Origin: Selaginella tamariscina
Lineage: Eukaryota > Streptophyta > Lycopodiopsida > Selaginellales > Selaginellaceae
NCBI GenBank assembly: GCA_003024785.1
Contig: PUQB01000315.1
Location: 38,660-102,659, forward strand
DNA: 64,000 nt
Direction of reading: 5' to 3'
Positions within the stretch are counted from its first letter, which is position 1, and every line of letters begins with the position of its first letter. Shown here piece after piece: positions 1 through 64,000 of the stretch. The notes under the pieces were generated by a model. It had not been told where the DNA came from, made no database searches, and saw nothing but the letters and a program-made list of their open reading frames with translations. The position numbers were made by a program, and so were the translations under genes.

Positions 1-186
1 TCTTGTTGTGGGGTGTGATCATGTTGATGTGCATCCATCCTCAATGTATTGTCATTGCAAACTTCTGTAGGACATTGCTCTTATTCTTGCTGTTATACAA
101 TCTTTCGTTGATGTGGAATTAAATTGTGATATCTATTGGAGAGTTATGAATTTTTAATAGCATATACTCCATGGCAGAAATGCAGG

Positions 187-2671
187 GCTAGCTCATTAAA
201 CCATACATTGCTCAATATAATGGAGTGGTAGAGCACAAGAATCAGACCATCGTGGATATCACACGATGCTTTCTTACTCAATCTAATGCTTCACAAAAGT
301 TTTGGGCAAAGGAGTTAGGTACACCATTTTCCTTTTTAAATGTTAACCTACTGTGGCAGTGAAGGAATTACCCTTGAGGAATCCTTCACAAGGAAAATGC
401 ATGACTTGGCGCATGTGCGGATTTTTGAATGTATAGCATACCAGCAAATTCCAAAGGAGTTGCAAACCAAGTTTGATTTGATTGGGGAAAGGTTGATGTT
501 TGTTAGTTGATACAAATTCTCATGTTTACATATTGATGAATCTTGTGACAACCACCGTTACTGTTTATATGCAAGAAGAAGTGGTGTTTTTTTGAGGAAA
601 TTTCTTTATTTTCTCAATCCTCTTCAATTCTTGATCTTAACTTCGTGACATTTCCAAGTTTTTGGTTTTGGGATAATGTCATTCTATATGTTAATTTTTG
701 GAGTGATGCTTAGCAACGAGGAGCGAGGAAAGCTTAAACAAAGTGTAAAGCTCGAACAAAGAGGAGTTGGCCCAATCATCGAGGCTAAATGAATTTCCGA
801 ATTTTCCCTTGCAATAGTACCTTAGGGATTTTCTGTGTGACAGTACCTTAGGAATTTTCCCATGCAACAATACCTCAAGCATTTTCTTGTGCAATAGTAC
901 CTCAAGAACTTTCCTATGCAACAATACCTTAGGAAATTTCATGTGTGACAACTCTAGCAGTCACAAAATCTACTCATGAGCCACTAGTACACCGAAAGAG
1001 GATGAAAATTCCTAATCGGAAGGCTATTGAAAATTCTAGCCCCAATGCATTTACATTTGGTGAATTTAACCTAACGACCAACCTACCCCTAAAACCATAC
1101 CTTGAAGGTGTTGGACAAAGGAACCAAAAACCTAAAGCATACTTTGATTACTGCAAGGATCTTTAAAAACTAATGATGGTTATGCTTTCACTCTTGACTT
1201 GCTAAAATTTTGTACAGTCGCATGTACGTTAGAGCCTTCTTCATTCAAGGAGGCTATGGCTAGACATGATGCTAGTCAATATAAGTGAGCAATAGATAAG
1301 GAGATTGATTCCATCTCTCGCATGAACACTTTTGAGGAAGTTGTGCTCCCAGTTGACTCTACAACCCTTGGTAGTTGGAGGGTCTACAAGACAAAGCTTA
1401 ATCCCAATGGCTCCAACAACTGTCACAAAGCTCGACTTGTGGCACAAGATTATAAGTAGCAATTTAGATGACAAGCGTTCAGATTTTGCTTGCATTTGCT
1501 ACTTATTTTGACTTTGAGATACATCACACTGACATTAAAACTACTTTCTTGAATGGAGATTTAGAAGAAAATGTCTATCTCCAGCAACCAACCCATGGGA
1601 AGGAACATCTTGTATGGAAGCTCAAGAAAGCTCTTTATGGCCTTAAGCAAGCTTCTAGAGCATGGTAATAAAAAATCAATATTTTTTTCAAAGCAAAGGA
1701 TTATCTCCCATCACTTTTGAGTCCAACATTTACATCAAGAAAGAAGGGAAGTTTTTATTCATTCTTGCTCTCTACATGAATGACTCACTTTTGATCAGTA
1801 ACAACGTTGAATATTTACAGATCTTCAAAGCAAAACTTGGACAAGCTTTGCTATGGAGGACCTTGGAGAAGCTTGGTATTTTTTTGGTCTAGAGATCCAT
1901 TGAAATAGGAAGCTAAGGTCTTTACACATCTCCCAACAGTAATACTTGACTAAGGTTCTTGAGACTTATGGATATGCTAATTGCAATCCTTCTCATTTAC
2001 CTATGAAGCCTAGTAACATCAAGTTTTTCACAAAAGTGGAGTGTATTTCCATTGAGGAGGAGCATTAGGATATGGTAAAGGTACCCTTTCAGAATTTACT
2101 TGGGAGTCTCATGCACACTATGGTGTGTAGCCATCCAGATTTGGCTTATGTCGTCATTGCTTTTAGGCAGTATTCCACTAATCTTGGTAGGAAACATTGG
2201 GACATGGCAAAATACGTGATGCAGTATGTAAAGCAAATGTTTGCTTTTGGATTATCCTAGTATGACTCAAGTGGTGGTTTTTCCCTAGCTACTTTTAGTG
2301 ATAACAGCTTATTGGATGCCGAGATAGCCACAAATCTACAACATGATTTTGTTTTAAGATTGGAACAAGTCTTGTTCTTTGGGCCAGTAAGAAGCAAGCT
2401 CATGTTGCCCTTTCTTCTACAAAAGCAAAGTATTTATTTGGCTACCTCTGTTGCTTCTAGGGAGATCCTTTGGTTTCAAGAATTTCTTGGAGCTCTCAGA
2501 CAATTCTCAACACCAATTCTACTCTATGTGGACAACGAGGGAGCAATTGATTGGTGCAATAGTGAGGTGCAACACTGGAAATCCAAACACGTTGCCAAAC
2601 ACTATCACTATATCAAGGAATTGGTAAACATCAAACACAGAAATTCCATTGGGGTCGTGGCCAAGCCTTGA
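187..2671 (+). pseudogene. copia-L pol: integrase end, reverse transcriptase, RNase H
   Basis: The integrase end is visible near 190-330 as QYNGVVEHKNQTI and SQKFWAKEL, the region around the catalytic Glu of copia integrases. After a repeat-bearing linker, the RT starts near 1250 (EIDSI..MNTFEEV, then SWRVYKTKLNPNG and KARLVAQDYK) and continues with HHTDIKTTFLNGDLEE and KKALYGLKQASRAW. The catalytic box reads LALYMNDSLLISN where copia normally has YVDD. RNase H follows near 2390-2660 (YLATSVASREILWFQEFLG, YVDNEGAID). Several stops and frame changes, and a short deletion after KARLVAQDYK, break the reading frame, so it cannot make a full polyprotein. Confidence 0.9.
790..958 (+). repeat. 27-bp in-frame tandem repeats in copia-L linker
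   Basis: About six imperfect copies of a 27-bp unit lie between integrase and RT. In the coding sense each unit reads as nine residues of the form [EA]-[FL]-S-x-A-x-[IV]-P-Q, for example EFSHATIPQ and AFSCAIVPQ. The repeat is also present in the two minus-strand copies, so it belongs to the family. Confidence 0.75.
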
Positions 2672-2727
2672 ATGAGGAGGAGGAATAGCAGCAGTCACAC
2701 CCTTTGCTTTAGGAGGAGCGTTGAAGT

Positions 2728-2890
2728 CGAAATCCAAGAATGAAGATGTGCAAACTTAAAAATATTCTTAGTTGGTTCAAAATCACTAGTATATAGCGAA
2801 CTCTTGTTTTAATTAAACATTTGTTTGCACGATTCTTTTGTGAAAGATCCTGTCTTTCTTTCCATCGTTCCAGCTCTTTGTTATTTGTCA
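2728..2890 (+). repeat. copia-L 3' LTR
   Basis: This is a 163-bp short LTR ending TTTGTCA. It is colinear with 16958-17126 and 38348-38516 on the other strand. A purine-rich tract (TTTAGGAGGAGCG) lies just upstream and can serve as polypurine tract. The first dinucleotide is CG where the other copies have TG. It contains a heat-shock-element-like AATATTC core that is better preserved in the 5' LTR at 55087-55314. Confidence 0.8.
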
Positions 2891-3417
2891 CGTACATGTA
2901 GATGGAATTCTCAAACCCAGATTCAGCAGACATGATGAAACTTGCTATAAAGTGTATAAAGTGCTGCATGAGGAAGAGAACGGGCTCACCATGCTTTGCA
3001 AGCTGAAGCCTTTCTTAACATGTTTGGAGAACTTCCGCCTCGCTCTCCTGCATGCCAGGCTTTGGCTCCTCCATTCTGAACTGCCTATTCACTTCGGTTC
3101 CAGTGTCTCATATAAGTAACTTGTTTGTTCCTGTAAGCATGCTTATAAACGCTGTGCAATTGTGTAGACAAGGAGCTCAGGTCCAATGGGTCATTCTAGA
3201 GAATGATTCATCAAAGAGCCGAATACCCATTTCCATCTCTTTTAGAGGTATCTAGCACTGTGTGTGTGAGAGAGAGACACTGAGAGACTGATATCCTGTT
3301 ATGTATTGATTTACCAGACTCAACATATGGAGGCGGACGTTCTGTCCTTGTGCAAGAAAAGGAGGTTTATCACATAAAAGAAGACGACTACCTGCCTTCG
3401 TTTCGGTGGAAGAAACC
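2891..3417 (+). pseudogene. gene H, leftmost copy, middle exons (unrecognised gene)
   Basis: The copy begins within an exon directly after the copia LTR (CGTACATG, then MEFSNPDSADMM in frame). It continues with a segment that reads ENGLTMLCKLKPFLT and LENFRLALLHARLWLLHSE in another frame. A probable GT-AG intron follows (GTAAGT-like at about 3117, AG at about 3170), then an exon with QGAQVQWVILENDSSKSRI. Another intron with GT/GA repeats follows, and then the exon that starts after ACCAG near 3317 (DSTYGGGRSVLVQE). That exon is cut by the MULE at 3417 and resumes at 12539. I do not recognise the protein. The MULE, the copia insertion and frame breaks make this copy non-functional. Confidence 0.6.
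3409..3417 (+). repeat. MULE target-site duplication, left (GAAGAAACC)
   Basis: This 9-bp sequence is identical to 12539-12547. The intact, single-copy form of the site is seen on the minus strand at 16431-16439 in the paralogous H copy. Nine base pairs is the usual target duplication of Mutator-like elements. Confidence 0.9.
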
Positions 3418-3460
3418 GAGTGTCGCCATTTTGGAGGCTTGGGGCCCAGGAGGCCTGGGC
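3418..3460 (+). repeat. MULE left terminal inverted repeat
   Basis: The outer 22 bp pair imperfectly with 12517-12538, and the CAGGAGGC block pairs with the right end after a one-base offset. The TIR is short compared with classical long-TIR MULEs. Two AGTCGGC motifs lie just inside (3508-3533). Confidence 0.75.
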
Positions 3461-3500
3461 TAGAATATTCAAGAATATTCTAGAATATTTTGGAATATTC
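3461..3500. promoter_or_regulatory. heat-shock-element-like array, MULE left end
   Basis: Four 10-bp units of GAATATTC (the third has one change) follow each other without a gap. They give the alternating pattern GAAnnTTCnnGAAnnTTC, which is the consensus of heat-shock factor sites. A less regular array of the same type lies at the other end (12421-12490). The binding role is inferred from the consensus only. Confidence 0.5.
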
Positions 3501-3613
3501 TTTTTAGTCGGCAGTATTGGCCTCAGTCGGCGAAAAAGAATTCTATTAAAACTGTTGTATTTCTATCTTATTTTTTTTTATATTAGCTTAATTTATTACT
3601 CAATATACATTAG

Positions 3614-6600
3614 CTAAAGTTTCTTCTTCATCTTAAGTAAAGTTGCAGTTCTCAAACCACCAGCTAGGCTTGGACGTGGAGGTGTTTGAGTAGGTAATTT
3701 CTCTAGTTTAATGTTCTCTGCGAGCTTGTTTGTTGCCAACCTAGAGAGTTTGAAACTCTTCTCGGTTCCTATAATATTCCTTCCGAGCTCGACGGCAGCT
3801 AACAACGATGATCCGGTTCCGGAACCAATATCTCAGACTAGGTCGCAAGGTCTACTGAGACGCTCAATCAAAAGCTGCATGAGTCAAACACTCTTCGGTT
3901 GAATCATCATCCTGCACAAACTTCCATTAGGATAAACAAAGCAAAGTACTTCCTTACCAAGCCTCCTGAAAACGGTCGGCAGTGTCGACGAGGATCGTGT
4001 TCGTCAACGCTAGAGGGTTTGGCCTCTTCGACTTCTTCTCAGAGCTTTGCAGCATCAAGAGAACTAACAAGTATCCTGCCACATAGACTAAGTTAAACTT
4101 AAACTTGAATAGCTAGCTCACCTTAATTTTGTCACGGTATCCCCAGCCTCGTGCACGGTAAACGCTGTAAGTCCCTGCAACCTCCAAGTTGATTATTGCA
4201 GCCGCCTGAATCACCGCCAATACAGAAGGAGAACTCGCGAAGACGACCATGAAACTACTCACTGCCAAGTGCATTCCACTAAACTGCAAGGCCTCCTCAA
4301 ACTTCACCGGATCTAGCTGCACAATGTCCTTGTTGATGCTAGCACCTCCATATACAAGCTCATTGGGCAAGTCGAGGATGATGAGGTTGAAGCCGTATTC
4401 ACCTACCACTTCCTGGAACACCGTTTGTGACTCAACCGTATGTTGTCTGTCAACCTGTTGTCGGAGCTTGGTGTACACCTCTGTCTGGGAAGCACCCGGC
4501 TCGAAGAAAGACTTGCTCATCTCCTCCATATCACACACAGCCAGGTCGTAGGATCCACGGGATGCAGCCAGGGTCGGGATGAAGGTCATCAGGTTGTCCT
4601 TGATGTCCAAACTAGCTACAAGTGGCTGTACCTCATTGATTGTAAAGTCGATTGCCGGCGGAGGTGCTGTAAAAGAGCTTGGTCCCGCTCCTGATCCCTT
4701 TGCAGGTGTAGTTGTCTTTTGCACCGTCTTCTTCATCTTGCTCTTCTTGATAGCCTCTACTTCGTCCGGCTCCCAAACAATCACTGGTAAATCATTGCCG
4801 TGCACGTTGAATAGTGAGCTCTCCCAAGCTGGTGGCTGTTGCGACAGACAGTCGAGCCAGAATGGAACATGCTCCCGTTCAAATGGTGTTAGAGCTCCTC
4901 TGCTCTTCGATCACATGTGAGGCTCGCTTGTATGATCTGTCCACAGCTTCATCATCTAAGACGGTGCCATTTTCTTCGCCAGTATGAACCTGTAACACAA
5001 AGTCAGACAGTAGCAATGCTGGAATGAAAGCTTACCTCCATATCATCCGACGCACAAACTCCTCACGCTCCAGAAACTCATTCGGCTCCATCGAATAAGT
5101 GAACCATATGCAGTCATGGAAGGGCTAAAAGACCAGGCACTTGCTCCGAGTTCTCATCTCGTCAAACCAGCTCATGAAGTCGACATCCGTTCCAACTTCT
5201 TCACCATCCTCTCGCAACCCCTTAAGGATTTGAATGGCTTCCTCGCGCACAGCCTTCCAATATAAGTCCAAGGTGAACCACTTGATCCACTCTTTGTCCT
5301 GCATGCCTGGTAGCCCAAGTGTCTGTTGTTCTGCCTTGGATTCGAGACGAGTGAGCTTGTTCAAGTATCGGAGTCGCAGCATGTTTGGAATCTTCGCCTT
5401 TGACATCGCATACAGCTTCTCAATGCCCATCCAGCGACACTGCTTATGAGAGATGTTCGTCACCTTCTGGAACCACTCCTCCCCCAAGTCTGGGTCTATG
5501 ATGGAGAGGAACTTGTGCATACGTTGGTCATGCTTCTTGTACACTAGCTACTTCAGGTTCACCTCAACCTGTGAATTGTCCTTAGCACTGGTGACTGCTC
5601 TGTCGAGATCATCGTCAATCTCGTTCTGCACATAAAATAAGTTAAAAAATTCTTTCCTATAAATTAAATCGGAGGTTACCTTGAAAAGGATCTTTGCGCA
5701 GATCAGGTTCGGAAAAGGATGCCAAGCCGTCTTTCCTGCTGAACTCTCCTTCCACTTCCGCACCTCAAGACGATCAACCTCCATGAGTGACTCGAGGATT
5801 TTTCTGAGTTCCTTTTGTACTAGTGCAGACCGCCTTTACAGCGAGGAGAATATGTGGTAGCGTTGTTTCCACAGATGTTGCTGAAGATCTGTTCAACGAA
5901 ACTGTAAGTCTAAACTCTTAACAAAAAGAAAAGAAAATACTCACATGTTAATCGATTGGAACATCGAAACCAGTTGAAGAATGTCGAGGTTCTCTGTGGA
6001 GATGAAACTCGATCGAACGCGAATAGCCCATCGCTGGTTGTCCTCTGCATCCTCTCGGTATAGCTGGATGAACAAGGCCGTGTTGCATAGATAACCAGCC
6101 TTCTTCAACGATGACACCAGCATGTCTAAGTCCCTGGGTTCACTCGTCAAACCACCTCGTTCGAATGTATTCTACAGATGGGCACATCAGGAGGATCACC
6201 AAGTCCCTTGATAGTAATTTTGTCGAGCAGGTTTGCTGAGCTCTCCAAATGCAGGCTCGCCGGTATGCTGTATAACTCCTTCGGCTCCTTATCGCTCTTC
6301 GCCTTCTTGCCTTTTGAATCAGCTTTCCCGCGGCCTCTCTTTTTGCTGACTGCCTCCTCCAAGTCGTCCTCGCTAGCTTCAACTGCCTCTGTCATCTGCA
6401 CTTGCTCGTTCAGGACTGCAACCTCAGCGGATGAAGGAGGCAACTGCGACGAGCTCTCCGGGAAATCTGTGATGGTTGGTGGAGGCTGCTCCTGCTCAAC
6501 TGGTACTACTCCAGACTGAGTCATTAGAGGATCCTCCTTTGCTACATTAGATGGTTCTCCTCTCTTGCCTCGCTTCTGCTTCGATATCCTCTTCTCTTCC

Positions 6601-6653
6601 TGTGGCTCTTCATCAGGCGCAGTCTCTAGTAGATGTTTTGAAGCTCTCACCAT
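3614..6653 (-). pseudogene. beta-class DNA methyltransferase-like gene carried by the MULE
   Basis: This multi-exon gene is read leftward from ATG at 6653 (MVRASKHLLE). The N-terminal 180 residues are charged and low-complexity with Lys/Arg runs (KKRGRGK, KGKKAK), a possible nuclear-localisation region. Middle exons (about 6150-5125) match nothing I know; plausible introns lie at 5943-5889 (GTGAGT...TTACAG) and 5681-5627. The 4805-4113 exon has FNLIILDLPNE near 4400-4370, at the place of motif IV (usually DPPY/DPPW). The last exons (3909-3614) read LMQLLIERLSRP, then DIGSGTGSS, then AAVELGRNIIGTE: motifs X and I of beta-class N6-adenine/N4-cytosine methyltransferases, in the diagnostic order IV before X-I. 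Two TGA codons and one TAG (about 5550) interrupt the frame, plus at least one frameshift (about 6165). Activity is doubtful. Confidence 0.7.
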
Positions 6654-7329
6654 TTTGTAAACTCTGGAAAGCAAACACACAAGTCAATTGATTAGGAGAC
6701 AAAATAAAAAACAAACAAAGATGACTAACCTTGTGGCTGCCGACTCAAGCTAGATGGTGCCGTCGCTCTCAGTCGGCACAGAGATGTAGAAGAGCATTTC
6801 CTGCCGACTGAGACAGGTTAGTGCCGACCCTCTCAGACGGCGAGCTAGGATCTCCTAAAATAAAAATAAAAATAAAAATGACTAACCTTGTGGCTGCCGA
6901 CTCAAACTAGATGGTGCCGACCCTCTCAGTCGGCACAGAGATGTAAAAGAACAAGAATCAAACCCGCAACCTCTACGCTACAAGCTAATCACGTTCTTAA
7001 ACTTTCCTCTTCCTGGGAAAAAAAGTAAGTTAACAGGACTTGTGGCTGCTGACTCAAACTAGATGGTGCCGACCCTCTCAGTCGGCACAAAGATGTAAAA
7101 GAACAAGAATCGAACCCACAACCTCTACGTTACAAACTACAAGAGCTAACCAACTTGTCAATTCTATAAACATGAGAGCATATTGGAGGAATGTTAGAAG
7201 TTTATTCATGGGGCAAAATTACAACCAACAATTCCAAGTTTTTCCCCTACATACTATGCGTTTGTACTACTTCTCTAGCTAGCTAAAAAATACTATGTAC
7301 ACCTTAGACCATGTTCCACCACCTCACTA

Positions 7330-7432
7330 CGTCAGCAGCCCCGTCAGCAGCCACGTCGGCAGCCACGTCAGCAGCCACGTCAGCAGGCGCGTCAACAGGC
7401 ACGACAGACAGGCAGGACAGACAGGCAGGACA
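7330..7432 (+). repeat. 12-bp minisatellite inside the MULE
   Basis: About six copies of a 12-bp unit close to GTCAGCAGCCAC are followed by GACAGACAGGCAG repeats. The open frames here (AATSAATSAATS-type translations) are products of the repeat, not a gene. Confidence 0.75.
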
Positions 7433-8075
7433 ATGCCAACACCAGAAAGCTTACACGCACCTGGTTCCTCATCCGTGGGAGTCCACTAGCCACCTAGGTG
7501 GGCTCCATCTCCACTTCACCTGACATTGAAGTTTCACTCCGAGCAGTGGAAGCCACTGTCTTTCTAGTAAGTCCCGCTCCTCTAGATCACCTCGTTCCCA
7601 AGAAACCTCATGGTGAGAAGCCACTGCCGACACCAGTGTAGTCCAGAAGAAGACTGGTTTAGGGTTTCATGTCAATTGTATAAACATGAGAGCATATTGG
7701 CATGTGCTGCATATTGACCTGGATTAGTGAAGTGTTAATCACGTCCTTAACCTGCTCCTGCCTAATCCGTCCCTAACCCCGTGGCTGCCGACTCAAACTA
7801 GATGGTGCCGACCCTCTCAGTCGGCACAAAGATGTAAAAGAACAGGAATCGAACCCACAACCTCTACGCTACAAACTGCAAGATGTAAAAAACAGGAATC
7901 GAACCCACAACCTCTACGCTACAAATTGCAAGATGTAAAAGAACAGGAATCGAACCCCCGTGGCTGCCGACTCAAACTAGATGGTGCCGACCCTCTCAGT
8001 CGGCACAAAGATGTAAAAGAACAGGAATCGAACCCACAACCTCTACGCTACAAACTGCAAGATGTAAAAGAACAG

Positions 8076-8129
8076 GAATCAAACCCACAACCTCTACGCT
8101 ACAAATTGCAAGAGCTAACCAACTTGCCA
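8076..8129 (-). repeat. tRNA-related (SINE-head-like) sequence within the MULE repeats
   Basis: On the minus strand, TGGCAAGTTGG (8129-8119) fits the A-box of tRNA genes, and GGGTTTGATTC (8086-8076; GGGTTCGATTC in sister units) fits the B-box, about 33 nt downstream. Partial copies lie at about 7105-7160, 7850-7880, 8390-8400, 8575-8675 and 8755-8800. A cloverleaf with a paired acceptor stem is not apparent, so this is a tRNA-derived repeat and not a tRNA gene. Confidence 0.45.
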
Positions 8130-9558
8130 ATTCTATAAACATGAGAGCATATTGGCATGTGTTGCATATTGACCTGGATTAGTGAAGTGTTAATCATCAC
8201 ATCCTTAACCTGCTCCTGCCTAATTCGTCCCTAACCCCGTGGCTGCCGACTCAAACTAGATGGTGCTGACCCTCTCAATCGGCACAAAGATGTAAGAGAA
8301 CAAGAATCGAACCTAACCCCGTGGCTGCCGACTCAAACTAGATGGTGCCGACCCTCTCAGTCGGCACAAAGATGTAAAAGAACAAGAATCGAACCCACAA
8401 CCTCTACGCTACAAACTGCACCCGTGGCTGCCGACTCAAACTAGATGGTGCCGACCCTCTCAATCGGCACAAAGATGTAAAAGAACAAGAATCGAACCTA
8501 ACCCCGTGGCTGCCGACTCAAACTAGATGGTGCCGACCCTCTCAGTCGGCACAAAGATGTAAAAGAACAAGAATCGAACCCACAACCTCTACGCTACAAA
8601 CTGCAAGATGTAAAAGAACAAGACTCAAACACACAACCTCTACAATACAAACCACAAAGGCTAACCAACTTGTCAATTCTGTAAACACAAGAGCATATTG
8701 GCATGTGGTGCATATTGACCTGGCTTAGTGAAGTGTTTGTTAGCAAGAATCAACCCGCAACCTCTATGTTACAAACCACAAGGGCTAACCAACTTGTTAA
8801 TTCTATAAACACTTATAAACATTGGCATGCAGTATATATGTACACCTTTGTAGCTAAATCCTTAATTTATTATGGTAAGTTTAGTTAACGATTTAGGATT
8901 TAGTGTTAATCATTTCATAAATACTCTTAATCAAGTGTTAATCATGTCCTATTTTTGCCATTCCAAAAAAGGATTGTTGAATCCTTTTTTTGTCATTCCA
9001 AAAAGGATTTGTTAAGGTTATATAAAGATAACTAACTATAAAGGTGAAATATATGCCACTATTGCCAGTAACACATGCGATTGATGTATCACAAAGGTTA
9101 GTTCAATTTCTTTTCTTTCCATCATACAAAGTATAGAATTCATATTTGCCATTTTATTAAGTTAACATTATAACTCTGTAAAAAGAAATACTTGAGCCAC
9201 AAAGCAAAAAAATAAATAAATTCAAAATACCTTGTGGTTGCCGATTGAACCAGGATGGTGCCGTCACTCTTAGTCGGCACAAATGAGAAGACACATTAAC
9301 TTTGAAAAAAAAATATTATGATACAGATACTTGAGCCGCAAAAAAAAATAAACAAATCGAAAATACCTTGTGGCTGCCGATTGAACTAGGATGGTGCCAT
9401 CACTCTCAGTCGGCACAAATGGGAAGACCCTTTATCTATGGGATTCCGACACAAATGGGAAGACACATTAACTTTAAAAAAAAAAACATTGTGATACGGA
9501 TAATTGAGCCGCAAAGAAAAAAATTAAAGTTAAACGAGTCTCTGACCTACCGCAGATA

Positions 9559-12072
9559 TACAATGGAAATGTCATTTATGAACTTCCCCCAAAGAAAGAA
9601 AGCACAGAGAAGTACTTGGGGATGAATCGCAAGGATGGCTGCTACCATTGGACACACCCGAGCACAACACACTGGCATGTTTCGGCGCGAGTCAGTCGAA
9701 GTTCATGTGTGGACATCTCAAATGCATCAATCCTACCTGCCCCTACTTGGCTTTTGAGAAGAAAGCAAATGAATGTCACTTCAAGGGTGCTGTGGAGAAG
9801 GCAAAGACAACTGAGACAGGCAAAGTAATAGGCATGAAATGTAAGCATTGTGGAGAGGAGCCATTGCTAGTGCACACTTGTCCGGCTTATGTGTACTACA
9901 TTCTGCCAGACGACATTTCTTTTACAAGGTTGTTCATTCACAGAGGTGTTCATCAGCATCCAGTCAGCCCCTCAGTGTCAGCTTCAAACGTTCAGCGTGC
10001 CAGATCTAGTGTCAGCAACGTGGTAAAGAGCAGTCCGCGAACCAATCAACGAGTGATTGAGTTTCAAGCTGCGCGTGAGCTCATCTTTGAAGAACTTTTC
10101 AAGGAAGAAGGAGAAGTCTCGTACACTGGTTTACTCTCAAAACTTGAACCTCTAACAAACCATCGAAGGTATTTTTCTTTAGATCTCTACACACTGACGT
10201 GACCTTTCTTTAGGACTCGGGACTGGATTACACAATCAAGACAGAAGGAGACACACTTTAGAGAGGGTTACGAGGGTCTTCTGGAGCTGAAGACAAAGTT
10301 GCCAATACCTTTCATTCACGTCATACATGTTCCAGGGATGGAACTGCATGGTGCTGAGGAGCAGCCTCTGATCTTCAAAATGACAGTTGAGGGACCGGGT
10401 TCAGGAGTTGACTACATCAGAAGGTGTCAAAGTGGAGGAGACCTTCATGATCAATGGGTTGTTCTGGACCACACGCACCGCATACCAGACTGGGCGACAA
10501 TTGGAATACACCTTTATGACCCATTGTAAGTTGTAAACTCTTCATAACACTTTCTAATCTTGTTATCTAATGCTCTCTTACAGTGTCAGATCCATGGTGA
10601 CTATAGCTTACGCAGATATGTGCCGCGAAGATAATGTTGCAGTGCTGAAGTTCTTGAACACAATGCTAGAGGTTTGTAAGAAGCAGGGTTTGGAGAATGT
10701 CAACTTTGCTGGTTTCATGTCGGATGAGGCTGGAGCGATATGGATAGCCTTGCGCCAAGTATTCAACAACGGAAAAGATGAAAGGGAGGGAAAGAAGCTG
10801 TCTGTTTCACTTTATGCAATCCGTGCGTCAGGTGACAAAGAAATGGATCGCAGAAGAACATCGCGAAGAACACATGAAGCTTGCTCGTGCCTGGCCTGCA
10901 GCACTGAATGAACAATCTAAGAAAGAACAACTGGCAATTCTCGAGTCTTTTTGGGAAGGACGAGCGTCAAACATTCGAGCTTTGAAGACATGGCTGTCTT
11001 GGTGGATCAGGCATGAGGACCACATCTCCATGGCGGAACTGGGAGACATGACAGAAGAAGGACTCGCGAGCGTTCCAACTACAAACAATGCTGAAGTGAT
11101 TCAACGAGAGCAAGAAGAGCAAGATTGGCCAAAAGAGTACCACTGCTGGAGGCGACAATGTTAGACCTCACCGATGCAGTTATGCAGAGTGCGAAGGTGA
11201 AAGCGGCAATAGAAGGGAGGTATACAGGGTCAGGGCCTTCGAAGGAAACTCTGTTGAAACGAGTGCAACGCAAACTCTCTGAGGGGAAAAGTGTATCTCC
11301 ATCAACAATTATCAATCTGGTGGAAGGCGAGGAACACTTGACCAGCCCGGAGTTCACGAGTACCACTAACGTTCGAGTGCAAACTGTTAGGAGAACAGTC
11401 ACAGGAACAGAACAGTCTGATGCTCGACGTTCACACAGACATGATGTAGAGTACACAGAGCGGGTGGTCCAAAACAACAGGAGAAAGAGGTTAAGGTTCG
11501 AAGAGGTTTTGGAGAGAGAGATTGCTCAAACAGAGTGGGCCATCAGACGAATCGGAGCATCCAGTAAGGTTAAGTGTTTGGGATGAATCAGGAAGGAACT
11601 GCTCTGTGTGGAAAACCAATCGGTTATCCAAGCAGAGTGCCAGCACCAGGATTCTATGGAAAACGAATGTACATTGATGCCTTGGGGAATGAGGGAGTAT
11701 GTACAACAGATGATGTGGTTCTGCCCAAAAGATTCAGGGTGTTTCACACGGCCAAACGGCAAAATTCTTCGGTCACGAATTCCAACACCACCAACGGTTT
11801 GGCCTGTGCTCAAGGAAACGAAGCTGACAAGTGAGGAGGTCAGAGAACTACAGGATGCAGGCTTTGTTCTGGAAGGTTTACAGGGGATGGCAGGAAGAGT
11901 AGATGAGGGTCAGAAGGACAAAACACCATCGCCACCACGTGGAGCTGGATCTACAACAATTCCACCTTTCGAAGGACGTATGGTCCGGACTCCAACAAAA
12001 ATGTCTAAGGAACAAGAGAAGAATTTCCGCAAGGCCAAGACGTTTTTAGGTGTGTGCGAAATGTTGAAGTGA
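9559..12072 (+). pseudogene. MULE transposase with GCM-type zinc finger
   Basis: Exon 1 (to 10168) encodes a Cys/His domain with the layout of GCM/WRKY-GCM1 DNA-binding domains: FMCGHLKC, ECHFKGA, GMKCKHCG, HTCPAYVYY and the closing GVHQHP. Exon 2 (10214-10525) holds the first catalytic Asp (QWVVLDHTHRIPDW). Exon 3 (from 10584) holds the second (NFAGFMSDEAGAIW), the Cys/His signature CLFHFMQSV and the acidic third residue (TTNNAEVIQ), completing a MULE-type DDE set. Introns are GT-AG (10169-10213, 10526-10583). The C-terminal part (11125-12072) is basic and unrecognised. One-base frame changes near 9665, 10800, 11125 and 11575-11610 break it. The true 5' start is uncertain. Confidence 0.8.
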
Positions 12073-12420
12073 CAGCTAGAGGACGGAAGGAGGCTTTCGT
12101 TGTGTCGGCAGGAAATGACTCTGCAAAGGTGACTTAATACTTATCCTTCATGCAGTTGTTCTACTTTCAGAAGAGCAAAAGTTGGAGCCCATGTGTACAC
12201 ATGTACTTCGTCTATAGCCGTGTGCTTGGCTTGAACCCGGACGTCACATATTTTCTACAAAGGCGATCGCTCAGTGAGATGGAGGTCCACCGTTTGCTGT
12301 GAATTGCAGCAGAGTTCATGACCCACCGGTGCTACAAGGATAAATGGTTTAGGGTTTAGGATAATGCTTTATTAAGCCAGTCGGCATATATTAAGCCAGT
12401 GGCATATTAAAAAAACTTAT
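12073..12420 (+). other. MULE 3' region without a gene
   Basis: This is the downstream flank of the transposase gene. It contains an AGTCGGCA motif at about 12378-12385, matching the motif near the left end. No coding sequence is supported, although several short frames continue the composition of the transposase gene, so an additional terminal exon is possible. Confidence 0.4.
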
Positions 12421-12490
12421 ATATTCTAGAATATTCTTGAGAATATTCTAAATATGTTAGAATATACCTAGAATATCCGCGAATATACTA
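12421..12490. promoter_or_regulatory. heat-shock-element-like array, MULE right end
   Basis: The run contains GAATATTC twice, plus several one-off variants (GAATATAC, GAATATCC), spaced in the GAAnnTTC register. It mirrors 3461-3500 at the opposite end, so the array is probably part of the extended inverted repeat. Confidence 0.45.
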
Positions 12491-12500
12491 GAATAATATG

Positions 12501-12538
12501 AAGCCTCCTGAGCCGGAGCCTCCTTTTCGCCGAGACCC
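12501..12538 (-). repeat. MULE right terminal inverted repeat
   Basis: The sequence ends GGAGCCTCCTTTTCGCCGAG followed by ACCC. In reverse complement it gives GGGTCTCGGC...GGAGGCT, which pairs with the left TIR. Confidence 0.75.
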
Positions 12539-12547
12539 GAAGAAACC
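12539..12547 (+). repeat. MULE target-site duplication, right (GAAGAAACC)
   Basis: This is a perfect copy of 3409-3417. The gene H exon interrupted by the MULE resumes directly afterwards (CAACTACCCGCTG, compared with CGGCTACCCGCTG in the empty site). Confidence 0.9.
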
Positions 12548-12775
12548 CAACTACCCGCTGATTTTTACTCAGGGGGGAGCATCTTTGTTGAGTGGCAAAA
12601 AGGGCATGCTGGATGACGAGGCTTTGGAGGATTTGGTGACAGTGGGAAACTCCTAGAGTGCTTGGTCAGCTGCGAAAGTTAAATTCTCAAGCCTTTGAAC
12701 AGTTTGGCCCCGGTCTCTATTGCCATTTATATATATATTATATATAGCATCTTACGGTACTTAGAGATCTCTCCG
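12548..12775 (+). pseudogene. gene H, leftmost copy, last exon after the MULE
   Basis: This continues the exon cut at 3417. It contains the conserved SIFVEW-type and DDEALEDLVTV segments seen in the copies at 16228-16957 and 28546-30500, with frame breaks. Similarity to the minus-strand copy stops close to 12775 (ACGGTACTTAGAGATCTC), where AT-rich spacer begins. Confidence 0.55.
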
Positions 12776-12780
12776 TGTGT

Positions 12781-14720
12781 GTTAAATTATAAACCTTATT
12801 ATATTTAAAATGGATCAATATAGAAATTTTGTATAAAACAAAATGTTTTAAAAGAAGTTATAATTATTTATTTATTTTGTAATGAAAGACATCACATTAT
12901 ACATTATATATGTTAAGGACCACATTATTTATATATGTTGCTTAAAACAGCAAAATTAAATAAATAAAAATCTTATTAAAAACATTTTTAAACTTATTGA
13001 ATTCAATTTTTAATAAACGGAGTAAAATAAATATTTTAAGGCATAGTAGAGTCAAGCACCATTATTGACAAACCATTTTATTTAATTTAAATAATGTTTA
13101 AAATTGTTTTAAAAATTAAATTATCTTTTATAAAATTAATTAAAAGAATATATAGCTAAAAATGTAATTTAAAAATTATAATAAGGATATTTATAAATAA
13201 AAAGTAACATATCTTTAAGTAAAGTATGTATGACACTAAAAATATCATAAAAGTTAAACAAATTAACATTTAAGAAGTCCTTATAAACATTATAACAATT
13301 ATATACATAATGTATGTGTGTATTTTTATAGAGAAAATTTTATTTATGATTTACACAAGGAGAATACATAACAATCGTATATAAGTATACTTTTGAGTTT
13401 TACATTTATTTATTAATTATGCAGAAATAGATGATAAATAAATTATGTTTAACATTTGATTAATCTTTTTAATTAATATCATGATTGAGACCTTAAACCT
13501 TAACAGTAAATTATTTTTATTTTTACATTCATTATGATTATGTGTGCGTTGTTAAATTGCATTAATGATTTAATAAAGTAAATAATATTTCACTTCCGTG
13601 TTAACTTAACATCAACATTCTTACTTCTTACATTATTAAAATAACTTCTTTATTAATCTTTTATGTTTTTAATATTTTTTAATTTTTGAATTTAAGTTCA
13701 TAAGTTTCTGATTATTTCAAGCATTTAAAAGTCTTAAATTTCATGATTATCATCTTATTTACTTTAGATAATACCATAAGTTCTTTATTAGCTATGTAAT
13801 TTAAAATAGAACTATATTCAATATTAAATTATTGAAACTTATTGCACATGTTACACATGTATGAATAAATTGAAGAAACAAGTTTGTTTTTTTATTATAA
13901 TACTTGAGTATGGTACTACCACTTTATAACCTAGTAATTCTATAAAAATTCATGAATTTAATTATTCACAACATATCACATATATAAAAATGAAGTTAAT
14001 TATTCACAACATTGTAAAAATTTAATAAATTAATAATTTGCATAGTTGTACTTTGTTACAAATTGTGATAAATTAAATATTTATATTATGAACTCATTAA
14101 AGTAACGATTCACAACATATTAACTATGTAAAACACAATAGATTAATTATCACCACATTGTAATTTATTATTTACTTATTGTGCCAGTTGCATAGTTAAC
14201 ATTATTAATTAATTTTTATAAAATTCTTAATTTAACTTATTCAAACTTAAATAATATTTCTAAATTTTATTCAACAGTTAGTTAAAAAACATATTTCTTA
14301 ATTACATATATTTTAAAATAAACATGGTAAATGATATGGCGTATTATTGTTTTTAATTACACATATTGAACACGTTTTCAAATGTTTAATTACATGTTTT
14401 AAAATCGTGTACATGACAGTGATGTGGCATGTTATTGCTTTTAATAACTTTACATGCTTTATTATTGGACATGCAATTTTAAGTCATTAAAAATAATAAG
14501 CATGCCATATCATTTGCCACATAAGATGAGCATGTAACTAAATATCAAAAAAAACGTCAATATGTTTTTCAATTAGTTGTTAGGCAAGTTATTTTAGTTT
14601 GGATTAATTAATTTGATTATAAATCTTAAGAGCAATTGGGTTCATGCATGATAAAATAAATAAATTAATTATAACATTATAATTAATTAATTAATTTATA
14701 ATGGTATAAATAATTAATTT
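12781..14720. repeat. AT-rich spacer, copy A
   Basis: About 1.9 kb of very AT-rich DNA is near-identical, in the same orientation, to 34712-36640 apart from small indels. No gene, ORF of substance or LTR structure is visible. It forms the left end of the large direct duplication (unit A). Confidence 0.8.
14421..14511. repeat. imperfect 30-bp-arm palindrome, copy A
   Basis: The left arm starts GATGTGGCATG and ends TTTTAATAACTT (14421-14450). The right arm (14481-14511) is its imperfect reverse complement, with a 30-bp loop. The copy at 36337-36427 has the same structure. It may be a miniature fold-back element or a palindromic relic. Confidence 0.55.
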
Positions 14721-14721
14721 C

Positions 14722-14925
14722 TTGCGACACAGTAAATACATTATGAATCATTTGAACAAAGGAAGATTGCGGAGACACTCTTTGATTGTTGAAATTGAAC
14801 TCTCAACCTCCTATAGCGAGAGGCAATACTCACCCGTAATCCATAGAGCACACGAGCATACTCTAGAAGCTGGAATTTGTGCACCAATCGAGTACATAAT
14901 GACACATATGTTTTCAAGTTAAATA
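14722..14925. other. conserved 3' flank of the TMS gene, copy A
   Basis: This block recurs 3' of the TMS genes (36640-36830; in shortened form 31690-31800 and, more diverged, 59610-59760). Because it survives in the divergent copy, it may be a further exon or 3' UTR element of the TMS locus, but no convincing reading frame is shared. Confidence 0.35.
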
Positions 14926-15001
14926 AAAATGTAGTTAAATTAAAGAAAGTAAATGAAACTAGCTACACAACTCTTATTCATCTTTTCTACAAATAGTGCA
15001 C

Positions 15002-15678
15002 GAGACATTCCAGATCCATCGCCTGAAGACACAAGATAATGGGATCACTCACACTCAAGCACACCCACACGCATTGCAGTACATAAAAAGTTCTCTCTCA
15101 CGCGCACACAGTGTCACACACATTGCAATAAGGGGAAAAACAACACATAATAAGTGAGCCTTGAATCTTACACTCGCACACATACCAATTGAAATAAGAA
15201 ACAACATACAGTGAGCCATGAATACACCTCCTAGAAAGTGTAATCTCTATGCCAAAAAAAGGGGATATATACATAGATTCGTGGATCATGCTTTTTGTGT
15301 GTGTTGAGGAATTCCCATTGAAATAAAAAAACACAGTGAGCCATAAATCATATAACACAATACCCAAAATGAATCTCTCTCACGAAAAGGGGAAACAAGG
15401 AAAGGAAAAAACAACCACACAAAAGCAATCTATATATGTAGGAATTCACTCACCATACTTGATATAGTACTCGAGTTCTTAGCAGGAAGCCCAGGCACTC
15501 CAAATCCGATGAGGTCAGAGTAAGTGAAATCCCTCAGGTCCGACGCGTACTCAATTCCATGGTAGGCCAGCTTCTCCACAGCAGCATCCACGGCCTGCGC
15601 CTTTCCAGGTCCCCATAGCACAGACTCGAGGACCGATCTCACGGATTTCTCCTGTTCCTTCTTTCCCCACATTCTCAT
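15002..15678 (-). pseudogene. TMS gene, copy A (broken)
   Basis: Same family as the intact genes at 36899-37628 and 59823-60627. Exon 1 (15678-15454) starts MRMWGKKEQEKS, but a one-base deletion in the Lys-Lys codons near 15475 shifts the frame after GVPGLPAK. The remnant of exon 2 (from 15022) keeps DGSGMSRA, but about 45 bp encoding the membrane segment have been lost, apparently between short ACAAAT-like repeats. Both changes remove the C-terminal anchor. Confidence 0.7.
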
Positions 15679-15689
15679 CTTGCCCTAGG

Positions 15690-15800
15690 AATATTATATC
15701 CCTTTATATATATGGCATATACCCTAGGATCTTCACGCTAGACAGACACGTGGCAATCCCACAGTTATAACGTTAAGGGCAAATAAGGGCACAGAATAGG
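15690..15800 (-). promoter_or_regulatory. TMS promoter block with G-box, copy A
   Basis: About 70 bp upstream of the ATG, CACGTG (15747-15752) lies in a block conserved before the TMS genes at 31 and 37 kb (CACGTG at 30910-30915 and 37698-37703). The nearby motif CGTTAAGGGCAAATAAGGGC also marks the edge of the tubulin-containing units at 26965 and 60690. The G-box role is inferred from its sequence. Confidence 0.4.
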
Positions 15801-16159
15801 GGATCAGCGTGTGTATTTCTGTGCATTAATTGGGAAGTAATCCATACATGTTAGGATAAATTCACTATGTTTTCTTGACTATGTTTTCTTGACCCCGTTG
15901 TTAGTTGTGTCATTGGCATATATGTGCGTGTGATTCAAACTGAATTCGTAACTAAAGAATATACTGTGCGTATTTCAGAAACAAATAATAAGTCGAATAA
16001 ACAAAAGCATAACAATAATATTTTATTAATTTTTAAATAGGTGACTTTTATTAAAATTTTATGTTAAATTTAGAAATTATGTCTTTGATTATTTTAATGT
16101 CTTAAATATATTTTCTAATTTTAAAGCGTGATAAGCTTAATCAAACTAGAATCTCTCTC

Positions 16160-16164
16160 TCATC

Positions 16165-16200
<36 letters not shown>
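16160..16200. repeat. (TA)n microsatellite
   Basis: A pure TA run lies between the TMS and H copies. In unit B the corresponding place carries a roughly 560-bp deletion that begins inside this run. Confidence 0.8.
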
Positions 16201-16227
16201 CACGGAGAGATCTCAAGTACCGTAAGA

Positions 16228-16957
16228 TGCTATATAATATATAGATGGCAATGGAGACCGAGGCCAAACTGTTCAAAGGCTTGAGAATTTAACTTTCGCA
16301 GCTGACCAAGCACTCTGGGAGTCTCCCACTGTCACCAAATCCTCCAAAGCCTCGTCATCCAGCACGCCCTTTTTGCCACTCAACAAAGATGCTCTCTCCC
16401 TCCCCCCGAGTAAAAGTCAGCGGGTAGCCGGGTTTCTTCCACCGAAACCAAGGCAGGTAGTCGTCTTCTTTTATGTGATAAACTTCCTCTTCTTGCACAA
16501 GGACAGAACGTCCGCCTCCATATGTTGAGTCTGGTAAATCAATACATAACAGGATATCAGTATCTCAGTCTCTCTCTCTCACACACACAGTGTTAGATAC
16601 CTCTAAAAGAGATGGAAATGGGTATTCGGCTCTTTCATGAATCATTCTCTAGAATGACCCATTGGACCTGAGCTCCTTGTCTACACAATTGCACAGCGTT
16701 TATAAGCATGCTTACAGGGACAAACAAGTTACTTACATGAGACACTGGAACCGAAGTGAATAGGCAGTTCAGAATGGAGGAGCCAAAGCCTGGCATGCAG
16801 GAGAGCGAGGCGGAAGTTCTCCAAACATGTTAAGAAAGGCTTCAGCTTGCAAAGCATGGTGAGCCCGTTCTCTTCCTCATGCAGCACTTTATACACTTTA
16901 TAGCAAGTTTCATCATGTCTGCTGAATCTGGGTTTGAGAATTCCATCTACATGTACG
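16228..16957 (-). pseudogene. gene H, copy A, 3' exons
   Basis: It begins at the copia target site (GTACG, 16953-16957) and runs leftward. The exon to about 16737 includes LKPFLT and ENFRLALLHARLWLLHSE. The exon around 16605-16680 includes QVQWVILEND. The exon from about 16540 reads STYGGGRSVLVQEEEVYHI, then YLPWFRWKKPGYPLTF, SIFVEWQKG and, after a frame change, DDEALEDLVTVGDSQSAW. It preserves the MULE empty site at 16431-16439. The function is unknown. The 5' exons are missing because copia and later rearrangements separate them. Confidence 0.55.
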
Positions 16958-17159
16958 TGACAAATAACAAAGAGCTGGAACGATAGAAAGAAAGACAGGA
17001 TCTTTCACAAAAGAATCGTGCAAACAAATGTTTAACTAAAACAAGAGAAATGAGTTCGCATATACTAGTGATTTTGAACCAACTAAAATATTTTTAAGTT
17101 TTGCACATCTTCATTCTTGGATTTCAACTTCAACGCTCCTCCTAAAGCAAAGGGTGTGA

Positions 17160-20060
17160 CTGCTGCTATTCCTCCTCCTCAGTCAAGGTTGGCCATGACC
17201 CCAATGGAATTTTTGTGTTTGATGTTTACCATTTCCTTGATATAGTGATAGTGTTTGGCATTGCACCTCACTATTGCATCAATCAATTGCTCCCTCGTTA
17301 TCCACACAGAGTAGAATGGTGTTGAGAATTGTCTAAGAGCTCCAAGAAATTCTTGAAACCAAAGAATCTCCCTAGAAGCAACGGAGGTAGCCAAATATTT
17401 TGCTTCTGTGGAAAAAGGGCAACATGAGCTTGCTTTTTACTGGCCCAAATAACAAGACTTGTTCCAATCTTGAAACAAAATCATGTTGTGGATTTGTGGC
17501 TATCTCGGTCATCCAATAAGCTGTTATCACTAAAAGTAGCTAGGGAAAACCATCACTTGAGCCATAGGATAATCCAAAAGCAAGCGTTTACTTTACATAC
17601 TGCATCACGTATTTTGCCATGTCCCAATGTTTCCTACATAAGCCAAATCTAGACGGCTACACACCATAGTGTGCATGAGACTCCCAAGTAAATTCTAAAA
17701 GGGTACCTTTGCCATATTCTACGCTCCTCCTCAGTGGAAATACACTCCACTTTTGTGAAAAACTTGATGTTACTAGGCTCCATAAGTAAATGAGAAGGAT
17801 TGCAATTAGCATATCCATAAGTCTCAAGAACCTTAGTCATGTATTGCTGTTGGGAGATGTGTAGAGACTTTACCTTTCTATTTCAATGGATCTCTAGACC
17901 AAAAAAATACCGAGCTTCTCCAAGGTCCTCCATAGCAAAGCTTGTCCAAGTTTTGCTTTGAAGATCTATAAATACTCAAGGTTGTTACTGATCAAAAGTG
18001 AGTCATTCATGTAGAAAGCAAGAATGAGTAAAAACTTTCCTTCTTTCTTGATGTAAATGTTGGACTCAAAAGTGATGAGAAAAATCCTTTGCTTTGAAAA
18101 AAACATTGATTTTTTGTCACCATGCTCTAGAGGCTTGTTTAAGGCCATAAAGAGCTTTCTTGAGCTTTCATACAAGATGTTCCCCATGGGTGTAACCTTT
18201 TGGTTACTGAAGATAAACATTTTCTTACAAATCGTTTTCAAGAAAGTAGTTTTAATGTCAATGTGATGTATCTCAAGGTCAAAATAAGTAGCAAATGCAA
18301 GCAAAATCTAAATGCTTGTCATCTTTACCATTGGAAAGTACGTTTCGAGATAATGCACACCATACTGCTGCTTATAATCTTGTGCCACAAGTCGAGCTTT
18401 GTGACAGTTGTTGGAGCCATTGGGATTAAGCTTTGTTTTGTAGACCCTCCAACTACCAAGGGCTGTAGAGTCAACAGGGAGCACAATTTCCTCAAAAGTG
18501 TTCATGCAAGTGATGGAATCAATCTCCTTGTCCATCGCTCACTTCCAATGACTAGCATCATGTCCAGCCATAACCTCCTTGAATGAAGAAGGCTCTAACG
18601 TACATGCAACTGTACAAAATTCTAGCAAGTCAAGAGTGAAAGCATAAGAGCATTCAGCATTTTCAATAGCCTTCCGACTAGGAATTTTCATCCTTTCTAT
18701 GTCCTAGTGGCTCATGAGTAGATTTTGTGACTACTAGAGTTGTCACACATGAAATTTCCAAAGGTATTGTTGCATAGGAAAGTTCTCGAGGTACTATTGC
18801 ACAGGAAAATGCCTGAGGTATTGTTGCATGGGAAAATTCCTAAGGTACTGTCACACGGGAAAATCCCTAAGGTCCTATTGCAAGGAAAAATTCATAAGGT
18901 ACTATCAGGGAAATTCATTTAGCCTCGATGATTAGGCCAGCTCCTCTTTGTTCAAGCTTTACACTTTGTTTAAGCTTTCCTCCTTGTAAGACGCTCCTCG
19001 TTGCTAAGCATCACTCCAAAAATTAACATATAGAATGGCATTATCCCAAAACTAAACACTTGGAAATGTCACGAAGTTAAGATCAAGAATTGAAGAGGAT
19101 TGAGAAAAGAAAGAAATTTCCTCAAAAAACACTACTTCTTCCTGCATATAAATGGTAACAGTGGTTGTCACAAGATTCATCAATATGTAAACATGAGAAT
19201 TTGTATCAAACATGCCAACAAACATCAACCTTTCCCTAATCAAATCAAATTTGGTTTGCAGCTCCTTTGGAATTTGCTAAATCCACGCAAAGTCATGCAT
19301 TTTCCTTGTAAAGGATTCCTCAAGGGTAATTCCTTCACTACCACAGTAGGTCAACATTTAAAAAGGAAAATGGCGTACCTAACTCCTTTGACCAAAACTT
19401 TTGTGGAGCATTAGATTAAGTATAAGGCATTGTGCGATATCCATGATGGTCTGATTCTTGTGCTCTGCCACTCCATTATATTGAGCAATGTATGGTTTAG
19501 TGAGCTAGCCCTAAATTTCTGCCATGGAGTAGATGCTATCAAAAGCATGGTTCACTAATCCATGCATAGCCTTTTAATTTCACAACTAGTTTGGTTTTCA
19601 ACCAAAGCTTTCCAATCTACAAAACAATTCAAGACTTCAGATTTTCTTTTTAAAAAAAAACCCAAGTCTTATGACTTAAATCATTTGTAAAAGTAAAAAA
19701 GACTTAGCCTTTTTAAATGACGAAATTTACATTGGACCACACACATCAATGTCAAGCAAATCACTTGCTGTGCTTCCAATCGTCTTGAAGGGTTGACGAT
19801 GGTGCTTGTTAAGAGCACAAGCTTCATATGGAGCGAGAGTTAACTCATTAAATACAATCAAACCATTTACCATTGTTCTCAATGTAGAAATCCCAAAGTG
19901 AATAATGGCCAAGACGTTTGTGCCAAAGATCACAAGATCCCTTACCAACTAAGGCAAGAATTAAAGAACTTGTAGACTCCTTGTCTTTGAGAGGGTATAA
20001 GTTTCTTTCCCTAGGAGCTATAGCAACCACATCATTAATCCTTGTATTTTGAATCACACA
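17160..20060 (-). pseudogene. copia copy A pol (pre-integrase to RNase H)
   Basis: Read leftward: a GAG-pre-integrase zinc region (CDLWHKRLGHYS, CEACALNKHHRQPF), the start of the integrase core (LLDIDVCGPM), the integrase end, and the 27-bp-repeat linker. The RT follows (MDKEIDSITCMNTFEE, WRVYKTKLNPNG, HYLETYFPMVKM, HHIDIKTTFL) with the catalytic box FYMNDSLLISN, and then RNase H (ATSVASREILWFQEFLG). Stops and frameshifts are frequent. RT residues YMND replace YVDD, as in the other two copies. Confidence 0.9.
18745..18960 (-). repeat. 27-bp tandem repeats in copia copy A
   Basis: About seven imperfect copies of the same 27-bp coding repeat described at 790-958, on the opposite strand. The open frame on the plus strand across this block is the antisense of the repeat and not a gene. 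Confidence 0.75.
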
Positions 20061-21781
20061 TGTTAGAGTTTTAACCCAAAGGGCCAACACGTGGCAACAC
20101 GTGACTACCAAGTGCCATTCGGTGTCATTACCCTATGTGAGCAACACTAAGTCTTCAAGATAACCCTAAGAGTCTGACTCAGGAGCCTAATTAGGCAAAA
20201 GACTTAGAGTCTTACCCAAAGTCCCCTAAAATGACTATCCCTGAACCATAAAGGATAACCCGAGTAGACTTTAGAATCCTGTCCCAATAGACCTAGACAT
20301 GCTTATGCCCTAACCCCACAAAGGAGATGTGTCTCACACATACCCCGTGACAAAGTTAAGGCATCGTCACTTACCTCTCGAGGAATCACCCTCATCCGAG
20401 AGTACAACCCTTTTAGGGCGACAAGGGGTACCCTGAACCATGACTAACCCCTAAGGGTTTGAGTGGCCAAGTCATACCCTAGACCTAGGGCTAGTACTTA
20501 ATGAGGACACGAGTGTGCGCCGTAGGTGGACACAAATGTTCTACTAAGCAAACTCCCTAAGGCTAGGTTTGGATAACCCTAAGTACATGACCTGGCGAGT
20601 GTCTTATGATAGGGCTTTTCCTAATGAGCTTAGGTTGTTCAACCCTTAGATCTTAAGGAGAACACCCCCTAGCTAGGTGTGCCAAAGCACACCTAGTTAC
20701 AAGACTTAACCTTCCTTGAGCGAATGCTCAAGGTTTAACACCCTAATGCAAACACAAGCATGTATGTTTACTAGAGTATCCAACCCCTTGAAGACAAACC
20801 CATGACACAACCCCAAAGGGCGTGCTCGGGCGTTGTATTGTGTGACGTCTAGCCCTAGTGTTACATCTCCATGTGACACTGCCTTCCACGATGTGAGCTA
20901 TCATGCCATAACCCTTTAGATTCAAGAGTTGCACCAAGTGCCACAAACGTGGCCCCTAAATGCCAACTCTAGAACCCCTTAGTGAACCCTCAGGAACTAG
21001 TAATGTTAACCTGTCAAACAAGATCCCACACCCACAGCTGGTCAAGGACATGGATGTGCCTTGCTTGGCCATGAGTGCTACACCTAGCTTGACGTGGAGG
21101 AGGAGGCTGGAGACAAGCCACAACCTCTGCCTCTTGGAACATACATCCTTACAAGACTTCTTAGGCATGGATTCGCCAACGTTAAGGGTAAGCTACCCCA
21201 AAGGTGGGACGTACCATTATCATTTAGAAGTTAGGGCGGCACAACAGAGGGTTGTACCTTAACGACACAAGTTAAAGCTTGCACCAGCAGAAGAGCAACA
21301 AACTCAGTCATGAACCCAGGAGCTCTCCTACGTATACTCTACCTTATTTATGTGACGGAGCCCCCCCTCTTTTGCTGTATGTGTAAGTAGGCTGGCACGA
21401 ATGCCAACCCCTTAGTTAATGAGATGAGTTTGCACACTAACCCCTACCCCTAAACCCTACCCAAGGGGGGGGGGTTTTAGGGCGTGGGTTAGGGCAACCC
21501 TAGGGTTAGGTCAACCCTAGGGGTGTTCCTAACCCTATTTAACATGCCAAACTCATATTAACTAGGACATTAAAATCGGAGGTGGGTTTTTTAGAAGGTA
21601 AGTACTACCTTCACTTAGAGTTTCTCGCGACATTTAAAGATAGTTGGTCGGACTACCCCTAAACACCTAAGTGCACTAAGCGGGGTTTTTCTCACTACAT
21701 CTAGGTCCGTCAACATAGTACAGTAGGTAACAACAGTCAATGTCCAAAGTAAAGGGTCGAGTCATAGTAAAAACTATGACA
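20061..21781 (-). repeat. LARD copy A, 3' LTR
   Basis: A 1.7-kb LTR that begins TGTCATAG and ends CTCTAACA in element orientation. It carries CCCTAAAC and CCCTAGG-rich stretches near 21440-21540 that resemble plant telomere units but are not a telomere array. Near-identical to 25038-26724, 41502-43182 and 46402-54304. Confidence 0.9.
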
Positions 21782-21795
21782 CACTCCCCGCCTTT
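21782..21795 (-). other. LARD copy A polypurine tract
   Basis: In element orientation AAAGGCGGGGAGTG directly precedes the 3' LTR. It is the expected primer for plus-strand DNA synthesis. The equivalent in copy B is 43183-43195. Confidence 0.75.
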
Positions 21796-24700
21796 GAAAA
21801 TGTCAACGTCCTCGTTGACGTCTAACTCCAAGACTAGATAATGTTAGAAAAAATTAACCAAAACTAACATATCACTCTATGTGGAGTCAGCCAAAAGTTC
21901 ACATAAATTTTATTACCTCCCTTGCATTACGCGAAACCAAGTACTTCAGAACTGTTATTCACTAAGTCGTAAACCCAACTGCCGGAGGCACCACTTGCGA
22001 CATGAAGTCACCTATAGACCTTTTACACGTTTACAAAGTCTGTCACCCGACGCACACAACACTGGTTAATTTCTTTACTTAACTAGAATTTATATTGGAG
22101 GCCTCTAGTTAGTGTTGTTGCCGGCCCCTTGGTTAATAAAAATAAAGACTTGCTTTATTCCTTAATGTCAAACACTGTTGATGACCTTGTTGTCTTAGCA
22201 CACAACAAGCACTTGACGTCTATCTCAAGTGCTTAACTAAACGCCTTCTCGTTTCTTTGATTTTCTAATGGTCCCACATCTTCACATGTTATGATATTAT
22301 AGCTTACATTTTTGCATCCCTCAGTGTTTCTCATTACTTCTTTTCATAAGGGTCTGCTACTATACTTATCCCCCTTTAGTATATAGTTACGCCAAACTAG
22401 GTATGAAACTTTTATCGGAATCAAGTTTTTTTCTGATGCTAAGTACTTCTCTTGAAACCCTATTCTTTGTAGACATGTCAATCTGGCCAGAGGCGATCAC
22501 AGAGGCGCATGGCTGTACACATGTATACAACAAGGTCATGTCAACTTGAAATTAGCCCATCCACTTGATGTGTCATTGATATAACTTCATTCCCAATGAG
22601 AATTAAATTCAGGTCAAAATCTACTACCAAGTGTTATAGCACTAATATTCACTTTTTTACAACCGACTTTGTACTTTTTCATAACACCGACCAGTTCAAG
22701 GACCAGATAAACTAACATACCTTTCTTATAAACCAATGTAGAAATCAGGAAATTCAACCCATCTCTAGTGCCTCAAACGACAACCTTTAAATAACACGTC
22801 TCTTAATTATCACTCTCATTATACTCATTCCCTAAAGCGCACATCATGCTAGATGCCATTCAATAAATCCTAACTCTTTATCTTACTAAGTTTAAAAATA
22901 ATGAATTTCAAAACTTAGTTTCTACAATAAAAGTCTCCCTAAACTCATAATACTACACACCTTTGTAACATTATATTTATTTCTAAGTTTCAACTGATTA
23001 CATAAATGTTTCTCAACACTATACTAAAGTATAGCATTTTCATTAATTGGAGCAATTAGTGTTTTAATAAACATCTTTTTAAACTAATCCTTATTCTATA
23101 AACAGTTACAATTTTGATATTGATACTCTCGAATAGATAATAATCGTTTTAACATTCAAATCCTAAGTTTACCAACTGGTTATTATACTAGCAGATATAA
23201 ACTTACAATTATATCAATTTATCGAAATGTTATAACTATAATATAGACATGGTCTTAGTTTACATGAACCGAATTTCAGTTTTTAAAAGAAATATAATGG
23301 AAATATAACCTCATATTTTCGTATCAAATATTGGACCATATGTTAGGGACATTGTATCATGATCATCAAGAAGGGACACCGACTTCTTAAACTAATCTAA
23401 CCATTGGATATCTCACTTTCAAGGATTTTGAATCAGACTCAAGGAACACCATCAGACTTGAGATAGAACTAACGACTAACCCAATGAATACAATCAAACC
23501 TTGAGTTAAAATAGTTCTATTTTTCGATATTTCAAAGAACTGAAGATACCTACTTGATAAGTTCTTTGAGTGCCCACATTTTCGACCATGATGCAAAGTT
23601 AAGAAACCGTCTTTTCAATAATCATATTCGACTCTAAAATGAAATCGATATTAAAAACCAATACCAACTTCTAATTCTTAACGAATACATACTATCTTAA
23701 GGAGGTACATGCACTTAAACCTCCAATGGAAATTCGATTGTTACTGGCTCATTGATAATTCTCAACATAAATTATCAAACTTAACAAGTTTTCTTACTTA
23801 GTCGATAAACTAAGTGGAGAATCCCAAATCATGCTCTTCTTAAGTAAGGAATCACCCTTGTTCAAGAGCTTATTCCCTCATTGCAAACAACGTTACATAT
23901 TCAAAGATTAAAGAGTTAACAATGAAAATGCACAAGTGTGCGCCGAACGCCTTCACTATGCAAGTCCTTCATTACTCAGTAACTTGAAAATGTAAATGTA
24001 TGTTTCCAACATTACTTTTTATGATAGATCACGCCATCCATCCAAAAGCTGCATTGATAAAGATGCAACATTAAATTCGTCTACTGCCAAAATCTATTAT
24101 TCTATTTCATTCTTATGATCCTACATGAAATAACTTCATAATCAAGTTAATCGAGCTAGCTAACTTTAATACAAAGTGCGCACTTACAACTAATTAAGGT
24201 TTCAAGTTGTACTTTGTTTAAATCAGGTAACTTAAACTTAGTAAACTAGTATTTCACCTAATGTTACTTGTAACTAGCATTATCAAAATATTGCGAACAT
24301 CGGATAATACTTTGATTATATTGGATCTAAGAACCAACTGCTTAACATATTCATCATATGCTAATATTTGACATTTCATTGTATTATAAGTTCATCACCA
24401 TAATTTGCTTCTGGAGTTACACTCTGAAAACATGCACTATAATGAGAGCTTATTTTACACTTTATGTCAAAATGTAGTATTCCCTTATGTTTGAATATGC
24501 CCCTTTTTTCGAAGTCAAAGACGCACATTTGAGCATAAGTCTCTCCGTTTGAACACTACAATTGGATCCGATGTTGAATCTTGCCGTAAGTCAAAACTCA
24601 ATGGACACTGTTTGTTTCAAAATCATGTGCCCAAAATTCAAACACCTTTAAAGAAAAAAGAAAAAATTTCAATAATGTGTAGACTTAGGATATCACAAGA

Positions 24701-25023
24701 CACACCTCACAAGACTTAGTTTGTAAGCCAGAACAAACTAACACGCCACATCTTGTGGAGTATATGGTATAACATGACCATCCATAAGTAAAGTAACCTA
24801 ACATACAACTTGGAAGTTGCCTTCCAAGTGTTACCTTTGACATTCGAATCCATAACCCACACCCACTTAAGAAGTAGGTGTACTCTAAAGAGTTATAGAT
24901 CTTAGGACCAACTCTACACAAAATTTAAGATGTTAGCCAAAAGTGATAAAGTATTTCAATTTAGAACTAACTAAACCTTAAAACACACCACACTTTAAGC
25001 AGTCCTACTGACCATAGAGAATG
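21796..25023. other. LARD copy A interior, no coding region
   Basis: 3.2 kb of AT-rich sequence between the LTRs. Both strands contain only short frames that are not conserved with copy B (43196-46387), although the nucleotide sequence itself is conserved. I see no retroviral motif (no zinc knuckle, DTGA, YxDD or integrase motif). Confidence 0.8.
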
Positions 25024-25035
25024 GCTCTGATACCA
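25024..25035 (-). other. LARD copy A primer-binding site (initiator-Met tRNA)
   Basis: In element orientation TGGTATCAGAGC lies 2 nt after the 5' LTR. This is the 3'-end complement of plant initiator methionine tRNA, typical of plant LTR elements. Copy B has one change (46388-46399). Confidence 0.9.
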
Positions 25036-25037
25036 AT

Positions 25038-26724
25038 TGTCAGAGTTTTAACCCAAAGGTCCAACACGTGGCTGCCAATGGCTATTTGGCGTCATCACCC
25101 TATGTGAGCAACGCTAAGTCTTCCAAGATAACCCTAAGAGTCTGACTCAAGGGCCCAATTAAGTAAAAAACTTATAGTCCTATCTAAAGTCCCCTAGAAT
25201 GACCATTCTTTAAACCCTAAAGGATAACCCAAGTAGACTTTAGGATCCTGTCCCAATAGACCCATGCCCTAACCCCATAAAGGAGATGTGTCTCACACAT
25301 ACCCTCGTGACAAAGTTAAGGCATTGTCACTTACCCCTCGAGGAATCACCCTCATCCGGGAGTACAACCCTTTTAAGGCGACAAGGGGTACCCTGAACCA
25401 TGACTAACCCTTAAAGGTTTGAGTGGCCAAGTCATACCCTAGACCTAGGGCTAGTACTTAGTGAGGACACGAGTGTGCGCCGTAGGTGGACATGAGTGTT
25501 CTACTAAGCAAACTCCTTAAGGCTAGGTTTGAATAACCCTAAGTACATGACCTTGCGAGTGTCTCATCAAGGGTTTGCTAAATGAGCTTAGGTTTTCAAC
25601 CCTTATATCTAAGGAGAAACCCCCTAGCTAGGTGTGCCAAAGCACACCTAGTTATGAGACTTAACCTCCCTTGAGTGAATGCTCAAGGTTTAGCACCCTA
25701 GTGCAAACACAAGCATGTATGTTTACTAGAGTATCAAACCCCTTGGCGACAAACCCATGACACAACCCCAAAGGGCGTGCCTCGGGCGTTGTATCGTGTG
25801 ACGTTTAGCCGAGTGTCATATTTCCATGTGACATTGCCTTCAACGATGTGGGCTATCATGCCATAACCCTTTAGATTCGAGAGTTGCACCAAGTGCCACA
25901 AACGTGGCCCCTAAATGCCAACTCTAGAACCCCTTAGTGAACCCTTAAGAACTGGTAATGTGAACCTGTCAAACAAGATCCCACACCCACAGCTGGTCAA
26001 GGACACGGATGTGCCTTGCTTAACCATGAGTGTTACACCTAGCTTGATGTGGAGGAGAAGGCTAGAGACAAGTCACAACCTGTGCCTCTTGAAATGTGCA
26101 TCCCGACAAGACTCTCAGGCATGGATTCGCCAACGTTAAGGGTAAGCTACCTTAAAGGTGGGACAAACCCTTATCATCTGGAAGTTAGGGTGGCACAACA
26201 GAGGGTTGTACCTTAACGACACAAGATAAAGCTTGCACCAGCAGAAGAGCAACGAACTCAGTCATGAACCCAAGAGCTCTCCTACGTATACTCTACCTTA
26301 TTTATGTGACGGAGCCCCCCCCCTCTTTTGCTGTATGTGTAAGTAGGCTGGCATGGAATGCCAACCCCTTAGTTAATGAGATGAGTTTGCACACTAACCC
26401 CTACCCCTAAACCCTACCCAAGGGGGTGGGGGTTCTAGGGCGTGGGTTAGGTCAACCCTAGGGGTGTTCCTAACCCTATTTAACATGCCAAATTCATATT
26501 AACTAGGACGTCAAAATGGGGGGTGGGTTTTTTAGAAGGTAAGTACTACCTTCGCTTAGAATTTTTTGCAACATCTAAAGATAGCCGGTTGGACTACCCC
26601 TAAATACTTAAGTGCACTAAGCGGGGTTGTTTCTCGCTACATCTACGGTCCGTCAATGTAGTACAATAGGTAACAACAGTCAACGTCCAAAGTAAAGGGT
26701 CGAGTCATAATAAAAACTATGACA
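25038..26724 (-). repeat. LARD copy A, 5' LTR
   Basis: The 1,687-bp LTR starts TGTCATAG and ends CTCTGACA in element orientation. It is followed on the outer side by the target duplication ACACA and then by the resumed copia sequence. Confidence 0.9.
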
Positions 26725-26729
26725 ACACA

Positions 26730-26963
26730 AGATTGATCATCAAAACAAAGACTCTTACCCATATTTGTTATCTTTACAATAAATAGTAAATCCTTGCGAA
26801 GGGTAGGAACATACATTGCTCCAGTTAAAGTGAGATTTTCATAAGAAGTGTGAACATTCATGTCGTTAATGTCGTGTACACCATGCTTACTATTGTCTTT
26901 CAACCACACAACATGCTGGCCAAGACAATTTTTATACTTGATAAAGTAGTCTTTGTGCTAAGA
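26730..26963 (-). pseudogene. copia copy A, protease/pre-integrase segment
   Basis: It reads WLKDNSKHGVHDIND, then NLTLTGAMYVPTLRKDLLF and GKSLCFDDQSCVV, the conserved stretch that joins copia protease to the GAG-pre-integrase region. It is continuous with 20060 once the LARD is discounted. It stops near 26963, where DNA related to the TMS promoter begins, so the protease and gag are missing. Confidence 0.8.
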
Positions 26964-27386
26964 TTGACGTTAAGGGCAAATAAGGGCAACAACGCAAAGG
27001 GTAGATCACCTAATGGCCTTTTTACCAAGTTTAATAGCCTTGCCCTTCTCCAATGTATATTTAAGTATCTCGTACTGTCCCACCCCGATATCAACAATCT
27101 CAACTAACTATCTGTATGATGTACAGATTGCATAAGGAAGATGTGTGTGATAGTCTATAGCTAAATAATCAAATACACATAATCATAAGGCGTACGTATA
27201 CACGTGCATGGCTGCAACTATAGGATGGCTGAAACAAGGTGCTAATACAATCCGTTTGATGTAATTACTACGTCACCACGGTACATGAGGCAACAGGCCA
27301 TGTATTTACCATGACGTGGATCATTCTATATTACACACAGTAGAGATACTGTATATTGGGAAACCCTAGTGTGTATACAGGTTCCA

Positions 27387-27819
27387 AACCGACGTTAGTG
27401 CAATTAAGACGAAGAGAACCATCCAGTTCGTTGATTGGTGCCCAACTGAGCTCAAATGCGGGATCAATTACCAGCCTCCAACAGGTACACACACATATAG
27501 AATATGTATGCATGTATATACTGATACATGGATGAATCCATTAAGTGCAACACTATAGTTTGTCAAGCTTAAGTGAACGCACACACAGTGACAGGAATGT
27601 GTGTTAACAGTGGATATCCAGCTCCACGAGCGTGGCAGAGGTGTCAAGCAGGATAGACCACAAGTTTGATCTCATGTACGCAAAGAGGGCATTCGTGCAC
27701 TGGTACGTTGGTGAAGGTATGGAAGAGGGGGAATTCTCGAGGCACGAGAGGATCTGGCTGCACTTGAAAAGGATTACGAGGAAGTCGGCATTGAATCCAT
27801 CGTGGGCAGTCTAGTTTAA
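27387..27819 (+). pseudogene. alpha-tubulin C-terminal fragment, copy 1
   Basis: The first exon-like part (27387-27484) reads [20 protein letters not shown] then INYQPPT. The second (27611-27819) reads [20 protein letters not shown] then [18 protein letters not shown], and after a frame slip [16 protein letters not shown]. These are diagnostic C-terminal alpha-tubulin sequences. About 15-18 conserved residues between them are absent; a stretch beginning GTACAC and ending TTAACAG sits there, resembling an intron. A one-base deletion at the GEFS-AREDL junction shifts the frame. The protein would end GSLV, without the acidic tail and terminal Tyr. The N-terminal 80% of tubulin is absent, so this is a captured fragment. 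Confidence 0.85.
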
Positions 27820-27879
27820 AAATTTGCGGTATTTATTTTTAAAAAATTTAGTAATAAATATCAAATTATAACTACCACA

Positions 27880-28335
27880 CAGACACACACACATATATAT
27901 ATATGTTTTGAGCGTCCAAGTGATTAAACGTGTGTGCATTTATGCACAGACAAACGTGCACACACACACGCGTATATAACCCTGGAGACAATGGTATTGG
28001 TCATGGGACTCGCATACACACATATTTATATACATTGTGTAATAAATATTGTTGTTGTTGTTGGGGAGTGTGTGTATGTGTGCGGACGTGCATGTGCAGA
28101 GTAAAACACTCACACAGATACACAATACATGTAATGAGAGCAGATACATGCATACATACAAACACAGACATATTTATATATAAAGAGTATAACATATATA
28201 ATATGTGTCTGTCTCCAGATGTGTGTATCTATGTGCTACTATATCTACTTCGTACATACACATACACATATGCTCTGTGTGTGTGTGTGTCTCTCTCTCT
28301 ATATATATAGTTTGTGTGTGTGAGAGAGAGAGAGC
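27880..28335. repeat. TG/CA, TA and GA microsatellite cluster, copy 1
   Basis: Alternating CACACA, TATATA, TGTGTG and GAGAGA tracts with short unique pieces. The open frames rich in Cys, Val, Thr and His on both strands derive from these repeats. The same cluster recurs at 61590-62045. Confidence 0.8.
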
Positions 28336-28545
28336 TCACTTTTTTTGGTTGTAATTAGAACGGAAATGGACCTATCCATTCTTTCAGCCCTTGAGAGTCA
28401 ATATATGTTATTCAAAAAAATGCATATATATAAACATTCAAATGCATAGAATGGTATGGTAAATGGTGAATGTATGTATGAATGTATATATATGTGTGTA
28501 CGTGTGTGTGTGTTATACATTAATATTATGTTTTTGTCTTTGAAA

Positions 28546-30138
28546 ATGAAACCACAATATCACTCGTCAACTATGGATAAGTATAAGAATTTTCGTATTT
28601 ACAAGGTAGAGAGGAGCATTAAAGCTGCTCGACGGGACAAGCGAGACACAGACGAGAAGCTGATCGATGAGGTGGAGGATGCTGCCAGATCGACGTGCAG
28701 AATGGAGGCGTTTCGGAGGATGATGTCTGCCTTATTATGGAAACCGACGGTAATCTCTTCGATTCATGTTGCTATGGTTTCTCGGAGGTTTATTATGATC
28801 TGTTAGGCAGGAGAGGCGTTTTGTACGGTCGACTTGGCAACTCTTACAGCAGATTGTTCGATTCAGGCGCAAGTCATTCCAATGTCAAATGGCTGAGTTC
28901 TGTCTGTCTCCATTCTCATGCAGAAGCCATGAAGATCTTTCGATCGAACTACTTCCTTGTGCCCCAGGTTCGGACGTGTGTGTGTCTGTGTTAAGGAGGT
29001 TGTTGTGTATCGGTGCTTGTGTTTACTGTAATGCCCCCTACTTTAGCTTAAACACTCTAGCTACTGTAAATGCCTGTTCTGGGTTGCTCATGTATGTGCT
29101 GATTGTGCTGGTTTGTTTCTGTACTAGTCTAGCCGCCTAACTGTCACTCTTTTGTGTGTGCCCGTATGAACACGTTATCCATATGTGTATGTAACTATGA
29201 TAAGAATGTATCAGACACTCATAATCCAATTGTACCTATGCATGTTTTGCCTTGACCTGTTTATGTTATAGTTAACTTCATGTTGTGTGTGTGTGCGCGC
29301 GCGCGTTAAGGAGGTTGGTGAATGAATGTGTGTGTATGAATGCGCCTACTTTAACTTAAGCTCGTGTTGATGTGTGTGTTAAAGTGTGTGTGTTAAAGAG
29401 GCTAGTCTGTGTGTGCATATGAACACATCTATTTTTATTCCTGTTTATGTTATAGTTAACTTCATGTTGTGTGTGTGTTAGTGTATGAATGTGCCTACTT
29501 AGCTTACGGTCGTGTTGATAGTGTGTTCTACCTGCTGTAAGTGGCTTTTCTGCTAATGCTAATGTGCTAATGCGCCCGTGTTTGTTCTGGTTACTGTAAT
29601 CCTGTTGCTGCTGGCGAATTATTGCCTAGTTGTCACTCTTCTGCGTGTGTGTATATGTGTGTGGGCACATATATGTGTGTCTGAGGTTGTTATCTTGCAG
29701 AATGAAGCGAGCAAGAATGCCTACTTGAGGAGGAGAAGTACAGGTTTCATGCAGCAGATGACACGTACATGCAGATGGAATTCTCAAACCCAGATTTAGC
29801 AGACATGATGGAACTTGCTATAAAGTGCTGCACGAAGAACAACGGGCTCACCATGCTCTGCAAGCCGAAGCCTTTTTTAACACGTTTGGAGAACTTCCGC
29901 CTCGCTCTCCTGCATGCCAGGTTTTGCTCCTCCACTTGGAACTGCCTTCCAGTGTCTCATGTAAGTAGCTTGTTTGTTCCTGTAAGCACGCTTATAAACC
30001 CTGTGCAATTGTGCAGACAAGGAGCTCAGGTTCAATGGGTCATTCGAGATAATGATTCGTGAAAGAGCCGAATAGCCATTTCCATCTCTTGTAGAGGTAT
30101 CTAACACTGCATGTGTGTGTGTGTGTGTGTGTGTGTGT

Positions 30139-30177
<39 letters not shown>

Positions 30178-30500
30178 AGACTGACTGAGAGAGAGTGATA
30201 TCCCGTTATATATTGATTTACCAGACTCAACATATGGAGGTGTGTGTAAGCTTATCACATAAAAGAAGAGGACTACCTGCCCTCGCTATCCGCTGATTGT
30301 TAATCAGGAGGAAGGGAGAAGAGCATCTTTGTTGAGTGGCAAAAGGGTGTGCTGGATGATGAGGCTTTGGAGGATTTGGTGACAGTGTTTGTGACTCCCA
30401 GGAGTGTTTGGTCAGCTGCGAAAGTTAATTATCAAGCATTTGAACAGTTTGGCCCCGTCTCTATTGCCATCTATATATATATAGCATCTTACTACTACTG
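28546..30500 (+). pseudogene. gene H, copy C, most complete copy (unrecognised gene)
   Basis: Proposed exon 1 (28546-28967) starts MKPQYHSSTMDKYKN and includes KLIDEVEDAARSTCRMEAF, then METDGNLFDSCCYGFSEVYY, then HAEAMKIFRSNYFLVPQ. A 733-bp intron (GT at 28968, TTGCAG at 29700) rich in TG repeats follows. Exon 2 (29701-29960) contains DDTYMQMEFSNPDLAD-type sequence but lacks about 80 bp present in the copy at 55315-56274. Exon 3 is 30017-30096 (QGAQVQWVI). Exon 4 starts at 30225 and ends with SIFVEWQKGVLDDEALEDL and SAAKVNYQAFEQFGPVSIA. Frameshifts occur near 28730 and in exon 2. I find no known domain. The conserved splice sites across copies suggest a once-functional multi-exon gene. Confidence 0.55.
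30112..30175 (+). repeat. (GT)n(GA)n microsatellite in a gene H intron
   Basis: A run of GT followed by a run of GA lies between exons 3 and 4 of gene H. Shorter versions occupy the same place near 3260 and 16570, and a long one lies at 63815-63875. Confidence 0.85.
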
Positions 30501-30506
30501 TGTGTG

Positions 30507-30553
<47 letters not shown>

Positions 30554-30899
30554 CTAATTTGTTTATGCTTATCACGCTTTAAAATTAGAGAATAAAAGAC
30601 ATAATTTCTAAATTTAACATAAAATTTTAGTATAAGTCACTTATTTAAAAATTAATAAAATATTATTGTTATGCTTTTGTTTATTCGACTTAATATTTGT
30701 TTTTGTTGGTTTACTTAATATACTGAAATACGCACAGTAGTTAAGAATTCAGTTTGAATCATACGCACATATATGCCAATGGCGCAAGTAACAAGGTCAA
30801 GAAAACATAGTGAATGTATCCTAACATGTATGGACTACTTCCCCAATTAATGCACAGAAATACACACGCTGATCCCCTATTATTTGCCCTTAACGTTAC

Positions 30900-30956
30900 T
30901 GTGGATTGCCACGTGTCTGCCATGTTATTAAGCCGAGCGTGAAGATCCTAGGGTAT
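30900..30956 (+). promoter_or_regulatory. TMS promoter block with G-box, copy C (shortened)
   Basis: It contains CACGTG at 30910-30915 and CCTAGGGTATATGC, but lacks about 55 bp found before the other copies. The deletion joins two ATG-containing sites and brings a different ATG to the start of the gene. Confidence 0.4.
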
Positions 30957-31609
30957 ATGCGAAAGAAGGAACAGGAGAAATCCGTGAGATCGGTCCTTGA
31001 GTCTGTGCTATGGGGACCTGGAAAGGCGCAGGCTGTGGATACTGCTGTGGAGAAGCTGGCCTACCATGGAATTGAGTACGCGTCGGACCTGAGGGATTTC
31101 ACTTCCTCTGACCTCATCGGATTTGGAGTGCCTGCGCTTCCTGCTAAGAAGCTCGAGTACTATATCAAGTATGGTGAGCTTTTGTGTGGTTGTTTTCCTT
31201 TCCTTGTTTCCCCTTTTCATGAGAGAGATTCATTTTGGGTATTATTCGTGGATCATGCTTTTTGTGTGTTGTCTATCTCCTTTCTTGGCATTTGGTTAGA
31301 GAGAGATTACACTTTCTAGGAGGTGTATTCATGGCTCACTGTATGTTGTTTTCTTATTTCAATTGGCATGTCTGCGAGTGTAAGATTCAAGGCTCACTTA
31401 TTATGTGCTGTTTTTCCCCTTACTGCAATGTGTGTGTGACACTGTGTGTGCGCGTGAGAGAGAACTTTTTACGTATTGCAATGCGTGTGGATGTCCTTGA
31501 GTGTGAGTGATCCCATTATCTTGTGTCTTCAGGCGATGGATCTGGAATGTCTCGTGCGAAAATGGCAGGATTAACAATTGCTATGGTTTTGTTGATTGCT
31601 TATATGTAG
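30957..31609 (+). CDS. small single-pass membrane protein, TMS family, copy C (97 aa)
   Basis: Exon 1 (30957-31173) and exon 2 (31533-31609) join in phase 1 (TATG/GTGAGC...TCTTCAG/GC) into an open frame of 97 residues. The soluble part (EQEKSVRSVLESVLWGPGKA, then EKLAYHGIEYASDLRDF, then GVPALPAKKLEYYIKYG) looks helical. Its GIEYASDLRDFTSSDLIGFG stretch resembles the later helices of SAM/HhH-like domains; this is a weak inference. Exon 2 encodes DGSGMSRAKMAG and a hydrophobic C-terminus (LTIAMVLLIAYM) ending right after the membrane segment, so it is probably tail-anchored. The normal first four residues (MRMW) are replaced by a deletion that fuses an upstream ATG in frame. Function unknown. 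Confidence 0.65.
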
Positions 31610-32624
31610 AAAAGATGAATAAGAGTTGTGTAGCTAGTTTCATTTATTTTCTTTAATTTAACTACATTTTTATTTAATTTAAAAACGTATGTGGAATTAT
31701 TTACTTGATTGGTACACAGATTCCAGCTTCTAGAGTATGCTCGTGTGCTCTTATGTCAGTATTTACTTGATTGGTGCAGCTTCTAGAGTAATGTATGCAG
31801 GAGATCTGAAACTGGTTGAGAACTATACACTCGCACCCGACACTAGAAAGCAAATAAGAGCAAACATTAAGTTGTCTTCGACTGGCAACATAGTATAGGA
31901 GTCCACGAATGCCCTAGATCGAAACGTCACATTGACATCATGCACTATCCTGACGTTACCTTTAGGACGTGGACCGAGTTTGAATCATTTTATAAATTAA
32001 ACAATATCACGGTTTTTTACTGTATATATTATTATTGTATGTTATTGTGTTTTGGTCTCCTCTATTTAAAACCCTGTCTTTATTAAACATTGTCTAACGT
32101 GTTTAATTTATAGAGGTTTACTGTATGTTCCGGTTTGGCAGGTCTCTGTCATTCATTCAGGATGTGAAACTCCTCCTGGACCACATTAATATAATGTATA
32201 ATATATATACATAGAGAGAGAGAATATAAATTTATTGGATAATTAATTTTTAATTTTAAGCTTTATTTAATAAATGATAATCTTTACAAAATTGATTTAT
32301 CTTAGTCTTAAATTTTGAATATGTGTAATCTATTTGTGTTTTACATGTGAGTAGAATCTTCATCATTTAAATTTTTAATATGAATATACATTATTGCATG
32401 TATATAATATTTTAAACAGAAACTAAAATAATATTTTTCATAAATAAATATCAGAATTACTTTATATGAACAAACCTCAACGAATATGAAGTGCTTGACG
32501 CTATATATATACATGGTATAAGCTCTATTAAATATGTTATAGCGCATACGAGAAGACATCACCATGTTAAACAGGTACGCACCGTAAGTTTTTTTATTAA
32601 ATATAAGATTTGTTGCAATAATTC

Positions 32625-32661
<37 letters not shown>

Positions 32662-34711
32662 GAGATTATTACGATGCAGGGGAGACTGCAGTTTCTTCTT
32701 GACAACGAACCTACATGCAGAGCATGTTTGGAGAGTTAATTTTATGTAATAATTTTATAGATTTGTAAATAATAAAAGCAGCTTTTCTTATTTTGATGTG
32801 ATATGTTGTACAAATTAAATAATATAATCCAATAAAATTTATATAAACTATAAAAATGCATGTGAATAAATAAGTTTTTATGTCATGTTTACATATAATA
32901 CTTATGACATTCATTTTATCAATTATACGCAAATATATAACAAATATTAATGCTATTTTTATAGTAATTTGTAGTTTAGCTTTAATTAAAAGTGTAAGGT
33001 CAAATTAAGAAATTTCTATATGAAAATGTGGTCTAAAACAATTTATAAAGAAAAACTGAAAAAGAAAAACATTAATTAAAGGATGACACTATCTATAATT
33101 TTTATATATATTTTGAAATGATGAATTAATAAAACTATTATATGTGATTCAAGATGTATACTGTACGTACGTCTGTATTTATATATGTCTATAATAACAA
33201 CATACACATGCATACAAACATGTACAATAGAACTTGTCTGTGTATTTTAAAAATTTCTTTAAATTAAATTGAAACAGTGGTTTCCACGTCGGATCAATAT
33301 TTAAATTAAAAACCTTTCAAATTTATAACTTATATATTAATTAATATTATTTTATAGTCCCAAGGGTTTTTTAAATTAAATTTCCTTACATAAAACACGT
33401 AACTTAGACAAAATGTGTCTATTAATTAAGATATTTTTTTAATTCGACGTAAGATACTTTATTTTAATTTAATAAATGAAGCTTTTTTATGAGGATAGAT
33501 GCTTACGTACAAAATTAAAAAGATATAAATAAATAAAAAATTTAATACAAAAATGAATTGATATTGTAATAATAATAATAGATGTAACTTCTCATCTCAC
33601 CTCCACCTTTTTATTTTAATTTATTTAATATTGCAAATGAATTAATTACGTTGTAATTTATTACTTATTTTACAATGCATGAAGTCAATTATTGCACAAT
33701 TGACATTTTTGGCTAGTTAAAAATTAATTAAAAATTACCTTATACCTTCATAAAAATTAATATTTAAAAAGAAATGATGTCATGTATTTGAAACCTTAAT
33801 ATTTAAGTGAACTTTGTATTTATAAAATATTTACTTTTAAAATTAACATTAAAACATTTAATTTAAAGTTTGTAATTTATTATTAAAAATTAATATAACT
33901 TCAAAAGAAGAATTTAAATAAAAGAGAGAAAATAATTAAAAAAGAAAATTAAAAGTTTTAGTATATAAATATAATATTATACTCTAAAAATTATAAAAAT
34001 AAAATTTTATTATTATTATATACAAGAATTATTGAAAACCAAAGAAAAAACTCATTATTTACAATAAAAAAATATGTTATGACAAAACTGATACTTAAGA
34101 AACTCACTTATTAAAGTATTAAATGGGTCAAAAACACAATATGCATAAAGAACTTATTTATCTTTGGTATATAATTTACATAAGTTAATATATATATAGT
34201 TATATAGAATTTCTTAATATAACTAATATATATGATTAAAAACCTAATTGCATGAAACTTGATTATAACTTAAAAAATCAATAAAATAACTTATGTAACT
34301 TGTTATTAAAAATAAATAAAATTATTAAATAAGTTTTTTTTTATAAAAATTAAACTAATGAACGTAACAATTCTAAGAACTTTAATTCTCATAAAAATAA
34401 TTAAATTTTATTCTGAAGACATTATTAAAAATAAAAATTAAATATGTATTGTGTATAAAGCATTGAAAGATTAAGAGATTTTAAATTATTTTAAATTGCA
34501 ATTACACAAGCATTTATATTAAGTACTCCAAGGCATATTATATTCATCAATGTATATTCAATAATTTATTTAAATAAAATATTGTTTAAGTTTATTAGTT
34601 TTAATTGGTAGACAAATGTTAAAACAAATCTCATGATGATTAATGATAATAATGTGTAAAAGTTTACATGGGTGACTACTTAATATTAATTTATTTTTCT
34701 AAATGAAAATA
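31610..34711. other. AT-rich intergenic DNA, no gene seen
   Basis: 3.1 kb between the plus-strand TMS gene and the second AT-rich spacer copy. It starts with the conserved TMS 3' flank (partly duplicated around 31690-31800) and then becomes strongly AT-rich. A GT/GA microsatellite lies at 32624-32661. I see no coding region, LTR or RNA gene. Confidence 0.6.
32624..32661 (+). repeat. (GT)n(GA)n microsatellite
   Basis: A run of GT directly followed by a run of GA, the same compound type as in the gene H intron, but in otherwise unrelated AT-rich DNA. Confidence 0.8.
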
Positions 34712-36640
34712 GTTTTAAATTATAAACCTTATTATATTTAAAATGGATCAATATAGAAATTTTGTATAAAACAAAATGTTTTAAAAGAAGTTATAATTTT
34801 TATTTATTTTAATGAATGACATCACATTATACATTATATATGTTAAGGACCACATTATTTAATATATGTTGCTTAAAAGAGCAAAATTAAATAAATAAAA
34901 ATCTTATTAAAAACATTTTTAAACTTATTGAATTCAATTTTAATAAATGGAGTAAAATAAATATTTTAAGGCATAGTAGAGTCAAGCATCATTATTGACA
35001 AACCATTTTATTTAATTTAAATAATGTTTAAAATTGTTTTAAAAAATTAAATTATCTTTTATAAAGTTAATTAAAAGAATATATAGCTAAAAATGTAATT
35101 TAAAATAATAATTTAAAAAATTATAATAAGGATATTTATAAATAAAAAGTAACATATCTTTAAGTAAAGTATGTATGACACTAAAAAAATATCATAAAAG
35201 TTAAACAAATTAACATTTAAGAAGTCCTTATAAACATTATAACAATTATATACATAATGTGTGTGTGTATTTTTATAGAGAAAATTTTATTTATGATTTA
35301 CACAAGGAGAATACATAACAATCGTATATAAGTATACTTTTGAGTTTTTACATTTATTTTATTAATTATGCACAAATAGATGATAAATAAATTATGTTTA
35401 AATTTGATTAATCTTTTTAATTAATATCATGATTAAGACCTTAAACCTTAACAGTAAATTATTTTTATTTTTACATTCATTCTTCCGTAAATAATTATGT
35501 GTGCGTTGTTAAATTACATTAATGATTTAATAAAGTAATAATATTTCACTTCCGTGTTAGCTTAATAGCAACATTCTTACTTCTTACATTATTAAAATAA
35601 CTTCTTTATTAATTTATATGTTTTTAATATTTTAATCTTTGAATTTAAGTTCATAGGTTCTGATTATTTCAAGTATTTAAAAGTCTTAAATTTCATGATT
35701 ATCATCTTATTTACTTTAGATAATACCGTAAGTTCTTTATTAACTATGTAATTTAAAATATTCAATATTAAATTATTGAAACTTATGTCACATGTTACAC
35801 ATTTATGAATAAATTGAAGAAACAAGTTTGTTTTTTATTATAATACTTGAGTATGGTACTACCACTTTATAATTTAGTAATTCTATAGAAATTCATGAAT
35901 TTAATTATTCACAACATATCACATATATAAAAATGAAGTTAATTATTCACAACATTGTAAATATTTAATAAATTAATAATTTGCATAGTTGTACTTTGTT
36001 ACAAATTGTGTGATTCACAACATATTAACTATGTAAAAACACAATAGATTAATTATTCACCACATTGTAATTTATTATTTACTTATTGTGCATGAAGCTA
36101 GTTGCATAGTTAACATTGTTAATTAATTTTTATAAAATTCTTAATTTAACTTATTCAAACTTAAATAATATTTCTAAATTTTATTCAACAGTTAGTTAAA
36201 AAACATATTTTTAATTACATACATTTTAAAATAATCCTACATGGTAGATGATATGGCGTATTATTGTTTTTAATTACACATATTGAACATGTTTTAAGTG
36301 TTTAATTACATGTTTTAAAATCATGTACATGACAGTGATGTGGCATGTTATTGTTTTTAATAACTTTACATGCTTTATTATTGGACATGCAACTTTAAGT
36401 CATTAAAAATAATAAGCATGCCATATCATTTGCCACATAAGATGAGCATGTAACTAAATATCAAAAAGAACGTCAATATGTTTTTCAATTAGTTGTTAGG
36501 CAAGTTATTTTAGTTTGCATTAATTAATTCGATTATAAATCTTAAGAGCAATTGGGTTCATGCATGATAAAAAAAAAATTAATTATAACATTATAATTAA
36601 TTAATTAATTTATAATGGTATAAATAATTAATTTCTTGTG
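34712..36640. repeat. AT-rich spacer, copy B
   Basis: Near-identical and in the same orientation as 12781-14720, with scattered small indels. It marks the left edge of unit B, the direct duplicate of unit A. Confidence 0.8.
36337..36427. repeat. imperfect 30-bp-arm palindrome, copy B
   Basis: The duplicate of 14421-14511: arms GATGTGGCATG... and ...CATGCCATATC around a loop of about 30 bp. It moved with the spacer duplication and is not evidence of independent transposition. Confidence 0.55.
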
Positions 36641-36898
36641 ACACAGTAAATACATTATGAATCATTTGAACAAAGGAAGATTGCGGAGACACTTTGATTG
36701 TTGAAATTGAACTCTCAACCTCCGATAGCGAGAGGCAATACTCACCCGTAATCCATAGAGCACACGAGCATACTCTAGAAGCTGGAATTTGTGTACCAAT
36801 CGAGTACATAATGACACATACGTTTTCAAGCTAAATAAAAATGTAGTTAAATTAAAGAAAGTAAATGAAACTAGCTACACAACTCTTATTCATCTTTT

Positions 36899-37628
36899 CT
36901 ACAAATAAACAATCAACAAAACCGTAGCAATTGTTAATCCTGCCATTTGTGCACGAGACATTCCAGATCCATCGCCTGAAGACACAAGATAATGGGATCA
37001 CTCACACTCAAGCACACCCACGCGCATTGCAGTACGTAAAAAGTTCTCTCTCACGCGCACACAGTGTCACACACATTGCAGTAGGGGAAAAACAACACAT
37101 AATAAGTGAGCCTTGAAATCTTACACTCGCACACATACCAATTGAAATAAGAAAACAACATACAGTGAGCCATGAATACACCTCCTAGAAAGTGTAATCT
37201 CTATGCCAAAAAAAGGGGATATACAACACACAAAAAGCATGATCCACGAATCTATGTAGGAATTCCCATTGAAATAAAAAAACACAGTGAGCCATAAATC
37301 ATAACACAATACCCAAAATGAATCTCTCTCACGAAAAGGGGAAACAAGGAAAGGAAAAAACAACCACACAAAAGCAATCTATATATGTAGGAATTCACTC
37401 ACCATACTTGATATAGTACTCGAGCTTCTTAGCAGGAAGCCCAGGCACTCCAAATCCGATGAGGTCAGAGTAAGTGAAATCCCTCAGGTCCGACGCGTAC
37501 TCAATTCCATGGTAAGCCAGCTTCTCCACAGCAGCATCCACGGCCTGCGCCTTTCCAGGTCCCCATAGCACAGACTCGAGGACCGATCTCACGGATTTCT
37601 CCTGTTCCTTCTTTCCCCACATTCTCAT
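36899..37628 (-). CDS. small single-pass membrane protein, TMS family, copy B (100 aa)
   Basis: Exon 1 (37628-37403) and exon 2 (36975-36899) join in phase 1 with good splice sites (TATG/GTGAGTG, TCTTCAG/GC), giving 100 residues without any break. It starts MRMWGKKEQEKSVRS. A predicted helical cytosolic part with GIEYASDLRDFTYSDLIGFG and LPAKKLEYYIKYG is followed by DGSGMSRAQMAG and a terminal hydrophobic segment, LTIATVLLIVYL. No signal peptide is seen, so the topology is probably tail-anchored. A G-box (37698-37703) lies about 70 bp upstream. It differs from the divergent copy at 59823-60627 by ending straight after the membrane segment. Function unknown; expression not shown. Confidence 0.7.
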
Positions 37629-38104
37629 CTTGCCCTAGGAATATTATATCCTTTATATATCTGAGGCATATACCCTAGGATCTTCACGCTAGACAGACAC
37701 GTGGCAATCCCACAGTTATAACGTTAAGGGCAAATAAGGGCACAGAATAGGGGATCAGCGTGTGTATTTCTGTGCATTAATTGGGGAAGTAGTCCATACA
37801 TGTTAGGATAAATTCACTATGTTTTCTTGACCCCGTTGTTAGTTGTGTCATTGGCATATATGTGCGTGTGATTCAAACTGAATTCGTAACTAAAGAATAT
37901 ACTGTGCGTATTTCAGTAACAAATAATAAGTCGAAGAAACAAAAGCATAACAATAATATTTTATTAATTTTTAAATAGGTGACTTTTATTAAAATTTTAT
38001 GTTAAATTTAGAAATTATGTCTTTGATTATTTTAATGTCTTAAATATATTTTCTAATTTTAAAGCGTGATAAGCTTAAGCAAACTAGAATCTCTCTCTAT
38101 CTAT

Positions 38105-38347
38105 TTATATATATAGAACAAACAAGTTACTTACATGAGACACTGGAACCGAAGTGAATAGGCAGTTCGGAATGGAGGAGCCAAAGCCTGGCATGTAGGA
38201 GAGCGAGGCGGAAGTTCTCCAAAAGTGTTAAGAAAGGCTTCAGCTTGCAGAGCATGGTGAGCCCGTTCTCTTCCTCATGCAGCACTTTATACACTTTATA
38301 GCAAGTTTCTGCTGAATCTGGGTTTGAGAATTCCATCTACATGTACG
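38105..38347 (-). pseudogene. gene H, copy B, 3' part
   Basis: From the copia target site (GTACG, 38343-38347) leftward it reads MEFSNPDSAE, then EENGLTMLCKLKPFLT, ENFRLALLHARLWLLHSE and LPIHFGSSVS, followed by the intron donor. The remaining exons present in unit A (16228-16737) are deleted, with the break inside a TA microsatellite. Its 5' partner is 55315-56274 on the other side of the copia nest. Confidence 0.55.
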
Positions 38348-38516
38348 TGACAATAACAAAGAGTTGAAACGAGATAAAGAAACACAGGATCTTTTACAAA
38401 AGAATCATGCAAACGAATGTTTAACTAAAATAAGAGAAATGAGTTCGCTATATACTAGTGATTTTGAACCAACTAAGAATATTTTTAAGTTTGCACATCT
38501 TCATTCTTGGATTTCA
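38348..38516 (-). repeat. copia copy B 3' LTR
   Basis: 169 bp, TGAAATCC...TATTGTCA in element orientation, followed by the target duplication. It lacks about 55 bp, including one heat-shock-like block, that the 5' LTR has, as do the other two 3' LTRs. Confidence 0.85.
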
Positions 38517-38554
38517 ACTTCAACGCTCCTCCTAAAGCAAAGGGTGTGACTGCT

Positions 38555-41501
38555 GCTATTCCTCCTCCTCAGTCAAGGCTTGGCCATGAGAATTTCTGTG
38601 TTTGATGTTTACCAATTCCTTGATATAGTGATAGTGTTTGGCATTGCACCTCACTATTGCACCAATCAATTGCCCTCGTTATCCACATAGAGTAGAATTG
38701 GTGTTGAGAATTGTCTGAGAGCTCCAAGAAATTCTTGAAACCAAAGGATCTCCCTAGAAGCAACTTATCTTAGAGCTCCAAGAAATTCTTGAAACCAAAG
38801 GATCTCCCTAGAAGCAACGGAAGTAGCCAAATATTTTGCTTCTATGGAAAAAAGGGCAACATGAGCTTGCTTTTTACTGGCCCAAAAACAAGACTTGTTC
38901 CAATCTTGAAAAAAATCATGTTGTGGATTTGTGGCTATCTCGGTCATCCAAATAAGCTGTTATCACTAAAAGCAGCTAGGGAAAAACCACCACTTGAGCC
39001 ATAGGATAATCCAAAAGCAAGCGTTTGCTTTACATACTGCATCACGTATTTTGCTATGTCCCAATGTTTCCTACATAAGCCAAATCTAGACGGCTACACA
39101 CCATAGTGTGCATGAGACTCCAAGCAAATTCTAAAAGGGTACCTTTGCCATATCCTAACGCTCCTCCTCAGTGGAAAGACACTCCACTTTTGTGAAAAAC
39201 TTGATGTTACTAGGCTCCATAGGTAAATGAGAAGGATTGCAATTAGCATATCCATAAGTCTCAAGAACCTTAGTCATGTATTGCTGTTGGGAGATGTGTA
39301 GAGACTTTACCTTTCTATTTCAATGGATCTCTAAACCAAAAAAGTACCGAGCTTCTCCAAGGTCCTCCATAGCAAAGCTTGTCCAAGTTTTGCTTTGAAG
39401 ATCTATAAATACTCAAGGTTGTTACTGATCAAAAGTGAGTCATTCATGTAGAGAGCAAAATGAGTAAAAACTTCCCTTCTTTCTTGATGTAAATGTTGGA
39501 CTCAAAAGTGATGGGAGAAAATCCTTTGTTTTGAAAAAAACATTGATTTTTTGTCACCATGCTCTAGAGGCTTGTTTAAGGCCATAAAGAGCTTTCTTGA
39601 GCTTTCATACAAGATGTTCCTTCCCATGGGTGTAACCTTTTGGTTACTGAAGATAAACATTTTCTTACAAATCGTTATTCAAGAAAGTAGTTTTAATGTC
39701 AATGTGATGTATCTCAAGGTCAAAATAAGTAGCAAATGCAAGCAAAATCTAAATGCTTGTCATCTTTACCATTGGAAAGTACGTTTCGAGATAATGCACA
39801 CCATATTGCTGCTTATAATCTTGTGCCACAAGTCGAGCTTTGTGACAGTTGTTGGAGCCATTGGGATTAAGCTTTGTTTTGTAGACCCTCCAACTACCAA
39901 GGCTGTAGAGTCAATTGGGAGCAAACTTCCTCAAAAGTGTTCATGCGAGTGATGGAATCAATCTCCTTGTCCATCGCTCACTTCCAGTGACTAGCATCAT
40001 GTCCAGCCATAGCTTCCTTGAATGAAGAAGGCTCTAACGTACATGCAACTGTACAAAATTCTAACAAGTCAAGAGTGAAAGCATAAGAGCATTCAGCATT
40101 TTCAATAGCCTTCCGACTAGGAATTTTCATCTTCTTTCTGTGTCCTAGTGGCTCATGAGTAGATTTTGTGACTACTAGAGTTGTCACACATGAAATTTTC
40201 GAAGGTATTGTTGCATAGGAAAGTTCTCGAGGTACTATTGCACAGGAAAATGCCTGAGGTATTGTTGCATGGGAAAATTCCTAAGGTACTGTCACACGGG
40301 AAAATCCCTAAGGTCCTATTGCAAGGGAAAATTCATAAGGTACTATCAGGGAAATTCATTTAGCCTCGATGATTAGGCCAGCTCCTCTTTGTTCAAGCTT
40401 TACACTTTGTTTAAGCTTTCCTCCTTGCTAAGACGCTCCTCGTTGCTAAGCATCACTCCAAAAATTAACATATAGAATGGCATTATCCCAAAATTAAAAA
40501 CTTGGAAATGTCACGAAGTTAAGATCAAGAATTGAAGAAGATTGAGAAAAGAAAGAAATTTCCTCAAAAAACACTACTTCTTCCTGCATATAAATGGTAA
40601 CAGTGGTGTCACAAGATTCATCAATATGTAAACATGAGAATTTGTATCAAACATGCCAACAAACATCAACCTTTCCCAATGAAATCAAATTTGGTTTGCA
40701 GCTCCTTTGGAATTTGCTAATCCACACAAAGTCATGCATTTTCCTTGTAAAGGATTCCTCAAGGTAATTCCTTCATTGCCACAGTAGGTCAACATTTAAA
40801 AAGGAAAACGGCATACCTAACTCCTTTGACCAAAACTTTTGTGGACATTAGATTAAGTATAAGGCATTGTGCGATATCCATGATGGTCTGATTCTTGTGC
40901 TCTGCCACTCCATTATATTGAGCAATGTATGGTTTAGTGAGCTAGCCCTGAATTTCTGCCATAGAGTAGATGCTATCAAAAGCATGGTTCACAAATCCAT
41001 GCATAGCCTTTTAATTTCACAACTAGTTTGGTTTTCAACCAAAGCTTTCCAATCTACAAAACAATTCAAGACTTCAGATTTTCTTTTTAAAAAATAAACC
41101 TAAGTCTTACGACTCAAATCATTTGTAAAAGTTAAAAAAGACTTAGCCTTTTTAAATGACGAAATTTACATTGGACCACACACATCAATGTCAAGCAAAT
41201 CACTTGCTATGCTTCCAATCGTCTTGAAGGGTTGACGATGGTGCTTGTTAAGAGCACAAGCTTCACATGGAGCGAGAGTTAACTCATTAAATACAATCAA
41301 ACCATTTACCATTGTTCTCAATGTAGAAATCCTAGATAGTGAATAATGGCGAAGACGTTTGTGCCAAAGATCACAAGATCCCTTACCAACTAAGTCAAGA
41401 ATTAGAGAACTTGTAGACTCCTTGTCTTTGAGAGGGTATAAGTTTCTTTCCCTAGGAGCTATAGCAACCACATCATTAATCCTCGTATTTTGAATCACAC
41501 A
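38555..41501 (-). pseudogene. copia copy B pol
   Basis: The same layout as 17160-20060: pre-integrase (CDLWHKRLRHYS, CEACALNKHHRQPF), integrase, 27-bp repeat linker, RT with YMNDSLLIS, and RNase H with SREILWFQEFLG. A duplicated piece of about 60 bp in the RNase H region (near 38710-38820) and many single-base indels distinguish it from copy A. Confidence 0.88.
40180..40380 (-). repeat. 27-bp tandem repeats in copia copy B
   Basis: The same repeat as at 790-958 and 18745-18960, nearly identical to copy A as expected from the segmental duplication. Confidence 0.75.
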
Positions 41502-43182
41502 TGTCAGAGTTTTAACCCAAAGGGCCAACACGTGGCAACACGTGACTACCAAGTGGCCATTCGGTGTCATTACCCTATGTGAGCAACACTAAGTCTTCCA
41601 AGATAACCCTAAGAGTCTGACTCAGGGTCCCAATTAGGCAAAAGACTTAGAGTCTTTACTCGAAGTCCCCTAAAATGACTATCCACTGAACCCTAAAGGA
41701 TAACCCGAGTAGACTTTAGGATCCTGTCCCAATAGACCTAAACATGCTTATGCCCTAACCCACAAAGGAGATGTGTCTCACACATACCCCTGTGACAAAG
41801 TTAAGGCATCGTCATTTACCTCTCGAGGAATCACCCTCATGCGGGAGTACAACCCTTTTAGGGCGACAAGGGGTACCCTGAACCACGACTAACCCCTAAG
41901 GGTTTGAGTGGCCAAGTCATACCCTAGACCTAGGGCTAGTACTTAATGAGGACACGAGTGTGCGCCGTAGGTGGACACAAGTGTTCTACTAAGTAAACTC
42001 CCTAAGGCTAGGTTTGGATAATCCTAAGTACATGACCTGGCGAGTGTCTTATGATAGGGCTTTTCCTAATGAGCTTAGGTTGTTCAACCCTTAGATCTTA
42101 AGGAGAACACACCCTAGCCAGGTGTGCCAAAGCACACCTAGTTACGAGACTTAACCTTCCTTGAGCTAATGCTCAAGGTTTACACCCTAATGCAAACACA
42201 AGCATGTATGTTTACTAAAGTATCAACCCCTTAAAGACAAACCCATGACACAACCCCAAAGGGCGTGCCTCGGGCGTTGTATTGTGTGACGGCTAGCCCA
42301 GTGTTACATCTCTATGTGACACTGCCTTCCACGATGTGGGCTATCATGCCATAACCCTTTAGATTCGAGAGTTGCACCAAGTGCCACAAACGTGGCCCCT
42401 AAATGCCAACTCTAGAACCCTTAGTGAACCCTCAAGGACTGGTAATGTTAACCTGTCAAACAAGATCCCACACCCACAGCTGGTCAAGGACATGGATGTG
42501 CCTTGCTTGGCCATGAGTGCTACACCTAGCTTGACGTGGACATCCTTACAAGACTTCTTAGGCATGGATTCGCCAACGTTAAGGGTAATCTACCCCAAAG
42601 GTGGGACGTACCCTTATCATTTAGAAGTTAGGGCGGCACAACAAGAGGGTTGTACCTTAACGACACAAGTTAAAGCTTGCACCAGCAGAAGAGCAACGAA
42701 CTCAGTCATGAACCCAGGAGCTCTCCTACGTATACTCTACCTTATTTATGTGACGGAGCCCCCCCCTCCTTTGCTGTATGTGTAAGTAGGTTGGCACGGA
42801 ATGCCAACCCCTTAGTTAATGAGATGAGTTTGCACACTAACCCCTACCCCTAAACCCTACCCAAGGGGGGTGGGGTTTTAGGGTGTGGGTTAGGGCAACC
42901 CTAGGGTTAGGTCAACCCTAAGGGTGTTCCTAACCCTATTTAACATGCCAAACTCATATTAACTAGGACATCAAAATCGGAGGTGGGTTTTTTAGAAGGT
43001 AAGTACTACTTTCGCTTAGAGTTTTCGCGACATTAAAGATAGTTGGTCGGACTACCCCTAAACACCTAAGTGCACTAAGCGGGGCTGTTTCTCACTACAT
43101 CTAGGGTTCGTCAACATAGTACAATAGGTAACAACAGTCAACGTCCAAAATAAAGGGTCGAGTCATAGTAAAAACTATGACA
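41502..43182 (-). repeat. LARD copy B, 3' LTR
   Basis: 1,681 bp, colinear with the other three LTR copies. It is followed by a polypurine tract (43183-43195). Confidence 0.88.
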
Positions 43183-43195
43183 CACTCCCGCCTTT

Positions 43196-46100
43196 GAAAA
43201 TGTTAACGTCCTCGTTGACGTCTAACTCCAAGACTAGATAATGTTAGAAAAAATTAACCAAAACTAACATATCACTCTATGTGGAGTCAGCCAAAAGTTC
43301 ACATAAATTTTATTACCCCCTTGCATTACGTGAAACCAAGTACTTTAGAACCGTCGTTCACTGAGTCGTAAACCCAGCTGCCGGAGCCACCACCTGCGAC
43401 ATGAAGTCACATGGAGACCTTTTGCACGTTTACAAAGTTTGTCACCCGACACACACAACACTGGTTAATTTCTTTACTTAACTAGAATTTATATTGGAGG
43501 CCTCTAGTTAGTGTTGTTGCCGGCCCCTTGGTTAATAAAAATAAAGACTTGCTTTATTCCTTAATGTCAAACACTGTTGACGACCTTGTCGTCTTAGCAC
43601 ACAACAAGCACTTGACGTCTATCTCAAGTGCTTAACTAAACGCCTTCTCGTTTCTTTGATTTTCTAATGGTCCCACATCTTCACATGTTATGATATTATA
43701 GCTTACATTTTTGCATCCCTCGGTGTTTCTCATTACTCCTTTTCATAAGGGTCTGCTACTATACCTATCTCCCTTTAGTATATAGTTACGCCAAATTAGG
43801 TATGAGACTTTTATCGGAATCAAGTTTTTTTTCTGATGCTAGAGTACTTCTCTTAAAACCCTATTCTTTGTAGACATGTCAATCTGGCCAGAGGCGATCA
43901 CAGAGGCACATGGCTGTAAACATGTATACAACAAGGTCATGTCAACTTGAAATTAGCCCATCCACTTGATGTGTCATTGACATAACTTCATTCCCAATGG
44001 GAATTAAATTCAGGTCAAATCTACTACCAAGTGTTATAGCACTAATATTCACTTTTTTGCAACCGACTTTGTACTCTTTCATAACACCGACCAGTTCAGG
44101 GACTAGATAAGCTAACATACCTTTCTTATAAATCAATGTAGAAATCAGGAAATTCAACCCATCTCTAGTGCCTCAAACGACAACCTTTAAATAACACGTC
44201 TCTTAATTATCACTCTCATTATACTCATTCCCTAAAGCGCACATCATGCTAGATGCCATTCAATAATCTAACTCTTTATCTTACTAAGTTTAAAAATAAT
44301 GAATTTCAAAACTTAGTTTCTACAATAAGAGTCTCCCTAAACTCATAACTTTGTAACATTATATTTATTTCCAAGTTTCAACTGATTATAAATGTTTCTC
44401 AACACTATACCAAAGTATAGCATTTTCATTAATTGGAGCAATTAGTGTTTTAATAAATATTTTTAAACTAATCCTTATTTTATAAACAGTTATAATTTTG
44501 ATATTGATACTCTCGAATAGATAATAATCGTTTTAACGTTCAAATCCTAAGTTTACCAACTAGTTATTATACTAGCGGATATAAACTTACAATTATATCA
44601 ATTTATCGAAATGTTATAACTATAATATAGACATGGTCTTAGTTTACATGAACCGAATTTCATTTTTGAAATGGAAATATAACCTCATATTTTCGTATCA
44701 AATATTGGACCATATGTTAGGGACATTGTATCATGATCATCAAGAAGGGACACCGACTTCTTAAACTAATCTAACCATTGGATATCCACTTTCAAGGATT
44801 TTGAACCAGACTCAAGGAACACCATCAGACCTTGAGATAGAACTAACGACTAACCCAATGAATACAATCAAACCTTGAGTTAAAATAGTTCTATTTTTCG
44901 ATATTTCAAAGAACTGAAGATACCTACTTGATAAGTTCTTTGAATGCCCACATTTTTGACCATGATGCAAAGTTAAGAAACCGTCTTTTGAATAATTCAT
45001 ATTCGACTCTAAAATGAATCAATATTAGAAACCAATACCAACTTCTAATTCTTATCGAATACATACTATCTTAAGGAGTACATGCACTTAAACCTCCAAT
45101 GGAAATCCGATTGTTACTGGCTCATTGATAATTCAACATAAATTATCAAACTTAACAAGTTTTCTTACTTAGTCGATAAACTAAGTGGAGAATCCCAAAT
45201 CATGCTCTTCTTAAGCAAGGAATCACCCTTGTTCAAGAGCTTATTCCCTCATTGCAAACAACGTTACATATTCAAAGATTAAAGAGTTAACAATGAAAAT
45301 GCACAAGTGTGCGCCGAACGCCTTCACTATGCAAGTCCTTCATTACTCAGTAACCTGAAAATGTAAATGTATGTTTCCAACATTACTTTTTATGATAGAT
45401 CACGCCATCCATCCAAAAGCTGCATTGATAGAGATGCAACATTAAATTCTACTGCCAAAATCTATTATTCTATTTCATTCTTATGATCCTGCATAAATAA
45501 CTTCATAATCAAGTTAATCGAGCTAGCTAACTTTAATACAAAGTGCGCGCTTACAACTAATTAAGGTTTCAAGTTGTACTTTGTTTAAATCAGGTGACTT
45601 AAACTTAGTAAACTAGTATTTCACCTAATGTTACTTGTAACTAGCATCATCAAAATATTGCGAACATCGGATAATACTTTGATTACATTGGATCTAAGAA
45701 CCAACTGCTTAACATATTCATCATATGCTAATATTTGACATTTCGTTGTATTATAAGTTCATCACCATAGTCTGCTTCTAGAGTTACACTCTGGAAAACA
45801 TGCACTATAATGAGAGCTTATTTTACACTTCATGTCAAAATGTAGTATTCCCTCTTATGTTTGAATATGCCCCTTTCTTCCAAGTCAAAGACGCAGATTT
45901 GAGCATAAGTCTTTCCCCGTTTGAACACTACAGTTGGATCGATGTTGAATCTTGCCTAAGTCAAAACTCAATGGACACTGTTTGTTTCAAAATTATGTGT
46001 TATCCTAAATTCAAACACCTTTAAAGAAAAAAGAAAAAATTTCAATAATGTGTAGACTTAGGATATCATAAGACACACCTCACAAGACTTAGTTTGTAAG

Positions 46101-46387
46101 CCAGAACAAACTAACACGCCACATCTTGTGGAGTATATGGCAAGGTAACATGAACATCCATAAGGTAAAGTAACCTAACATACAACTTGGAAGTTGCCTT
46201 CCAAGTGTTACCTTTGACATTCGAGTCCATAACCCACACCCACTTAAGAAGTAGGTGTACTCTAAAGAGTTATAGATCTTAGGACCAACTCTCTTAACCA
46301 AAAGTGATAAAGTACTTCAAGAATTTAGAACTAATTAAACCTTAAAACACACCACACTTTAGGCAGTCCTACTGACCATAGAGAATG
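43196..46387. other. LARD copy B interior, no coding region
   Basis: Nucleotide sequence close to 21796-25023, with small indels. Frames differ between the copies, confirming that none is under coding constraint. Nothing retroviral is visible. Confidence 0.8.
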
Positions 46388-46399
46388 GCTCCGATACCA
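46388..46399 (-). other. LARD copy B primer-binding site
   Basis: In element orientation TGGTATCGGAGC, one base different from copy A, 2 nt inside the 5' LTR. Confidence 0.8.
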
Positions 46400-47283
46400 A
46401 TTGTCAGAGTTTTAACCCAAAGGTCCAACACGTGGCTGCCAAGTGGCCATTCGGCGTCATCACCCTGTGTGAGCAACGCTAAGTCTTCCAAGATAACCTT
46501 AAGAGTCTGACTCATGGGCCCAATTAAGTAAAAAACTTAGAGTCCTACCTAAAGTCCCCTAAAATGACCATCCTCTGAACCCTAAAGGATAACCCGAGTA
46601 GACTTTAGGATCCTGTCCCAATAGACCTAGACATGCTCATACCCTAACCCCACAAAGGAGATGTGTCTCACACATACCCCCGTGACAGAGTTAAAGCAAC
46701 GTCACTTACCTCTCGAGGAATCACCCTCATGCGGGAGTACAACCCTTTTAAGGCGACAAGGGGTACCTTGAACCATGACTAACCCTAAGGGTTTGAGTGG
46801 CCAAATCATATCCTAGACCTAGGGCTAGTACTTAGTGAGGACACGAGTGTGCGCCGTGGGTGGCCACGAGTGTTCTACTAAGCAAACTCCTTAAGACTAG
46901 GTTTGAATAACCCTAAGTACATGACCTTGCGAGTGTCTCATCATAGGGCTTTTGCTAATGAGTTTAGGTTGTTCAACCCTTAGATCCTAAGGAGAACACC
47001 CCCTAGCTAGGTGTGCCAAAGCACACCTAGTTACGAAACCTAACCTCCCTTGAGGGAATGCTCAAGGTTTAGCACCCTAGTGCAAACACAAGCATGTATG
47101 TTTACTAGAGTATCCAACCCCTTGGCGACAAACCCATGACACAACCCCAAAGGGCGTGCCTCGGGCGTTGTATCATGTGACGTCTAGCCGAGTGTCATAT
47201 TTCCATGTGACACTGCCTTCAACGATGTGGCCATAACCCTTTAGATTCGAGAGTTGCACCAAGTGCCATAAACGTGGCCCTAA

Positions 47284-47857
47284 TGTCAAGCCACGATCCA
47301 GGAACTAGGAAATGAGCAGGATTCCGAGAACAAGGAGGCTTGACTCAGGAACAGAACAGAGAGTAGGATAGGAACTAGGAACTCAGGAGTAAGACTGGAA
47401 CCGGATAGGATCCGGGAGAGACAGGAACAGGATAGGATCCGGAGAGACAGGAACAGGATAGGATCCGGGAGCAGACAGGAAGCGCAGGACAGGATCCAGG
47501 AACAAGACAGGAACAGGAAGGATCCAGGAGCAGACAAGAGCAGGAGGCAAAGAGCAAGACAAGACAAGAACAAGAATGATCGTAGAATGACTGGTGTTGA
47601 TAGTAACTGATTGTACAACAATTAGGTCGGAGCTTTTATGCTCACAACTCCAAGCTAATCTAGTCATGAGTCTAATCTAGTCATGAGCTAAGAATAGTGT
47701 CCCTTATCCTCTAGGCATATCCTGTAGCATATCCTATAGGCATATCCTATAGGAATATCCTATAGGTATATCCTGTAGGAATATCCTGCAGCATATCCTG
47801 TAACCCGTATCCTGTATCCTGCATCCTGCATCCTGTATCCTGTATCGGGTTGTGACA
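47284..47857 (-). repeat. chromovirus 3' LTR
   Basis: 574 bp. It contains a tandem family of short units close to TATCCTATAGGAA and CCTGTATCC (47700-47845) and a second family close to GGATCCGGGAGAGACAGGAA (47400-47520). It is paired with 52914-53474. Confidence 0.93.
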
Positions 47858-47880
47858 GCACCTCCTCCCTAAGGACGAGT
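47858..47880 (-). other. chromovirus polypurine tract
   Basis: In element orientation TTAGGGAGGAGGTGC directly precedes the 3' LTR. Confidence 0.65.
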
Positions 47881-49170
47881 TCCACGAGTCTTAGGACCTG
47901 GTTTAGCAGGATAATGCCGATGGAAGGCAGCAACTTTGGAAGAAGCATGGAGTAAGTTGGATGCAGGTTCCCAAGTGCGATCGGTAGGCAAATAACCTTT
48001 CCAATCCACCAAGTATTGAAGTTGGTGGCGATGAAGACGAGAATCAAGGATGGCTGCAACTTCGTACTCAGGTTCACCAGCAATGACCACAGGAGGGGAG
48101 GAGAAGAAGCACGACCAGGAAGAGAAGAAGGATGATACGGCTCCAACAAGGAGGTGTGAAACACAGGATGAAGTTTCACCGTGGATGGTAACTCGAGTCG
48201 GAAAGCTACAGGATTTACCTCCGCCACGATCCTGTAAGGGCCCAATCGTTGAAAATCCAACTTAGAAGAAGGCCTGTTGGTGCGAATGTGTCGACGAAGA
48301 AGCCACACGAGATCACCAATCTTGTATGCAGGTGCCTGACGGTGAGCATCAGCATGATGCTTGTACCGTTCCTGTGCCTGCTGAAGATGAACCTGGAGAT
48401 CATCCTGTACCTGACGAAGATGCTGAGACGATCCTGTACTGCAGGAGCGGAAGAAGGAGAAGCGGAGGAGCAAAGTCAAAACGTGGATGGTGGCCTGTAA
48501 GAGCAAAGAAAGGTGTCTGCCTGTAGATGCGTGAAGGAGTTGTTGTAGGCAAACTCCGCCATTGGAAGAAGGTCCAACCAGTTGTCCTGTTGGTAACTGA
48601 TGAAGCAACGAAGATATGTTCCAAGGTCTGAATTGTGCGTTCGACTGCCCATCGTTTGTGGGTGATATCCTGAAGAAAGATCCGCTTTAACCTGTAGACT
48701 CCGAAGAAGCTCTCGCCAAAACTTGGACATGAATTGTGGACCTCGATCGGAAACAATGCTCTCAGGAAGACCATGATGTCGGAACACCTCACGGATCACC
48801 AACTCGGCAGTTGTCTGACCTGTAGCTGTCTTGTTGCAGGGTAGGAAATGAGCCTGCTTGGTGAAACGGTCAACCACCACAAGAACTGCATCGAATCCAC
48901 GAGAAGGAGGAAGATCTGTGAGGAAATCCATAGAAATGGATCTCCAAGGAGCAGAAGGAACAGGAAGAGGACGAAGAAGACCAGAGGGTGCATGATGAGG
49001 CATCTTCGACCTGTACAAGTGTCACAACTCCGTACAAACCTTCCACAAAACCTCGCAACCCAGGCCACCAATAGTTGCGAGTCACCAACTCAACTGTCTT
49101 GGCCACACCAAAATGTCCTGTAGCCGGGTATCATGACAATCCTGTACCACACGAGTCCTGCAAACACCAA
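47869..49170 (-). pseudogene. chromovirus integrase and chromodomain
   Basis: The integrase zinc-binding region (about 49170-49010) continues into the core: SMDFLTDLPPSRGFDAVLVV, DRFTKQAHFLP, IVSDRGPQFMSKFW and the YHPQT stretch carry the D, D and E region. The C-terminal part has KLDFQRLGPYRIVAEVNPVA (GPY/F-type) and LHPVFHTSLLEPY. A chromodomain ends the protein (YEVAAILDSRLHRHQLQYLV then DWKGYLPTDRTWEP), the mark of chromoviruses, which use it to target chromatin. Frame changes near 49100, 48650 and 48090 separate the pieces. Confidence 0.88.
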
Positions 49171-50711
49171 CAGGAACGTACAGGAGACCTTCCCGGTACA
49201 GGAGTCCATCCTGTATGGTGAACAGGTTGTAGTCTGGACGGGAACTGGAGGAAGAGGAACTTGCAACGTCAGGATGAATGTGTGAGAACACATTCTTTGC
49301 CAAGTCGTCTGTAGCCAACTGCGAACGGATGTCCTGTAGGAGTGTTGAATTTGCTGGAGCCTGATGAACCTGTAGTGCCGCAAGCCGGAATCGATCAGGA
49401 CCCAACAACACTTGCCTTTGACAGTCAAATGCAGGATCGCCCGGGCTTGGTGCAAGGTAAGAGCGCCTAGACAATGCGTCCGCCTTGCCATTCCGAAAAC
49501 CGGGCCTGTAGACGATGACGAAGTCAAAACGTGATAGGAACTCCGCCCACCTAGCCTGTCGCCGACTGAGAACTCGAGCCGTTTGAAAGTACTCCAGGTT
49601 CTTGTGATCCGTAAGAACTTGTACAGGATGTGCAGCACCTTCCAGGAAATGCCGCCCACTCCTCAAACGAATCCACAATGGCCTTGAGTTCCTTGTCATG
49701 AATCTCGTAATTGATCTCCGCCGACAGGAACTTACGAGAGTGAAAAGCTACAGGATGAAGCAACTTGTCCTCTCCAACTTGTGATAGGACGGATCCTACT
49801 GCAAAATCCGAGGCATCTGCTTCAACGAAGAAAGGACGAGAAGGATCAGGATGTGCTAAAATCGGAGCTGTCGTGAAGGTGTCCTTGAGTGTTGTGAATG
49901 CATGTTCCGCCTTGTCGGACCAAGAGAAAACCTCTGTGCGCTTGGTGAGTTCCGTGAGTGGAAGTACACGCTTGGAGAAGTCCTGTATGAATCGCCTGTA
50001 GAAGTTTGCAAAGCCAAGGAAACATTGTACATCTCGTACAGACTTGGGCCTCTCCCACTCCACGATGGTCTTCACCTTGTGCATGTCCATGGAAACGCCA
50101 GCAGGAGAGACGATGTAGCCCAAGAACTCCACAGAATCCCTATCGAAAAAACACTTCTCCAACTTCGCATACAGGCCATGCTCACGAAGCCGCTGTAGAA
50201 CCAACCGTACATGCTTGTCATGTGCCGCCTGGTCCTTGGAGAAAATCAAAATGTCGTCGAGGTAGATCACCACAAACTGGTCCAAGAAGTCACGAAAGAT
50301 GTCGTTCACCATGTGTTGGAACACGGCTGGGGCATTGGTAAGGCCGAAAGGCATCACCGTGTACTCGAAGTGTCCATACCTTGTACGAAAGGCAGTCTTC
50401 CACTCATCGCCGGGACGAATCCGTACAAGGTTGTAGGCCCCTCGTAAGTCGATCTTCGTGAACACCTTTGCTCCTCGCAGCCGATCGAGAAGTTCCGGGA
50501 TCAATGGCAACGGGTACCGATTCCGAATGGTGACTTGATTCAAACCCCTGTAGTCCACAACCAAACGTAAGCTCCCATCCTTCTTCTTGACAAAGAAGAT
50601 AGGCGCTCCTGCAGGGGACTTTGAGTGACGAATGAAGCCGGATGCCAAGTTGTCCTCGATGTACTGGCGAAGAACCTCCAACTCTGTGGGTGACAATGCG
50701 TAAATCGGTCC
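49082..50711 (-). pseudogene. chromovirus reverse transcriptase and RNase H
   Basis: A long uninterrupted stretch (50696-49551) carries the [46 protein letters not shown], the catalytic [14 protein letters not shown], and [12 protein letters not shown]. RNase H begins with [18 protein letters not shown] and [19 protein letters not shown] frameshift near 49640 moves the remainder into another frame ([22 protein letters not shown]). The RT core itself looks catalytically complete. It belongs to the gypsy RT group. Confidence 0.93.
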
Positions 50712-51419
50712 GAACGGTGGAGTCTTTCCTTCCGCAAGATCAATAGGACAGTCGTAGGACCTGTGAACAGGAAGAACTGCAGCCTTGTGCTTGTCAAAAA
50801 CGTCCTTAAAGTCGTGTACTTGGATGGTAGAAGAAGGAGGAGAAGGAAAGAGTAGGAGAAGGAGATTGAAAAAAGGAGAGTCAACACAGGAAAGGTAGAA
50901 GAGGACGTAGGAGTTACTTGAAAGGCAAAAAGGTGGAAAGGAGCAGGATCAGTGGCAAGTTCATGCATGGTAGTGGTAAGAACTCGGAGAGGAGAAGGAG
51001 GGAGCTGTGACTGAAAAAGAGGAAGGATCTTGGGGGTGGAACAGAACAGAGTAAGAAAAGAGGCAGGATTGGGAAAACTGTGGATGTTGACGAGTGTACA
51101 GGATTGGAAGAATCCTGTACAGAAGTCCGTGGTTGCACAGGAGTGAGGGAAGCCTGTGAGTGTGCTGACGAACCAACAGGAGGTGGATCCTGTTGAGGAG
51201 GAACCTTCGACACTGATACAGGATTGGAAGAACCCTGTACAGGAATCCGCAAACTTACAGGAGTGGAGAGAACCTGCGGATGTGCTGAGGAACTGACATG
51301 AGGTGAATCCTGTCGAGGAAGAGTCTTCAACACTGGTACAGGAACAGGCACGGTCAATCCTGTAGCTTGTACTGCCTCAGACACCAAGGATGTATCCTGC
51401 ACGCAGGAAGGTACAGGAT

Positions 51420-51800
51420 TGATCCTGGCTGCTGGAGAGGAAAACGTGAGCGTCCTAGACCTCCAGTCGATCTGCGGATTTGCAACAACGAACCATGGCA
51501 TGCCAAAAATGATGGGAGTCGACCGAGTCTTGATCAAGTTGAAGGAAATCGAACAGTTGAATGCGCCATGACTGCAAGAGAGAGGTGTGGTAGCATGGGT
51601 AACTGCGCCAGAAGCAATCAAACGACCATCGGCCACCTCTACAGGAACTGCACGCTTCAACTTCACCACCGGAATGCCATGCTGAGCTGCAAAAGTGTCA
51701 TCCATGAACATGCATTTGCACCAGTGTCTAACAGGGCAAACTCCTTGAGCTCTCGTTATTGAGGCGAATGTGTACAGGAAACTTGAGTGATGGAATGGTA
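51420..51800 (-). pseudogene. chromovirus aspartic protease
   Basis: The active-site motif FALLDTGANA is readable near 51755-51725 in element orientation. A frame change follows at once and the rest reads FAAQHGIPVVKLKRAVPVEV, CSISFNLIKTRSTPIIFGMP, then the conserved WRSRTLTF. The region between protease and RT (51400-50800) is Ser/Pro/Val-rich with internal repeats (QDSSNPV) and has no recognised domain. Confidence 0.8.
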
Positions 51801-51846
51801 TGAGCAGCACCAATGGAGCCTGCACCTACGTCCAACTTCGCGGCTC

Positions 51847-52814
51847 CTAGACGAAGTGGACATTGAAGTTTTCCGACTGAACTTCAGCTTCGGCTTCACG
51901 CGTCTTGAACTTTCTGGCTTTATTAGGACATTCCGACCTTGTGTCCTGCTCACCACAATACAAGCATAGGTTCTCACCCCGACGACGTTGCTTCTCAGCA
52001 GTTGAAAGTGGGCCACGCTTGGATTTGTTAACCTCCATAGGAACTGCTCCAGAAGGTGTCGTAGGAACATGTGCTACGGCTACAGGATTGGCTGGCAGGA
52101 ACTGCTGACGGAATTTTTCCTGACGGCGCTCGAACAAACGGTTGTCGCAACGAACGGCCTGTTGCATGATCTCCGCTAACGTTTGAGCATCCGGTAACGT
52201 AAGGAGAAGGTCCTTCACGTCATCCCTCAGCCCAAAACGGAAGTGTTCGATCAATGCAGTCTCGTCCCATGGAATTTGTGCACAATTGCTGGAATTCGGA
52301 TGCATAAACGGAAGCTGGTCTGGATCCTTGTGGAGCCTCCGTAACTTGTGCATGCAGAACGGTACTTATCAGGATCTCCAAAGCAGGCTTCAAAGGCAGC
52401 CACAAAACCTTCAAAGTCTTCCATCAATGGGTCGTCACGCTCCAGCAAGGGAGCAACCCAAGCTCGTGGAGATCCACTTAGTAAGGATGCCAAAAGGCCA
52501 ACCTTTTGTGCATCCATCGAGTAGCGGCGTGGTTGCATGCGGATCAAGAGCCGGATCTGATTCAGGAAACCTTGGAAATCGGCACGGTTGCCACTGAACT
52601 TCTCTGGCATGCTGATCTTCGGCTCCGAAGAAAAGTTCGATGAAAAGGAACCACCGATGCCTGAGAGAGAGCCTGCGCAGCAGCCTTGGAGGATGCATCA
52701 GCAGCTGCATGTGCCGCATGGGTGGAGCCTTGCAGATCTGACCACTTGGCGCAAAGTGGCCAGCTCATGAAGCAACATTTGGTGCTCGCGTTGAAAGTGC
52801 TCAAAATCAGCCAT
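51847..52814 (-). pseudogene. chromovirus gag
   Basis: It starts at ATG 52814 (MADFEHFQREHQMLLHELAT). An Ala-rich helical stretch (STHAAHAAADASSKAAAQA) lies in another frame. The capsid part reads MPEKFSGNRADFQGFLNQI and AFEACFGDP, then IEHFRFGLRDDVKDLLLTLP. The nucleocapsid has CLYCGEQDTRSECPN: cysteines of a zinc knuckle are present, but the expected His is not in frame. At least two frameshifts interrupt the gene (near 52720 and 52350). Confidence 0.85.
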
Positions 52815-52899
52815 GATCTTATGAAAGAAAGAAAGGAGAAAAACGAAGGAAAAGAATCAAGGAAAAAAAAGTAGCTGGGAAACGAAGAGCTATGAAAGG

Positions 52900-52911
52900 A
52901 GTTACTATCAA
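52900..52911 (-). other. chromovirus self-priming primer-binding site
   Basis: In element orientation TTGATAGTAACT lies 2 nt after the end of the 5' LTR, where a tRNA-complementary site beginning TGG would be expected. It is the exact reverse complement of AGTTACTATCAA at the predicted mRNA start within the LTR (53213-53224). This arrangement is known from Tf1 of fission yeast and relatives. Confidence 0.7.
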
Positions 52912-52913
52912 AC

Positions 52914-53474
52914 TGTCAAGCCACGATCCAGGAACAGGAAAGAGCAGGATTCCGAGAACAAGGAGGCTTGACTCAGGAACAGGACAGAGAGCAGGATAGG
53001 AACTAGGAACTCAGGAGAAGACTGGAACCGGATAGGATCCGGGAGAGACAGAACAGGATAGGATCCGGGAGCCAGACAAGAAGGCGCAGGACAGGATCCA
53101 GGAACAAGACAGGAACAGGATAGGATCCAGGAGCGAGACAAGAGCAGGAGGCAAAGGAGCAAGACAAGACAAGAACAAGACAAGAACAAGAATGATCGTA
53201 GAATGACTGGTGTTGATAGTAACTGATTGTACAACAATTAGGTCGGAGCTTTTATGCTCACAACTCCAAGCTAATCTAGTCATGAGTCTAATCTAGTCAT
53301 GAGCTAAGAATAGTGTCCCTTATCCTCTAGGCATATCCTGTAGCATATCCTATAGGAATATCCTATAGGTATATCCTGTAGGAATATTCTGCAGGCATAT
53401 CCTGTAACCCGTATATGTATCCGAAATCCTGCATCCTGTATCCGGAATCCTGTATCCTGTATTGGGTTGTGACA
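52914..53474 (-). repeat. chromovirus 5' LTR
   Basis: 561 bp, paired with 47284-47857. The two LTRs differ by several small indels and substitutions. It contains a TATA-like CATAAAAGC and, 31 nt downstream, the self-priming sequence. Confidence 0.93.
53213..53262 (-). promoter_or_regulatory. chromovirus promoter: TATA box and predicted transcription start
   Basis: In element orientation CATAAAAGC (about 53256-53248) is followed 31 nt later by AGTTACTATCAA (53224-53213). The spacing is that of a TATA box to its start site. If transcription starts there, the first 12 nt of the RNA can pair with the primer-binding site at 52900-52911. The same pair is in the 3' LTR (47597-47608). Confidence 0.6.
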
Positions 53475-54309
53475 CCTAAATGCCAACTCTAGAACCCCTT
53501 AGTGAACCCTCAAGAACTGGTAATGTGAACCTATCAAACAAGATCCCACACCCATAGCTGGTCAAAGACACGGATGTGCCTTGCTTAGTCATGAGTGCTA
53601 CACCTAGCTTGATGTGGAGGAGAAGGCTGGAGACAAGCCACAACCTGTGCCTCTTGAAACGTCCCAGGCATGGATTCGCCAATGTTAAGGGTAAGCTACT
53701 CTAAAGGTGGGACGAACCCCTATCATCTGGAAGTTAGGGCGGCACAACAGAGGGTTGTACCTTAACGACACAAGATAAAGCTTGCACCAGCAGAAGAGCA
53801 ACGAACTTAGTCATGAACCTAGAAGCTCTCCTACGTATACTCTACCTTATTTATGTGACGGAGCCCCCCTCTTTTCCTGTATGTGTAAGTGGGTTGGCAC
53901 GGAATGCCAACCCCTTAGTTAATGAGATGAGTTTGCACACTAACCCCTACCCCTAAACCCTACCCAAGGGGGGTGGGGGTTTTAGGGCGTGGGTTAGGGC
54001 AACCCTAGGCTTAGGGCAACCCTAGGGTTAGGTCAACCCTAGGGTGTTCCTAACCCTATTTAACATGCCAAACTCATATTAACTAGGACGTCAAAATGGG
54101 GGGTGGATTTTTTAAAAGGTAAGTACTACCTTCGCTTAAAATTTTTTGCAACATCTAAAGATAATTGGTCGGACTACCCCTAAACACTTAAGTGCACTAA
54201 GCGGGGCTGTTTCTTGCTACATCTAAGGTCCGTCAATATAGTACAGTAGGTAATAACAGTCAACGTCCAAAGTAAAGGGTCGAGTCATAATAAAAACTAT
54301 GACAACACA

Positions 54310-55074
54310 AGATTGATCATCAAAACAAAGACTTTTACTCATATTTGTTATCTTTACAACAAATAGTAAATCCTTGCGAAGGGTAGGAACATACATTGCT
54401 TTAGTTAAAGTGAGATTTCCATAAGAAGTGTGAACATTTATGTCATTAATGTCGTGTACACCATGCTTACTATTGTCTTTCAACCACACAACATGCTAGC
54501 CAAGACAATTTTTATACTTGATAAAGTAATCTTTGTGTTAAGATAGGTGAGTGGTAGCTCCAAAATCAACAATAAAAGAGGTAGTTACCATGGCAAGACT
54601 CAATCTTGATCTCAATAACACTAACCCCATTTAGCAATCATCCAAAATTTATTGTTGGTTTTCTTTACTTAAATCCTCAAGTTTTTGTTGAAAGCGTTTC
54701 ATTTTCAACATGCACTCAGACTCATCATAATTAGATTTACTACAATAACCATAAGACTTCTTCGTTTTAAAATTTTACTGGATTTCACATCATCCTTTTT
54801 CAATTTAAAAAAACTTGGATTTTGTTATTCTTCTTTGCACTTTGTTTAAGAAAATTTCTCACAAATAAAGCATAATCAGATTTTATCCACCTTTTGGTAG
54901 CCTAATTCAACTCTTGACTTCAACTCATCGCCACTCACGATGCCCCAAACTCCCTTGCATTTGAGGATGAGCTTCATCTGGCGCCTAGCTTGAGAAATTT
55001 CTAGATCCATTAAAAATGGAAATGAATTAGCCATTGGAAAATGTGACAGTGGCAACATTTTTCTTTTTGCTCCC
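54310..55074 (-). pseudogene. copia copy B gag remnant and protease
   Basis: From the primer-binding site leftward: a short gag start (LSHFPMANSFPFLMDLEISQ, KLILKCKGVWGIVSGDE), a Cys-rich knuckle (YCSKSNYDESEC), a protease motif FIVDFGATTHLS (DSGA is usual in copia), then WLKDNSKHGVHDIND and GAMYVPTLRKDLLF. Compared with a full copia gag, most of the capsid region is deleted. Confidence 0.75.
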
Positions 55075-55086
55075 CCTCCAATACCA
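55075..55086 (-). other. copia copy B primer-binding site
   Basis: In element orientation TGGTATTGGAGG directly follows the 5' LTR. It shares TGGTAT and the GAG block with the initiator-Met site but has diverged. Confidence 0.6.
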
Positions 55087-55314
55087 TGGACAAATAAAAA
55101 AGAGTTGGAATGAGAAAAAGAAAGATAAGATCTTTCATATAAGAACAATCGAAACAATTGCTTAGCTAAAACAAGAGAAATGAGCTTACTATATACTAGT
55201 GGCTTTAAACCAACTCAAGAATATTCTTGAGTTTGCACATCACACTTACTTAGTTTGCCTTTGGCAAGCTTTAGGAATATTCTTGACCTCGGACGTTTTC
55301 ATCCTTGGAATACA
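55087..55314 (-). repeat. copia copy B 5' LTR
   Basis: 228 bp, TGTATTCCAAGG...TTTGTCCA in element orientation. It has two palindromic heat-shock-like sites (TCAAGAATATTCCTAAA and TCAAGAATATTCTTGAG). The outer flank is the target duplication GTACG (55315-55319). Confidence 0.82.
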
Positions 55315-56274
55315 GTACGTGTCATCTGCTGCATGAAACCTGTACTTCTCCTCCCCAAAAACCGCCAGCTCCCCCATTAATATTGGGAATTTCTGGGTTA
55401 GCCTTGCCTTATTTGCATCCACTACATCCTTGCAGGCATTCTTGGTCGCTTCATTCTGCAAGATAACAACCTCAGACACACATATACACACATGCAGATA
55501 ACCTCAGACACACATATACACACTAGCAGCAACAGTAACCAGAACAAACACGGGTGCATTAGCACATTAGCATTAGCAGAAAAGCCACTTACAGCAGATA
55601 GAACACACTGTCAACGCGAGCTTAAGCTAAAGTAGGCACATCCATACACTAACACACACATAACATGAAGTTAACTAAAACATAAACAGGCATAAAGCCA
55701 AGGCAAAACATGCGTAAGTACAATTGAAGTATGTGTGTCTGATACATTCTTATATAAATACAATATAGTTACATACACGTATGGATGGATAGATATGTGT
55801 TCATATGCACACACAGACTAGCCTCCTTAACACATCAACACGAGCTTAAGTTAAATTAGGCGCATTCATACACACGCATACCTTCTTAACACGCGCGCGC
55901 GCACGCACGCACACACACACCATGAAGTTAACTATAACATAAACAGGTCAAGGCAAACATGCGTAGGTACAATTGAAGTATGAATGTCTGATACATTCTT
56001 ATATAAATACAACATAGTTGATAATGTGTTCATACAGGCACACACAAAAGAGTGACAATTAGGCTAGACTAGTACAGAAACAGACCGGCACAATGAACAC
56101 ATATATACCAGCAACCCAGCTAGAGTGTGTAAGCTAAAGTAGGGGGCATTACAGTAAACACAAGCACTAATACACAACAACCTCCTTAACACAGACACAC
56201 ACACGTCCGAACCTGGGGCGCAAGGAAGTAGTTCGATCTAAAGATCTTCATGGCTTCTGGCATGAGAATGGAGA
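55315..56274 (-). pseudogene. gene H, copy B, 5' part
   Basis: Read leftward: the end of exon 1 (56274-56210, AMKIFRSNYFLVPQ region), the TG/CA-rich intron, then a longer version of exon 2 (about 55455-55315). That exon reads NEATKNACKDVVDANKARLT, then QKFPILMGELAVFGEEKYRF, then HAADDTY and ends at the copia target site. The about 80 bp in the middle of this exon are missing in copies C and D, so this copy preserves the ancestral form. It joins 38347 on the far side of copia. Confidence 0.6.
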
Positions 56275-56539
56275 CAGACAGAACCTTATTTATTGTAAAT
56301 TTTCATTAGCACCTGTGGGTTTCAAGACTTCCTGGGTAGAAGCGCAGGGGTTGAAACATGCTCTTTGAGTGGAATGACATTCTTAAACCGTTCTAGTATG
56401 GTATCTGCATATTATCTTCGATGTAGAAAGATAGATCCAGCACTCTTGTCTCTAATAGCTTGTAGACCAAGACAGTATGTAAGCTCTCCAATGTCAGTCA
56501 TCTTGAATGCCTTGGTGAGACCTGTTTTAACATTTTAAC

Positions 56540-58261
56540 ATCTCACGATCAGAAATGATAGTCAAGTTTTCCACATATACCCCAATCAAAATAATATGTC
56601 GGCTCATCTATAACACTGGAAAACATAGCATCTAAGTACTTTCTTGTGGGTTTCCAAAGTTTCTTCAACTTTATTGCATGAGGCTTTGCTTGCTCAACAG
56701 TGACCTCCACCATGTCATCATCTTGTGTGTGAGAAGGCTGATTGCGTTCTGAAACCTGTTCTTGCTGCAAACTAAAAATATCATTAGTAAAATGAACGTT
56801 AGACATACCTTGCATGTGAGATGGATTTCACCGTTGGATTCTTTGTAGACGTGAAACCTTGTTATGAACTGGGTTTTCTTCTGTACATGGCATATCCTAA
56901 AAGGATTCACTGGGATACTTCCAGATCTGGAAAATCTTGTCTGATCGTCATATTGTCCACAGGGACATTAGAAACACAGTTATTGTCCACTGGGACATTA
57001 TTACTAACATTGTTCACAGGGATATCAATCAGCATTTTCATAACATCAGTATTGGGACATAACCATTGATATTGTTCACATGAACATCATTATTAGACAC
57101 TTAGTCATTCACAGGAATGTTAACCCTAGTCACTGGCTTAGGTTTGTATACGCAGTCAGACTCAGAACCAATATGAAACTTTCTAGTTAACAAAATGTTA
57201 TCATGTCCAAACCCAAGCCATGCAGATTGTATTGTCCGTAGATTTCTTTCCACAACACTGTTTTGTCCATGGTTACATGGAGCAGCTCTCTGAACACAAA
57301 TGTTGTGTTCCTGCAAATACAACAGAAATGGCTTTGAGAGAAACTCTCCTCCATTGTCAGTCCTTACAACCTGTAGTGTTTTTTCAGTTTCACTTTTTAC
57401 TTCATACATAAATTGTTTAAACTTCTCTAACGTTTGAGACTTATTGCTCAGGAAATAAACTAAAGGCTTACCAAGTAATCATCAACAAGCGAAGATAATA
57501 CTTAGAACCCAATAAGTAAAATTCTGGAGATTACCAAAGATTGGCGTCAACTAGCTCTAGGGTTTCTGATGCCTGAACAATGACTGTTTTCTTAGTTTCA
57601 CTTTTTACTTTATAAATAAATTGTTTAAACCTCTCTCTTATTGCTCAAGAAATATAATCATCAATAAGCAAAAGATAATACTTAGAACCCAATAAGTAAA
57701 ATTTTGGAGATTATGTTTCTGATGCCCGAACAATAGGTTTAGAAGGAAGAGGCTTACAGGGAGTAGAGTGAAGACGAGTTATTCCAAGAGCAACTGTGGG
57801 GAGTTTGACTCTTCTATGACTAGCATGACTAAGACGTTCCTGCCATAAATTAGCTGATATATTCCGAGAATGTTCTGTATAATACAAATCCTTATATCTA
57901 AATGCAGATGCAATGTTGTTTTCAAGAAGTTTAAAATTAATACATGTATTATTAACTTCCAATGTGAAACCTACGTCCGGGAGTTTAGCTACAAAAAGTG
58001 ATTACGGGACAGTGCAGGCACATATAAAACATAAAAATATTGTCCTAAACGAGGAATACACACAGAACCAATACTAACAATCTCTAAGCTCTCACTTCCA
58101 CCTGTAGCTACAGAGACCTTAAACCTTTTGAGTACCAATTTCGCAAACCAATCACGACGATCTGTCATGTGGTGACTCGCTCTTGAGTCAATCCACCACT
58201 GGTTCTGGTCCTGCGGGATACCTGCCTGCTTGAGTAAGATGACAAACAACATTAGTACCAT
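56540..58261 (-). pseudogene. second copia family: protease, pre-integrase, integrase
   Basis: The protease reads QWWIDSRASHHMTDRRDWF, where the usual DSGAS is DSRAS, a change likely to be inactivating. Next come ALSRNHFL and the pre-integrase LWQERLSHASHRRVKLPTV. The integrase core includes VVRTDNGGEFLSKPF, VQRAAPCNHGQNSVVERNLR and FHIGSESDCVY. The last part (HAIKLKKLWKPTRKYLDAM) is the linker before RT. Duplicated pieces near 57430-57700 and several frame breaks show decay. Confidence 0.82.
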
Positions 58262-59166
58262 TTATACCTTCTATGTCTTCATCGAAGTCAATCGCATTCC
58301 AGTCGGTAAGATTGGCTTGGACATGTACAAACTTGTTGGCATTTCGATTGCGTTTTCGCTTACGTTGGGCTGCAGCTCTCTGATGTACTTGAGGAGGATC
58401 AGTAACAAGATTTAAAATGCACTGTCTGGCCTCATGTCCAAAACCTCCGCAAGTGTAGCAGCGACGCCAATCGTTTTGCTGAGGAAGACGTGGTCGCTTG
58501 AAGTTGGATCGCGCAATCATGGCTGTTTCTCCAGATACAGATACTTGAGTTAGCTGCTTCTGGCCCTTCAGAAGACACTCCGTGTGCTTAAGTTTATCCC
58601 TAGGTAAAGAAAGCTGAGCTGGCAAATATTCACTCGAAACTCCCAAAAGCATAAACGCCCCGATATCTTCTTGGTACTGCTTGGCACCGATAGCCTCTAA
58701 CTTGTTTCCAAGTGTTTGCATGCGAACAATGTAAGAAGCTACAAACTCTCCTGGATGCATGCGATCCTGCAAAAGCTCACGGATTAGTTCTTATTTTGCG
58801 GCCCATACGCTCTGCTTAAACATCTCCTCCAACGCCTTCCAAGCTTCTTTGGAAGATTCTTTATCATGAACCATGCTTGATTGTTGCTGTGAGACATGCT
58901 GCAATATGATATGCTTAGCAGAATGATCTCGATCATTCCAGTCTTGTACATTCTTGTCATAAGCATCCTTACGTGCTCGAGAGAGTACTGTTGCTCAGTG
59001 AGATATGCAGGTGGTTTGTCGGTGCCTTGAACTACACCCAAGTTTGCATTCTATCAAAATAAACCAACTAATGTACAGCATTTTCATTAGAGAGAGATGC
59101 AATTCTAAATTTATTAAACCGTTTAGAAGTGAGATTAGCTAATGCAGCCATGAATTCAGACAAGAA
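58188..59166 (-). pseudogene. second copia family: gag
   Basis: It starts near 59150 (MAALANLTSKRFNKFRIASL). The capsid includes MQDRMHPGEFVASYIVRMQT, IGAFMLLGVSSEYLP and KLKHTECLLKGQKQ, as in copia UBN2-type gag. The zinc knuckle CYTCGGFGHEARQC is intact (CX2CX4HX4C), followed by a basic RKRKRNRN stretch. A frameshift near 58800 separates the N-terminal part. Confidence 0.85.
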
Positions 59167-59433
59167 TAGTGAAAAGAAAACAATCACTACTTTACATATA
59201 AAACATGTATGCATGAGCAATCGTGACAAAGCATTTCTCAAAAGTTTTTTCAAATTTTTTTTTATATATATAGATAGTAGATAGATAGTAGATATATATT
59301 GCTATATGTAGATATGTAATTTAAGGAATGCTTAATTTTAGATTTTATGCTTTCATAAGCACATGAAAAATCTCTGGTGCAAATGTACAAGTAGCTTACA
59401 ACAATGAATGAAAACATGCTTCGGATACCATGT

Positions 59434-59822
59434 GGCAGTGTAGAGAAAATGCATTTGGATAAAAGCCCATATGTTTAATCTACACAATATATATATAGAC
59501 ACCACTTACTTAGGCATGCTCCAGCATGTAAGTAAAAATTATATTTATGTCTGAGATTATATCTATACACATACATGTACCGTCGGACGCTTTGGAATCA
59601 CTGAGTGAAGAAAGGAGCGTTGCCAAGACACTATTTGATTATCAAAATTGCACTCTAATCCTCCGACAGCGAGAGGCAATACTCAACCATAATCCACAGA
59701 GCCAGACGATTTTAATACATCTAATATGGATAACGACACATATGTTATTCTTAACTTCTTAAGTTAAATAGAAATGCACTTAATTATAAATGAACACGTT
59801 TCACAAATCTTATTCATCTTTT
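59434..59822. other. gene-free gap between the second copia and TMS copy D
   Basis: It starts with probable LTR sequence of the second copia (TGTGGCAGTGTAG). From about 59590 to 59765 comes a diverged form of the conserved TMS 3' flank (GCGAGAGGCAATACTCA is shared with 14815-14835). No gene is seen. Confidence 0.45.
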
Positions 59823-60627
59823 CTACTTTCCGAGGCCACACCTGCGTAATGCTCTTCTCACCACTTTGGGCCAATAAGTAACAAAGACAAGCGTAGCGAT
59901 TGCCAATCCTGCCACTTCCGCATCAGACATGCTAGATCCATCGCCTGAAGACACAAGACAATGGGATCACCACACACACTCACACATCCCACACGCATTG
60001 CAGTACGTAAAAAAGTGGCAAACAACATGGGCAAAAGAACGAGCCCACACTCATACATTGACACATATTAAGTGAGTCTTGAATCTACACTCTCAGACAT
60101 ACCAATTGAAATAAGGCAGAAAGCACCATACAGTGAGCCATGAATACACCTCCTAAAAAGTGTAAAACACAATAATCTCTCTCTAACTAAATGCCAAAGG
60201 GGGAGATACAACACACAAAAAGCATGATTAGAATGAATCTATGTAGGGATTCCCATTGAAGTAAGGGAAAAGAAACACAATGAGCCATAAATACATAGAC
60301 AGCCCATAAGAAGTGGACAACACAATACCCAAAAGAGTGAGACATGAATCTCTCTATCAAACACACGACACAAAGCAACCTATATGTAGGAATTCACTCA
60401 CCATACTTGATGTAGTACTCGAGCTTCTTAGCAGGAACCGCAGGCACTCCAAATCCGATGAGATCAGAATAAGTAAAATCCCTCAGTTCCGACACGCACT
60501 CAATTCCATGGTAGGCCAGCTTCTCCACGGCAGCATCCACGGCCTGCGCCTTTCCGGGTCCCCATGGCACAGACTCCAGCACCGATCTCACAGATTTATC
60601 CTGTGCCTTCTTTCCCCACATTCTCAC
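59823..60627 (-). CDS. small single-pass membrane protein, TMS family, divergent copy D (115 aa)
   Basis: Exon 1 (60627-60402) and exon 2 (59944-59823) join in phase 1 through a 457-bp GT-AG intron into 115 uninterrupted residues. Exon 1 reads MRMWGKKAQDKSVRSVLESV, then GIECVSELRDFTYSDLIGFG, then VPAKKLEYYIKYG. Exon 2 has DGSSMSDAEVAG, a hydrophobic segment LAIATLVFVTYW, and a basic tail PKVVRRALRRCGLGK that the other copies lack because of an early stop. The basic tail would lie on one side of the membrane. This copy is the most diverged and may be closest to the founding gene. No known family is recognised. Confidence 0.7.
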
Positions 60628-61098
60628 CTAATGCTTGCCCTAGGAATATATCATTTTATATATCCCAGGCATATTCTCTGGGTATCTTCATAAAGCCAAA
60701 TAAGGGCAACAACGCAAAGGGCAGATCACCTAATGGCCTTTTACCAAGTTTAATAGCCTTGCCCTTCTCCAGTGTATATTTGCACATCTAAGTATCTCGT
60801 AATGTCCCACCCCGATATCAATAATCTCAACTAACTATCTGTATGATGTACAGATTGCATAAGGAAGATGTGTGTGATAGTCTATGCTAAATAATCAAAC
60901 ACATAATCATAAGGCGTACGTATACACGTGCATGGCCTGCAGCTATAGGATGGCTGAAACAAGGTGCTAATACAATCCGTTTGATGTAATTACTACGTCA
61001 CCACGGTACATGAGGCAACAGGCCATGTATTTACCATGACGTGGATCATTCTATATTACACACAGTAGAGATACTGTATATTGGGAAACCCTAGTGTG

Positions 61099-61529
61099 CA
61101 AACCGACGTTAGTGCAATTAAGACGAAGAGAACCATCCAGTTCGTTGATTGGTGCCCAACTGAGCTCAAATGCGGGATCAATTACCAGCCTCCAACAGCA
61201 CACACATATAGAATATGTATGCATGTATATACTGATACATGGATGAATCCATTAAGTGCAACACTATAGTTTGTCAAGCTTAAGTGAACGCACACACAGT
61301 GACAGGAATGTGTGTTAACAGTGGATATCCAGTTCCACGAGCGTGGCAGAGGTGTCAAGCAGGATAGACCACAAGTTTGATCTCATGTACGCAAAGAGGG
61401 CATTCGTGCACTGGTACGTTGGTGAAGGTATGGAAGAGGGGAATTCTCGAGGCACGAGAGGATCTGGCTGCACTTGAAAAGGATTACGAGGAAGTCGGCA
61501 TTGAATCCATCGTGGGCAGTCTAGTTTAA
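61099..61529 (+). pseudogene. alpha-tubulin C-terminal fragment, copy 2
   Basis: Colinear with 27387-27819: [20 protein letters not shown] then INYQPPT, and after the intron-like gap [20 protein letters not shown]. Here the GT that starts the intron-like gap in copy 1 is deleted (CAACAGCACAC). The Gly run before EFS has lost one more base, so there are two frame breaks near the C-terminus. The stop context (GSLV) is the same. It moved as part of the duplicated unit starting at about 60690. Confidence 0.85.
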
Positions 61530-61589
61530 AAATTTGCGGTATTTTTTTAAAAAATTTAGTAATAAATATCAAATTATAACTACCACACA

Positions 61590-62045
61590 GACACACACAC
61601 ATATATATATGTTTTGAGCGTCCAAGTGATTAAACGTGTGTGCATTTATGCACGGACAAACGTGCACACACACACGCGTATATAACCCTGGAGACAATGG
61701 TATTGGTCATGGGACTCGCATACACACATATTTATATACATTGTGTAATAAATATTGTTGTTGTTGTTGGGGAGTGTGTGTATGTGTGCGGACGTGCATG
61801 TGCAGAGTAAAACTCACACATATACACAATACATGTAATGGAGCAGATACATGCATACATACAAACACAGACATATTTATATATAAAGAGTATAACATAT
61901 ATAATATGTGTCTGTCTCCAGATGTGTGTATCTATGTGCTACTATATCTACTTCGTACATACACATACACATATGCTCTGTGTGTGTGTGTGTGTCTCTC
62001 TCTCTATATATATATAGTTTGTGTGTGTGAGAGAGAGAGAGCTCA
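61590..62045. repeat. TG/CA, TA and GA microsatellite cluster, copy 2
   Basis: The duplicate of 27880-28335, with length changes in the repeat tracts. Confidence 0.8.
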
Positions 62046-62254
62046 CTTATTTTGGTTGTAATTAGAACGGAAATGGACCTATCACTTCTTTCAGCCCTTA
62101 GAGTTAATATATGTTATTCAAAAAATGCATATATATAAACATTCAAATGCATAGAATGGTATGGTAAATGGTGAATGTATGTATGTATGAATGTATATAT
62201 ATGTGTGTACGTGTGTGTGTGTTATACATTAATATTATGTTTTTGTCTTTGAAA

Positions 62255-63836
62255 ATGAAACCACAATATCACTCGTCAATTATGGATAAGTATAAGAATT
62301 TTCGTATTTACAAGGTAGAGAGGAGCATTAAAGCTGCTCGACGTGTACGGGACAAGCGAGACACAGACGAGAAGCTGATCGATGAGGTGGAGGATGCTGC
62401 CAGATCGACATGCAGAATGGAGGCGTTTCGGAGGATGATGTCTCGCCTTATTATGGAAACCGACGGTAATCTCTTCGATTCATGTTGCTATGGTTTCTCG
62501 GAGGTTTATTATGATCTGTTAGGCAGGAGAGGCGTTTTGTACGGTCGATTTGGCAACTTGTTCGATTCAGGCGCAAGTCATTCCAATGTCAAATGGCTGA
62601 GGTTCTGTCTGTCTCCATTCTCATGCTAGAAGCCATGAAGATCTTTCGATCGAACTACTTCCTTGTGCCCCAGGTTCGGACGTGTGTGTGTCTATGTTAA
62701 GGAGGTTGTTGTGTATCGGTGCTTGTGTTTACTGTAATGCCCCCTACTTTAGCTTAAACACTCTAGCTGCTGTAAATGCCTGTTCTGGGTTGCTGCCATG
62801 TATGTGCTGATTGTGCTGGTTTGTTTCTGTACTAGTCTAGCCGCCTAACTGTCACTCTTTTGTGTGCCCGTATGAACACGTTATCCATATGTGTATGTAA
62901 CTATGTTGTATTTATATAAGAATGTATCAGACACTCATAATGCAATTGTACCTATGCATGTTTTGCCTTGACTTTTATGTTATAGTTAACTTCATGTTGT
63001 GTGTGTGTGCGCGCGCGCGCGTTAAGGAGGTTGGTGAATGAATGTGTGTGTATGAATGCGCCTACTTTAACTTAAGCTCGTGTTGATGTGTGTGTTAAAG
63101 AGGCTAGTCTGTGTGTGCATATGAACACATCTATTTTTATTCCTGTTTATGTTAGTTAACTTCATGTTGTGTGTGTGTTAGTGTATGAATGTGCCTACTT
63201 TAGCTTACGGTCGTGTTGATAGTGTGTTCTACCTGCTGTAAGTGGCTTTTCTGCTAATGCTAATGTGCTAATGCGCCCGTGTTTGTTCTGGTTACTGTAA
63301 TCCTGTTGCTGCTGGCGAATTATTGCCTAGTTGTCACTCTTCTGCGTGTGTGTATATGTGTGTGGGCACATATATGTGTCTGAGGTTGTTATCTTGCAGA
63401 ATGAAGCGAGCAAGAATGCCTACTTGAGGAGGAGAAGTACAGGTTTCATGCAGCAGATGACACGTACATGCAGATGGAATTCTCAAACCCAGATTTAGCA
63501 GACATGATGGAACTTGCTATAAAGTGCTGCACGAAGAAGACAACGGGCTCACCATGCTCTGCAAGCCGAAGCCTTTTTTAACACGTTTGGAGAACTTCCG
63601 CCTCGCTCTCCTGCATGCCAGGTTTTTGCTCCTCCACTTGGAACTGCCTTCCAGTGTCTCATGTAAGTAGCTTGTTTGTTCCTGTAAGCACGCTTATAAA
63701 CCCTGTGCAATTGTGCAGACAAGGAGCTCAGGTTCAATGGGTCATTCGAGATAATGATTCGTGAAAGAGCCGAATAGCCATTTCCATCTCTTGTAGAGGT
63801 ATCTAACACTGCATGTGTGTGTGTTGTGTGTGTTGT

Positions 63837-63876
<40 letters not shown>

Positions 63877-64000
63877 ACTGACTGACTGAGAAAAGAGAGT
63901 GATATCCCGTTATATATTGATTTACCAGACTCAACATATGTGTGTAAGCTTATCACATAAAAGAAGAGGACTACCTGCCCTCGCTACCCGCTGATTGTTA
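62255..64000 (+). pseudogene. gene H, copy D, truncated by window end
   Basis: Same exon order as 28546-30500. Exon 1 contains VERSIKAARRVRDKRDTDEK, then METDGNLFDSCCYGFSEVYY without the frameshift of copy C, but then loses the frame near 62600. Exon 2 begins after TTGCAG near 63399, exon 3 near 63717, exon 4 near 63930. The two-residue insertion in AARRVRD and the separate positions of frame breaks show that copies C and D decayed (or were mis-sequenced) independently. Confidence 0.55.
63815..63875 (+). repeat. (GT)n(GA)n microsatellite, copy D
   Basis: A compound GT then GA run in the same gene H intron as 30112-30175. Confidence 0.85.

Follow-up and report, generated by a model that had tools for sequence, protein, structure and literature searches.

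The window analyzed here is a 64,000-nucleotide stretch of the Selaginella tamariscina genome. It contains a decayed MULE-like DNA transposon that carries two genes on opposite strands, a transposase gene and a methyltransferase-like gene, with an intergenic region rich in a short repeat between them. The element, its borders and its insertion site are laid out as follows.

3418-12538, 9121 bp: MULE-like DNA transposon, decayed copy (unoccupied paralogous site, end alignment and genome copies)
3409-3417: left target-site duplication, GAAGAAACC (unoccupied site and end alignment)
12539-12547: right target-site duplication, GAAGAAACC (unoccupied site and end alignment)
3418-3456: left terminal inverted repeat, an imperfect match to the right end (end string recurs in other copies)
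12500-12538: right terminal inverted repeat, imperfect (aligned to the left end; end string recurs in other copies)
16200-17637, minus strand: paralogous insertion site lacking the element (window self-comparison)
6720-9470: intergenic region with TCGGCA/TGCCGA arrays (tandem arrays; count against resampling)
9559-12302, plus strand: transposase gene, decayed, with a SWIM-type tail at its end (relatives P0001-P0003; SWIM in P0003)

The borders emerged from comparison of the window with itself. The left flank (2187-3417) aligns to 17637-16431 and the right flank (12539-12778) to 16439-16200, both on the minus strand, and the two alignments overlap at the paralogue by nine bases, GAAGAAACC, which are present once there and on both sides of the element. 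Because both flanks align there continuously and share these nine bases, the paralogue at 17637-16200 represents the site without the 3418-12538 insertion. Alignment of the two ends revealed terminal inverted repeats that are short (~39 bp) and imperfect. Among ten sampled genome copies having both end strings, three carry a perfect 9-bp target-site duplication, two more do so once one end is shifted by a single base, and five lack one. The sequence-only reading had placed the methyltransferase-like gene inside a MULE bounded by inverted repeats and a target-site duplication, and the empty paralogous site, the 9-bp duplication and the imperfect repeats bear this out. We use the name MULE-like on the basis of the 9-bp duplication, the inverted repeats and the SWIM tail; no Pfam MULE profile matched the transposase up to an E value of 10.

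Other repeats lie in the same window. A decayed Copia-type polyprotein (1-2700) adjoins the element, with minus-strand copies at ~17.6-19.5 and 38.8-41 kb. The segments 17329-25921 and 38765-47289 are direct copies, ~95-97% identical, parts of which occur again at 53-54 kb, in an arrangement of duplicated or nested repeats. A Gypsy-type polyprotein in several long open pieces occupies 47760-52697 on the minus strand, and its reverse transcriptase presumably resembles those of chromoviruses of non-seed plants and fungi. Finally, a short coding stretch (KKEQEKSVRSVLESVLWGPGKAQAVD...) is found twice, at 15430-15684 and 30894-31319, and is possibly a piece of a gene carried along by repeats.

The structure of the methyltransferase-like gene was mapped by aligning 26 copies with the window, which yielded a model of six exons separated by five GT-AG introns of 46-56 bases each. 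The exons below come from this copy alignment, joined by PF01555 for exon 6.

5945-6653, minus strand: exon 1, with the possible ParB-like region; 186-base deletion near 6066, premature stop at 6149
5680-5888, minus strand: exon 2; one extra base near 5803
5036-5625, minus strand: exon 3, with two premature stops, 5550 and 5127
4122-4989, minus strand: exon 4, in which the methyltransferase domain begins; two premature stops, 4958 and 4913
4362-4391, minus strand: FNLIILDLPN in exon 4, probable motif IV equivalent, non-canonical (two-family profile alignment)
3958-4075, minus strand: exon 5
3614-3911, minus strand: exon 6, holding the X-I-II motif block (3907-3761) and two premature stops, 3886 and 3835
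3883-3848, minus strand: LMQLLIERLSRP, string of the motif X and I block
3832-3806, minus strand: DIGSGTGSS, motif I
3799-3761, minus strand: AAVELGRNIIGTE, string of the motif X and I block

Compared with an uninterrupted copy, the window gene has seven premature stops, has lost 186 bases from exon 1 and differs in length at up to three further places by one inserted or deleted base. The gene at 3614-6653 is a pseudogene, a decayed copy of a six-exon gene. An apparent frameshift near 3950 is ruled out, as it corresponds to a 46-base intron. At intron 1, the acceptor CTTACAG gives no open protein and the acceptor GAACAG yields one. The motif strings quoted in the sequence-only reading are all present on the minus strand, but those for motifs X and I are split here by a premature stop. 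The six-exon structure and the possible ParB-like N-terminal part are additions to that reading.

Read as one joined sequence with X at the breaks, the broken window gene matches PF01555 (N6_N4_Mtase) with an E value of 9.2e-7 and 29.5 bits, against a curated cut-off of 26.7 bits, and covers profile positions 165-218 of 221. Single open pieces fall below this cut-off, the last piece reaching E 0.04 and the 265-aa exon giving no match. The C terminus of an uninterrupted 992-aa protein from other genome copies matches the same profile, on the motif X-I block, with E 1.1e-8 and 35.8 bits, and the protein of a second family, described below, matches with E 5.5e-9 and 36.7 bits; in both of these proteins PF01555 is the sole Pfam family above its cut-off. 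Thus, the assignment of this block to motifs X and I of a beta-class methyltransferase holds for the joined gene, the uninterrupted copy and the second family, and an HMM search of the spliced model, proposed with that assignment as its check, recovered N6_N4_Mtase above the cut-off. Chance open frames are ruled out by these scores together with the 144 scored genome matches presented below.

Other collections were searched as well. Among solved structures, the best relative is MboIIA (E 4.2e-4), with DpnA, CcrM and RsrI weaker and interspersed with unrelated chains. DNA methyltransferases head the PDB list, and weaker matches include ribosomal-protein and arginine methyltransferases. PHROGs matches are methyltransferases with E values down to 7.4e-8. 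Protein-database searches gave no match at E ≤ 1 with either region 530-946 (7999 candidates scored) or the 327-aa methyltransferase part (2674 candidates), and Rfam gave none on the window at gathering scores. These lists also bear on the substrate. An enzyme that acts on RNA, protein or host DNA, and not on the DNA of the element, might still help the element indirectly; such an enzyme would be in keeping with the weaker ribosomal-protein and arginine methyltransferase matches and with motif I, as DIGSGTG resembles the general class I form. However, the family that alone exceeds its Pfam cut-off is a DNA methylase family and the PDB list is topped by DNA methyltransferases, and we consider a substrate other than element DNA unlikely.

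The window element is a dead member of a large MULE-like family that carries two divergent genes, one encoding a SWIM-tailed transposase and the other an accessory protein. In the genome searched (300.7 Mb, 1391 contigs), the 265-aa exon has at least 144 scored matches, the window included, and 101 of the 144 are stop-free in the matched stretch. A transposase exon has at least 150, all of those listed being 99-100% identical. These copy numbers are lower bounds, as 144 of 1819 first-look candidates were scored in the one case and 150 of 1336 in the other. Twenty copies were sampled, not at random but as 20 of the 22 best-ranked non-window matches (the second place on contig C607 and that on C626 were skipped). 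By BLAST, the alignments of twelve of them extend to within ~12 bp of each end of the window element, and a stretch of the transposase ranks among the six top matches for 18 of the 20. The gene, which had been described from the window copy, is thus retained in many other MULE copies with the transposase beside it, rather than being absent from all of them. Eleven full-length copies measure 8.16-8.35 kb, and full-length copies are 97.1-98.6% identical to one of their number, L023, in long matched pieces.

An uninterrupted 992-aa protein is encoded by 5 of the 20 sampled high-ranked copies (L031, L034, L037, L038 and L039), a count that may be too low if the assembly contains small indel errors. 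The five proteins differ from that of L037 by zero to two residues. Six further copies matched at low identity had no uninterrupted frame. They had been candidates for a divergent subfamily, which was rejected, as the three read in all frames (L041, L042 and L043) are closely related copies that carry small indels. Separately, one match to the methyltransferase exon (G000, C913:36293-36949) lies within a reported open frame of 3141 aa, possibly the result of masked bases or a fusion.

The transposase of the window has three relatives in the protein database (P0001-P0003), with 29-31% identity and E values of 2.2e-56 to 9.3e-26. Its catalytic residues were assigned by eye. The SWIM finger is detected weakly, with E 0.0029 in relative P0003 and E 0.037 in one genome copy of the window family. 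In 7 of the 11 full-length copies besides the window (L030, L033, L034, L037, L038, L039 and L040), the transposase frame stops at one common point. L024 passes this point and reaches the SWIM tail, but its frame is interrupted farther upstream. The common stop reflects either a shared change in copies that moved in trans or an assembly error. Among the full-length copies examined, none had both genes free of interruptions, to which assembly errors may contribute. Scans of viral contigs with the transposase alignment and with exon 4 found no relative.

When the same genome was searched with PF01555 itself, at least 150 places were scored (of 739 first-look candidates), and all of those listed lie over the cut-off; a control search with this profile was positive in 11 of 14 well-known prokaryote genomes. 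Many of these places share a 106-aa frame unlike that of the window family. Of six that were examined, four (L059, L060, L061 and L064) lie in or near the window family and two (L062 and L063) represent a second family. The second-family protein, a composite of two copies that omits exon 5, is identical to the window-family protein at 497 of 905 aligned residues (55%, seven regions). In both longer second-family stretches, the two genes are arranged as in the window family, with the transposase on the other strand; this transposase is 57% identical to that of the window family in one copy and 44-62% identical in matched pieces in the other. The best target-site duplication in each of the two copies has eight of nine bases, with ends slid by up to six bases.

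Across 936 codons compared between the families, pS is 0.84, which is saturated, against a pN of 0.295. The X-I-II block has the lowest pN (0.18), followed by the middle (0.23), the ParB-like part (0.27), the motif IV-VIII stretch (0.34) and the N-terminal tail (0.46), and in all five regions pN lies below a pS of 0.80-0.90 (0.87 for IV-VIII). Because both families share the two-gene layout and pN is far below a saturated pS, we conclude that selection retains the accessory gene as part of the element. The accessory protein shows purifying selection, and both genes have been kept in two anciently separated families. As judged from these codon comparisons, there is strong evidence that the element needs the accessory protein. 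That the gene could instead be a captured passenger of the Pack-MULE type, with no function for the element, would agree with the decay of the window copy and with the known capture of host gene fragments by MULEs. However, a passenger would hardly keep the two-gene layout in two families through saturated silent divergence with pN far below pS, and 5 of the 20 sampled copies have uninterrupted frames; this origin strikes us as very improbable.

The canonical [DNS]PP[YFW] signature is absent from the 992-aa protein, in which the nearest form is DLPN. This tetrapeptide is identical in the five uninterrupted copies and in the second family, and for that reason the non-canonical motif IV is not a product of decay. 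In the 992-aa protein, motif I begins at residue 921, 150 residues past DLPN, and the motif IV-to-I distance in phage enzymes is 132-206 (10 of 12, where both motifs were found). A profile built from the two families sets GFNLIILDLPNE on the DPPY strand of phage enzymes with P values of 0.0046-0.0074. Alignments of the single sequence against 10 phage enzymes were weak or preferred another stretch over DLPN. The first single-sequence choice for motif IV, DMEEM, was rejected, as it is not conserved as such in the second family and the two-family profile prefers DLPN. Collectively, these data indicate that DLPN probably occupies the motif IV position, with an unusual signature. The circular permutation that the sequence-only reading had seen, motif IV followed by X and I, therefore stands as a probable order with a IV-like DLPN ahead of X and I, but its motif IV is non-canonical and weakly placed by single sequences.

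In known enzymes, an aromatic residue at motif IV stacks with the flipped base. Here this residue is absent, and activity must therefore be shown and not assumed. We call the gene methyltransferase-like, and not an active member of the class, because it lacks [DNS]PP[YFW]; a function as a writer of DNA methylation is plausible. The methyltransferase part might alternatively be catalytically dead, a SAM-binding or purely structural domain through which the protein binds DNA or regulates the element, and in which DLPN became fixed after loss of the aromatic residue. The presence of DLPN and absence of [DNS]PP[YFW] in both families would suit such a domain, as would the distribution of conservation, which among the regions compared peaks in the X-I-II block (48/64 identical, 75%) and is lower in the IV-VIII stretch (47/90, 52%). 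However, both families have DLPN despite saturation at their silent sites, and the IV-VIII stretch is itself constrained (pN 0.34, pS 0.87), and both observations fit a working site of unusual chemistry as well. We regard a dead domain as a doubtful but serious prospect. The conserved non-canonical DLPN poses a concrete puzzle in methyltransferase enzymology.

The N-terminal half of the protein offers a lead to how it might find DNA. Residues ~150-300 contain a series of motifs conserved by eye between the families, ...DVPICRI..NE.VRRVNP.DL..L..S.KKA.GYLRNT..FIL... followed by KF.CWDGNHRL..LQKLY, which looks like a possible ParB/DndB-type domain with an insertion. By hhalign against 13 phage ParB domains, the region gave P 0.033, which is not significant, as 2 of 60 and 2 of 100 shuffles did as well, and it was outscored by a different stretch of the protein. 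Pfam DndB (0.061) and ddrB-ParB (0.18) appeared solely after manual removal of the insertion; Pfam ParB families did not match the unedited sequences of either family, PDB searches for ParB returned unrelated weak matches only, and PHROGs searches with the N-terminal and middle parts returned none. We keep the ParB-like part as a lead because of the motif series and because an algal analogue, considered below, is described as ParB-like.

A candidate target lies between the two genes. TCGGCA/TGCCGA occurs 36 times in the window element, compared with a mean of 2.6 across 200 resamplings under a first-order Markov model. Three other copies of the window family contain 24, 20 and 24 occurrences compared with ~3 (200 resamplings each), and two second-family copies contain 17 and 24 compared with ~2.5, mainly in the intergenic region. 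In L037, the sites lie mainly between the two genes, with one doublet near each end. The arrays are candidate binding sites common to both families, which either the accessory protein or the transposase could use; they could equally be transposase sites because copies also occur near the element ends.

Taken together, these features suggest an accessory protein with a possible ParB-like N terminus and a C-terminal permuted beta-type methyltransferase fold that acts on its own element, a reading to which we give an even chance. The N-terminal part would bind the TCGGCA arrays of the element between its two genes, and the SAM-binding part would modify DNA at the arrays or hold a SAM-dependent state. 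As a result, the element could avoid silencing or tune expression of its transposase. This would be self-repeat targeting as by VANC of VANDAL elements, but through a bacterial-type methyltransferase. In a bolder version, vascular-plant MULEs would long have carried a self-targeting enzyme of bacterial ancestry, marked by DLPN, that reads the TCGGCA arrays, writes 6mA, 4mC or another mark and keeps many copies active despite 5mC silencing; we put this forward tentatively, as a possibility we would not expect to hold. An abundant element may, on either version, mark or protect its own DNA. Because uninterrupted, near-identical gene copies exist, self-marking by a eukaryotic transposon is directly testable.

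Several known systems share parts of this arrangement. According to the available text of PMC5735166, VANC of the Arabidopsis VANDAL MULEs binds tandem motifs in the non-coding parts of its own element and induces loss of methylation. The protein described here is likewise the accessory protein of a MULE that contains motif clusters, their binding being putative; unlike it, VANC, compared here by description only, is given no named methyltransferase or ParB domain in that text. The N4CMT protein of bdelloid rotifers, as described in PMC8885841, is a host gene product that contains a chromodomain, places 4mC on transposons and aids their silencing. It is a permuted PF01555 enzyme linked to transposons in a eukaryote, as the protein here would be, but the methyltransferase-like gene here sits inside the transposon. 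In the portion of PMC5890265 available, C5 methyltransferases are reported to have been incorporated by retrotransposons in dinoflagellates and charophytes. There, as here, a transposable element carries a DNA methyltransferase or methyltransferase-like gene; those enzymes belong to the 5mC class and to retrotransposons, whereas the present case combines an amino-methyltransferase-like fold with a DNA transposon. Phages such as Pseudomonas phage Dolphis encode ParB and a beta-class methylase in one polypeptide, resembling the combination of a ParB-like N terminus and a beta-class methylase-like part proposed here. However, the Dolphis protein has the canonical DPPY, and the match of phage ParB to the plant protein is weak.

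Word searches of the accessible text of the MULE survey PMC6446971 and of PMC13317346 did not find "methyltransferase," and the literature searched, from which most subscription papers were absent, contained no plant MULE with such a gene. The closest analogue is algal. The available part of PMC12477816 describes Sola1-1_Ec32 of Ectocarpus, a 21.5-kb element encoding a 1104-aa ParB-like and N4/N6 methyltransferase protein opposite its transposase, cites similar proteins from green and red algae and proposes that such proteins bind the element encoding them and modify it. As in Sola1-1_Ec32, the protein described here combines methyltransferase and possible ParB-like domains and is encoded inside a DNA transposon on the strand opposite the transposase. 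By description alone, it differs from this brown-algal Sola1 element in its size (~8 kb), 9-bp target-site duplication, lycophyte host, presence in two families, weak ParB similarity and DLPN motif. Because ParB-methyltransferase accessory proteins of algal transposons are published, as far as that text shows, the novelty is below what the sequence-only reading had estimated. The kind of protein is already known; what is added is the MULE setting, the vascular-plant host, the two selected families with deep conservation and the DLPN motif. ParB-methyltransferase-type transposon proteins, reported from algae, are thereby extended to a MULE-like element of a land plant, where selection has maintained such a gene in deeply diverged families of a single genome.
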